From Brachycybe producta (Eukaryota > Arthropoda > Diplopoda > Playtdesmida > Andrognathidae), in the NCBI GenBank assembly GCA_036925085.1, contig JAUPFP010000057.1, positions 1-64,000 on the forward strand: DNA of 64,000 nt, read 5' to 3'. The notes under the pieces are model-generated. The model was not told the DNA's origin. It searched no databases and worked only from the letters and a program-made list of their open reading frames with translations. The translations under genes and the position numbers were made by a program. Shown here piece after piece: positions 1 through 64,000 of the stretch (position 1 is the first letter of the stretch; every line of letters starts with the position of its first letter).

Positions 1-254
1 CACCGGTCAGCCTGGCTTCAGTAGTAATTGAAATTACTGTATGTATAAAATATAATCTCTGTAAAAAAAACTTATTAAATAATAAATAAATAATAAATAT
101 TAACGAAATACCTATAAATAAATAATAAATATTAACAAAATACCTATAAATAAATTTAAATCATTAAATGATACCTGAAAATAAATTTAAGTCATTAAAT
201 GATATCTGAAAATAATTATTATATTAATAGTATCTAAAAAGAAATACATAAAAA
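1..254. other. AT-rich 3' flank with short direct repeats
   Basis: Non-coding AT-rich DNA downstream of the minus-strand gene. Two short units are each duplicated in tandem: one of about 35 bases built on AATAAATATTAAC (about 84-152) and one of about 30 bases built on AAATTTAAATCATTAAATGA (about 153-213). I see no convincing AATAAA on the minus strand here and no transposon end. Confidence 0.5.
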
Positions 255-892
255 TCACGTATTAAGCCAGGGAAAGTCGATTAACTCCTGATCAGTTGGT
301 TTGGAACCGGACAAGTAATCATAAGTTAGTTCAGTTCCAGGTTGTATATCTTTGTAAGCAAAAAACACAATTTTTGGCCTACCACCAAACGTCATCACCT
401 TTCCAATTAAATTGAAGTTCCACTTGGAGTGGTTGATGACTCTTCCAAAGGAGCCGTCATCAATGGTGGCGTCTATGGCTAAATGCTTTTCTCCATGTCT
501 GAAAAAGTGGACGTAGCACATCTCATTTCCTTTGTTGAGTTGACGCTCTCCATCCTTTCTTTCTTTTATTTCACCATTATAAGTAGTGACTATGTCTCCT
601 AAGCAAAACAAATAAAAATGAACAAATATTATTATTAAATTATTAACAAAGTATACCTTTTTTGAACAACTTTGTAGAAAAAACTCCACGGCCATGTGAA
701 TTTCCAATTACTAAACCAGGCCATGTGTTTTTTTGTACCTTTGCTTCAACATCATCACTGGATCTTTCGTCATCTGATGGGGCCCACAAGCATAAGCAAC
801 GCTTGACAATGTTTTCCGCCCTCGGCCATGCTCTCTTCGAAATTTCTTTTTTTATTTCTTCCATGGTTGGATTTATAGTACGTCTTCGAAAA
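255..892 (-). CDS. Exons 11-12: KMT5A-like SET domain
   Basis: Exon 11 (657-892) gives a short linker, a Cys/Trp-containing segment and the SET entry NSHGRGVFSTKLFKKG. Exon 12 (255-598) gives the catalytic core and the stop. Visible SET signatures are GRGV at the start, AIDAT, GRVINHSK (the NHS motif that binds S-adenosylmethionine), and ELTYDY with the catalytic tyrosine. It ends in FPWLNT, which parallels the HPWL ending of KMT5A/SET8. In KMT5A proteins this domain monomethylates histone H4 lysine 20. All key motifs are present, so activity is possible; the substrate here is unknown. There are no post-SET cysteines, as expected for the KMT5A group. Confidence 0.85.
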
Positions 893-3800
893 CTGAGAAT
901 CAAATAGTTAGAAACGCTATTTCAAAAAAAAGTACAAAAAATACTATTAAATTACATGGTAGAGTTCAGCAGCATGGCCCGTTGAATATCTTGCTGGTAA
1001 TACCACTTATTTCGAACACACCGAATAAGTGCAGTGTCCATTTGATGGCCAAACTTCACTTCCATTAATTGGGCAGCATCGTATGGAAATGAGCCATCAG
1101 GCCCACAAGGTAAGACCTGTAAAATAAATCTTTATGAAGCAATTATTACTTGCACAATTTATTGTGAAGTTACCTCTAAAAACCGGTGAGGTTTTAAAAC
1201 CTCCTCCAGAGGTAACAACTCCACTGGTTTCGTCGGTTCTGCAAATGAAATTCTTTTATTACTACCTACACATTTTCTTTTTTTTGGGTCAAGCTGGAAG
1301 TCGGTATCATCGTCATCATCCTGTATTTCACTGCATGCAGGTGGGTTTTTTTCATCTACTCCTGTTATGATATAAAATTACAAATTAAACTACAATTCAA
1401 TTTTTTATATAATTTTTAAGACTTACCCATTAAAGAAGATATTAACTTCCCACGCCTGCATATGGTGCTCGTTGTACCTGTGCGGTACCTTCTGACCGCC
1501 ATGGACTCTTGGTGAGATATGCCCTTACTGACTTCTTCTCGCAAAGTCAGGGGCAAGTCCTGAACCTTTGTCTGTAGAGCGTGGCGGGCTAGGGTTGCAT
1601 TCGCAGGGCACTTGAATTGTGAAGTGATCCTAGAAAAGCACAGAAACATTCCAGATATGTTGATAAAAATGTATAAGTTGTAAAACGTACCAATGAACTT
1701 GTTGGGATCCAGGAGATTTATTCCCTCTTGTATTGATGAAAAAATACTCATTTTTTCCATCTGGATCTACTTTTGACCTAACATAAGAAAGGTAATCCTG
1801 CATGTCTTTAAACTCTGTATCATTTAAAGAAAATCCTGCAGAGCATGTCCCCGACATCTTGTGCTCCTCCACTTGAACACCCCACGTCTGGGTTGTGTCA
1901 TCTCGTTTGCTGCACGCAAACTCCACAACCTTCAAATTGTCTGTTACTCCTGGCCTTTGAGCCATCAAACAAATCCTTGCGATGAGCATCCTAGAAAGTA
2001 ACCAGTATTAATACAAATAATCATTTTAGAGTAAGTTTTATTAATTTAAAATCATCAAACCTGGTGATTAGCATGTATTTGTTTACATGCATTTTCTGTC
2101 CCGCCTTAAAGTAGTCCATGGCCTCCCTAAACTCCTGTTGTCCCTTTTCGTCTGTCAGTAGTTTTGTTGCAGTCACTGGGTTTGGAACATTCTCCTCCAG
2201 AACAGCAACCTGGAACTTTCTTTTTCGGCGCTGTTTGTTCCCATATTTTTGGGCTCGTTCCCTCATTGTTTTGATGGCCGTCTTTATGTGCTGGATGTCA
2301 TCAAACAGTTGACGATCTAAATAAAAACATTTAAATGAATTATAAATTATAAAATGAATATTTTCACTGTGTTACCTTCAGTCCTCAAGTTTGTTCCCAC
2401 AGAAAGGAAGTCACAGTACGTTATGATCGACGTATAAAAGGTCTTCATGGCATCAGGAGTGACGATCCCATGGCTTTTGCGTAAAAATGCAATCCCTCGA
2501 TGTCTGTGAGGAGGCTTGTGGAAGGTGTCTTTAGTGGAATCTCTTTCTGGTTGTTGATATATTTTAGTAATCTGGATACATGATGGACCTTTGTTGTTCG
2601 GTGTCCTATAAAATAATTAGAAAAATAAATGGTTAAGTCAATGCACTACATACTTAAGTTTTGAAGATTAGAAACTTACGGTGGTCCTGGATGCCTTTGT
2701 CAGATCTCAAATACTCATCAAACTGTACGAAAAAGTCGTCATCGAACTTGAAATAAAGCCCTTGTTGTTGTAGTCTCCCTTTAGCTGAGTCTTTATTGTA
2801 GATTCGGTCATTTTCGCTGTCGCTGTCTACAGGAACATCCTCGTTTCTTTCAACTTGTTCTTTTGGTCGAATGATCTCGAATCCTAGATGGTCCAGGAGG
2901 TTTTCAACTTAAGGGAATAGATGAAAAAGTTTAGTGATGACTAAATACATGTCAAAGGTAAAAAAAATAAGTACCTCTTCTTCTGTATGTTTCTTCGCCA
3001 TACGTTCCTTTTTGTCTGTCAGTTTGTGTACTTTTTGTAGGTGTTGAGAAAGTCGTCCATGTGTTGCTTTTGGGGTATGCATATGTTACAGAAAATGTTT
3101 AAGCGTTTTTTGTTTGTTTGTTTTGGTATGTCTGGTTGGTTTTTTTCAGTGGTTTTCGGTGCGTCATGGTCAATGTCTAGTTCATTTTCTTGTATGTTGT
3201 TTGTGTCAATTTCGTTGTCATCATCATCGTTGTCATCGTCAAGTACATTGTCAAGTCCATCGTCATTGTTATCATTGTCATTGTCATCATCGTCATTGTT
3301 TTTGTCATGTTCATATTCGGGTATGTAGTCTTTGTCAATGAAGTCATCGTCATAATCATCAACATCATCCTCATCAGTCAGGTCTGTTTGGTGGTCAGTG
3401 TTAGTGTTGTAGTTGGTGTTGGCGTTGTATGTCTCAGTGTCATTTGGGTGTTGGTAATCAGTGTCATGTTGTAAGTTGTCATCGTGAGTGTCTGTTGTTG
3501 GTTCATCATTTGTTGTTTCTTTGTTGTTGTCGTTGTCATCATCTGAAATGGATAAACTCAAAGATTTTTGCATAATTAAATGTTTAACCTTTGGTGAGTT
3601 TTTCTTTTTTTCAGCTGATTGTCTCTTTTCTGATCTCTTTCTGCGTCTGGCTGATCTAGTCAGTTCAGCCTCTTTGCAGAAAAAGTCCGTCACTTTTCGT
3701 TCCTTGAGCTTCTTGTTCTTCTGAACAATCAACCAAGAAAAGATAAGATATATATGAAAAGATATATATGTAGAACAAAATGAATAAGTTAAAAAAGGAA

Positions 3801-4185
3801 AAGTAATTCTTACCACATGTTTCGAAGAAACTTCAAAAGCAGATGCCGAAGAACTGGCAGAAGCCCGCACAATCATAGGATCCTTGAGCAGATCCATTGC
3901 AGCAGTTAACTTTTAAATAAATTAAAATTAAAACTTGAATTAAATTACACAACAAAATAAGAATTATCACTATGACTCTTCAAGAGTATCATCAGAAATG
4001 AGTGACCAAGAAGAGACTAAAAACACGAGTGTTGATAAAGTAACCAAGTGACCAGGGAAATATGTTTGTTTTATGGAAGCTCCAAGAGTATCATAAAAAA
4101 TGAGTGACCAGGAAGGACATACAGATGGCAGAGAAAATAATGTTATCATAAATATGACTTTGACACTTACCTTCTTAGGTGCCAT
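255..4185 (-). CDS. 12-exon gene: recombinase-like domain fused to a KMT5A-like SET domain
   Basis: Exons by GT-AG junctions, in coding order: 4171-4185, 3814-3909, 2975-3720, 2680-2907, 2376-2605, 2061-2316, 1691-1990, 1427-1629, 1174-1361, 956-1116, 657-892, 255-598. Total about 3.0 kb, about 1000 codons. The start in exon 1 (MAPKK, then LTAAMDLLK in exon 2) keeps frame across the first junction; the internal ATG at 3897 is the alternative. Order of parts: Asp/Asn-rich tail with a possible zinc finger, a tyrosine-recombinase-like catalytic region, a PKKRK motif, and a SET domain. Phases agree across every junction from exon 5 to exon 12. In exons 3, 4 and 5 the open frame changes once each, every time as if one base were missing; this could be gene decay or consensus errors. 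Introns are about 55-100 bases, except intron 1 (261 bases), which holds a 105-bp direct duplication. Expected role, by inference only: a nuclear DNA-binding or recombining protein with a lysine-methyltransferase tail. Confidence 0.75.
956..1361 (-). CDS. Exons 9-10: acidic linker, nuclear localisation motif and unknown module
   Basis: Exon 9 (1174-1361) has an acidic run (IQDDDDDTDF) followed at once by DPKKRKCVG, which resembles a classical monopartite nuclear localisation signal. Exon 10 (956-1116) encodes a small module with GPDGSFPYDAAQLMEVKFG, conserved-looking but of unknown role. The junction to exon 11 splits an Ile codon and removes an in-frame stop that would follow if exon 10 were read through, which supports the splice. 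Confidence 0.65.
1427..2316 (-). CDS. Exons 6-8: tyrosine-recombinase-like catalytic region
   Basis: Exons 6 (2061-2316), 7 (1691-1990) and 8 (1427-1629) read as one frame. Exon 6 is a basic helical stretch. Exon 7 has AQRPG, matching the first catalytic arginine box of tyrosine recombinases, then VEEHKMSG, matching the beta-hairpin lysine. Exon 8 has NATLARH (second arginine), ISHQES (histidine box) and AVRRY (a tyrosine 8 residues after the histidine). The order R-K-R-H-Y and the spacing fit Crypton-type and phage-integrase-type enzymes, which cut and rejoin DNA through the tyrosine. This is a motif-level assignment; overall similarity to the family is weak by eye. Confidence 0.6.
2975..3720 (-). 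CDS. Exon 3: basic then Asp-rich region ending in a zinc-finger-like motif
   Basis: The exon opens with KNKKLKERK and a Lys/Arg-rich stretch (RSARRRKRSEKRQ), then runs for about 120 residues dominated by Asp and Asn with tandem DDD/NDN codons; on the plus strand this is a GTCATC-like simple repeat. Near its end IFCNICIP supplies a CxxC pair. A second frame supplies HGRLSQHLQKVH, the His end of a C2H2-like finger, so the two halves lie in different frames in this copy. The donor GAG/GTACTT closes the exon. The low-complexity region is probably disordered. Confidence 0.5.
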
Positions 4186-4454
4186 TTTAAAATATTCTTA
4201 ACAGAAAATTTGCAAATATAAAAATTTGAAAAATTCAATAGAATGTATGGTAAAAAATGATGACGAAATAGTTGGATGTTAACCGAATTACGTTAACGAT
4301 ATGTAAACGGTGAACAAAAAAACAAAAAACGTGATATTTAATGTACTATTAAAGGTGTAGCACTTCTGATTGTTGTGCATACTGACAGGCCACAAATTAC
4401 AAATTGATATAGAAAGATCTTTAGTTAAGAATATAAGGATATTTTTGTTTATTT
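4186..4454. promoter_or_regulatory. AT-rich upstream region of the SET/recombinase gene
   Basis: Lies directly 5' of the inferred start codon of the minus-strand gene and before the palindromic repeat block. It is AT-rich with no ORF and no clear TATA or initiator on the minus strand. It is called regulatory from position only. Confidence 0.25.
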
Positions 4455-5495
4455 AGAAAAATAGTCAAAAATTGCCACATTTGGCAATTTTTGTTGACGC
4501 AATTTTAATAAAATGGTGCATTGCTTAGCATTTGGCTGAAAAAAATGCCACATGTTACATTTTATCAGAAAAATGCTAGCATTTGGCTAGAAATGGGGCC
4601 ACATGTGGCACTCAATAAGAAAAATTCCAGCATTTGGCTGAAAAAGTGCCACATGTGGCACTCAATAAGCCAAATTCCAGCATTTGGCTGGAAAGTTTGC
4701 CACCAGTGGCACTGAAAAAGCCAAATGTCGGCCAAATGGCATGGAAAAGGTGCCACATGTGGCACTTAATCAACCAAACTCCAGCATTTGGCTGGTAAAT
4801 GTTCTATAGGCAGTCAACAGGCCAAATTCCAGCATTTGGCTGAAAAAGTGCCACATGTGGCACTCAATAAGCCAAATTCCAGCATTTGGCTGAAAAAGTG
4901 CCACATGTGGCACTCAATAAGCCAAATTCCAGCATTTGGCTGGAAAGTTTGCCACCAGTGGCACTGAAAAAGCCAAATGTCGGCCAAATGGCGTGGAAAA
5001 GGCGCCACATGTGGCACTTAATCAACCAAACTCCAGCATTTGGCTGATAAATGTTCTATAGGCAGTCATTATGCCAAATTCCAGCATTTGGCTGAAAAAG
5101 TGCCACATGTGGCACTCAATAAGCCAAATTCCAGCATTTGGCTGGAAAGTTTGCCACCAGTGGCACTGAAAAAGCCAAATGTCGGCCAAATGGCGTGGAA
5201 ATGATGCCACATGTGGCACTTAATCAACCAAACTCCAGCATTTGGCTGGTAAATGTTCTATAGGCAGTCAACAGGCCAAATTCCAGCATTTGGCTGAAAA
5301 AGTGCCACATGTGGCACTCAATAAGCCAAATTCCAGCATTTGGCTGAAAAAGTGCCACATGTGGCACTCAATAAGCCAAATTCCAGCATTTGGCTGGAAA
5401 GTTTGCCACCAGTGGCACTGAAAAAGCCAAATGTCGGCCAAATGGCGTGGAAAAGGTGCCACATGTGGCACTTAATCAACCAAACTCCACACATA
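4455..5495. repeat. Palindromic 50-bp tandem repeat with 202/252-bp super-units
   Basis: The basic unit is 50 bp; for example the GCCAAATTCCAGCATTTGGC motif recurs at 4821 and 4871. Each unit joins two dyads: GCCAAA...TTTGGC and the perfect 16-bp palindrome GTGCCACATGTGGCAC. A marker ATGTTCTATAGG recurs at 4799, 5051 and 5253, giving super-units of 252 and 202 bp that differ by one 50-bp unit. A degenerate first dyad (TTGCCACATTTGGCAA) sits near 4474. Small ORFs through this block follow the repeat and are not genes. Confidence 0.85.
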
Positions 5496-5856
5496 GTAGG
5501 GACCAGTAGAGTCCATAGAAGCATGCAAAATTGAGTATTTTGTTTTTGTTTTATTTCTTTTATATAAAGATTTCATTTAAGGCTTAAACCAAAGAAGCGG
5601 TGTTCAGTGAGCTCTGCGTAGCTCCGCCGCATAGTCAGAATCAGTCGTATTCTAGTTAACAATCAAAATTAAGTATTTTGTTTTATTTCGTTTTAAGAGT
5701 TTTTGTTTCTATCATTTGTTGTAATGATAGGAAACACACACAAGTCTCACGTGTACGTTCCGATGTCCCGTAGGCAGAAAAAGGCTAAGGGAAAGGGGGT
5801 TTAAAAGAGTCAAAATTTAGAGGCCCAGGGACGTGCCTCCTTCAAAGAAGGGGGTG
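5496..5856 (+). mobile_element. Remnant of the 3' end of an LTR element, before its LTR
   Basis: No ORF. A segment of about 25 bases (CAAAATTGAGTATTTTGTTT) occurs twice, near 5525 and 5663. The stretch ends in a purine-rich run (AAAGAAGGGGGTG) directly before TGTGACACCC, as expected of a polypurine tract followed by a 3' LTR. It is a fossil: only a short internal remnant is left, cut off at the tandem repeat on its left. Confidence 0.4.
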
Positions 5857-6801
5857 TGTGACACCCTGTAGAAACAGAAGGTGAAACACTTAAGTCAAAA
5901 TTCAGGCTTGACAGTAAGGCACCCCTTGGTGCACAGATGTTCGGACATGGGTGGCCCGAATTCTAGAGAATTTGTGGAACCAAGTCCGACCGTGAGAAAA
6001 TTGGAAATAAGTTCCAAGAATATTTCTGATTATGATTTAATATCCCCGGCCCAGGGCAATGATTGGCCCAGTGGTCAATCATTACGCCCTGAGGTGACAG
6101 TTGCCTCTCCCAGAAGACCGGACAATTAAGCCTGAGACTTGAGTGTGAGGACAGTCAGAGTTTAGACACTGAATAGGACAGTCAGAGTAGAGAGTTCAAA
6201 CTAGAGAGTTGTTCTTGAGAATTCAAGAAGTACCCTGAACCAGAGTCTAGAGTTCAGAGAGTAAAGATCTGACTTAGAGAATAATATTATGTAAAAGTAA
6301 TAATAATTATGTAATGAAGAGCAAGTAAAGAGTTATATTCAAAATACATAAACCAGTGTCATAATTGTGTATTTTGGATTATACAGTGCGTTTCATATAT
6401 AGAGACGCACCCCAAAAATTGGTTATAACTCGAGTTATAGTCGATGGATTCACCTGAAATTTTCAGCATAAAGAGATCATCTTATATTCTAAACTTTCTG
6501 CTAGGCAGAAATTTTTTTCTTTAAAAGGTAAAAATTAAAAAAATTAAAAACTGGAAAATGTCCGTTTCATAATTATAGATGCACTAATGAACTTTTCACT
6601 TTTATTAATTATTGTGAAAAAATAACATGCTGAATTATTAAAAATAGTAAGGTATACGACTGTTATGATGTTTCAAAACTTAAAACATTTTTTTTACAGA
6701 ATTAAACAATATTTATTAGCAAATTTACCGAAATTCTACTGAAAAGGAGCTAAAATGGCAATTTTCAGCTTTGATATTGTAGTATCATGATGGCAATCTG
6801 C

Positions 6802-7002
6802 TTAATCATCATGTACAATGATGTCCCAAACGTTTTCATCAGGATTTAAGTCCGGGAGACACGCCGGCCATTCGAGAGTGGTGATATTTTGGTTCCATAA
6901 CCATTCCTTCGTTAGGTTATTGGAGGAAACTGGGCCATTTTCTTGCTGGAATACTAAGCAAATGCTATAGAAGCGGTGTAATATGGCAGTACATACCCTC
7001 AT
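6802..7002 (-). pseudogene. Tc1-like transposase C-terminal fragment, left arm
   Basis: A 66-residue open stretch with FQQENGPVSS, matching the Tc1 motif FQQDNAPxH with the second catalytic Asp changed to Glu. It also has TKEWL, TLEWPACLPDLNPDENVWD (the PDLNPxE box with the third catalytic Glu kept) and a stop. It reads toward the left terminus, as a 3' end should. The upstream two thirds of the gene are absent. Confidence 0.85.
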
Positions 7003-7377
7003 AACATTGTCTGATAATCACTGATATTTATTTGGGTTGAAATAAATGCTAAGCTCGCGTTTCAAAAACTAAGCTGCTCGTTTGAAAGGCACTAAATGTT
7101 CCCCATAATATTAGGCTCTCCCACTGCCGAAATTTTGTTTAGGAAAATATTGTGCTTTTCTCGTAACATCCTTCCAATATGAAGAAAGAAAAAAAAACCG
7201 TCAGAATTATCGAGATTGAATTTTTTCACGCACTCAGATATGTCGGTGGTGGTGGCCTAACAATATGCGAAGTATTTAGCGCATTTGAACCAACCAAAAA
7301 ATAATGTTTATTATCAGACAATATTATGATAGTATTTACTGACATGCCAAAGTCGATTTCCTAGCATTAGCTTAGCA

Positions 7378-7520
7378 TTCGAGCAAGAAAATGCACCAGT
7401 TCGCTCCAGTAATCTAAGGAATCAATGGTTACGAAACCAGAATATCACCACTCTCGAATGGCCAGGGTGTCCCCGGACTTAAATCTTACAGAGAACTTTC
7501 GGGACAACATCATACAATAA
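7378..7520 (+). pseudogene. Tc1-like transposase C-terminal fragment, right arm
   Basis: An inverted, diverged counterpart of the left-arm fragment. EQENAPVRSS and RNQNITTLEWPGCP read in one frame; a one-base shift is then needed for PDLNLTENFRDNIIQ and the stop. It reads toward the right terminus. Too short for a normal ORF call, but the NITTLEWP string shared with the left arm makes the identity clear. Confidence 0.75.
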
Positions 7521-7947
7521 TGATTTACAGATTGCTATGATTATACTACAATAGCAGAGTTGAAAAGTCCCATTTTAGCTGTTTCGGGGTAGAATTTCTG
7601 CAAATTTGCTTATAAATATTGTTTAATTCTGTAAAAAAGAATGTTTTAAGTTTTGAAACATCATAACAGTTGTATACCTTACTATTTTTAATGATTCAGC
7701 ATGTTATTTTGTCACAATAATTAATAAAAGTGAAAAGTTCATTAGTGCGTATATAATTATGAAACGGTCATTTTCCAGTTTTTAATTTTTTTAATTTTTA
7801 CCTTTTAAAGAAAAAAATTTCTGCCTAGCAGAAAGTTTAGAATATAAGATGATCTCTTTATGCTGAAAATTTCAGGTGAATCCATTGACTATAATTCGAG
7901 TTATAACCAATTTTTGGTGTGCGTCTATATATATGAAACGCACTGTA

Positions 7948-8329
7948 TTGGGTTTCTGTACTCCTAAAATAGAGGAGTATCCAGCAGAAGGTACTCAGAC
8001 ACAACCTGAGTCCCTCTGCCTGGAGCCTCCAGCAACTCAACAAAAAGGACTAGAGTTCCTTCGGCATCGTCACGCCTATATCCAAAGATCCCTAGGAAAG
8101 ACGGTCTTTTTGTGGGCCGTGCCAGGCGAGGCAAGTAAATGTCACGCCCGGTGAACCCAACCCCCAGAGGTTCAACAACAGTAGAGGCTGGTCCGCAGCA
8201 GTCGACAACAGAGTCGACCCCGGCACCACCGATTCAGCAGAGGGAACAACGTCGTCAACGAGGACAAAGCTCCTCACGCATCGTCGGTAATGGAGCCAAA
8301 GGTACAAGAGGTGGGCCAGTCGCGTCACA
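7948..8329 (+). other. GC-richer right part of the interrupted LTR
   Basis: Follows the fold-back element and holds no recognisable gene. Composition changes abruptly at about 8330 from near 50% GC to the AT-rich satellite. Short ORFs here show no family signature. Confidence 0.4.
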
Positions 8330-9679
8330 CAAAGCAATAATTAACAAAAAACGATACATTTCGTTTTTAATTAACAAACAAAGAAAAAAAACGTGGTTTT
8401 CACAAAAGGCAACATAACCAAAAAACTACTAGAGATATTTTGAAACTGATTTTAACAGTGTGTTCAGAATCAAAAAATCTATAAGAATCAGTAAAAAATT
8501 CATTTGTTAGTTAAAGTAAATCTAACAATAATTAACAAAAAAAAATACATTTCGTTTTTAATTAACAAACAAAAAAAAATGTGGTTTTCACAAAATGTAA
8601 CATAACCAAAAAACTACTTGAGATATTTTGAAACAGATTTCACCAGTGTGTTCAGAATCAAAAAATCTATAAGAATCAGTAAGAAATTCATTTTTTAGTT
8701 AAAGTAAATCTAACAATAATTAACAAAAAACGATACATTTCATTTTTAATTAACAAACAAAGAAAAAAAACGTGGTTTTCACAAAATGCAACATAACCAA
8801 AAATCTATTTGAGATATTTTGAAATTGATTTCAACAGTGTGTTCAGAATCAAAAAAATCTATAAGAATCAGTAAGAAATTCATTTTTTGGTTAAAGTAAA
8901 CCTAACAATAATTAAGAAAAAAATGATACATTTTGTTTTTAATTAACAAACAAAGAAAAAAACATGGTTTTCACAAAATGTAACATAACCAAAAAACTAC
9001 TTGAGATATTTTGAAACTGATTTAAGCAGTGTGTTCAGAATCAAAAAATCTATAAGAATCTGTAAGAAATTCATTTTTTTGTTAAAGTAAACCTTACAAT
9101 AATTAACAAAAAACGATACATTTCGTTTTTAATTAACAAACAAAAAAAAAAACGTGGTTTTCACAAAATGTAACATAACCAAAAAACTACTTGAGATATT
9201 TTAAAACATATTTCACCAGTGTGTTCAGAATCAAAAAAGCTATAAGAATCTGTAAGAAATTCATTTTTTTGGTTAAAGTAAACCTAACAATAATTAACAA
9301 AAACGATACATTTCGTTTTTAATTAACAAACAAAAAAAAAAACGTGGTTTTCACAAAATGTAACATAACCAAAAAACTACTTGAGATATTTTAAAACAGA
9401 TTTCACCAGTGTGTTCAGAATCAAAAAATCTGTAAGATTCTGTAAGAAATTCATTTGTTAGTTAAAGTAATTATTAACAAAGCAATAATTAACAAAAAAC
9501 GATATATTTCGTTTTTAATTAACAAACAAAGAAAAAAAACGTGGTTTTCACAAAATGCAACATAACCAAAAAACTACTTGAGATATTTTGAAACTGATTT
9601 CACCAGTGTGTTCAGAATCAAAAAATCTATAAGAATCAGTAAGAAATTCATTTTTTTGTTAAAGTAAACCTAACAATAA
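8330..9679. repeat. Satellite array, left block (about 7 monomers)
   Basis: Tandem monomers of about 188-191 bp. Landmarks in order: AATAATTAAC, AAAAACGATACATTTCG, a variable A-rich stretch, GTGGTTTTCACAAAATG, CTACTTGAGATATTTTGAAA, CAGTGTGTTCAGAATC, TTAGTTAAAGTAAATC. It begins at the end of the LTR on its left and is cut at 9679 by LTR element A. Confidence 0.95.
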
Positions 9680-9818
9680 TGTAACACCCTGTAAATCGTG
9701 ATCCCGCCAAAACCATAGCCTGGGGGGTAAACAACTCTCAACCGTCCCTCCCTCCTCTCTGACTCACCTTTCTGACTCATGCCCAAGTGGCGGATTGATA
9801 CATAAAGGACCATGGTCA

Positions 9819-9867
9819 CTTGGACCTGGTTACACCTCGCAGGTGTACACAGGTCCAAGGTATAAAA
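9819..9867 (+). promoter_or_regulatory. 41-bp dyad plus TATA box in the 5' LTR
   Basis: Arms CTTGGACCTG (9819-9828) and CAGGTCCAAG (9850-9859) are perfect inverted repeats. Inside them TACACCT (9831-9837) and AGGTGTA (9841-9847) pair around CGC. TATAAAA follows one base later. This is the likely core promoter, with a symmetric factor site. The same dyad is present in the 3' LTR (18618-18658) and in element B (62401-62441). Confidence 0.7.
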
Positions 9868-9999
9868 GGACCATGTTCCTCTTTGTTCCTCAGTTCTTTC
9901 CTTTGCCTGTTTTTGCGATACATTCCAAATCATGGGCCTGAGGATTTCCAGTTAGTATTTTACTATTCACCCTTGTATCTGTACTTCTTACAAGGAATG

Positions 10000-10005
10000 A
10001 ATAAA
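10000..10005 (+). terminator. Poly(A) signal AATAAA in the 5' LTR
   Basis: AATAAA lies 139 bases after the TATA box, in the order expected for the U3-R boundary of an LTR. The copy in the 3' LTR (at 18799) would end the element's own transcript. Confidence 0.55.
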
Positions 10006-10369
10006 AGTGTTGTAATAAGAAGTAGCGTTGTCTCTATGTCTTTATGCTAATAACTTCTCTTCAGAGGCCGGAGGTTTCATAGGGCAGGAGCTATACGATT
10101 CTCAGCAGCTACAACATCTTCTCTAGTCGGAATACCGATGGAGAAGATGTATATCAGCATCAACCGGAAGAGAGAGAGATGGCCGCCACTCTCCTGCATT
10201 GATTTCACCCCCATGCAGAAGAGTGACTACAATCTATCTCCATCCAGCTCTCTCTACAGCTCGGATCTTCTCTGTGCAGGTGTCATACTGCTCAGAGAAG
10301 AAACGAAAAGTAGAAAATGTCATCGAAAGGTTGGTAATAAAATATTGGTTGATGTCAAAAGCTCACATT

Positions 10370-10387
10370 TGGTGGAGGAGCTGGGCA
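10370..10387 (+). other. Candidate primer binding site
   Basis: Two bases after the 5' LTR, TGGTGGAGGAGCTGGG begins with TGG, the complement of a tRNA CCA end. Element B has TGGTGGAGGTGCGGGG at the same place. I cannot assign the tRNA. Confidence 0.4.
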
Positions 10388-10483
10388 TAGCTCCATCTGC
10401 CTTCTCCGACCTGTAAACAGAAGCCGTCCTTTGTCCTAAGTCTCGTGATTGTGCCTCACGAGGCTTCGTCCGTCCTTTCTATG

Positions 10484-10840
10484 TTGGAGCCACGTATGGA
10501 GACCCTCGATAGCGTCAAAGTCAACCGCGTGGCGCCTGTATGTAAAACCGCGTATGGAGACCCTCGATCACGTCAAAGTCAACCGCGCGGCGTCCTTTGT
10601 GTTGGAACCACGTGTGGAGACTCTCGATAGCGTCAAAGTCGACCACGTGGCGCCTTTGTAAAACCGCGTATGGAGGCCCTCGATCACGTCAAAGCCAACC
10701 GCGCGGCGTCCTTTGTGTTGGAACCACGTATGGAGGCCCTCGATAGCGTCAAAGCCAACCGCGTGGCGCCTTTTTATGTTGGGATCATGTATGGAGGCCC
10801 TCGATCACGTCAAAGCCAACCGCATGGTACCGTTTTTGTG
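10484..10840 (+). repeat. Leader tandem repeat, about six ~59-bp units
   Basis: Units start at CGTATGGAGACCCTCGAT or a variant (10493, 10551, 10611, 10668, 10726, 10788), with spacing 57-62 bp. The units alternate between GATAGCGTC and GATCACGTC types, so the original step may be a pair. The period is not a multiple of three, which argues against a coding repeat. Confidence 0.85.
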
Positions 10841-12695
10841 GAATCGCGAAAGAGACTTGTGGCTACACACACCACGTGTCGACCGCGCGATTCTGTGTCC
10901 TGTCCTTAGAGACACGTGGGAACGAACTTTTGTCTGCTGACCGCTTAGCACTCGGAAAGTGGACAACCGTTTGGACACACGTGTTTCCGTCCGTGTTTTT
11001 GTATTTCATGTTTCCATTACAATCACCCACTGTCACCTTCACTCTTCTTTAATTTTCAAAGTGAAACCCACACCACGTGGGCAACACTTTAAACAAATTC
11101 TTCTTACTCTCCGAGAGGAGTTTGCAGTCTCATTATGAGATGAGCAAACAAATCTCATCTACTAATCTATTCATCTATTAATAGGCTTTTAAAGGACGTG
11201 TGTGTCTTTTAAAATGTCCTATTATCTTCACTCTTCATCTTTAATTTTCAAGCAAGATTCTCCCTAACTCTATCTCATTGTTAGGGGGCTTACAAGCTTA
11301 AAACACACTTTTTCTAGCCACGTGGGACTTTCTTGTCCCCCCTTTTCTTTGTTCTTTGTTTTTACACTTGTGTTTCCCTTGGGACCACTATGTCCCAAGT
11401 CATGTTCTTCAGTTTCTTCATCATCATCACCTCAATGCATCATCACATGAACTTTCTCCATTGGACAGCTCTGAAGCCCGGCCGCCATCTTGGATCGACC
11501 GGACACTCTTCAAAAAGCGCCAACGGAGCGGTTTTTCGCTCCATGTGACTCATTGTTGTACCTTCTCTCATCTTTTTGTGTTCTCTTCTCTTCTCTTCTC
11601 TTCCAGAGGGTTGCACTCACGCGCCCCCTGGCGGAGTTCCTCTTGTTAGAGAAAACTTCTCTTTTTCTTTGAATTTTCTCTCTTTTTGTGTCTTTCTCCT
11701 GGCCACCATAAAAACGTGCCCCGGAGGAACTTTTCAATCATCAATTTTTGGACATTGCAATAAACTGAACCGGAAGTGGCCACCTCAGCGCCACCTACGG
11801 ACTTCTTCCTTCTACTCAACATAGTCCCTCACTGGGCACTGACTCTGTCTTTTCATCCAGAGCCATCCAGCAGTGAGGACTCAAAATTTCTCCAGTCTGA
11901 ACATTTCTTCTGGTTCACCAAGTATTTATCTTGTTGAACACACTTCAATTTCTACACTGTTTTACTGTTTTAATAAAACTAAATTAAAACTTTTGATGTG
12001 CGGGCACCGCACCTAAGTTTTAAACTTTCCAAGTAAAACAGCTTTCTTCTTTTGCTTTCAGGAGAGTTCAGCCATCTTGAACTTCTCCTTTGTTTGTGCA
12101 TTTAAAAAGTTCAGCCATCTTGAACTTTTTATTCTTGTGTGTTCTTTACACACACACTCTTCATTTCTAATTCACTTTCCGCAGTGCAATTTCGATTGGG
12201 TGGTGTACCACGCTCGAGGTTGTATTGTACATCTGCTGTTTCTTTATTGAGGTTTTTGGAATTCTCATAACCTCCACGTGGTCGCCAAATACCACGTGTC
12301 GAGAGAGATCCTTCTAAAATCTGACACTCAATAAAGAACTCATGACGCTACACCAGTTGGGAACCAAAACTCGTCACACGCCCAACTGAGAACACGATAC
12401 AACCATCACCACACTAACGGAGTGAACGGCCACTTCGTTATACATGTCACAAGCTTAGGTAATCTATCGTTACTCAGTGTATAAGAGTACGATAGTGTCG
12501 GTTGCCGACAAGCACTAAATTACCGACGCACAGTGACAACACCGACCTACAAACTGAACGAGTCCCATCATACTGGAACCGAAAAGTATAGCTCAGAGTG
12601 TACTCGAGAACCCTCGGAGCTGCACACAACGACTTGGACTTCGCCGGACTCGTTCATCACCGCACATTCACATTACACAAGCCACTTCATTAATC
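10841..12695 (+). other. Rest of the element A leader, non-coding
   Basis: About 1.85 kb without a supported gene. It contains many CACGTG hexamers, a GCCGCCATCTTGGAT stretch (11480-11494) that matches the known YY1 consensus, and the twin stem-loops listed separately. A leader this long before gag is unusual but known in non-autonomous LTR elements. Confidence 0.6.
12060..12130 (+). other. Twin stem-loops with the same loop
   Basis: Hairpin 2 is perfect: AAAAAGTTCA (12104-12113) pairs with TGAACTTTTT (12121-12130) around GCCATCT. Hairpin 1 (12060-12089) has GTTCA/TGAAC around the same GCCATCT and near-complementary AGGAGA/TTCTCCT flanks. Both lie about 600 bases before gag, where LTR elements often hold packaging or dimer signals. 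Confidence 0.65.
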
Positions 12696-14447
12696 ATGGC
12701 TACCTCACACGACAATACGGGGTCCCTGTCTGATCACCAGGGTTCGCACGAAGATCTGTTGGAAGTACCCGTGACTACTGATGTGACACCACCGCCGCGG
12801 CCGACTGGGGCCGAGTTTGACCACCTGTCACAACAAGTGGCTGCACTCTCGACTCGTATGTCTCAGTTCATAGACGACCGATTCACACCGAATCGACCGA
12901 CTACACCACGGCGGACAACACGCACACACCGACTTCGCGACGATGACTCGGACGCCTCTTCAGCCCCCTATGTTGGCTACAGAGAGCGTCACGATCGTTA
13001 CGAAAGACATTACACACCGCACACACGTCATCTACCGCGTAACCCTGACTGGCAACAACAAGGGCAGTCAGATGATCCGCGTCACAGAGATGAGCGTGCG
13101 GAAATACCGATCACGACACGTGCTGATTCTCCTCACTCGCTTGTCCGGGTTGCACGTAGCGGTCGCCGCTCGACACCCCCGGAACAACAGCCTAGCCAAG
13201 GAGCGACACAAGGCACTTCAGTTTACGCGCCACGTTTTCCACCTCAAGGGGTAGGTCTGATGCCGGCTGGAATGTCAAACGTCCAGGATGGCATCTATCG
13301 ACCAACCCCCAGAGAACCCTCCGTGGAAGAATTCAATAAGAAATACAGCGGTCGCCACCCAGCCGACTCAATCCAAAAATTCAACGGATTGACAGGTTTC
13401 CGTCCCTTCCTGGAAGAATTCGAGGAAGTGGCACACCTGTACGGTTGGAAAGACCACCACAAGGAGGAATACATCACGGGGTGTTTCACTGGGGCCGCCC
13501 GTACGTGGCTGAGTAAACTAAGGTATGAGCTTCAGGACATTCCTTGGCCAGCACTGAGAGTACAGATGGTAGATACGTTCGGGAAACCGAACGAACTGGC
13601 CATCTTGGAGAAAAAGTATACAGAGATGCTCCAGAAGGAAGGTGAGAGTACACAAGCTTTCATCTGGGAGTTTATGATACTCGGCGACCGAGTTTACCCG
13701 CAACTTGATGATCAGCTACGTATAAGCCAGTTGCGCCGCGCTCTACATCCCACCATACAGAACGCCGCGCATCACGCATCTACGACGTCGTTCAAGGACT
13801 TCGCAAACGCCGTCCTCAATATGGAGGTGGTCTTGCTGTCCTTGGATAAATGGCCTACGGAACCAAAACCCGCAGCTGATTCACAGTCGGGTAAAGGAGC
13901 ATCGAAGACCGACCAGGAGCCGGCGGCAGCCGCCAGCCCTAAAGACAAACCACACCGGTCTAGGCATGATAAAAAGCCTAGTCAGACTGCTGCCACCAAT
14001 TCAAACCGACACTCTGCAGCGGACCCACAACCAGAGACCACTCGCACGTTCGACAAGAGTAAGTCGACGTGTTATAATTGTGGCAAACTGGGGCATTTCG
14101 TCCGTGAGTGTCGGCAACCGAAGAAGAAGGTTGCAATCAAGCAGTTTGGGGAGCCGGTTACCGACTATGACATCAAAGGAGAGGTGCCTGAAACGGATAT
14201 CATCACCGAAGACGGCATTGAGTTTGCCCTGATAAGAGTGGCGGGACAAATCCGCCGGATCCCTCTTCCAGCAGCAGACTCAGCCGCCGGAGCACCTCCT
14301 CCTGACACATCCGACAATGACAGCTCTGACCACTCTGAGGACATACCAATCAAAGTGCTCGACCGAGCTCCTGCACACAAATGGACCTCGGGCGAGCCGA
14401 TCAAGTGGCCACCCACGCTGTCAAGAAACCAAACGCGACGAAAATAA
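12696..14447 (+). CDS. gag: gag of element A, Ty3/gypsy-like, 583 aa
   Basis: An uninterrupted ORF with ATG in good context (ATCATGG). Residues 1-225 are Pro/Arg/Asp-rich and probably disordered. About 226-385 matches the retrotransposon Gag capsid pattern: IQKFNG, ARTWLSKL, then a Gln/Ser-rich helix before RALHP. About 386-455 is a charged linker. At 459-472 lies a CCHC zinc knuckle, CYNCGKLGHFVREC (CX2CX4HX4C), which binds RNA. An acidic tail follows. The product should form the capsid and bind element RNA in the cytoplasm. No protease or reverse transcriptase follows in any frame. Confidence 0.9.
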   Translation: MATSHDNTGSLSDHQGSHEDLLEVPVTTDVTPPPRPTGAEFDHLSQQVAALSTRMSQFIDDRFTPNRPTTPRRTTRTHRLRDDDSDASSAPYVGYRERHDRYERHYTPHTRHLPRNPDWQQQGQSDDPRHRDERAEIPITTRADSPHSLVRVARSGRRSTPPEQQPSQGATQGTSVYAPRFPPQGVGLMPAGMSNVQDGIYRPTPREPSVEEFNKKYSGRHPADSIQKFNGLTGFRPFLEEFEEVAHLYGWKDHHKEEYITGCFTGAARTWLSKLRYELQDIPWPALRVQMVDTFGKPNELAILEKKYTEMLQKEGESTQAFIWEFMILGDRVYPQLDDQLRISQLRRALHPTIQNAAHHASTTSFKDFANAVLNMEVVLLSLDKWPTEPKPAADSQSGKGASKTDQEPAAAASPKDKPHRSRHDKKPSQTAATNSNRHSAADPQPETTRTFDKSKSTCYNCGKLGHFVRECRQPKKKVAIKQFGEPVTDYDIKGEVPETDIITEDGIEFALIRVAGQIRRIPLPAADSAAGAPPPDTSDNDSSDHSEDIPIKVLDRAPAHKWTSGEPIKWPPTLSRNQTRRK

Positions 14448-15898
14448 AACAATAATTCATCAGTGTTTATTTCATGACTATGGAAATAAACACCAGCAAC
14501 CATCAAATATCAACAATAGAAGAGCGGGAGGAATTTGAGAATTGTTGTGTTGAGAAACAACTGAGGACAGTTGTCAAGAGGTGGGGGAGGGGATAAAAGG
14601 AACCCCCCAACGAATAAACAACCCCACAGCATCAACAACCCCTCTAAACACTCTCAAATAACTCCCAAAACTCTACAAAATTCACACAACTTTAATTTTT
14701 GAAACACTTCTAAACTTTTCAACATGGCCGCCAATATTTACATATTGGCAACCATTTCAAACATGCAATAAACTACACCGGAACCACGTGGCCTTCACAA
14801 ACAACTGTCAACCACGTGGTGCACCTGAGAAAAACGCCGAAGGCCAGTCAAGGACGTTCAGAAGAAAAATCAAGAGCCATAAAAGGGTCAGCAAAAGGAA
14901 AACACCGTGCTCCCCTTTATTATGGACGGACGTCATTGACCATGATGTTGACAGTAGAGGGATAGAAAACTTCAAAGAGACAATTGCTCTGGGGGCCAGA
15001 CCAATGCACTGGGACTTCAAAGAAAGCAAAAGAACAAACAACAAAAACTGCTGGCCATAAACAAATAAAAAAAAGGAAGAAAATCAGTTTTGAAGATTTT
15101 GTGAGAGCGGACACCTTCAATTAAAAAATAAAATTGAAGAACCTGTCACCCTCTCAATTAAGATCGAATTGTGGGACACCAACTCCTGTCCCACTCCCCC
15201 CTAAAAATAATAACAAACAGCAAGGTACATTAGTAACCTTGCTGACCTATTCTTTTCCAAAAAAGGCATTAAGGAAAAGAAGGGGAGAAAGTTAATGGGC
15301 AACTTCGCACCTCGGTGTGAAATAAAATAACGGCCCTTCTCCCTCGAGATTCCTTAGTCCTTTTGTTTATCTAAAAATAATAAACAGGACCGACTCTGAT
15401 AAGAATTAGATCAACACCTCTCACATCTAATGTCGGTGGGACAACCCCCACCCCCAATAAATAAAGTCGTGAAGAAATCAATTAGAGTAAGGTGTCTTAT
15501 TCTAAAAGGGGCCGGCCCTTCTAACTTTTAAAATTAAAAAAGAGAAAAGTGACCAAACTTGGTCAATTACCACTCGATTTGCTCTCTTCAAAGAAGCACT
15601 CGTTTTATTCATCCTGTCATCTCAATTATATTCACCTTCGATTCTTCAAATCTTCAAGTCCTTTTTGTGCCAAGTTCCAAATTCTAATTTCGAACTTCTT
15701 CAGTTTTGTTGTCAATCCAAAGCTTGAGTACCACCTTCAAGCCTTTGAACTCACGTGCGGTGCATCAGGCCTTCAGAACTCTTTGGACCTCTTGAAATAA
15801 TAACAGAGTGATCGGGGACCGATTTCTGTTATTATTTGGAAGTAACCACCAGCAGCGGGACTTTTGAAAAAGTAAGAACTTTCTAACTCTTAAGAAAT
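14448..15898 (+). other. Spacer between gag and the second ORF
   Basis: Non-coding. A TATA-like GGATAAAAGG lies at 14591. Stem-loops are seen at 14730-14749 (GCCAATAT/ATATTGGC, 8 bp), 15389-15437 (ACCGAC/GTCGGT outside ATTAGAT/ATCTAAT), 15550-15565 (TGACCAA/TTGGTCA) and 15795-15837, the last listed separately. A possible splice acceptor (CTTCTTCAG) is near 15700. It shares a short segment with the leader (GCAATAAACT and CCGGAA near 11756 and 14765). Confidence 0.55.
15795..15837 (+). promoter_or_regulatory. Strong stem-loop 62 bases before the second ORF
   Basis: AAATAATAACAG (15795-15806) pairs perfectly with CTGTTATTATTT (15826-15837). Inside, ATCGG and CCGAT pair around GGA, with an uneven AGTG/TT internal loop. 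The position right before the start codon suggests an RNA signal for translation, splicing or packaging. The role is inference. Confidence 0.65.
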
Positions 15899-18076
15899 AT
15901 GCCAGGTAGAGGCTCATGGAGAGGAGGCAGAATGATGTCTGCCTCTTCTAGTGAAGATGAGACGGAGAGTGGAACGGCGGGGACCGCTGAACCCCTCTCT
16001 CAATCTACCTGCCAGCTACAAAGGGCGGGCGCCGCCAGTGCGCCAGTAACGAGAAGAGAGTCGCCAAACATAATAGATAGGCGCCGCACCTCCTCCGAAC
16101 CGGAGAATTTTCACCGGCGTGGGGAGAAGCGCCTAAAAGCAAGCTTCAAGCGACCTGCCAATGTCGGGCGCGAAGGGAAGCCTGCTGCTCCAAGCAGCAT
16201 CGTCCCCTTCGACGTCACGACATCAAAACACTACTGGGAGGAGCGGGAAGACCGCATCGATATTAATACAATGGCATGGGGGGTTAACCAGGCGTTCCGC
16301 GATAGCATCGCGCCTGGTCAACCCATTCCGGGTGGAGCTGAAGCAAGAGGGAAGCGTGGGGGAGGTGGATCTGTGCCCTCCCCCCTCGAAGACCTCCACT
16401 TGGAGATGCAGAGGGAGGCTGCCCTTCGCCAGGCAGCCAGAGATAAAAAGGAAGGGGAGGACAATCTGGCGTACCTCCGTGCGGTTTGCGCCCGCCTTGT
16501 CGAGCTGGGCTTACCGTGTACGGCGCAACTCCCGAAGGAGGAGCTCCTGCGAATCGAGGCCCGACTCCAAGAAGCCGCCCGAGTTACGTCATCAGCTACG
16601 TCATCACCTCCATCCTCGAACTCGCCAGCAACCCTGACAACTGGCCTCTCCACATCTCCTTCTCCACCCATAACGCCACCAGAGCCTTTCCAACACTGCT
16701 CACCGGTGCCGTCAATCACTCCGCCGCCTCCTCCTCATACACCATTATCGTCACCACCAACCTCCCGATGTGCCACGCCTCCACGCAGCGAGGCCGCCAC
16801 ACCAACTCCGACTCCGAAGCTACCTTCCATAGTGGTGGTTCCCCAACCTGTTCGTGTTCAGGTTCCCACTGGGGCTCGCCCCAAGGAGCCTCAACAGTCC
16901 TACAGGGGCCACCACTCTTCTCGAGACTCTCTTCAACGGCCACAACCACGTCGCTCTTCGCCACGTGGTTCCCATCTTTCGCCCCGACGCCGACCCGACG
17001 GAAGAAGTCAGCAGGAACAACGTGGTTCCTCTGGACGCGGCCCTCCGCCGCGTAATAACTTCGACCCAAGGGTCAGGCAAGACCTACAGGATCACCGAGT
17101 CCAACTGGACCGCGACCATCGCTATGAAACTCGGGGCCCTCCTACTTGGGTCCCGCGTCGCTCTCCTCCTCCGCCACCTCCGGGCCGCCCTTCTGGACAA
17201 CCTACGCCTACACCTTTGATGCCGCCACCTTCCGCAGAGCGTGCCGCGTTCTTGAAAAAACAGAAGGCCATCACAAACCTTCTGCAAGACGTCATGCGAC
17301 AGGGAGGTGACCCCATGGAAGCACTGGGCCGTGCACCAGGAAGTGCCAAGCCACTGGAGGCGCTGAGCAGGAAGTCGGCATCGAAGCGACTACGTCAGCG
17401 GGCCCGCGATATGGCCCGGTCCGCCTTGCGCCATGCCAGGCCTATCACGGGCGCATCAGTTTCTTTGGAACCTGCGGCTCCAACACCAGCCCGACCAGCC
17501 GCACCGCCCACTGTACCCCATGCCGGGGCTACTCTGGGGCGGTTACCGCTGGATCATCCGTTCCGTGCAGCCACCTCCGGCGAGAGGTTGCTCAACAATC
17601 GGTGGGTCACTTGGCAGCGCGAAGTGCGCTCTGCCAACACCCTTTACATAGGACACTTCTCTTTGGAGGAAGGGTTTCCCCGTCTGGACCTCCCTCCCCG
17701 GGAGCGATATGTCGTGGGACTCTCCCGCCTAACAAGTGTCCTCATCACCATCGTCTTCCCAAGAAGACGGATTGTTGAAACCACCAGTTTCGCCGGAGAT
17801 GCCATCGATGAAGCCACGGAAGCCCTTTTGGGAGCTTTCGTCAACTCCGTCTTTAGACTGCCAGCTGGACAGACGTTCCGTACCAGCCGTCACTACATTC
17901 CGGAACCGGATCCTCGTTACCGAATCGCCGTCTTATGGGACGCCGCTTGGGCTACACTGTACAACAAGCGGTCCTCCCGCAAGATTATCGGGGACCGGGA
18001 CATCTTCAATATCTTCCACCAGGATCTACCTGACGACCAGGGACAATGGCTGTTTGCCGCATCCAGCTACCGATGA
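15899..18076 (+). CDS. Second ORF of element A, 725 aa, unrecognised
   Basis: An open frame of 725 codons, GC-rich. Residues 1-30 are Gly/Arg-rich (MPGRGSWRGGRMM) and then acidic. About 230-440 is strongly Pro/Ser/Thr-rich, with runs such as SITPPPPPHTP and later RSPPPPPPGRP mixed with Arg-rich stretches. About 445-535 is basic and helical (KKQKAITNLLQDVMRQ, SKRLRQRARDMARSALR). About 550-725 looks like a folded domain rich in aromatic and hydrophobic residues, ending FAASSYR. I see no signal peptide, membrane span, zinc knuckle or catalytic motif, so it is neither a pol nor an obvious envelope. A nucleic-acid-binding or structural accessory protein is a guess. Several overlapping frames are also open because of the composition. 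Confidence 0.7.
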   Translation: MPGRGSWRGGRMMSASSSEDETESGTAGTAEPLSQSTCQLQRAGAASAPVTRRESPNIIDRRRTSSEPENFHRRGEKRLKASFKRPANVGREGKPAAPSSIVPFDVTTSKHYWEEREDRIDINTMAWGVNQAFRDSIAPGQPIPGGAEARGKRGGGGSVPSPLEDLHLEMQREAALRQAARDKKEGEDNLAYLRAVCARLVELGLPCTAQLPKEELLRIEARLQEAARVTSSATSSPPSSNSPATLTTGLSTSPSPPITPPEPFQHCSPVPSITPPPPPHTPLSSPPTSRCATPPRSEAATPTPTPKLPSIVVVPQPVRVQVPTGARPKEPQQSYRGHHSSRDSLQRPQPRRSSPRGSHLSPRRRPDGRSQQEQRGSSGRGPPPRNNFDPRVRQDLQDHRVQLDRDHRYETRGPPTWVPRRSPPPPPPGRPSGQPTPTPLMPPPSAERAAFLKKQKAITNLLQDVMRQGGDPMEALGRAPGSAKPLEALSRKSASKRLRQRARDMARSALRHARPITGASVSLEPAAPTPARPAAPPTVPHAGATLGRLPLDHPFRAATSGERLLNNRWVTWQREVRSANTLYIGHFSLEEGFPRLDLPPRERYVVGLSRLTSVLITIVFPRRRIVETTSFAGDAIDEATEALLGAFVNSVFRLPAGQTFRTSRHYIPEPDPRYRIAVLWDAAWATLYNKRSSRKIIGDRDIFNIFHQDLPDDQGQWLFAASSYR

Positions 18077-18478
18077 GGCCAGGTCCGGCGGGATTACCCC
18101 CCCGTACGGTTCATGGACCCAGGATCCTCCCCACCCTCCGCAGCAGGGATAGCTGCGCGCCACATGTACTCATGTGGTTGCCACCCATCCGGGTGGCATT
18201 ATCGAAAAATTTATAAAAAATAAAATACGTTGCAACTGTTCTTTTCTTTTTAGATTTCAATAGCGGCTCGCCACTCAGCGAGCATTAATTATCTTTGTTT
18301 TATGTTTTCAGCCTTTTCCAATTTTTAAGGGCGCTGACACTTCGGTGCCAGTGCCTTTCCATAACCACCTCTGTACACGGTAAGTCCTCAGCCACCCATG
18401 TCTCCCCGCTGCGTAACTTGAAAACCTTCCACCCTTGGCTGGAGTACGAGGACGTACTCCAAGCAAAGTTGGAGGGTA
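18077..18478 (+). other. 3' region of element A with three stem-loops and a polypurine tract
   Basis: Perfect hairpins: CCACATG/CATGTGG around TACT (18160-18177), TGCCACCC/GGGTGGCA around ATCC (18179-18198) and GCTCGC/GCGAGC around CACTCA (18266-18283). A purine-rich AAAGTTGGAGGGTA directly precedes the 3' LTR and fits a polypurine tract. TTTTCAG at about 18307 and CACGGTAAGT at about 18378 resemble a splice acceptor and donor. Confidence 0.6.
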
Positions 18479-19166
18479 TGTAACACCCTGTAAATCGTGA
18501 TCCCGCCAAAACCATAGCCTGGGGGGTAAACAACTCTCAACCGTCCCTCCCTCCTCTCTGACTCACCTTTCTGACTCATGCCCAAGTGGCGGATTGATAC
18601 ATAAAGGACCATGGTCACTTGGACCTGGTTACACCTCGCAGGTGTACACAGGTCCAAGGTATAAAAGGACCATGTTCCTCTTTGTTCCTCAGTTCTTTCC
18701 TTTGCCTGTTTTTGCGATACATTCCAAATCATGGGCCTGAGGATTTCCAGTTAGTATTTTACTATTCACCCTTGTATCTGTACTTCTTACAAGGAATGAA
18801 TAAAAGTGTTGTAATAAGAAGTAGCGTTGTCTCTATGTCTTTATGCTAATAACTTCTCTTCAGAGGCCGGAGGTTTCATAGGGCAGGAGCTATACGATTC
18901 TCAGCAGCTACAACATCTTCTCTAGTCGGAATACCGATGGAGAAGATGTATATCAGCATCAACCGGAAGAGAGAGAGATGGCCGCCACTCTCCTGCATTG
19001 ATTTCACCCCCATGCAGAAGAGTGACTACAATCTATCTCCATCCAGCTCTCTCTACAGCTCGGATCTTCTCTGTGCAGGTGTCATACTGCTCAGAGAAGA
19101 AACGAAAAGTAGAAAATGTCATCGAAAGGTTGGTAATAAAATATTGGTTGATGTCAAAAGCTCACA
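18479..19166 (+). repeat. 3' LTR of element A
   Basis: 688 bp and no difference from the 5' LTR by eye, including the dyad (18618-18658), TATA box and AATAAA. It is followed by ATAA and the satellite. Confidence 0.93.
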
Positions 19167-22100
19167 ATAATTAACAAAAAACGATACATTTCGTTTTTAA
19201 TTAACAAACAAAAAAAACGTGGTTTTCACAAAATGTAACATAACCAAAAAACTACTTGAGATATTTTGAAACTGATTTCAGCAGTGTGTTCAGAATCAAA
19301 AAATCTATAAGAATCAGTAAGATATTCATTTGTTAGTTAAAGTAAATCTAACAATAATTAACAAAAAACGATACATTTCGTTTTTAATTAACAAACAAAA
19401 AAAAAAAACATTGTTTTCACAAAATGTAACATAACCATAAAACTACTTGAGATATTTTGAAACTGATTTCACCAGTGTGTTCAGAATCAAAGAATCTATA
19501 AGAATCAATAAGAAATTCATTTGTTAGTTAAAGTAAACCTAACAATAATTAACAAAAAAACGATACATTTCGTTTTTAATTAACAAACAAAGAAAAAAAC
19601 ATGGTTTTTACAAAATGTAACATAACCAAAAAACTACTTGAGATATTTTGAAACTGATTTCAGCAGTGTGTTCAGAATCAAAAAATCTATAAGAATATGT
19701 GAAAAATTCATTTGTTAGTTAAAGTAAATCTAACAATAATTAACAAAAAACTATACATTTCATTTTTAATTAACAAACAAAAAAAAACGTGGTTTTCACA
19801 AAATGTAACATAACCAAAAAACTACTTGAGATATTTTGAAACTGATTTCACCAGTGTGTTCAGAATTAAAAAATCTATAAGAATCAGTAAGAAATTCATT
19901 TTTTAGTTAAAGTAAATCTAACAATAATTAACAAAAAACGATACATTTCATTTTTAATTAACAAATAAAGAAAAAAAACGTGGTTTTCACAAAATGCAAC
20001 ATAACCAAAAATCTACTTGAGATATTTTGAAATTGATTTCAACAGTGTGTTCAGAATCAAAAAATCTATAAGAATCAGTAAGAAATTCATTTTTTGGTTA
20101 AAGTAAACCTAACAATAATTAAGAAAAAAACGATACAATTTGTTTTTAATTAACAAACAAAGAAAAAAACATGGTTTTCACAAAATGTAACATAACCAAA
20201 AAACTACTTGAGATATTTTGAAACTGATTTAAGCAGTGTGTTCAGAATCAAAAAATCTATAAGAATCTGTAAGAAATTCATTTTTTTGTTAAAGTAAACC
20301 TTACAATAATTAACAAAAAACAATACATTTCGTTTTTAATTAACAAACATAAAAAAAACGTGGTTTTCACAAAATGTAACATAACCAAAAAACTACTTGA
20401 GATATTTTAAAACATATTTCACCAGTGTGTTGAGAATCAAAAAAGCTATAAGAATCTGTAAGAAATTCATTTTTTTGGTTAAAGTAAACCTAACAATAAT
20501 TAACAAAAACGATACATTTCGTTTTTAATTAACAAACAAAAAAAAAATTCGTGGTTTTCACAAAATGTAACATAACCAAAAAACTACTTGAGATATTTTA
20601 AAAAAGATTTCACCAGTGTGTTCAGAATCAAAAAATCTGTAAGATTCTGTAAGAAATTCATTTGTTAGTTAAAGTAATTATTAACAAAGCAATAATTAAC
20701 AAAAAATGATATATTTCGTTTTTAATTAACAAACAAAAAAAAAACGTGGTTTTCACAAAATGCAACATAACCAAAAAACTACTTGAGATATTTTTAAACT
20801 GATTTCACCAGTGTGTTCAGAATCAAAGAATCTATAAGAATCAATAAGAAATTCATTTGTTAGTTAAAGTAAACCTAACAATAATTAACAAAAAAACGAT
20901 ACATTTCGTTTTTAATTAACAAACAAAGAAAAAAACATGGTTTTTACAAAATGTAACATAACCAAAAAACTACTTGAGATATTTTGAAACTGATTTCAGC
21001 AGTGTGTTCCGAATCAAAAAATCTATAAGATTCTGTAACAAATTCATTTGTTAGTTAAAGTAATTATTAACAAAGCAATAATTAACAAAAAACGATATAT
21101 TTCGTTTTTAATTAACAAACAAAGAAAAAAAACGTGGTTTTCACAAAATGCAACATAACCAAAAAACTACTTGAGATATTTTGAAACTGATTTCAGCAGT
21201 GTGTTCAGAATCAAAAAATCTATAAGAATCAGTAAGAAATTCATTTGTTAGTTAAAGTAAATCTAACAATAATTAACAAAAAAATGATACATTTGGTTTT
21301 TAATTAACAAACAAAGAAAAAAACATGGTTTTCACAAAATGTAACATAACCAAAAAACTACTTGAGATATTTTGAAACTGATTTCAGCTGTGTGTTCAGA
21401 ATCAAAAAATCTATAAGAATCAGTAAGAAATTCATTTGTTAGTTAAAGTAAATCTAACAATAATTAACAAAAAATGATACATTTCGTTTTTAATTAACAA
21501 ACAAAAAAAATCATTGTTTTCACAAAATGTAACATACCCATAAAACTACTTGAGATATTTTGAAACTAATTTCACCAGTGTGTTCAGAATCAAAAAATCT
21601 ATAAGAATCTGTAAGAAATTCATTTTTTGGTTAAAGTAAACCTAACAATAATTAACAAAAAAACGATACATTTCGTTTTTAATTAACAAACAAAGAAAAA
21701 AACATGGTTTTTACAAAATGTAACATAACCAAAAAACTACTTGAGATATTTTGAAACTGATTTCAGCAGTGTGTTCAGAATCAAAAAATCTATAAGATTC
21801 TGTAAGAAATTCATTTGTTAGTTAAAGTAAATCTAACAATAATTAACAAAAAATGATACATTTCGTTTTTAATTAACAAACAAAAAAAATCATTGTTTTC
21901 ACAAAATGTAACATACCCATAAAACTACTTGAGATATTTTGAAACTGATTTCACCAGTGTGTTCAGAATCAAAAAATCTATAAGAATCTGTAAGAAATTC
22001 ATTTTTTAGTTAAAGTAAACCTAACAATAATTAACAAAAAAATGATACATTTCGTTTTTAATTAACAAACAAAAAAAATCATTGTTTTCACAAAATGTAA

Positions 22101-24689
22101 CATACCCATAAAACTACTTGAGATATTTTGAAACTGATTTCACCAGTGTGTTCAGAATCAAAAAATCTATAAGAATCTGTAAGAAATTCATTTTTTGGTT
22201 AAAGTAAACCTAACAATAATTAACAAAAAAACGATACATTTCGTTTTTAATTAACAAACAAAAAAAAAACATGGATTTTACAAAATGTAACATAACCAAA
22301 AAACTACTTGAGATATTTTGAAACTGATTGAAGCTGTGTTCAGAATCAAAAAATCTATAAGAATCAGTAAGAAATTCATTTGTTAGTTAAAGTAAATCTA
22401 ACAATAATTAACAAAAAACGATACATTTTGTTTTTAATTAACAATGAAAAAAACGTGGTTTTCACAAAATGTAACATAACCAAAAAACTACTTGAGATAT
22501 TTTTAAACTGATTTTACCAGTGTGTTCAGAATCAAAAAATCTGTAAGAATCTGTAAGAAATTCATTTGTTAGTTAAAGTAAATCTAACAATAATTAACAA
22601 AAAACGATACATTTGGTTTTTAATTAACAAACAAAGAAAAAAACATGGTTTTCACAAAATGTAACATAACCAAAAAACTACTTGAGATATTTTGAAACTG
22701 ATTTCAGTTGTGTGTTCAGAATCAAAAAATCTATAAGAATCAGTAAGAAATTCATTTGTTAGTTAAAGTAAATCTAACAATAATTAACAAAAAACGATAC
22801 ATTTCGTTTTTAATTAACAAACAAAAAAAAATGTTGTTTTCACAAAATGTAACATAACCATAAAACTACTTGAGATATTTTGAAACTGATTTCACCAGTG
22901 TGTTCAGAATCAAAAAATCTATAAGAATCTTTAAAAAATTCATTTTTTGGTTAAAGTAAACCTAACAATAATTAACAAAAAAACGATACATTTCGTTTTT
23001 AATTAACAAACAAAGAAAAAAACGTGGTTTTCACAAAATGTAACATAACCAAAAAACTACTTGAGATATTTTAAAACATATTTCACCAGTGTGTTCAGAA
23101 TCAAAAAAGCTATAAGAATCTGTAAGAAATTCATTTTTTTGGTTAAAGTAAACCTAACAATAATTAACAAAAACGATACATTTCGTTTTTAATTAACAAA
23201 CAAAAAAAAAACGTGGTTTTCACAAAATGTAACATAACCAAAAAACTACTTGAGATATTTTAAAACAGATTTCACCAGTGTGTTCAGAATCAAAAAATCT
23301 GTAAGATTCTGTAAGAAATTCATTTGTTAGTTAAAGTAATTATTAACAAAGCAATAATTAACAAAAAACGATATATTTCGTTTTTAATTAACAAACAAAG
23401 AAAAAAAACGTGGTTTTCACAAAATGCAACATAACCAAAAAACTACTTGAGATATTTTGAAACTGATTTCAGCAGTGTGTTCAGAATCAAAAAATCTATA
23501 AGAATCAGTAAGATATTCATTTGTTAGTTAAAGTAAATCTAACAATAATTAACAAAAAACGATACATTTCGTTTTTAATTAACAAACAAAAAAAAAAAAC
23601 ATTGTTTTCACAAAATGTAACATAACCATAAAACTACTTGAGATATTTTGAAACTGATTTCACCAGTGTGTTCAGAATCAAAAAATCTGTAAGAATCTGT
23701 AAGAAATTCATTTGTTAGTTAAAGTAAATCTAACAATAATTAACAAAAAACGATACATTTGGTTTTTAATTAACAAACAAAGAAAAAAACATGGTTTTCA
23801 CAAAATGTAACATAACCAAAAAACTACTTGAGATATTTTGAAACTGATTTCAGTTGTGTGTTCAGAATCAAAAAATCTATAAGAATCAGTAAGAAATTCA
23901 TTTGTTAGTTAAAGTAAATCTAACAATAATTAACAAAAAACGATACATTTCGTTTTTAATTAACAAACAAAAAAAAATGTTGTTTTCACAAAATGTAACA
24001 TAACCATAAAACTACTTGAGATATTTTGAAACTGATTTCACCAGTGTGTTCAGAATCAAAAAATCTATAAGAATCTTTAAAAAATTCATTTTTTGGTTAA
24101 AGTAAACCTAACAATAATTAACAAAAAAACGATACATTTCGTTTTTAATTAACAAACAAAGAAAAAAACGTGGTTTTCACAAAATGTAACATAACCAAAA
24201 AACTACTTGAGATATTTTAAAACATATTTCACCAGTGTGTTCAGAATCAAAAAAGCTATAAGAATCTGTAAGAAATTCATTTTTTTGGTTAAAGTAAACC
24301 TAACAATAATTAACAAAAACGATACATTTCGTTTTTAATTAACAAACAAAAAAAAAACGTGGTTTTCACAAAATGTAACATAACCAAAAAACTACTTGAG
24401 ATATTTTAAAACAGATTTCACCAGTGTGTTCAGAATCAAAAAATCTGTAAGATTCTGTAAGAAATTCATTTGTTAGTTAAAGTAATTATTAACAAAGCAA
24501 TAATTAACAAAAAACGATATATTTCGTTTTTAATTAACAAACAAAGAAAAAAAACGTGGTTTTCACAAAATGCAACATAACCAAAAAACTACTTGAGATA
24601 TTTTGAAACTGATTTCACCAGTGTGTTCAGAATCAAAAAATCTATAAGAATCAGTAAGAAATTCATTTTTTTGTTAAAGTAAACCTAAC

Positions 24690-26275
24690 AATAATTAACA
24701 AAAAACGATACATTTCGTTTTTAATTAACAAACAAAAAAAACGTGGTTTTCACAAAATGTAACATAACCAAAAAACTACTTGAGATATTTTGAAACTGAT
24801 TTCAGCAGTGTGTTCAGAATCAAAAAATCTATAAGAATCAGTAAGATATTCATTTGTTAGTTAAAGTAAATCTAACAATAATTAACAAAAAACGATACAT
24901 TTCGTTTTTAATTAACAAACAAAAAAAAAAAACATTGTTTTCACAAAATGTAACATAACCATAAAACTACTTGAGATATTTTGAAACTGATTTCACCAGT
25001 GTGTTCAGAATCAAAGAATCTATAAGAATCAATAAGAAATTCATTTGTTAGTTAAAGTAAACCTAACAATAATTAACAAAAAAAACGATACATTTCGTTT
25101 TTAATTAACAAACAAAGAAAAAAACATGGTTTTTACAAAATGTAACATAACCAAAAAACTACTTGAGATATTTTGAAACTGATTTCAGCAGTGTGTTCAG
25201 AATCAAAAAATCTATAAGAATATGTAAAAAATTCATTTGTTAGTTAAAGTAAATCTAACAATAATTAACAAAAAACTATACATTTCATTTTTAATTAACA
25301 AACAAAAAAAAACGTGGTTTTCACAAAATGTAACATAACCAAAAAACTACTTGAGATATTTTGAAACTGATTTCACCAGTGTGTTCAGAATTAAAAAATC
25401 TATAAGAATCAGTAAGAAATTCATTTTTTAGTTAAAGTAAATCTAACAATAATTAACAAAAAACGATACATTTCATTTTTAATTAACAAATAAAGAAAAA
25501 AAACGTGGTTTTCACAAAATGCAACATAACCAAAAATCTACTTGAGATATTTTGAAATTGATTTCAACAGTGTGTTCAGAATCAAAAAATCTATAAGAAT
25601 CAGTAAGAAATTCATTTTTTGGTTAAAGTAAACCTAACAATAATTAAGAAAAAAACGATACAATTTGTTTTTAATTAACAAACAAAGAAAAAAACATGGT
25701 TTTCACAAAATGTAACATAACCAAAAAACTACTTGAGATATTTTGAAACTGATTTAAGCAGTGTGTTCAGAATCAAAAAATCTATAAGAATCTGTAAGAA
25801 ATTCATTTTTTTGTTAAAGTAAACCTTACAATAATTAACAAAAAACAATACATTTCGTTTTTAATTAACAAACATAAAAAAAACGTGGTTTTCACAAAAT
25901 GTAACATAACCAGAAAACTACTTGAGATATTTTAAAACATATTTCATCAGTGTGTTGAGAATCAAAAAAGCTATAAGAATCTGTAAGAAATTCATTTTTT
26001 TGGTTAAAGTAAACCTAACAATAATTAACAAAAACAATACATTTCGTTTTTAATTAACAAACAAAAAAAAAATTCGTGGTTTTCACAAAATGTAACATAA
26101 CCAAAAAACTACTTGAGATATTTTAAAAAAGATTTCACCAGTGTGTTCAGAATCAAAAAATCTGTAAGATTCTGTAAGAAATTCATTTGTTAGTTAAAGT
26201 AATTATTAACAAAGCAATAATTAACAAAAAATGATATATTTCGTTTTTAATTAACAAACAAAAAAAAAACGTGGT
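24690..26275. repeat. Satellite segment duplicated from 19167-20750
   Basis: Rare variants recur at a constant offset of about 5524 bp: GATATTCATT at 19321 and 24845, and GTGTTGAGAATC at about 20429 and 25954. A few substitutions separate the copies. The match stops after about 1.6 kb. Confidence 0.7.
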
Positions 26276-27299
26276 TTTCACAAAATGTAACATAACCAAA
26301 AAACTACTTGAGATATTTTGAAACTGATTTCAGCTGTGTGTTCAGAATCAAAAAATCTATAAGAATCAGTAAGAAATTCATTTTTTGGTTAAAGTAAACC
26401 TAACAATAATTAAGAAAAAAACGATACAATTTGTTTTTAATTAACAAACAAAGAAAAAAACATGGTTTTCACAAAATGTAACATAACCAAAAAACTACTT
26501 GAGATATTTTGAAACTGATTTAAGCAGTGTGTTCAGAATCAAAAAATCTATAAGAATCAGTAAGAAATTCATTTGTTAGTTAAAGTAAATCTAACAATAA
26601 TTAACAAAAAAATGATACATTTGGTTTTTAATTAACAAACAAAGAAAAAAACATGGTTTTCACAAAATGTAACATAACCAAAAAACTACTTGAGATATTT
26701 TGAAACTGATTTCAGCTGTGTGTTCAGAATCAAAAAATCTATAAGAATCAGTAAGAAATTCATTTGTTAGTTAAAGTAAATCTAACAATAATTAACAAAA
26801 AATGATACATTTCGTTTTTAATTAACAAACAAAAAAAATCATTGTTTTCACAAAATGTAACATACCCATAAAACTACTTGAGATATTTTGAAACTAATTT
26901 CACCAGTGTGTTCAGAATCAAAAAATCTATAAGAATCTGTAAGAAATTCGTTTTTTGGTTAAAGTAAACCTAACAATAATTAACAAAAAAACGATACATT
27001 TCGTTTTTAATTAACAAACAAAGAAAAAAACATGGTTTTTACAAAATGTAACATAACCAAAAAACTACTTGAGATATTTTGAAACTGATTTCAGCAGTGT
27101 GTTCAGAATCAAAAAATCTATAAGATTCTGTAAGAAATTCATTTGTTAGTTAAAGTAAATCTAACAATAATTAACAAAAAATGATACATTTCGTTTTTAA
27201 TTAACAAACAAAAAAAATCATTGTTTTCACAAAATGTAACATACCCATAAAACTACTTGAGATATTTTGAAACTGATTTCACCAGTGTGTTCAGAATCA

Positions 27300-30200
27300 A
27301 AAAATCTATAAGAATCTGTAAGAAATTCATTTTTTGGTTAAAGTAAACCTAACAATAATTAACAAAAAAATGATACATTTCGTTTTTAATTAACAAACAA
27401 AAAAAATCATTGTTTTCACAAAATGTAACATACCCATAAAACTACTTGAGATATTTTGAAACTGATTTCACCAGTGTGTTCAGAATCAAAAAATCTATAA
27501 GAATCTGTAAGAAATTCATTTTTTGGTTAAAGTAAACCTAACAACAATTAACAAAAAAACGATACATTTCGTTTTTAATTAACAAACAAAAAAAAAAACA
27601 TGGATTATACAAAATGTAACATAACCAAAAAACTACTTGAGATATTTTGAAACTGATTGAAGCTGTGTGTTCAGAATCAAAAAATCTATAAGAATCAGTA
27701 AGAAATTCATTTGTTAGTTAAAGTAAATCTAACAATAATTAACAAAAAACGATACATTTTGTTTTTAATTAACAATGAAAAAAACGTGGTTTTCACAAAA
27801 TGTAACATAACCAAAAAACTACTTGAGATATTTTTAAACTGATTTTACCAGTGTGTTCAGAATCAAAAAATCTGTAAGAATCTGTAAGAAATTCATTTGT
27901 TAGTTAAAGTAAATCTAACAATAATTAACAAAAAACGATACATTTGGTTTTTAATTAACAAACAAAGAAAAAAACATGGTTTTCACAAAATGTAACATAA
28001 CCAAAAAACTACTTGAGATATTTTGAAACTGATTTCAGTTGTGTGTTCAGAATCAAAAAATCTATAAGAATCAGTAAGAAATTCATTTGTTAGTTAAAGT
28101 AAATCTAACAATAATTAACAAAAAACGATACATTTCGTTTTTAATTAACAAACAAAAAAAAATGTTGTTTTCACAAAATGTAACATAACCATAAAACTAC
28201 TTGAGATATTTTGAAACTGATTTCACCAGTGTGTTCAGAATCAAAAAATCTATAAGAATCTTTAAAAAATTCATTTTTTGGTTAAAGTAAACCTAACAAT
28301 AATTAACAAAAAAACGATACATTTCGTTTTTAATTAACAAACAAAGAAAAAAACATGGTTTTTACAAAATGTAACATAACCAAAAATCTACTTGAGATAT
28401 TTTGAAATTGATTTCAACAGTGTGTTCAGAATCAAAAAATCTATAAGAATCAGTAAGAAATTCATTTTTTGGTTAAAGTAAACCTAACAATAATTAAGAA
28501 AAAAACGATACAATTTGTTTTTAATTAACAAACAAAGAAAAAAACATGGTTTTCACAAAATGTAACATAACCAAAAAACTACTTGAGATATTTTGAAACT
28601 GATTTCAGCAGTGTGTTCAGAATCAAAGAATCTATAAGAATCAATAAGAAATTCATTTGTTAGTTAAAGTAAACCTAACAATAATTAACAAAAAAACGAT
28701 ACATTTCGTTTTTAATTAACAAACAAAGAAAAAAACATGGTTTTTACAAAATGTAACATAACCAAAAAACTACTTGAGATATTTTGAAACTGATTTCAGC
28801 ATTGTGTTCAGAATCAAAAAATCTATAAGATTCTGTAAGAAATTCATTTGTTAGTTAAAGTAATTATTAACAAAGCAATAATTAACAAAAAACGATATAT
28901 TTCGTTTTTAATTAACAAACAAAGAAAAAAAACGTGGTTTTCACAAAATGCAACATAACCAAAAAACTACTTGAGATATTTTGAAACTGATTTCAGCAGT
29001 GTGTTCAGAATCAAAAAATCTATAAGAATCAGTAAGAAATTCATTTGTTAGTTAAAGTAAATCTAACAATAATTAACAAAAAAATGATACATTTGGTTTT
29101 TAATTAACAAACAAAGAAAAAAACATGGTTTTCACAAAATGTAACATAACCAAAAAACTACTTGAGATATTTTGAAACTGATTTCAGCTGTGTGTTCAGA
29201 ATCAAAAAATCTATAAGAATCAGTAAGAAATTCATTTGTTAGTTAAAGTAAATCTAACAATAATTAACAAAAAATGATACATTTCGTTTTTAATTAACAA
29301 ACAAAAAAAATCATTGTTTTCACAAAATGTAACATACCCATAAAACTACTTGAGATATTTTGAAACTGATTTCACCAGTGTGTTCAGAATCAAAAAATCT
29401 ATAAGAATCTGTAAGAAATTCATTTTTTGGTTAAAGTAAACCTAACAATAATTAACAAAAAAATGATACATTTCGTTTTTAATTAACAAACAAAAAAAAT
29501 CATTGTTTTCACAAAATGTAACATACCCATAAAACTACTTGAGATATTTTGAAACTGATTTCACCAGTGTGTTCAGAATCAAAAAATCTATAAGAATCTG
29601 TAAGAAATTCATTTTTTGGTTAAAGTAAACCTAACAACAATTAACAAAAAAACGATACATTTCGTTTTTAATTAACAAACAAAAAAAAAAACATGGATTA
29701 TACAAAATGTAACATAACCAAAAAACTACTTGAGATATTTTGAAACTGATTGAAGCTGTGTGTTCAGAATCAAAAAATCTATAAGAATCAGTAAGAAATT
29801 CATTTGTTAGTTAAAGTAAATCTAACAATAATTAACAAAAAACGATACATTTTGTTTTTAATTAACAATGAAAAAAACGTGGTTTTCACAAAATGTAACA
29901 TAACCAAAAAACTACTTGAGATATTTTTAAACTGATTTTACCAGTGTGTTCAGAATCAAAAAATCTGTAAGAATCTGTAAGAAATTCATTTGTTAGTTAA
30001 AGTAAATCTAACAATAATTAACAAAAAACGATACATTTGGTTTTTAATTAACAAACAAAGAAAAAAACATGGTTTTCACAAAATGTAACATAACCAAAAA
30101 ACTACTTGAGATATTTTGAAACTGATTTCAGTTGTGTGTTCAGAATCAAAAAATCTATAAGAATCAGTAAGAAATTCATTTGTTAGTTAAAGTAAATCTA

Positions 30201-31050
30201 ACAATAATTAACAAAAAACGATACATTTCGTTTTTAATTAACAAACAAAAAAAAATGTTGTTTTCACAAAATGTAACATAACCATAAAACTACTTGAGAT
30301 ATTTTGAAACTGATTTCACCAGTGTGTTCAGAATCAAAAAATCTATAAGAATCTTTAAAAAATTCATTTTTTGGTTAAAGTAAACCTAACAATAATTAAC
30401 AAAAAAACGATACATTTCGTTTTTAATTAACAAACAAAGAAAAAAACATGGTTTTTACAAAATGTAACATAACCAAAAATCTACTTGAGATATTTTGAAA
30501 TTGATTTCAACAGTGTGTTCAGAATCAAAAAATCTATAAGAATCAGTAAGAAATTCATTTTTTGGTTAAAGTAAACCTAACAATAATTAAGAAAAAAACG
30601 ATACAATTTGTTTTTAATTAACAAACAAAGAAAAAAACATGGTTTTCACAAAATGTAACATAACCAAAAAACTACTTGAGATATTTTGAAACTGATTTCA
30701 GCAGTGTGTTCAGAATCAAAGAATCTATAAGAATCAATAAGAAATTCATTTGTTAGTTAAAGTAAACCTAACAATAATTAACAAAAAAACGATACATTTC
30801 GTTTTTAATTAACAAACAAAGAAAAAAACATGGTTTTTACAAAATGTAACATAACCAAAAAACTACTTGAGATATTTTGAAACTGATTTCAGCATTGTGT
30901 TCAGAATCAAAAAATCTATAAGATTCTGTAAGAAATTCATTTGTTAGTTAAAGTAATTATTAACAAAGCAATAATTAACAAAAAACGATATATTTCGTTT
31001 TTAATTAACAAACAAAGAAAAAAAACGTGGTTTTCACAAAATGCAACATA
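27300..31050. repeat. Higher-order repeat, ~2092-bp period
   Basis: The rare CAACAATTAAC recurs at about 27543 and 29635, and GCATTGTGTTC at about 28798 and 30891. This equals 11 monomers. It is followed by single-monomer triplication (GCATTGTGTTC again near 31087 and 31278). Confidence 0.65.
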
Positions 31051-31529
31051 ACCAAAAAACTACTTGAGATATTTTGAAACTGATTTCAGCATTGTGTTCA
31101 GAATCAAAAAATCTATAAGATTCTGTAAGAAATTCATTTGTTAGTTAAAGTAATTATTAACAAAGCAATAATTAACAAAAAACGATATATTTCGTTTTTA
31201 ATTAACAAACAAAGAAAAAAAACGTGGTTTTCACAAAATGCAACATAACCAAAAAACTACTTGAGATATTTTGAAACTGATTTCAGCATTGTGTTCAGAA
31301 TCAAAAAATCTATAAGATTCTGTAAGAAATTCATTTGTTAGTTAAAGTAATTATTAACAAAGCAATAATTAACAAAAAACGATATATTTCGTTTTTAATT
31401 AACAAACAAAGAAAAAAAACGTGGTTTTCACAAAATGCAACATAACCAAAAAACTACTTGAGATATTTTGAAACTGATTTCAGCAGTGTGTTCAGAATCA
31501 AAAAATCTATAAGAATCAGTAAGAAATTC

Positions 31530-34500
31530 ATTTGTTAGTTAAAGTAAACCTAACAATAATTAACAAAAAAACGATACATTTCGTTTTTAATTAACAAACA
31601 AAGAAAAAAACATGGTTTTTACAAAATGTAACATAACCAAAAAACTACTTGAGATATTTTGAAACTGATTTCAGCATTGTGTTCAGAATCAAAAAATCTA
31701 TAAGATTCTGTAAGAAATTCATTTGTTAGTTAAAGTAATTATTAACAAAGCAATAATTAACAAAAAACGATATATTTCGTTTTTAATTAACAAACAAAGA
31801 AAAAAAACGTGGTTTTCACAAAATGCAACATAACCAAAAAACTACTTGAGATATTTTGAAACTGATTTCAGCAGTGTGTTCAGAATCAAAAAATCTATAA
31901 GAATCAGTAAGAAATTCATTTGTTAGTTAAAGTAAATCTAACAATAATTAACAAAAAAATGATACATTTGGTTTTTAATTAACAAACAAAGAAAAAAACA
32001 TGGTTTTCACAAAATGTAACATAACCAAAAAACTACTTGAGATATTTTGAAACTGATTTCAGCTGTGTGTTCAGAATCAAAAAATCTATAAGAATCAGTA
32101 AGAAATTCATTTGTTAGTTAAAGTAAATCTAACAATAATTAACAAAAAATGATACATTTCGTTTTTAATTAACAAAAAAAAAATCATTGTTTTCACAAAA
32201 TGTAACATACCCATAAAACTACTTGAGATATTTTGAAACTAATTTCACCAGTGTGTTCAGAATCAAAAAATTTATAAGATTCTGTAAGAAATTCATTTGT
32301 TAGTTAAAGTAAATCTAACAATAATTAACAAAAAATGATACATTTCGTTTTTAATTAACAAACAAAAAAAATCATTGTTTTCACAAAATGTAACATACCC
32401 ATAAAACTACTTGAGATATTTTGAAACTGATTTCACCAGTGTGTTCAGAATCAAAAAATCTATAAGAATCTGTAAGAAATTCATTTTTTGGTTAAAGTAA
32501 ACCTAACAATAATTAACAAAAAAACGATACATTTCGTTTTTAATTAACAAACAAAAAAAAAAACATGGATTTTACAAAATGTAACATAACCAAAAAACTA
32601 CTTGAGATATTTTGAAACTGATTGAAGCTGTGTGTTCAGAATCAAAAAATCTATAAGAATCAGTAAGAAATTCATTTGTTAGTTAAAGTAAATCTAACAA
32701 TAATTAACAAAAAACGATACATTTTGTTTTTAATTAACAATGAAAAAAACGTGGTTTTCACAAAATGTAACATAACCAAAAAACTACTTGAGATATTTTT
32801 AAACTGATTTTACCAGTGTGTTCAGAATAAAAAAATCTGTAAGAATCTGTAAGAAATTCATTTGTTAGTTAAAGTAAATCTAACAATAATTAACAAAAAA
32901 CGATACATTTGGTTTTTAATTAACAAACAAAGAAAAAAACATGGTTTTCACAAAATGTAACATAACCAAAAAACTACTTGAGATATTTTGAAACTGATTT
33001 CAGTTGTGTGTTCAGAATCAAAAAATCTATAAGAATCAGTAAGAAATTCATTTGTTAGTTAAAGTAAATCTAACAATAATTAACAAAAAACGATACATTT
33101 CGTTTTTAATTAACAAACAAAAAAAAATGTTGTTTTCACAAAATGTAACATAACCATAAAACTACTTGAGATATTTTGAAACTGATTTCACCAGTGTGTT
33201 CAGAATCAAATAATCTATAAGAATCTTTAAAAAATTCATTTTTTGGTTAAAGTAAACCTAACAATAATTAACAAAAAAACGATACATTTCGTTTTTAATT
33301 AACAAACAAAGAAAAAAACATGGTTTTTACAAAATGTAACATAACCAAAAAACTACTTGAGATATTTTGAAACTGATTTTACCAGTGAGTTCAGAATCAA
33401 AAAATCTGTAAGATTCTGTAAGAAATTCATTTTTTTGTTAAAGTAAACCTTACAATAATTAACAAAAAATGATACATTTTGTTTTTAATTAACAAACAAA
33501 AAAAAAAACGTGGTTTTCACAAAATGTAACATAACCAAAAAACTACTTGAGATATTTTGAAACTGATTTCACCAGTGTGTTCAGAATCAAAAAATCTATA
33601 AGAATCAGTAAGAAATTCATTTGTTAGTTAAAGTAAATCTAACAATAATTAACAAAAAACGATACATTTCGTTTTTAATTAACAATGAAAAAAACGTGGT
33701 TTTCACAAAATGTAACATAACCAAAAAACTACTTGAGATATTTTTAAACTGATTTTACCAGTGTGTTCAGAATCAAAAAATCTGTAAGAATCTGTAAGAA
33801 ATTCATTTGTTAGTTAAAGTAAATCTAACAATAATTAACAAAAAACGATACATTTGGTTTTTAATTAACAAACAAAGAAAAAAACATGGTTTTCACAAAA
33901 TGTAACATAACCAAAAAACTACTTGAGATATTTTGAAACTGATTTCAGTTGTGTGTTCAGAATCAAAAAATCTATAAGAATCAGTAAGAAATTCATTTGT
34001 TAGTTAAAGTAAATCTAACAATAATTAACAAAAAACGATACATTTCGTTTTTAATTAACAAACAAAAAAAAATGTTGTTTTCACAAAATGTAACATAACC
34101 ATAAAACTACTTGAGATATTTTGAAACTGATTTCACCAGTGTGTTCAGAATCAAAAAATCTATAAGAATCTTTAAAAAATTCATTTTTTGGTTAAAGTAA
34201 ACCTAACAATAATTAACAAAAAAACGATACATTTCGTTTTTAATTAACAAACAAAGAAAAAAACATGGTTTTTACAAAATGTAACATAACCAAAAATCTA
34301 CTTGAGATATTTTGAAATTGATTTCAACAGTGTGTTCAGAATCAAAAAATCTATAAGAATCAGTAAGAAATTCATTTTTTGGTTAAAGTAAACCTAACAA
34401 TAATTAAGAAAAAAACGATACAATTTGTTTTTAATTAACAAACAAAGAAAAAAACATGGTTTTCACAAAATGTAACATAACCAAAAAACTACTTGAGATA

Positions 34501-37500
34501 TTTTGAAACTGATTTCAGCAGTGTGTTCAGAATCAAAGAATCTATAAGAATCAATAAGAAATTCATTTGTTAGTTAAAGTAAACCTAACAATAATTAACA
34601 AAAAAACGATACATTTCGTTTTTAATTAACAAACAAAGAAAAAAACATGGTTTTTACAAAATGTAACATAACCAAAAAACTACTTGAGATATTTTGAAAC
34701 TGATTTCAGCATTGTGTTCAGAATCAAAAAATCTATAAGATTCTGTAAGAAATTCATTTGTTAGTTAAAGTAATTATTAACAAAGCAATAATTAACAAAA
34801 AACGATATATTTCGTTTTTAATTAACAAACAAAGAAAAAAAACGTGGTTTTCACAAAATGCAACATAACCAAAAAACTACTTGAGATATTTTGAAACTGA
34901 TTTCAGCAGTGTGTTCAGAATCAAAAAATCTATAAGAATCAGTAAGAAATTCATTTGTTAGTTAAAGTAAATCTAACAATAATTAACAAAAAAATGATAC
35001 ATTTGGTTTTTAATTAACAAACAAAGAAAAAAACATGGTTTTCACAAAATGTAACATAACCAAAAAACTACTTGAGATATTTTGAAACTGATTTCAGCTG
35101 TGTGTTCAGAATCAAAAAATCTATAAGAATCAGTAAGAAATTCATTTGTTAGTTAAAGTAAATCTAACAATAATTAACAAAAAATGATACATTTCGTTTT
35201 TAATTAACAAACAAAAAAATCATTGTTTTCACAAAATGTAACATACCCATAAAACTACTTGAGATATTTTGAAACTAATTTCACCAGTGTGTTCAGAATC
35301 AAAAAATTTATAAGATTCTGTAAGAAATTCATTTGTTAGTTAAAGTAAATCTAACAATAATTAACAAAAAATGATACATTTCGTTTTTAATTAACAAACA
35401 AAAAAAATCATTGTTTTCACAAAATGTAACATACCCATAAAACTACTTGAGATATTTTGAAACTGATTTCACCAGTGTGTTCAGAATCAAAAAATCTATA
35501 AGAATCTGTAAGAAATTCATTTTTTGGTTAAAGTAAACCTAACAATAATTAACAAAAAAACGATACATTTCGTTTTTAATTAACAAACAAAAAAAAAAAC
35601 ATGGATTTTACAAAATGTAACATAACCAAAAAACTACTTGAGATATTTTGAAACTGATTGAAGCTGTGTGTTCAGAATCAAAAAATCTATAAGAATCAGT
35701 AAGAAATTCATTTGTTAGTTAAAGTAAATCTAACAATAATTAACAAAAAACGATACATTTTGTTTTTAATTAACAATGAAAAAAACGTGGTTTTCACAAA
35801 ATGTAACATAACCAAAAAACTACTTGAGATATTTTTAAACTGATTTTACCAGTGTGTTCAGAATAAAAAAATCTGTAAGAATCTGTAAGAAATTCATTTG
35901 TTAGTTAAAGTAAATCTAACAATAATTAACAAAAAACGATACATTTGGTTTTTAATTAACAAACAAAGAAAAAAACATGGTTTTCACAAAATGTAACATA
36001 ACCAAAAAACTACTTGAGATATTTTGAAACTGATTTCAGTTGTGTGTTCAGAATCAAAAAATCTATAAGAATCAGTAAGAAATTCATTTGTTAGTTAAAG
36101 TAAATCTAACAATAATTAACAAAAAACGATACATTTCGTTTTTAATTAACAAACAAAAAAAAATGTTGTTTTCACAAAATGTAACATAACCATAAAACTA
36201 CTTGAGATATTTTGAAACTGATTTCACCAGTGTGTTCAGAATCAAATAATCTATAAGAATCTTTAAAAAATTCATTTTTTGGTTAAAGTAAACCTAACAA
36301 TAATTAACAAAAAAACGATACATTTCGTTTTTAATTAACAAACAAAGAAAAAAACATGGTTTTTACAAAATGTAACATAACCAAAAAAACTACTTGAGAT
36401 ATTTTGAAACTGATTTTACCAGTGAGTTCAGAATCAAAAAATCTGTAAGATTCTGTAAGAAATTCATTTTTTTGTTAAAGTAAACCTTACAATAATTAAC
36501 AAAAAATGATACATTTTGTTTTTAATTAACAAACAAAAAAAAAAACGTGGTTTTCACAAAATGTAACATAACCAAAAAACTACTTGAGATATTTTGAAAC
36601 TGATTTCACCAGTGTGTTCAGAATCAAAAAATCTATAAGAATCAGTAAGAAATTCATTTGTTAGTTAAAGTAAATCTAACAATAATTAACAAAAAACGAT
36701 ACATTTCGTTTTTAATTAACAATGAAAAAAACGTGGTTTTCACAAAATGTAACATAACCAAAAAACTACTTGAGATATTTTTAAACTGATTTTACCAGTG
36801 TGTTCAGAATCAAAAAATCTGTAAGAATCTGTAAGAAATTCATTTGTTAGTTAAAGTAAATCTAACAATAATTAACAAAAAACGATACATTTGGTTTTTA
36901 ATTAACAAACAAAGAAAAAAACATGGTTTTCACAAAATGTAACATAACCAAAAAACTACTTGAGATATTTTGAAACTGATTTCAGTTGTGTGTTCAGAAT
37001 CAAAAAATCTATAAGAATCAGTAAGAAATTCATTTGTTAGTTAAAGTAAATCTAACAATAATTAACAAAAAACGATACATTTCGTTTTTAATTAACAAAC
37101 AAAAAAAAATGTTGTTTTCACAAAATGTAACATAACCATAAAACTACTTGAGATATTTTGAAACTGATTTCACCAGTGTGTTCAGAATCAAAAAATCTAT
37201 AAGAATCTTTAAAAAATTCATTTTTTGGTTAAAGTAAACCTAACAATAATTAACAAAAAAACGATACATTTCGTTTTTAATTAACAAACAAAGAAAAAAA
37301 CATGGTTTTTACAAAATGTAACATAACCAAAAATCTACTTGAGATATTTTGAAATTGATTTCAACAGTGTGTTCAGAATCAAAAAATCTATAAGAATCAG
37401 TAAGAAATTCATTTTTTGGTTAAAGTAAACCTAACAATAATTAAGAAAAAAACGATACAATTTGTTTTTAATTAACAAACAAAGAAAAAAACATGGTTTT

Positions 37501-39590
37501 CACAAAATGTAACATAACCAAAAAACTACTTGAGATATTTTGAAACTGATTTCAGCAGTGTGTTCAGAATCAAAGAATCTATAAGAATCAATAAGAAATT
37601 CATTTGTTAGTTAAAGTAAACCTAACAATAATTAACAAAAAAACGATACATTTCGTTTTTAATTAACAAACAAAGAAAAAAACATGGTTTTTACAAAATG
37701 TAACATAACCAAAAAACTACTTGAGATATTTTGAAACTGATTTCAGCATTGTGTTCAGAATCAAAAAATCTATAAGATTCTGTAAGAAATTCATTTGTTA
37801 GTTAAAGTAATTATTAACAAAGCAATAATTAACAAAAAACGATATATTTCGTTTTTAATTAACAAACAAAGAAAAAAAACGTGGTTTTCACAAAATGCAA
37901 CATAACCAAAAAACTACTTGAGATATTTTGAAACTGATTTCAGCAGTGTGTTCAGAATCAAAAAATCTATAAGAATCAGTAAGAAATTCATTTGTTAGTT
38001 AAAGTAAATCTAACAATAATTAACAAAAAAATGATACATTTGGTTTTTAATTAACAAACAAAGAAAAAAACATGGTTTTCACAAAATGTAACATAACCAA
38101 AAAACTACTTGAGATATTTTGAAACTGATTTCAGCTGTGTGTTCAGAATCAAAAAATCTATAAGAATCAGTAAGAAATTCATTTGTTAGTTAAAGTAAAT
38201 CTAACAATAATTAACAAAAAATGATACATTTCGTTTTTAATTAACAAACAAAAAAAATCATTGTTTTCACAAAATGTAACATACCCATAAAACTACTTGA
38301 GATATTTTGAAACTAATTTCACCAGTGTGTTCAGAATCAAAAAATTTATAAGATTCTGTAAGAAATTCATTTGTTAGTTAAAGTAAATCTAACAATAATT
38401 AACAAAAAATGATACATTTCGTTTTTAATTAACAAACAAAAAAAATCATTGTTTTCACAAAATGTAACATACCCATAAAACTACTTGAGATATTTTGAAA
38501 CTGATTTCACCAGTGTGTTCAGAATCAAAAAATCTATAAGAATCTGTAAGAAATTCATTTTTTGGTTAAAGTAAACCTAACAATAATTAACAAAAAAACG
38601 ATACATTTCGTTTTTAATTAACAAACAAAAAAAAAAACATGGATTTTACAAAATGTAACATAACCAAAAAACTACTTGAGATATTTTGAAACTGATTGAA
38701 GCTGTGTGTTCAGAATCAAAAAATCTATAAGAATCAGTAAGAAATTCATTTGTTAGTTAAAGTAAATCTAACAATAATTAACAAAAAACGATACATTTTG
38801 TTTTTAATTAACAATGAAAAAAACGTGGTTTTCACAAAATGTAACATAACCAAAAAACTACTTGAGATATTTTTAAACTGATTTTACCAGTGTGTTCAGA
38901 ATAAAAAAATCTGTAAGAATCTGTAAGAAATTCATTTGTTAGTTAAAGTAAATCTAACAATAATTAACAAAAAACGATACATTTGGTTTTTAATTAACAA
39001 ACAAAGAAAAAAACATGGTTTTCACAAAATGTAACATAACCAAAAAACTACTTGAGATATTTTGAAACTGATTTCAGTTGTGTGTTCAGAATCAAAAAAT
39101 CTATAAGAATCAGTAAGAAATTCATTTGTTAGTTAAAGTAAATCTAACAATAATTAACAAAAAACGATACATTTCGTTTTTAATTAACAAACAAAAAAAA
39201 ATGTTGTTTTCACAAAATGTAACATAACCATAAAACTACTTGAGATATTTTGAAACTGATTTCACCAGTGTGTTCAGAATCAAATAATCTATAAGAATCT
39301 TTAAAAAATTCATTTTTTGGTTAAAGTAAACCTAACAATAATTAACAAAAAAACGATACATTTCGTTTTTAATTAACAAACAAAGAAAAAAACATGGTTT
39401 TTACAAAATGTAACATAACCAAAAAACTACTTGAGATATTTTGAAACTGATTTTACCAGTGAGTTCAGAATCAAAAAATCTGTAAGATTCTGTAAGAAAT
39501 TCATTTTTTTGTTAAAGTAAACCTTACAATAATTAACAAAAAATGATACATTTTGTTTTTAATTAACAAACAAAAAAAAAACGTGGTTTT
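31530..39590. repeat. Higher-order repeat, ~3037-bp period
   Basis: GAATAAAAAAATCTG recurs at about 32826, 35862 and 38899, and GTGAGTTCAG at about 33387, 36424 and 39460. The step is 16 monomers, with about 2.7 copies and very few differences between them. Confidence 0.75.
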
Positions 39591-39689
39591 CACAAAATGC
39601 AACATAACCAAAAAACTACTTGAGATATTTTGAAACTGATTTCACCAGTGTGTTCAGAATCAAAAAATCTATAAGAATCAGTAAGAAAT

Positions 39690-42600
39690 TCATTTTTTGG
39701 TTAAAGTAAACCTAACAATAATTAAGAAAAAAACGATACAATTTGTTTTTAATTAACAAACAAAGAAAAAAACATGGTTTTCACAAAATGTAACATAACC
39801 AAAAAACTACTTGAGATATTTTGAAACTGATTTAAGCAGTGTGTTCAGAATCAAAAAATCTATAAGAATCTGTAAGAAATTCATTTTTTTGTTAAAGTAA
39901 ACCTTACAATAATTAACAAAAAACAATACATTTCGTTTTTAATTAACAAACATAAAAAAAACGTGGTTTTCACAAAATGTAACATAACCAAAAAACTACT
40001 TGAGATATTTTAAAACATATTTCACCAGTGTGTTGAGAATCAAAAAAGCTATAAGAATCTGTAAGAAATTCATTTTTTTGGTTAAAGTAAACCTAACAAT
40101 AATTAACAAAAACGATACATTTCGTTTTTAATTAACAAACAAAAAAAAAATTCGTGGTTTTCACAAAATGTAACATAACCAAAAAACTACTTGAGATATT
40201 TTAAAAAAGATTTCACCAGTGTGTTCAGAATCAAAAAATCTGTAAGATTCTGTAAGAAATTCATTTGTTAGTTAAAGTAATTATTAACAAAGCAATAATT
40301 AACAAAAAATGATATATTTCGTTTTTAATTAACAAACAAAAAAAAAACGTGGTTTTCACAAAATGCAACATAACCAAAAAACTACTTGAGATATTTTGAA
40401 ACTGATTTCACCAGTGTGTTCAGAATCAAAAAATCTATAAGAATCAGTAAAAAATTCATTTTTTTGTTAAAGTAAACCTAACAATAATTAACAAAAAACG
40501 ATACATTTCGTTTTTAATTAACAAACAAAAAAAACGTTGTTTTCACAAAATGTAACATAACCATAAAACTACTTGAGATATTTTGAAACTGATTTCACCA
40601 GTGTGTTCAGAATCAAAGAATCTATAAGAATCAATAAGAAATTCATTTGTTAGTTAAAGTAAACCTAACAATAATTAACAAAAAAACGATACATTTCGTT
40701 TTTAATTAACAAACAAAGAAAAAAACATGGTTTTTACAAAATGTAACATAACCAAAAAACTACTTGAGATATTTTGAAACTGATTTCAGCAGTGTGTTCA
40801 GAATCAAAAAATCTATAAGAATCAGTAAGAAATTCATTTGTTAGTTAAAGTAAATCTAACAATAATTAACAAAAAACGATACATTTCGTTTTTAATTAAC
40901 AATGAAAAAAACGTGGTTTTCACAAAATGTAACATAACCAAAAAACTACTTGAGATATTTTTAAACTGATTTTACCAGTGTGTTCAGAATCAAAAAATCT
41001 GTAAGAATCTGTAAGAAATTCATTTTTTGGTTAAAGTAAACCTAACAATAATTAACAAAAAAACGATACATTTCGTTTTTAATTAACAAACAAAGAAAAA
41101 AACATGGTTTTTACAAAATGTAACATAACCAAAAAAATACTTGAGATATTTTGAAACTGATTTCAGCAGTGTGTTCAGAATCAAAAAATCTATAAGATTC
41201 TGTAAGAAATTCATTTGTTAGTTAAAGTAAATCTAACAATAATTAACAAAAAATGATACATTTCGTTTTTAATTAACAAACAAAAAAAATCATTGTTTTC
41301 ACAAAATGTAACATACCCATAAAACTACTTGAGATATTTTGAAACTGATTTTACCAGTGTGTTCAGAATCAAAAAATCTGTAAGAATCTGTAAGAAATTC
41401 ATTTGTTAGTTAAAGTAAATCTAACAATAATTAACAAAAAACGATACATTTGGTTTTTAATTAACAAACAAAGAAAAAAACATGGTTTTCACAAAATGTA
41501 ACATAACCAAAAAACTACTTGAGATATTTTGAAACTGATTTCAGTTGTGTGTTCAGAATCAAAAAATCTATAAGAATCAGTAAGAAATTCATTTGTTAGT
41601 TAAAGTAAATCTAACAATAATTAACAAAAAACGATACATTTGGTTTTTAATTAACAAACAAAGAAAAAAACATGGTTTTCACAAAATGTAACATAACCAA
41701 AAAACTACTTGAGATATTTTGAAACTGATTTCAGTTGTGTGTTCAGAATCAAAAAATCTATAAGAATATGTGAAAAATTCATTTGTTAGTTAAAGTAAAT
41801 CTAACAATAATTAACAAAAAACTATACATTTCATTTTTAATTAACAAACAAAAAAAAATGTGGTTTTCACAAAATGTAACATAACCAAAAAACTACTTGA
41901 GATATTTTGAAACTGATTTCACCAGTGTGTTCAGAATTAAAAAATCTATAAGAATCAGTAAGAAATTCATTTTTTAGTTAAAGTAAATCTAACAATAATT
42001 AACAAAAAACGATACATTTCATTTTTAATTAACAAATAAAGAAAAAAAACGTGGTTTTCACAAAATGCAACATAACCAAAAATCTACTTGAGATATTTTG
42101 AAATTGATTTCAACAGTGTGTTCAGAATCAAAAAATCTATAAGAATCAGTAAGAAATTCATTTTTTGGTTAAAGTAAACCTAACAATAATTAAGAAAAAA
42201 ACGATACAATTTGTTTTTAATTAACAAACAAAGAAAAAAACATGGTTTTCACAAAATGTAACATAACCAAAAAACTACTTGAGATATTTTGAAACTGATT
42301 TAAGCAGTGTGTTCAGAATCAAAAAATCTATAAGAATCTGTAAGAAATTCATTTTTTTGTTAAAGTAAACCTTACAATAATTAACAAAAAACAATACATT
42401 TCGTTTTTAATTAACAAACATAAAAAAAACGTGGTTTTCACAAAATGTAACATAACCAAAAAACTACTTGAGATATTTTAAAACATATTTCACCAGTGTG
42501 TTGAGAATCAAAAAAGCTATAAGAATCTGTAAGAAATTCATTTTTTTGGTTAAAGTAAACCTAACAATAATTAACAAAAACGATACATTTCGTTTTTAAT

Positions 42601-45600
42601 TAACAAACAAAAAAAAAATTCGTGGTTTTCACAAAATGTAACATAACCAAAAAACTACTTGAGATATTTTAAAAAAGATTTCACCAGTGTGTTCAGAATC
42701 AAAAAATCTGTAAGATTCTGTAAGAAATTCATTTGTTAGTTAAAGTAATTATTAACAAAGCAATAATTAACAAAAAATGATATATTTCGTTTTTAATTAA
42801 CAAACAAAAAAAAAACGTGGTTTTCACAAAATGCAACATAACCAAAAAACTACTTGAGATATTTTGAAACTGATTTCACCAGTGTGTTCAGAATCAAAAA
42901 ATCTATAAGAATCAGTAAAAAATTCATTTTTTTGTTAAAGTAAACCTAACAATAATTAACAAAAAACGATACATTTCGTTTTTAATTAACAAACAAAAAA
43001 AACGTTGTTTTCACAAAATGTAACATAACCATAAAACTACTTGAGATATTTTGAAACTGATTTCACCAGTGTGTTCAGAATCAAAGAATCTATAAGAATC
43101 AATAAGAAATTCATTTGTTAGTTAAAGTAAACCTAACAATAATTAACAAAAAAACGATACATTTCGTTTTTAATTAACAAACAAAGAAAAAAACATGGTT
43201 TTTACAAAATGTAACATAACCAAAAAACTACTTGAGATATTTTGAAACTGATTTCAGCAGTGTGTTCAGAATCAAAAAATCTATAAGAATCAGTAAGAAA
43301 TTCATTTGTTAGTTAAAGTAAATCTAACAATAATTAACAAAAAACGATACATTTCGTTTTTAATTAACAATGAAAAAAACGTGGTTTTCACAAAATGTAA
43401 CATAACCAAAAAACTACTTGAGATATTTTTAAACTGATTTTACCAGTGTGTTCAGAATCAAAAAATCTGTAAGAATCTGTAAGAAATTCATTTTTTGGTT
43501 AAAGTAAACCTAACAATAATTAACAAAAAAACGATACATTTCGTTTTTAATTAACAAACAAAGAAAAAAACATGGTTTTTACAAAATGTAACATAACCAA
43601 AAAAATACTTGAGATATTTTGAAACTGATTTCAGCAGTGTGTTCAGAATCAAAAAATCTATAAGATTCTGTAAGAAATTCATTTGTTAGTTAAAGTAAAT
43701 CTAACAATAATTAACAAAAAATGATACATTTCGTTTTTAATTAACAAACAAAAAAAATCATTGTTTTCACAAAATGTAACATACCCATAAAACTACTTGA
43801 GATATTTTGAAACTGATTTTACCAGTGTGTTCAGAATCAAAAAATCTGTAAGAATCTGTAAGAAATTCATTTGTTAGTTAAAGTAAATCTAACAATAATT
43901 AACAAAAAACGATACATTTGGTTTTTAATTAACAAACAAAGAAAAAAACATGGTTTTCACAAAATGTAACATAACCAAAAAACTACTTGAGATATTTTGA
44001 AACTGATTTCAGTTGTGTGTTCAGAATCAAAAAATCTATAAGAATCAGTAAGAAATTCATTTGTTAGTTAAAGTAAATCTAACAATAATTAACAAAAAAC
44101 GATACATTTGGTTTTTAATTAACAAACAAAGAAAAAAACATGGTTTTCACAAAATGTAACATAACCAAAAAACTACTTGAGATATTTTGAAACTGATTTC
44201 AGTTGTGTGTTCAGAATCAAAAAATCTATAAGAATATGTGAAAAATTCATTTGTTAGTTAAAGTAAATCTAACAATAATTAACAAAAAACTATACATTTC
44301 ATTTTTAATTAACAAACAAAAAAAAATGTGGTTTTCACAAAATGTAACATAACCAAAAAACTACTTGAGATATTTTGAAACTGATTTCACCAGTGTGTTC
44401 AGAATTAAAAAATCTATAAGAATCAGTAAGAAATTCATTTTTTAGTTAAAGTAAATCTAACAATAATTAACAAAAAACGATACATTTCATTTTTAATTAA
44501 CAAATAAAGAAAAAAAACGTGGTTTTCACAAAATGCAACATAACCAAAAATCTACTTGAGATATTTTGAAATTGATTTCAACAGTGTGTTCAGAATCAAA
44601 AAATCTATAAGAATCAGTAAGAAATTCATTTTTTGGTTAAAGTAAACCTAACAATAATTAAGAAAAAAACGATACAATTTGTTTTTAATTAACAAACAAA
44701 GAAAAAAACATGGTTTTCACAAAATGTAACATAACCAAAAAACTACTTGAGATATTTTGAAACTGATTTAAGCAGTGTGTTCAGAATCAAAAAATCTATA
44801 AGAATCTGTAAGAAATTCATTTTTTTGTTAAAGTAAACCTTACAATAATTAACAAAAAACAATACATTTCGTTTTTAATTAACAAACATAAAAAAAACGT
44901 GGTTTTCACAAAATGTAACATAACCAAAAAACTACTTGAGATATTTTAAAACATATTTCACCAGTGTGTTGAGAATCAAAAAAGCTATAAGAATCTGTAA
45001 GAAATTCATTTTTTTGGTTAAAGTAAACCTAACAATAATTAACAAAAACGATACATTTCGTTTTTAATTAACAAACAAAAAAAAAATTCGTGGTTTTCAC
45101 AAAATGTAACATAACCAAAAAACTACTTGAGATATTTTAAAAAAGATTTCACCAGTGTGTTCAGAATCAAAAAATCTGTAAGATTCTGTAAGAAATTCAT
45201 TTGTTAGTTAAAGTAATTATTAACAAAGCAATAATTAACAAAAAATGATATATTTCGTTTTTAATTAACAAACAAAAAAAAAACGTGGTTTTCACAAAAT
45301 GCAACATAACCAAAAAACTACTTGAGATATTTTGAAACTGATTTCACCAGTGTGTTCAGAATCAAAAAATCTATAAGAATCAGTAAAAAATTCATTTTTT
45401 TGTTAAAGTAAACCTAACAATAATTAACAAAAAACGATACATTTCGTTTTTAATTAACAAACAAAAAAAACGTTGTTTTCACAAAATGTAACATAACCAT
45501 AAAACTACTTGAGATATTTTGAAACTGATTTCACCAGTGTGTTCAGAATCAAAGAATCTATAAGAATCAATAAGAAATTCATTTGTTAGTTAAAGTAAAC

Positions 45601-45760
45601 CTAACAATAATTAACAAAAAAACGATACATTTCGTTTTTAATTAACAAACAAAGAAAAAAACATGGTTTTTACAAAATGTAACATAACCAAAAAACTACT
45701 TGAGATATTTTGAAACTGATTTCAGCAGTGTGTTCAGAATCAAAAAATCTATAAGATTCT
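39690..45760. repeat. Higher-order repeat, ~2469-bp period
   Basis: GTGTTGAGAATC recurs at about 40032, 42501 and 44969, and GAATATGTGAAA at about 41766 and 44232. The step is 13 monomers, with about 2.5 copies. A related partial copy follows at about 47100-48200. Confidence 0.75.
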
Positions 45761-48700
45761 GTAAGAAATTCATTTGTTAGTTAAAGTAATTATTAACAAA
45801 GCAATAATTAACAAAAAACGATATATTTCGTTTTTAATTAACAAACAAAGAAAAAAAAACGTGGTTTTCACAAAATGCAACATAACCAAAAAACTACTTG
45901 AGATATTTTGAAACTGATTTCAGCAGTGTGTTCAGAATCAAAAAATCTATAAGAATCAGTAAGAAATTCATTTGTTAGTTAAAGTAAATCTAACAATAAT
46001 TAACAAAAAAATGATACATTTGGTTTTTAATTAACAAACAAAGAAAAAAACATGGTTTTCACAAAATGTAACATAACCAAAAAACTACTTGAGATATTTT
46101 GAAACTGATTTCAGCTGTGTGTTCAGAATCAAAAAATCTATAAGAATCAGTAAGAAATTCATTTGTTAGTTAAAGTAAATCTAACAATAATTAACAAAAA
46201 ATGATACATTTCGTTTTTAATTAACAAACAAAAAAAATCATTGTTTTCACAAAATGTAACATACCCATAAAACTACTTGAGATATTTTGAAACTAATTTC
46301 ACCAGTGTGTTCAGAATCAAAAAATCTATAAGAATCTGTAAGAAATTCATTTTTTGGTTAAAGTAAACCTAACAATAATTAACAAAAAAACGATACATTT
46401 CGTTTTTAATTAACAAACAAAGAAAAAAACATGGTTTTTACAAAATGTAACATAACCAAAAAACTACTTGAGATATTTTGAAACTGATTTCAGCAGTGTG
46501 TTCAGAATCAAAAAATCTATAAGATTCTGTAAGAAATTCATTTGTTAGTTAAAGTAAATCTAACAATAATTAACAAAAAATGATACATTTCGTTTTTAAT
46601 TAACAAACAAAAAAAATCATTGTTTTCACAAAATGTAACATACCCATAAAACTACTTGAGATATTTTGAAACTGATTTCACCAGTGTGTTCAGAATCAAA
46701 AAATCTATAAGAATCTGTAAGAAATTCATTTTTTAGTTAAAGTAAACCTAACAATAATTAACAAAAAAATGATACATTTCGTTTTTAATTAACAAAAAAA
46801 AAATCATTGTTTTCACAAAATGTAACATACCCATAAAACTACTTGAGATATTTTGAAACTGATTTCACCAGTGTGTTCAGAATCAAAAAATCTATAAGAA
46901 TCTGTAAGAAATTCATTTTTTGGTTAAAGTAAACCTAACAATAATTAACAAAAAAACGATACATTTCGTTTTTAATTAACAAACAAAAAAAAAACATGGA
47001 TTTTACAAAATGTAACATAACCAAAAAACTACTTGAGATATTTTGAAACTGATTTAAGCAGTGTGTTCAGAATCAAAAAATCTATAAGAATCAGTAAGAA
47101 ATTCATTTTTTGGTTAAAGTAAACCTAACAATAATTAAGAAAAAAACGATACAATTTGTTTTTAATTAACAAACAAAGAAAAAAACATGGTTTTCACAAA
47201 ATGTAACATAACCAAAAAACTACTTGAGATATTTTGAAACTGATTTAAGCAGTGTGTTCAGAATCAAAAAATCTATAAGAATCTGTAAGAAATTCATTTT
47301 TTTGTTAAAGTAAACCTTACAATAATTAACAAAAAACAATACATTTCGTTTTTAATTAACAAACATAAAAAAAACGTGGTTTTCACAAAATGTAACATAA
47401 CCAAAAAACTACTTGAGATATTTTAAAACATATTTCACCAGTGTGTTGAGAATCAAAAAAGCTATAAGAATCTGTAAGAAATTCATTTTTTTGGTTAAAG
47501 TAAACCTAACAATAATTAACAAAAACGATACATTTCGTTTTTAATTAACAAACAAAAAAAAAATTCGTGGTTTTCACAAAATGTAACATAACCAAAAAAC
47601 TACTTGAGATATTTTAAAAAAGATTTCACCAGTGTGTTCAGAATCAAAAAATCTGTAAGATTCTGTAAGAAATTCATTTGTTAGTTAAAGTAATTATTAA
47701 CAAAGCAATAATTAACAAAAAATGATATATTTCGTTTTTAATTAACAAACAAAAAAAAAACGTGGTTTTCACAAAATGCAACATAACCAAAAAACTACTT
47801 GAGATATTTTGAAACTGATTTCACCAGTGTGTTCAGAATCAAAAAATCTATAAGAATCAGTAAAAAATTCATTTTTTTGTTAAAGTAAACCTAACAATAA
47901 TTAACAAAAAACGATACATTTCGTTTTTAATTAACAAACAAAAAAAACGTTGTTTTCACAAAATGTAACATAACCATAAAACTACTTGAGATATTTTGAA
48001 ACTGATTTCACCAGTGTGTTCAGAATCAAAGAATCTATAAGAATCAATAAGAAATTCATTTGTTAGTTAAAGTAAACCTAACAATAATTAACAAAAAAAC
48101 GATACATTTCGTTTTTAATTAACAAACAAAGAAAAAAACATGGTTTTTACAAAATGTAACATAACCAAAAAACTACTTGAGATATTTTGAAACTGATTTC
48201 AGCAGTGTGTTCAGAATCAAAAAATCTATAAGATTCTGTAAGAAATTCATTTGTTAGTTAAAATAATTATTAACAAAGCAATAATTAACAAAAAACGATA
48301 TATTTCGTTTTTAATTAACAAACAAAGAAAAAAAACGTGGTTTTCACAAAATGCAACATAACCAAAAAACTACTTGAGATATTTTGAAACTGATTTCAGC
48401 AGTGTGTTCAGAATCAAAAAATCTATAAGAATCAGTAAGAAATTCATTTGTTAGTTAAAGTAAATCTAACAATAATTAACAAAAAAATGATACATTTGGT
48501 TTTTAATTAACAAACAAAGAAAAAAACATGGTTTTCACAAAATGTAACATAACCAAAAAACTACTTGAGATATTTTGAAACTGATTTCAGCTGTGTGTTC
48601 AGAATCAAAAAATCTATAAGAATCAGTAAAAAATTCATTTGTTAGTTAAAGTAAATCTAACAATAATTAACAAAAAATGATACATTTCGTTTTTAATTAA

Positions 48701-50558
48701 CAAACAAAAAAAATCATTGTTTTCACAAAATGTAACATACCCATAAAACTACTTGAGATATTTTGAAACTAATTTCACCAGTGTGTTCAGAATCAAAAAA
48801 TCTATAAGAATCTGTAAGAAATTCATTTTTTGGTTAAAGTAAACCTAACAATAATTAACAAAAAAACGATACATTTCGTTTTTAATTAACAAACAAAGAA
48901 AAAAACATGGTTTTTACAAAATGTAACATAACCAAAAAACTACTTGAGATATTTTGAAACTGATTTCAGCAGTGTGTTCAGAATCAAAAAATCTATAAGA
49001 TTCTGTAAGAAATTCATTTGTTAGTTAAAGTAAATCTAACAATAATTAACAAAAAATGATACATTTCGTTTTTAATTAACAAACAAAAAAAATCATTGTT
49101 TTCACAAAATGTAACATACCCATAAAACTACTTGAGATATTTTGAAACTGATTTCACCAGTGTGTTCAGAATCAAAAAATCTATAAGAATCTGTAAGAAA
49201 TTCATTTTTTAGTTAAAGTAAACCTAACAATAATTAACAAAAAAATGATACATTTCGTTTTTAATTAACAAACAAAAAAAATCATTGTTTTCACAAAATG
49301 TAACATACCCATAAAACTACTTGAGATATTTTGAAACTGATTTCACCAGTGTGTTCAGAATCAAAAAATCTATAAGAATCTGTAAGAAATTCATTTTTTG
49401 GTTAAAGTAAACCTAACAATAATTAACAAAAAAACGATACATTTCGTTTTTAATTAACAAACAAAAAAAAAACATGGATTTTACAAAATGTAACATAACC
49501 AAAAAACTACTTGAGATATTTTGAAACTGATTGAAGCTGTGTTCAGAATCAAAAAATCTATAAGAATCAGTAAGAAATTCATTTGTTAGTTAAAGTAAAT
49601 CTAACAATAATTAACAAAAAACGATACATTTTGTTTTTAATTAACAATGAAAAAAACGTGGTTTTCACAAAATGTAACATAACCAAAAAACTACTTGAGA
49701 TATTTTTAAACTGATTTTACCAGTGTGTTCAGAATCAAAAAATCTGTAAGAATCTGTAAGAAATTCATTTGTTAGTTAAAGCAAATCTAACAATAATTAA
49801 CAAAAAACGATACATTTGGTTTTTAATTAACAAACAAAGAAAAAAACATGGTTTTCACAAAATGTAACATAACCAAAAAACTACTTGAGATATTTTGAAA
49901 CTGATTTCAGTTGTGTGTTCAGAATCAAAAAATCTATAAGAATCAGTAAGAAATTCATTTGTTAGTTAAAGTAAATCTAACAATAATTAACAAAAAACGA
50001 TACATTTCGTTTTTAATTAACAAACAAAAAAAAATGTTGTTTTCACAAAATGTAACATAACCATAAAACTACTTGAGATATTTTGAAACTGATTTCACCA
50101 GTGTGTTCAGAATCAAAAAATCTATAAGAATCTTTAAAAAATTCATTTTTTGGTTAAAGTAAACCTAACAATAATTAACAAAAAAACGATACATTTCGTT
50201 TTTAATTAACAAACAAAGAAAAAAACGTGGTTTTCACAAAATGTAACATAACCAAAAAACTACTTGAGATATTTTAAAACATATTTCACCAGTGTGTTCA
50301 GAATCAAAAAAGCTATAAGAATCTGTAAGAAATTCATTTTTTTGGTTAAAGTAAACCTAACAATAATTAACAAAAACGATACATTTCGTTTTTAATTAAC
50401 AAACAAAAAAAAAACGTGGTTTTCACAAAATGTAACATAACCAAAAAACTACTTGAGATATTTTAAAACAGATTTCACCAGTGTGTTCAGAATCAAAAAA
50501 TCTGTAAGATTCTGTAAGAAATTAATTTGTTAGTTAAAGTAATTATTAACAAAGCAAT

Positions 50559-51326
50559 CATCATTTCCTGTACCTTATCCCGCAAGCAGCAGGGTCGGCC
50601 TTGCTGGTTCTAACTCTCCACTCGTTCCGATTTTGCACCAAGCCCCCAGTGACCCCACATGCCACCATATCCCGTTTTACTACCACATCCCAGGTTTGCT
50701 TGGGTCTTCCTCTACCCCGTTTTATTCCCAGGTCTAAGTTCATTGCCTGTCTCAGCAGCCCATCTTCTCCACTCCTGAGGACATGCCCAAACCACCGCAG
50801 CCTATTTTCCTGCATCTTTTCTACTATATTTGTTACCCCTACACTACCCCTAATAAAAACATTTCTGATCCTATCCCTTCTGGTCACCCCACTCATAAAC
50901 CTTAGCATTCTCATCTCAGCTACCTGCATTCTATCCTCATGCACCTTCTTGATTGCCCAACATTCTGACCCATACAACATAGCTGGTCTGACTACTGTTC
51001 TATAAAACTTTCCCTTCAATTTTATAGGTAACTTCCTGTCACATAAAACCCCACTAGCCTGCCTCCACCTATGCCAACCTGCTTTTATCCGGTTAGTGAT
51101 GTCTAAGTCTAAGCTCCCATCATCTTGCAGCACAGATCCTAAATATTTGAAGTCATGCACCTGCTGCATTAAACTGTCCCCAAGTCTAATCCCCTCATTC
51201 AACTGTTCTTTCCCATCCCACTGAAATTTCATGTACTCCGTTTTTGCCCTACTTATTATCAACCCCTTTGATTCCAAGGCATTCCTAGTCTCCTCTAACC
51301 TTATCTCGAGTTCCAATTTGGATTCC
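50559..51326 (-). mobile_element. 5'-truncated RTE-type LINE fragment
   Basis: A minus-strand ORF ends at 50561 and is open over the whole fragment; the ORF begins a few codons inside satellite by chance. The product is the C-terminal part of a non-LTR reverse transcriptase polyprotein: GLIISRAKTEYM, FKYLGSVLQDDGS, YRTVVRPAMLYGSECWA, AEMRMLRFMSGVTRRDRIRN and RLRWFGHVLR, all typical of RTE-like LINEs. The polymerase catalytic centre and the endonuclease are missing. The stop codon overlaps a TGATG-type tail, as in elements of this kind with almost no 3' UTR. No target duplication is seen. Confidence 0.9.
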
Positions 51327-54300
51327 GTGGTTTTCACAAAATGTAACATAACCAAAAAACTACTTGAGATATTTTGAAACTGATTTCAGCTGTGTGTTCA
51401 GAATCAAAAAATCTATAAGAATCAGTAAGAAATTCATTTTTTGGTTAAAGTAAACCTAACAATAATTAAGAAAAAAACGATACAATTTGTTTTTAATTAA
51501 CAAACAAAGAAAAAAACATGGTTTTCACAAAATGTAACATAACCAAAAAACTACTTGAGATATTTTGAAACTGATTTAAGCAGTGTGTTCAGAATCAAAA
51601 AATCTATAAGAATCAGTAAGAAATTCATTTGTTAGTTAAAGTAAATCTAACAATAATTAACAAAAAAATGATACATTTGGTTTTTAATTAACAAACAAAG
51701 AAAAAAACATGGTTTTCACAAAATGTAACATAACCAAAAAACTACTTGAGATATTTTGAAACTGATTTCAGCTGTGTGTTCAGAATCAAAAAATCTATAA
51801 GAATCAGTAAGAAATTCATTTGTTAGTTAAAGTAAATCTAACAATAATTAACAAAAAATGATACATTTCGTTTTTAATTAACAAACAAAAAAAATCATTG
51901 TTTTCACAAAATGTAACATACCCATAAAACTACTTGAGATATTTTGAAACTAATTTCACCAGTGTGTTCAGAATCAAAAAATCTATAAGAATCTGTAAGA
52001 AATTCATTTTTTGGTTAAAGTAAACCTAACAATAATTAACAAAAAAACGATACATTTCGTTTTTAATTAACAAACAAAGAAAAAAACATGGTTTTTACAA
52101 AATGTAACATAACCAAAAAACTACTTGAGATATTTTGAAACTGATTTCAGCAGTGTGTTCAGAATCAAAAAATCTATAAGATTCTGTAAGAAATTCATTT
52201 GTTAGTTAAAGTAAATCTAACAATAATTAACAAAAAATGATACATTTCGTTTTTAATTAACAAACAAAAAAAATCATTGTTTTCACAAAATGTAACATAC
52301 CCATAAAACTACTTGAGATATTTTGAAACTGATTTCACCAGTGTGTTCAGAATCAAAAAATCTATAAGAATCTGTAAGAAATTCATTTTTTGGTTAAAGT
52401 AAACCTAACAATAATTAACAAAAAAATGATACATTTCGTTTTTAATTAACAAACAAAAAAAATCATTGTTTTCACAAAATGTAACATACCCATAAAACTA
52501 CTTGAGATATTTTGAAACTGATTTCACCAGTGTGTTCAGAATCAAAAAATCTATAAGAATCTGTAAGAAATTCATTTTTTGGTTAAAGTAAACCTAACAA
52601 CAATTAACAAAAAAACGATACATTTCGTTTTTAATTAACAAACAAAAAAAAAAACATGGATTATACAAAATGTAACATAACCAAAAAACTACTTGAGATA
52701 TTTTGAAACTGATTGAAGCTGTGTGTTCAGAATCAAAAAATCTATAAGAATCAGTAAGAAATTCATTTGTTAGTTAAAGTAAATCTAACAATAATTAACA
52801 AAAAACGATACATTTTGTTTTTAATTAACAATGAAAAAAACGTGGTTTTCACAAAATGTAACATAACCAAAAAACTACTTGAGATATTTTTAAACTGATT
52901 TTACCAGTGTGTTCAGAATCAAAAAATCTGTAAGAATCTGTAAGAAATTCATTTGTTAGTTAAAGTAAATCTAACAATAATTAACAAAAAACGATACATT
53001 TGGTTTTTAATTAACAAACAAAGAAAAAAACATGGTTTTCACAAAATGTAACATAACCAAAAAACTACTTGAGATATTTTGAAACTGATTTCAGTTGTGT
53101 GTTCAGAATCAAAAAATCTATAAGAATCAGTAAGAAATTCATTTGTTAGTTAAAGTAAATCTAACAATAATTAACAAAAAACGATACATTTCGTTTTTAA
53201 TTAACAAACAAAAAAAAATGTTGTTTTCACAAAATGTAACATAACCATAAAACTACTTGAGATATTTTGAAACTGATTTCACCAGTGTGTTCAGAATCAA
53301 AAAATCTATAAGAATCTTTAAAAAATTCATTTTTTGGTTAAAGTAAACCTAACAATAATTAACAAAAAAACGATACATTTCGTTTTTAATTAACAAACAA
53401 AGAAAAAAACATGGTTTTTACAAAATGTAACATAACCAAAAATCTACTTGAGATATTTTGAAATTGATTTCAACAGTGTGTTCAGAATCAAAAAATCTAT
53501 AAGAATCAGTAAGAAATTCATTTTTTGGTTAAAGTAAACCTAACAATAATTAAGAAAAAAACGATACAATTTGTTTTTAATTAACAAACAAAGAAAAAAA
53601 CATGGTTTTCACAAAATGTAACATAACCAAAAAACTACTTGAGATATTTTGAAACTGATTTCAGCAGTGTGTTCAGAATCAAAGAATCTATAAGAATCAA
53701 TAAGAAATTCATTTGTTAGTTAAAGTAAACCTAACAATAATTAACAAAAAAACGATACATTTCGTTTTTAATTAACAAACAAAGAAAAAAACATGGTTTT
53801 TACAAAATGTAACATAACCAAAAAACTACTTGAGATATTTTGAAACTGATTTCAGCATTGTGTTCAGAATCAAAAAATCTATAAGATTCTGTAAGAAATT
53901 CATTTGTTAGTTAAAGTAATTATTAACAAAGCAATAATTAACAAAAAACGATATATTTCGTTTTTAATTAACAAACAAAGAAAAAAAACGTGGTTTTCAC
54001 AAAATGCAACATAACCAAAAAACTACTTGAGATATTTTGAAACTGATTTCAGCAGTGTGTTCAGAATCAAAAAATCTATAAGAATCAGTAAGAAATTCAT
54101 TTGTTAGTTAAAGTAAATCTAACAATAATTAACAAAAAAATGATACATTTGGTTTTTAATTAACAAACAAAGAAAAAAACATGGTTTTCACAAAATGTAA
54201 CATAACCAAAAAACTACTTGAGATATTTTGAAACTGATTTCAGCTGTGTGTTCAGAATCAAAAAATCTATAAGAATCAGTAAGAAATTCATTTGTTAGTT

Positions 54301-57300
54301 AAAGTAAATCTAACAATAATTAACAAAAAATGATACATTTCGTTTTTAATTAACAAACAAAAAAAATCATTGTTTTCACAAAATGTAACATACCCATAAA
54401 ACTACTTGAGATATTTTGAAACTAATTTCACCAGTGTGTTCAGAATCAAAAAATTTATAAGATTCTGTAAGAAATTCATTTGTTAGTTAAAGTAAATCTA
54501 ACAATAATTAACAAAAAATGATACATTTCGTTTTTAATTAACAAACAAAAAAAATCATTGTTTTCACAAAATGTAACATACCCATAAAACTACTTGAGAT
54601 ATTTTGAAACTGATTTCACCAGTGTGTTCAGAATCAAAAAATCTATAAGAATCTGTAAGAAATTCATTTTTTGGTTAAAGTAAACCTAACAATAATTAAC
54701 AAAAAAACGATACATTTCGTTTTTAATTAACAAACAAAAAAAAAACATGGATTTTACAAAATGTAACATAACCAAAAAACTACTTGAGATATTTTGAAAC
54801 TGATTGAAGCTGTGTGTTCAGAATCAAAAAATCTATAAGAATCAGTAAGAAATTCATTTGTTAGTTAAAGTAAATCTAACAATAATTAACAAAAAACGAT
54901 ACATTTTGTTTTTAATTAACAATGAAAAAAACGTGGTTTTCACAAAATGTAACATAACCAAAAAACTACTTGAGATATTTTTAAACTGATTTTACCAGTG
55001 TGTTCAGAATAAAAAAATCTGTAAGAATCTGTAAGAAATTCATTTGTTAGTTAAAGTAAATCTAACAATAATTAACAAAAAAAGATACATTTGGTTTTTA
55101 ATTAACAAACAAAAAAAAAAACATGGTTTTCACAAAATGTAACATAACCAAAAAACTACTTGAGATATTTTGAAACTGATTTCAGTTGTGTGTTCAGAAT
55201 CAAAAAATCTATAAGAATCAGTAAGAAATTCATTTGTTAGTTAAAGTAAATCTAACAATAATTAACAAAAAACGATACATTTCGTTTTTAATTAACAAAC
55301 AAAAAAAAATGTTGTTTTCACAAAATGTAACATACCCATAAAACTACTTGAGATATTTTGAAACTAATTTCACCAGTGTGTTCAGAATCAAAAAATTTAT
55401 AAGATTCTGTAAGAAATTCATTTGTTAGTTAAAGTAAATCTAACAATAATTAACAAAAAATGATACATTTCGTTTTTAATTAACAAACAAAAAAAATCAT
55501 TGTTTTCACAAAATGTAACATACCCATAAAACTACTTGAGATATTTTGAAACTGATTTCACCAGTGTGTTCAGAATCAAAAAATCTATAAGAATCTGTAA
55601 GAAATTCATTTTTTGGTTAAAGTAAACCTAACAATAATTAACAAAAAAACGATACATTTCGTTTTTAATTAACAAACAAAAAAAAAAACATGGATTTTAC
55701 AAAATGTAACATAACCAAAAAACTACTTGAGATATTTTGAAACTGATTGAAGCTGTGTGTTCAGAATCAAAAAATCTATAAGAATCAGTAAGAAATTCAT
55801 TTGTTAGTTAAAGTAAATCTAACAATAATTAACAAAAAACGATACATTTTGTTTTTAATTAAGAATGAAAAAAACGTGGTTTTCACAAAATGTAACATAA
55901 CCAAAAAACTACTTGAGATATTTTTAAACTGATTTTACCAGTGTGTTCAGAATAAAAAAATCTGTAAGAATCTGTAAGAAATTCATTTGTTAGTTAAAGT
56001 AAATCTAACAATAATTAACAAAAAAAGATACATTTGGTTTTTAATTAACAAACAAAAAAAAAAACATGGTTTTCACAAAATGTAACATAACCAAAAAACT
56101 ACTTGAGATATTTTGAAACTGATTTCAGTTGTGTGTTCAGAATCAAAAAATCTATAAGAATCAGTAAGAAATTCATTTGTTAGTTAAAGTAAATCTAACA
56201 ATAATTAACAAAAAACGATACATTTCGTTTTTAATTAACAAACAAAAAAAAATGTTGTTTTCACAAAATGTAACATAACCATAAAACTACTTGAGATATT
56301 TTGAAACTGATTTCACCAGTGTGTTCAGAATCAAAAAATCTATAAGAATCTTTAAAAAATTCATTTTTTGGTTAAAGTAAACCTAACAATAATTAACAAA
56401 AAAACGATAAATTTCGTTTTTAATTAACAAGCAAAGAAAAAAACATGGTTTTTACAAAATGTAACATAACCAAAAAACTACTTGAGATATTTTGAAACTG
56501 ATTTTACCAGTGTGTTCAGAATCAAAAAATCTGTAAGAATCTGTAAGAAATTCATTTTTTGGTTAAAGTAAACCTAACAATAATTAACAAAAAAACGATA
56601 CATTTCGTTTTTAATTAACAAACAAAGAAAAAAACATGGTTTTTACAAAATGTAACATAACCAAAAAAATACTTGAGATATTTTGAAACTGATTTCAGCA
56701 GTGTGTTCAGAATCAAAAAATCTATAAGATTCTGTAAGAAATTCATTTGTTAGTTAAAGTAAATCTAACAATAATTAACAAAAAATGATACATTTCGTTT
56801 TTAATTAACAAACAAAAAAAATCATTGTTTTCACAAAATGTAACATACCCATAAAACTACTTGAGATATTTTGAAACTGATTTTACCAGTGTGTTCAGAA
56901 TCAAAAAATCTGTAAGAATCTGTAAGAAATTCATTTGTTAGTTAAAGTAAATCTAACAATAATTAACAAAAAACGATACATTTGGTTTTTAATTAACAAA
57001 CAAAGAAAAAAACATGGTTTTCACAAAATGTAACATAACCAAAAAACTACTTGAGATATTTTGAAACTGATTTCAGTTGTGTGTTCAGAATCAAAAAATC
57101 TATAAGAATCAGTAAGAAATTCATTTGTTAGTTAAAGTAAATCTAACAATAATTAACAAAAAACGATACATTTGGTTTTTAATTAACAAACAAAGAAAAA
57201 AACATGGTTTTCACAAAATGTAACATAACCAAAAAACTACTTGAGATATTTTGAAACTGATTTCAGTTGTGTGTTCAGAATCAAAAAATCTATAAGAATC

Positions 57301-60300
57301 AGTAAGAAATTCATTTGTTAGTTAAAGTAAATCTAACAATAATTAACAAAAAACGATACATTTCGTTTTTAATTAACAAACAAAAAAAAATGTTGTTTTC
57401 ACAAAATGTAACATAACCATAAAACTACTTGAGATATTTTGAAACTGATTTCACCAGTGTGTTCAGAATCAAAAAATCTATAAGAATCTTTAAAAAATTC
57501 ATTTTTTGGTTAAAGTAAACCTAACAATAATTAACAAAAAAACGATACATTTCGTTTTTAATTAACAAACAAAGAAAAAAACATGGTTTTTACAAAATGT
57601 AACATAACCAAAAAACTACTTGAGATATTTTGAAACTGATTTTACCAGTGAGTTCAGAATCAAAAAATCTGTAAGATTCTGTAAGAAATTCATTTTTTTG
57701 TTAAAGTAAACCTTACAATAATTAACAAAAAATGATACATTTTGTTTTTAATTAACAAACAAAAAAAAAAACGTGGTTTTCACAAAATGTAACATAACCA
57801 AAAAACTACTTGAGATATTTTGAAACTGATTTCACCAGTGTGTTCAGAATCAAAAAATCTATAAGAATCAGTAAGAAATTCATTTGTTAGTTAAAGTAAA
57901 TCTAACAATAATTAACAAAAAACGATACATTTCGTTTTTAATTAACAATGAAAAAAACGTGGTTTTCACAAAATGTAACATAACCAAAAAACTACTTGAG
58001 ATATTTTTAAACTGATTTTACCAGTGTGTTCAGAATCAAAAAATCTGTAAGAATCTGTAAGAAATTCATTTTTTGGTTAAAGTAAACCTAACAATAATTA
58101 ACAAAAAAACGATACATTTCGTTTTTAATTAACAAACAAAGAAAAAAACATGGTTTTTACAAAATGTAACATAACCAAAAAAATACTTGAGATATTTTGA
58201 AACTGATTTCAGCAGTGTGTTCAGAATCAAAAAATCTATAAGATTCTGTAAGAAATTCATTTGTTAGTTAAAGTAAATCTAACAATAATTAACAAAAAAT
58301 GATACATTTCGTTTTTAATTAACAAACAAAAAAAATCATTGTTTTCACAAAATGTAACATACCCATAAAACTACTTGAGATATTTTGAAACTGATTTCAC
58401 CAGTGTGTTCAGAATCAAAAAATCTATAAGAATCTGTAAGAAATTCATTTTTTGGTTAAAGTAAACCTAACAATAATTAACAAAAAAACGATACATTTCG
58501 TTTTTAATTAACAAACAAAGAAAAAAACATGGTTTTTACAAAATGTAACATAACCAAAAAACTACTTGAGATATTTTGAAACTGATTTCAGCAGTGTGTT
58601 CAGAATCAAAAAATCTATAAGATTCTGTAAGAAACTCATTTGTTAGTTAAAGTAAATCTAACAATAATTAACAAAAAATGATACATTTCGTTTTTAATTA
58701 ACAAACAAAAAAAATCATTGTTTTCACAAAATGTAACATACCCATAAAACTACTTGAGATATTTTGAAACTGATTTCACCAGTGTGTTCAGAATCAAAAA
58801 ATCTATAAGAATCTGTAAGAAATTCATTTTTTGGTTAAAGTAAACCTAACAATAATTAACAAAAAAACGATACATTTCGTTTTTAATTAACAAACAAAGA
58901 AAAAAACATGGATTTTACAAAATGTAACATAACCAAAAAACTACTTGAGATATTTTGAAACTGATTGCAGCTGTGTGTTCAGAATCAAAAAATCTATAAG
59001 AATCAGTAAGAAATTCATTTGTTAGTTAAAGTAAATCTAACAATAATTAACAAAAAACGATACATTTTGTTTTTAATTAACAATGAAAAAAACGTGGTTT
59101 TCACAAAATGTAACATAACCAAAAAACTACTTGAGATATTTTTAAACTGATTTTACCAGTGTGTTCAGAATCAAAAAATCTGTAAGAATCTGTAAGAAAT
59201 TCATTTGTTAGTTAAAGTAAATCTAACAATAATTAACAAAAAACGATACATTTGGTTTTTAATTAACAAACAAAGAAAAAAACATGGTTTTCACAAAATG
59301 TAACATAACCAAAAAACTACTTGAGATATTTTGAAACTGATTTCAGTTGTGTGTTCAGAATCAAAAAATCTATAAGAATCAGTAAGAAATTCATTTGTTA
59401 GTTAAAGTAAATCTAACAATAATTAACAAAAAACGATACATTTGGTTTTTAATTAACAAACAAAGAAAAAAACATGGTTTTCACAAAATGTAACATAACC
59501 AAAAAACTACTTGAGATATTTTGAAACTGATTTCAGTTGTGTGTTCAGAATCAAAAAATCTATAAGAATCAGTAAGAAATTCATTTGTTAGTTAAAGTAA
59601 ATCTAACAATAATTAACAAAAAACGATACATTTCGTTTTTAATTAACAAACAAAAAAAAATGTTTTCACAAAATGTAACATAACCATAAAACTACTTGAG
59701 ATATTTTGAAACTGATTTCACCAGTGTGTTCAGAATCAAAAAATCTATAAGAATCTTTAAAAAATTCATTTTTTGGTTAAAGTAAACCTAACAATAATTA
59801 ACAAAAAAACGATACATTTCGTTTTTAATTAACAAACAAAGAAAAAAACATGGTTTTTACAAAATGTAACATAACCAAAAAACTACTTGAGATATTTTGA
59901 AACTGATTTTACCAGTGAGTTCAGAATCAAAAAATCTGTAAGATTCTGTAAGAAATTCATTTTTTTGTTAAAGTAAACCTTACAATAATTAACAAAAAAT
60001 GATACATTTTGTTTTTAATTAACAAACAAAAAAAAAAACGTGGTTTTCACAAAATGTAACATAACCAAAAAACTACTTGAGATATTTTGAAACTGATTTC
60101 ACCAGTGTGTTCAGAATCAAAAAATCTATAAGAATCAGTAAGAAATTCATTTGTTAGTTAAAGTAAATCTAACAATAATTAACAAAAAACGATACATTTC
60201 GTTTTTAATTAACAATGAAAAAAACGTGGTTTTCACAAAATGTAACATAACCAAAAAACTACTTGAGATATTTTTAAACTGATTTTACCAGTGTGTTCAG

Positions 60301-62261
60301 AATCAAAAAATCTATAAGAATCAGTAAGAAATTCATTTGTTAGTTAAAGTAAATCTAACAATAATTAACAAAAAACGATACATTTCGTTTTTAATTAACA
60401 AACAAAAAAAAATGTTGTTTTCACAAAATGTAACTTAACCATAAAACTACTTGAGATATTTTGAAACTGATTTCATCAGTGTGTTCAGAATCAAAAAATC
60501 TATAAGAATCTTTAAAAAATTCATTTTTTGGTTAAAGTAAACCTAACAATAATTAACAAAAAAACGATACATTTCGTTTTTAATTAACAAACAAAAAAAA
60601 AACGTGGTTTTCACAAAATGTAACATAACCAAAAAACTACTTGAGATATTTTGAAACTGATTTCACCAGTGTGTTCAGAATCAAAAAATCTGTAAGAATC
60701 TGTAAAAAATTCATTTGTTAGTTAAAGTAAATCTAACAATAATTAACAAAAAACGATACATTTGGTTTTTAATTAACAAACAAAGAAAAAAACATGGTTT
60801 TCACAAAATGTAACATAACCAAAAAACTACTTGAGATATTTTGAAACTGATTTCACCAGTGTGTTCAGAATCAAAAAATCTATAAGATTCTTTAAAAAAT
60901 TCATTTTTTGGTTAAAGTAAACCTAACAATAATTAACAAAAAAACGATACATTTCGTTTTTAATTAACAAATAAAGAAAAAAACATGGTTTTTACAAAAT
61001 GTAACATAACCAAAAAACTACTTGAGATATTTTGAAACTGATTTTACCAGTGTGTTCAGAATCAAAAAATCTGTAAGATTCTGTAAGAAATTCATTTTTT
61101 TGTTAAAGTAAACCTTACAATAATTAACAAAAAATGATACATTTCGTTTTTAATTAACAAACAAAAAAAAACGTGGTTTTCACAAAATGTAACATAACCA
61201 AAAAACTACTTGAGATATTTTGAAACTGATTTCACCAGTGTGTTCAGAATCAAAAAATCTGTAAGAATCTGTAAGAAATTCATTTGTTAGTTAAAGTAAA
61301 TCTAACAATAACTAACAAAAAACGATACATTTGGTTTTTAATTAACAAACAAAGAAAAAAACATGGTTTTCACAAAATGTAACATAACCAAAAAACTACT
61401 TGAGATATTTTGAAACTGATTTCACCAGTGTGTTCAGAATCAAAAAATCTATAAGATTCTTTAAAAAATTCATTTTTTGGTTAAAGTAAACCTAACAATA
61501 ATTAACAAAAAAACGATACATTTCGTTTTTAATTAACAAATAAAGAAAAAAACATGGTTTTTACAAAATGTAACATAACCAAAAAACTACTTGAGATATT
61601 TTGAAACTGATTTTACCAGTGTGTTCAGAATCAAAAAATCTGTAAGATTCTGTAAGAAATTCATTTTTTTGTTAAAGTAAACCTTACAATAATTAACAAA
61701 AAATGATACATTTCGTTTTTAATTAACAAACAAAAAAAAACGTGGTTTTCACAAAATGTAACATAACCAAAAAACTACTTGAGATATTTTGAAACTGATT
61801 TCACCAGTGTGTTCAGAATCAAAAAATCTGTAAGAATCTGTAAGAAATTCATTTGTTAGTTAAAGTAAATCTAACAATAACTAACAAAAAACGATACATT
61901 TGGTTTTTAATTAACAAACAAAGAAAAAAACATGGTTTTCATAAAATGTAACATAACCAAAAAACTACTTGAGATATTTTGAAACTGATTTCACCAGTGT
62001 GTTCAGAATCAAAAAATCTATAAGAATCTTTAAAAAATTCATTTTTTGGTTAAAGTAAACCTAACAATAATTAACAAAAAAATGATACATTTCGTTTTTA
62101 ATTAACAAATAAAGAAAAAAACATGGTTTTTACAAAATGTAACATAACCAAAAAACTACTTGAGATATTTTGAAACTGATTTTACCAGTGTGTTCAGAAT
62201 CAAAAAATCTGTAAGATTCTGTAAGAAATTCATTTTTTTGTTAAAGTAAACCTTACAATAA
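51327..62261. repeat. Satellite array, right block (~11 kb)
   Basis: The same monomer family resumes in the middle of a monomer at CGTGGTTTTCAC. About 51330-54100 closely repeats about 26270-29040 (offset near 25.06 kb). A 12-monomer step (~2267 bp) is seen with GTGAGTTCAG at about 57650 and 59917. No gene is seen. Confidence 0.95.
60730..62261. repeat. Trimer higher-order repeat (~568 bp) at the array's right edge
   Basis: TCTAACAATAACTAAC recurs at 61301 and 61869, with its AATTAAC form at 60731. The three-monomer block repeats between 2.5 and 3 times up to the junction with element B. Confidence 0.75.
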
Positions 62262-62943
62262 TGTAACACCCTGTAAATCGTGATCCTGCCAAAACCATAG
62301 CCTGGGGGGTAAACAACTCTCAACCGTCCCTCCCTCCTCTCTGACTCACCTTTCTGACTCATGCACAAGCGGCGGATTGATACATAAAGGACCATGGTCA
62401 CTTGGACCTGGTTACACCTCGCAGGTGTACACAGGTCCAAGGTATAAAAGGACCATGTTCCTCTTTGTTCAGAAGTTCTTTCCTTTGCCTGTTTTTGAGA
62501 TACATTCCAAATCATGGGCCTGAGGATTCACAGTTAGTATTTTACTATTCACCCTTGTATCTGTACTTCTTACAAGGAATGAATAAAAGTGTTGTAACAA
62601 GAAGTAGCGTTGTCTCTATGTCTTTATGTTAATAACTTCTCTTCAGAGGCCGGAGGTTTCATAGGGCAGGAGCTATACGATTCTCAGCAGCTACAACATC
62701 TTCTCTGGTCGGGATACCGATGGAGAAGATGTATATCAGCATCAACCGGAAAAGAGAGAGATGGCCGCCACTCTCCTGCATCGATTTCACCCCCATGCAG
62801 AAGAGTGACTACAATCTATCTCCATCCAGCTCTCTTCTGGATCATCTCTGTGCAGGTGTCATACTGCTCAGAGAAGAAACGAAAAGTAGAAAATGTCATC
62901 TAAAGGTTGGTAATAAAATATTGGTTGATGTCAAAAGCTCACA
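62262..62943 (+). repeat. 5' LTR of element B
   Basis: 682 bp, TG...CA, followed by TTTGGTGGAGG as in element A. The TATA box is at 62443 and AATAAA near 62583. Confidence 0.9.
62401..62449 (+). promoter_or_regulatory. Conserved 41-bp dyad plus TATA box in element B
   Basis: Identical to the dyad of element A, although the surrounding LTR has changed, which suggests constraint before this copy inserted. Confidence 0.65.
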
Positions 62944-63067
62944 TTTGGTGGAGGTGCGGGGTATAGCTCCATCTGCCTTCTCCGACCTGTAAACAGAAGC
63001 CGTCCTTTGTCCTAAGTCTCGTGATTGTGCCTCACGAGGCTTCGTCCGTCCTTTCTATGTTGGAGCC

Positions 63068-63410
63068 ATGTATGGAGACCCTCGATAGCGTCAAAGTCAA
63101 CCACGTGGCACCTGTCTGTAAAACCGCGTATGGAGACCCTCGATCACGTCAAAGTCAACCGCGCGGCGTCCTTTGTGTTGGAACCACGTGTGGAGACCCT
63201 CGATCACGTCAAAGTCGACCATGTGGCGCCGTTTGTAAAACCGCGTATGGAGGCCCTCGATCACGTCAAAGCCAACCGCGCGGCGTCCTTTGTGTTGGAA
63301 CCACGTATGGAGGCCCTCGATAGCGTCAAAGCCAACCGCGTGGCGCCTTTTTATGTTGGGACCATGTATGGAGGCCCTCGATCACGTCAAAGCCAACCGC
63401 ATGGTACCGT
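63068..63410 (+). repeat. Leader tandem repeat of element B, about six ~59-bp units
   Basis: The same unit as in element A, but the order of the GATAGCG and GATCACG types differs (AG, CA, CA, CA, AG, CA against strict alternation in A). Confidence 0.8.
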
Positions 63411-64000
63411 TTTTGTGGAATCGCGAAAGAGACTTGTGGCTACACACACCACGTGTCGACCGCGCGATTCTGTGTCCTGTCCTTAGAGACACATGTTAAA
63501 GGAACTGCTGCATCGACATCCATCAAGCACGTGGGCAACACCTTGGTAGTAGTTCTTTGACACATGTGTTTCCGTCCGTGTTTTTGTATTTTATGTTTCC
63601 ATTATCATCACCCACTTTCACCTTTGTTCTTCTTTAATTTTCAAAGTGAAACCCACACTCCGTGGGCAACACTTTAAACAAATTCTTCTTACTCTCCGAG
63701 AGGAGTTTGCAGTCTCATTATGAGATGAGCAAACAAATCTCATCTACTAATCTATCCACCTATTAATAGGCTTTTAAAGGACGTGTGTGTCTTTTAAAAT
63801 GTCCTATTATCTTCACTCTTCATCTTTAATTTTCAAGCAAGATTCTTCCTAACTCTATTTCATTGTTAGGGGGCTTACAAGCTTAAAACACACTTTTCCT
63901 AGCCACGTGGGACTTTCTTGTCCCCCCTTTTCTTTGTTCTTTGTTTTTACACTTGTGTTTCCCTTGGGACCCTCTAAGTCCCAAGTCATGTTCTTCAATT

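Follow-up and report, generated by a model that had tools for sequence, protein, structure and literature searches.

A decayed millipede gene that joins a tyrosine-recombinase-like core to a KMT5A-type SET domain belongs to a multi-copy family

Does one gene of the millipede Brachycybe producta join a DNA strand-exchange enzyme to a histone methyltransferase, and if so, does it belong to a mobile element or to its host? The question arises at positions 255-4185 of the window, the 64,000-nucleotide stretch at the start of contig JAUPFP010000057.1 (C57:1-64000) analysed here, where a preliminary description had proposed a tyrosine-recombinase-like enzyme fused to a KMT5A-type methyltransferase. 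COX1 of this genome is read with genetic code 5, in which AGA encodes serine, which fits an invertebrate.

The fusion gene lies on the minus strand, on which all of the motifs named beforehand (AQRPG, EEHKMSG, TLARHA, ISHQ, RRY, PKKRK, NHSK and ELTYDY) were recovered. Its exons 6 to 12 (E6-E12, positions 2316-255) encode 561 amino acids without a stop codon when spliced, with GT-AG boundaries at all six intervening introns and fitting phases. Exons 6 (2061..2316), 7 (1691..1990) and 8 (1427..1629) are recombinase-like; exon 7 contributes the first arginine (AQRPG) and the lysine (EEHK), and exon 8 the second arginine (TLARHA), the histidine (ISHQ) and the tyrosine (RRY). Exon 9 (1174..1361) encodes an acidic linker with a PKKRK stretch that resembles a nuclear localization signal by eye, exon 10 (956..1116) a conserved module without a Pfam match, which ends in exon 11 (657..892) where the SET domain begins, and exon 12 (255..598) the KMT5A-type SET core through the stop codon. 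In the 3′ region (1..254), the contig start falls just inside the beginning of a fold-back block known from other copies.

Upstream on the same strand, the recombinase-like region begins in exon 5 (2376..2605), preceded by exon 4 (2680..2907), exon 3 (2975..3720), which encodes an acidic stretch and a CCHH zinc finger, exon 2 (3814..3909), also present at locus C1:14.038 with 94% identity, and a putative exon 1 (4171..4185; MAPKK) based on a donor site and manual reading and absent from the copy at C1:8.434. In the window copy the frame changes inside both exon 3 and exon 5, and the phases of exons 3 and 4 do not match, so that the clean splicing proposed earlier is confirmed for E6-E12 and not for the gene as a whole. 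The copy at C1:8.434 (L009) is 97% identical to window positions 1-3795, introns included, with homology ending at position 3795; relative to this copy, exons 3 and 5 of the window gene are missing short stretches. In C1:8.434 itself the exon 4 donor is altered and a counterpart of exons 1-2 is absent. Because both copies carry lesions, intactness is demonstrated for neither; the window copy is decayed and no longer encodes the whole protein.

The SET assignment of the preliminary description was borne out. Pfam recognized the domain in the window protein (E = 1e-15), the 14 best rows of a PDB search were all KMT5A/SETD8 (best E = 1.1e-18), and the KMT5A-type marks NHS, YDY and PWL occur in the family SET, whose best match is the KMT5A SET; in a second subfamily, GRG is replaced by GFG. 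The genome also encodes its own, separate KMT5A (L003), 61% identical to the human protein in the SET core. In a 15-row SET tree the five family SETs formed one clade (support 100/99), three fish SETs clustered (94/95), as did two KMT5A sequences (99/98), and the branching order among the family, fish and KMT5A clades was not resolved. We therefore rejected the family SET as a KMT5A ortholog, given the separate host gene and the clade of its own. Six of the 23 SET matches in the genome belong to the recombinase-SET family.

Searched with E6-E8, the complete genome (295,300,729 bases, 442 contigs) yielded 155 matches, and those listed fall into two kinds: loci that contain introns and match exon by exon, and intronless relatives. 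We examined 15 intron-containing loci, the window included; a few further matches of the same kind exist, some of them on C3. Contig C1 carries 13 of the 15, the others being on C5 and C57. The search for multi-copy homologues suggested by the preliminary description thus succeeded: at 11 of the 15 loci the order recurs, with SET exon 12 downstream of the recombinase exons, exons 10-11 follow them at C1:7.831 and C1:5.549, and neither was seen at C1:8.142 and C1:8.031, some loci being cut by the examined range. This recurrence of exon order exceeds chance. All five recombinase residues are kept at four loci (window, C1:8.434, C1:14.038 and C5:2.651). In-frame stops interrupt 11 of the 15; the window, C1:8.434, C1:7.627 and the fragment C1:8.031 are stop-free, the first three of these bear other lesions, and no intact copy was demonstrated among the 15 loci.

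Selection was estimated as dN/dS from 20 chosen copy pairs, with stop codons skipped. For E6-E8, dS was measurable in 15 pairs, 14 of which gave values of 0.05-0.30; five between-subfamily pairs were saturated. Between the window and its 97% identical copy at C1:8.434, the recombinase ratio was 1.5-2.0 (2.0 on 8 changes for E6-E8), a neutral-type divergence. Within the window's subfamily, six pairs gave SET ratios of 0.08-0.25 and the near-identical pair gave 0; six pairs of the second subfamily gave 0.30-0.62. The recombinase part has therefore been constrained throughout, clear constraint on the SET domain is confined to the window's subfamily, and the most recent copies are drifting.

Family copies are accompanied by repeats of their own. 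A tandem array of about 17 units of ~50 bp with palindromes lies 5′ of the gene in the window (4526..5489), and related arrays stand upstream of C1:14.038, C5:2.651 (31 units) and C1:7.627 (5 units). The 3′ fold-back block gave folding z scores of -3.6 and -6.5; its core pattern matched the genome 18 times at one mismatch or fewer and never in the control, and all seven exact matches lie at family copies. Rfam returned nothing convincing for the window and the 3′ fold. Satellite-like sequence in gene sense follows the block at five of seven family copies, in tandem arrays at four, and is missing from two; the same likeness was found in 0 of 7 control loci and 0 of 8 shuffles. The ~190-bp satellite that occupies 19157..62268 of the window, interrupted at 50543-51327, is 66-78% like the arrays 3′ of the five family copies, a resemblance that offers a possible source for this neighbouring satellite.

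The gene in the window is, in our view, probably a decayed member of a transposon family that has introns, encodes a tyrosine recombinase and has acquired a KMT5A-type SET domain. The main competing view is a host gene family: a domesticated recombinase-SET fusion whose copies arose through segmental duplications, for the most part on a single chromosome, and are now largely in decay. It seems to us unlikely, though it would account for the concentration of 13 of 15 loci on C1, for a structure of about 12 exons and for the low dN/dS, and the SET-bearing copies come without a demonstrated insertion site, empty site or target duplication. Against it, copies also lie on C5 and C57 with further matches on C3, they bring their own repeat arrays and 3′ fold, and at C1:14.038 the DNA beyond the 3′ block differs. 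The better copies moreover keep their catalytic residues, unlike the domesticated DUF3504 Crypton genes, which according to the accessible part of PMC3212892 have lost them.

When eight intronless and eight intron-containing proteins were aligned, the R, K, R, H and Y residues coincided, single copies having lost some. In a consensus of the eight intronless and three better intron-containing rows, 87 of 328 columns agreed and 54 were near-invariant, all five residues included. Their spacing (R1-K 32, R1-R2 103, R2-H 24, H-Y 9) compares with 23/99/22/9 in lambda Int and 28/119/23/9 in Cre, and the canonical R-K-R-H-Y spacing was reached in 17 of 20,000 shuffles of the 54 conserved residues; as read from the alignment, the spacing is beyond chance. 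The histidine of the HxxR motif is replaced, with a threonine three residues before the second arginine in the window, in the intronless L042 and in the loach protein P0003 described below. The profile check of exons 6-8 went against the preliminary description, as Pfam Phage_integrase matched neither the window nor the intronless proteins; in the whole genome no Pfam integrase was found, although the control was detected in 14 of 14 genomes. No recombinase emerged when this part of the protein was compared with PHROGs and the PDB, hhalign comparisons with lambda Int, Cre and the loach proteins gave no support, and a protein search with E4-E8 yielded no match among 2850 candidates at E values up to 10. 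An AlphaFold model of a loach protein (pLDDT 32) was too poor for use. Because the profile tests fail and the model is unusable, the case for a recombinase comes from the residues and their spacing, and from behaviour.

That behaviour is seen in the intronless relative, which is ~25% identical to the query (23-26% in long matches that cover nearly all of it; best E = 1.8e-17). One such element, L042, encodes a protein of 665 amino acids that has a CCHH finger but lacks a SET domain. The 3′ end of the element matched 67 times at three mismatches or fewer, against none in a reversed control. Across 16 junction rows the element ended in ...CCTATGAC and then ran into 13 different flanks, those of L074 and L080 being near-identical; TT follows the end in 15 of the 16 rows, the exception being L075. 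Some copies lie beside 28S rRNA: eukaryotic LSU rRNA adjoins the element at two of three loci scanned (L042 and L064, not L041). Its 5′ end could not be placed, since the copies also share sequence upstream of the start chosen for the element. The intronless relative appears to be mobile. Searches of viral contigs and phage records found no relatives of its protein.

The failed profile and structure tests, together with the missing HxxR histidine, leave a small chance that exons 6-8 belong to some other DNA-binding transposon protein with a fortuitous R-K-R-H-Y pattern, in which case the SET fusion would still be real. This seems improbable, since the five residues are conserved at canonical spacing between families only ~26% alike and the relative has a fixed 3′ end. 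The proposed union of a recombinase-like part with a KMT5A-type SET finds support in exon order at 11 of 15 loci, low dN/dS and an apparently mobile relative. Judged from sequence, the combination of a CCHH finger, a recombinase-like core and a KMT5A-type SET domain in one protein is real.

A comparable set of domains occurs in fish. The E6-E12 query found two fish SET proteins, and the E10-E12 query found 23 proteins (P0003-P0025), several of them isoforms, all from loaches (Misgurnus and Paramisgurnus); the displayed names include nine LOC numbers, and the database label is uncharacterized. A CCHH finger is present in all 23, as are R, K, R and H/Y motifs, the loach motifs having been picked by eye, and 22 have the full SET start, P0025 being the exception. 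Like the window protein they unite a KMT5A-type SET and a CCHH finger with R/K/R/H/Y residues, including H-x8-Y and TxxR; unlike it they carry the SET domain N-terminally rather than C-terminally, and have VND..H where the window has NHS. Kinship between the loach and window recombinase parts was not significant in an hhalign profile comparison. That two neighbouring genes, a recombinase and a SET gene, were joined merely by our exon model is very improbable, because order, intron places and phases are the same at many loci, no stop interrupts E8-E12 in the window and annotated loach proteins contain both parts, even though at C1:8.142 the exons run up to exon 9 and are then followed by exon 2 of another copy.

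For the preferred transposon family, we infer enzyme activities and chromatin marking of its protein. The CCHH finger would bind the 5′ palindromic repeats, and the tyrosine would cut and rejoin DNA, allowing the element to leave and enter sites. The SET domain may then methylate chromatin at H4K20 or at a different lysine, either where the element leaves or where it enters, and the element could thereby help to set the chromatin where it integrates or persists.

Judged by titles and abstract openings, none of the matches listed from licensed PMC literature brings together a tyrosine recombinase and a KMT5A-type SET. By description, the window family resembles the C2H2 recombinases known from endogenous nimaviruses and from related proteins of decapods (accessible part of PMC10871703): both pair a C2H2 finger with a recombinase core, and in the family the finger stands ahead of the core. 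Some of the nimavirus-type recombinases are multi-exon and some insert in 28S rDNA, recalling the family's intronless relative beside 28S, and only five of seven key residues were located in them according to that part of the paper. The main text of PMC10871703 does not contain the words methyltransferase, KMT5A or SET domain, and our analysis of the window saw no virus.

Compared by description, and within what is available of both sources, the nimavirus recombinases look closer to the family than Crypton does. Crypton shares with the proposed family a tyrosine recombinase as its mobility enzyme. In the accessible part of PMC3212892, however, animal Cryptons (groups A and I) are described without a C-terminal domain after the recombinase, where the family has its SET, and other Crypton groups carry extra domains (C48 peptidase, DDE). 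Unlike animal Cryptons as described there, the family has a finger, ~12 exons, tandem arrays, a SET domain and a threonine at the position of the HxxR histidine. Of the two origins first proposed, a Crypton-like element or a domesticated one, a mobile element fits better (many copies, decay, own arrays, 3′ fold), with neither proven, and Crypton membership is not supported.

KMT5A-like expansions have been reported in other animals, with 65 genes in Hydractinia, 24 in Hydra and 61 in sea urchin; where stated in the accessible part of PMC10368294, their SET is mostly N-terminal, and Hydractinia and sea urchin have similar C-terminal parts. They share the KMT5A-type SET with our family, a resemblance that serves as a lead; the available main text contains neither "recombinase" nor "integrase". 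We tentatively suggest that C2H2 finger, tyrosine recombinase and KMT5A-type SET may together make up a mobile "chromatin-writing integrase" that recurs among animals, put together on two or more occasions (with SET at the C-terminus here and at the N-terminus in loaches) or rearranged by a single permutation, which would explain these expansions as transposons methylating H4K20 at insertion or excision. The family thereby gives a testable cause for the unexplained KMT5A-like gene expansions in cnidarians and sea urchins.

Fusion of a SET domain to a transposition enzyme is already known from SETMAR/Metnase, which involves a DDE transposase. In the partial accounts available, SETMAR is a fusion of primates whose mariner transposase is inactive, whereas the window gene is one of many copies in a family that combines a KMT5A-type SET with a recombinase-like core. 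If our reading is correct, a moving and decaying recombinase family with a KMT5A-type writer would add to the ways in which mobile DNA can acquire chromatin enzymes.

Judged from its sequence, the stretch at window 9679-19160, inside the satellite of ~190-bp repeats, is a young LTR retrotransposon, in which two 683-bp direct repeats (9679-10361 and 18478-19160) that are 100% identical to each other flank a gag-like ORF with a CCHC knuckle (12558-14447). A 95% relative lies at window 62260-64000, and the LTR-type stretches carry ~60-bp tandem arrays at 10480-10827 and 63058-63404. Also inside the satellite, an ORF on the minus strand (window 50561-51385) resembles, by eye, a non-LTR reverse transcriptase. 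The window further holds an inverted repeat of ~640 bp, with arms at 6381-7018 and 7310-7948 that are 88% identical.

Elsewhere in the host genome, a COX1-like stretch, close to the copy on contig C442, was observed on nuclear contig C1 (12697416-12698753); it represents either nuclear mitochondrial DNA or a misassembly.

The intronless C2H2-recombinase element at locus L042, a relative of the SET family that lacks the SET domain, has a tandem array of its own with ~125-bp spacing (L042 3030-4841) ahead of its 3' end. The core pattern of the fold-back block located 3' of SET-family copies, in its one-mismatch form, gave three genomic matches outside the fetched copies of that family, with no match to the satellite at L052: C1:6025135, C3:10839176 and C41:89242.
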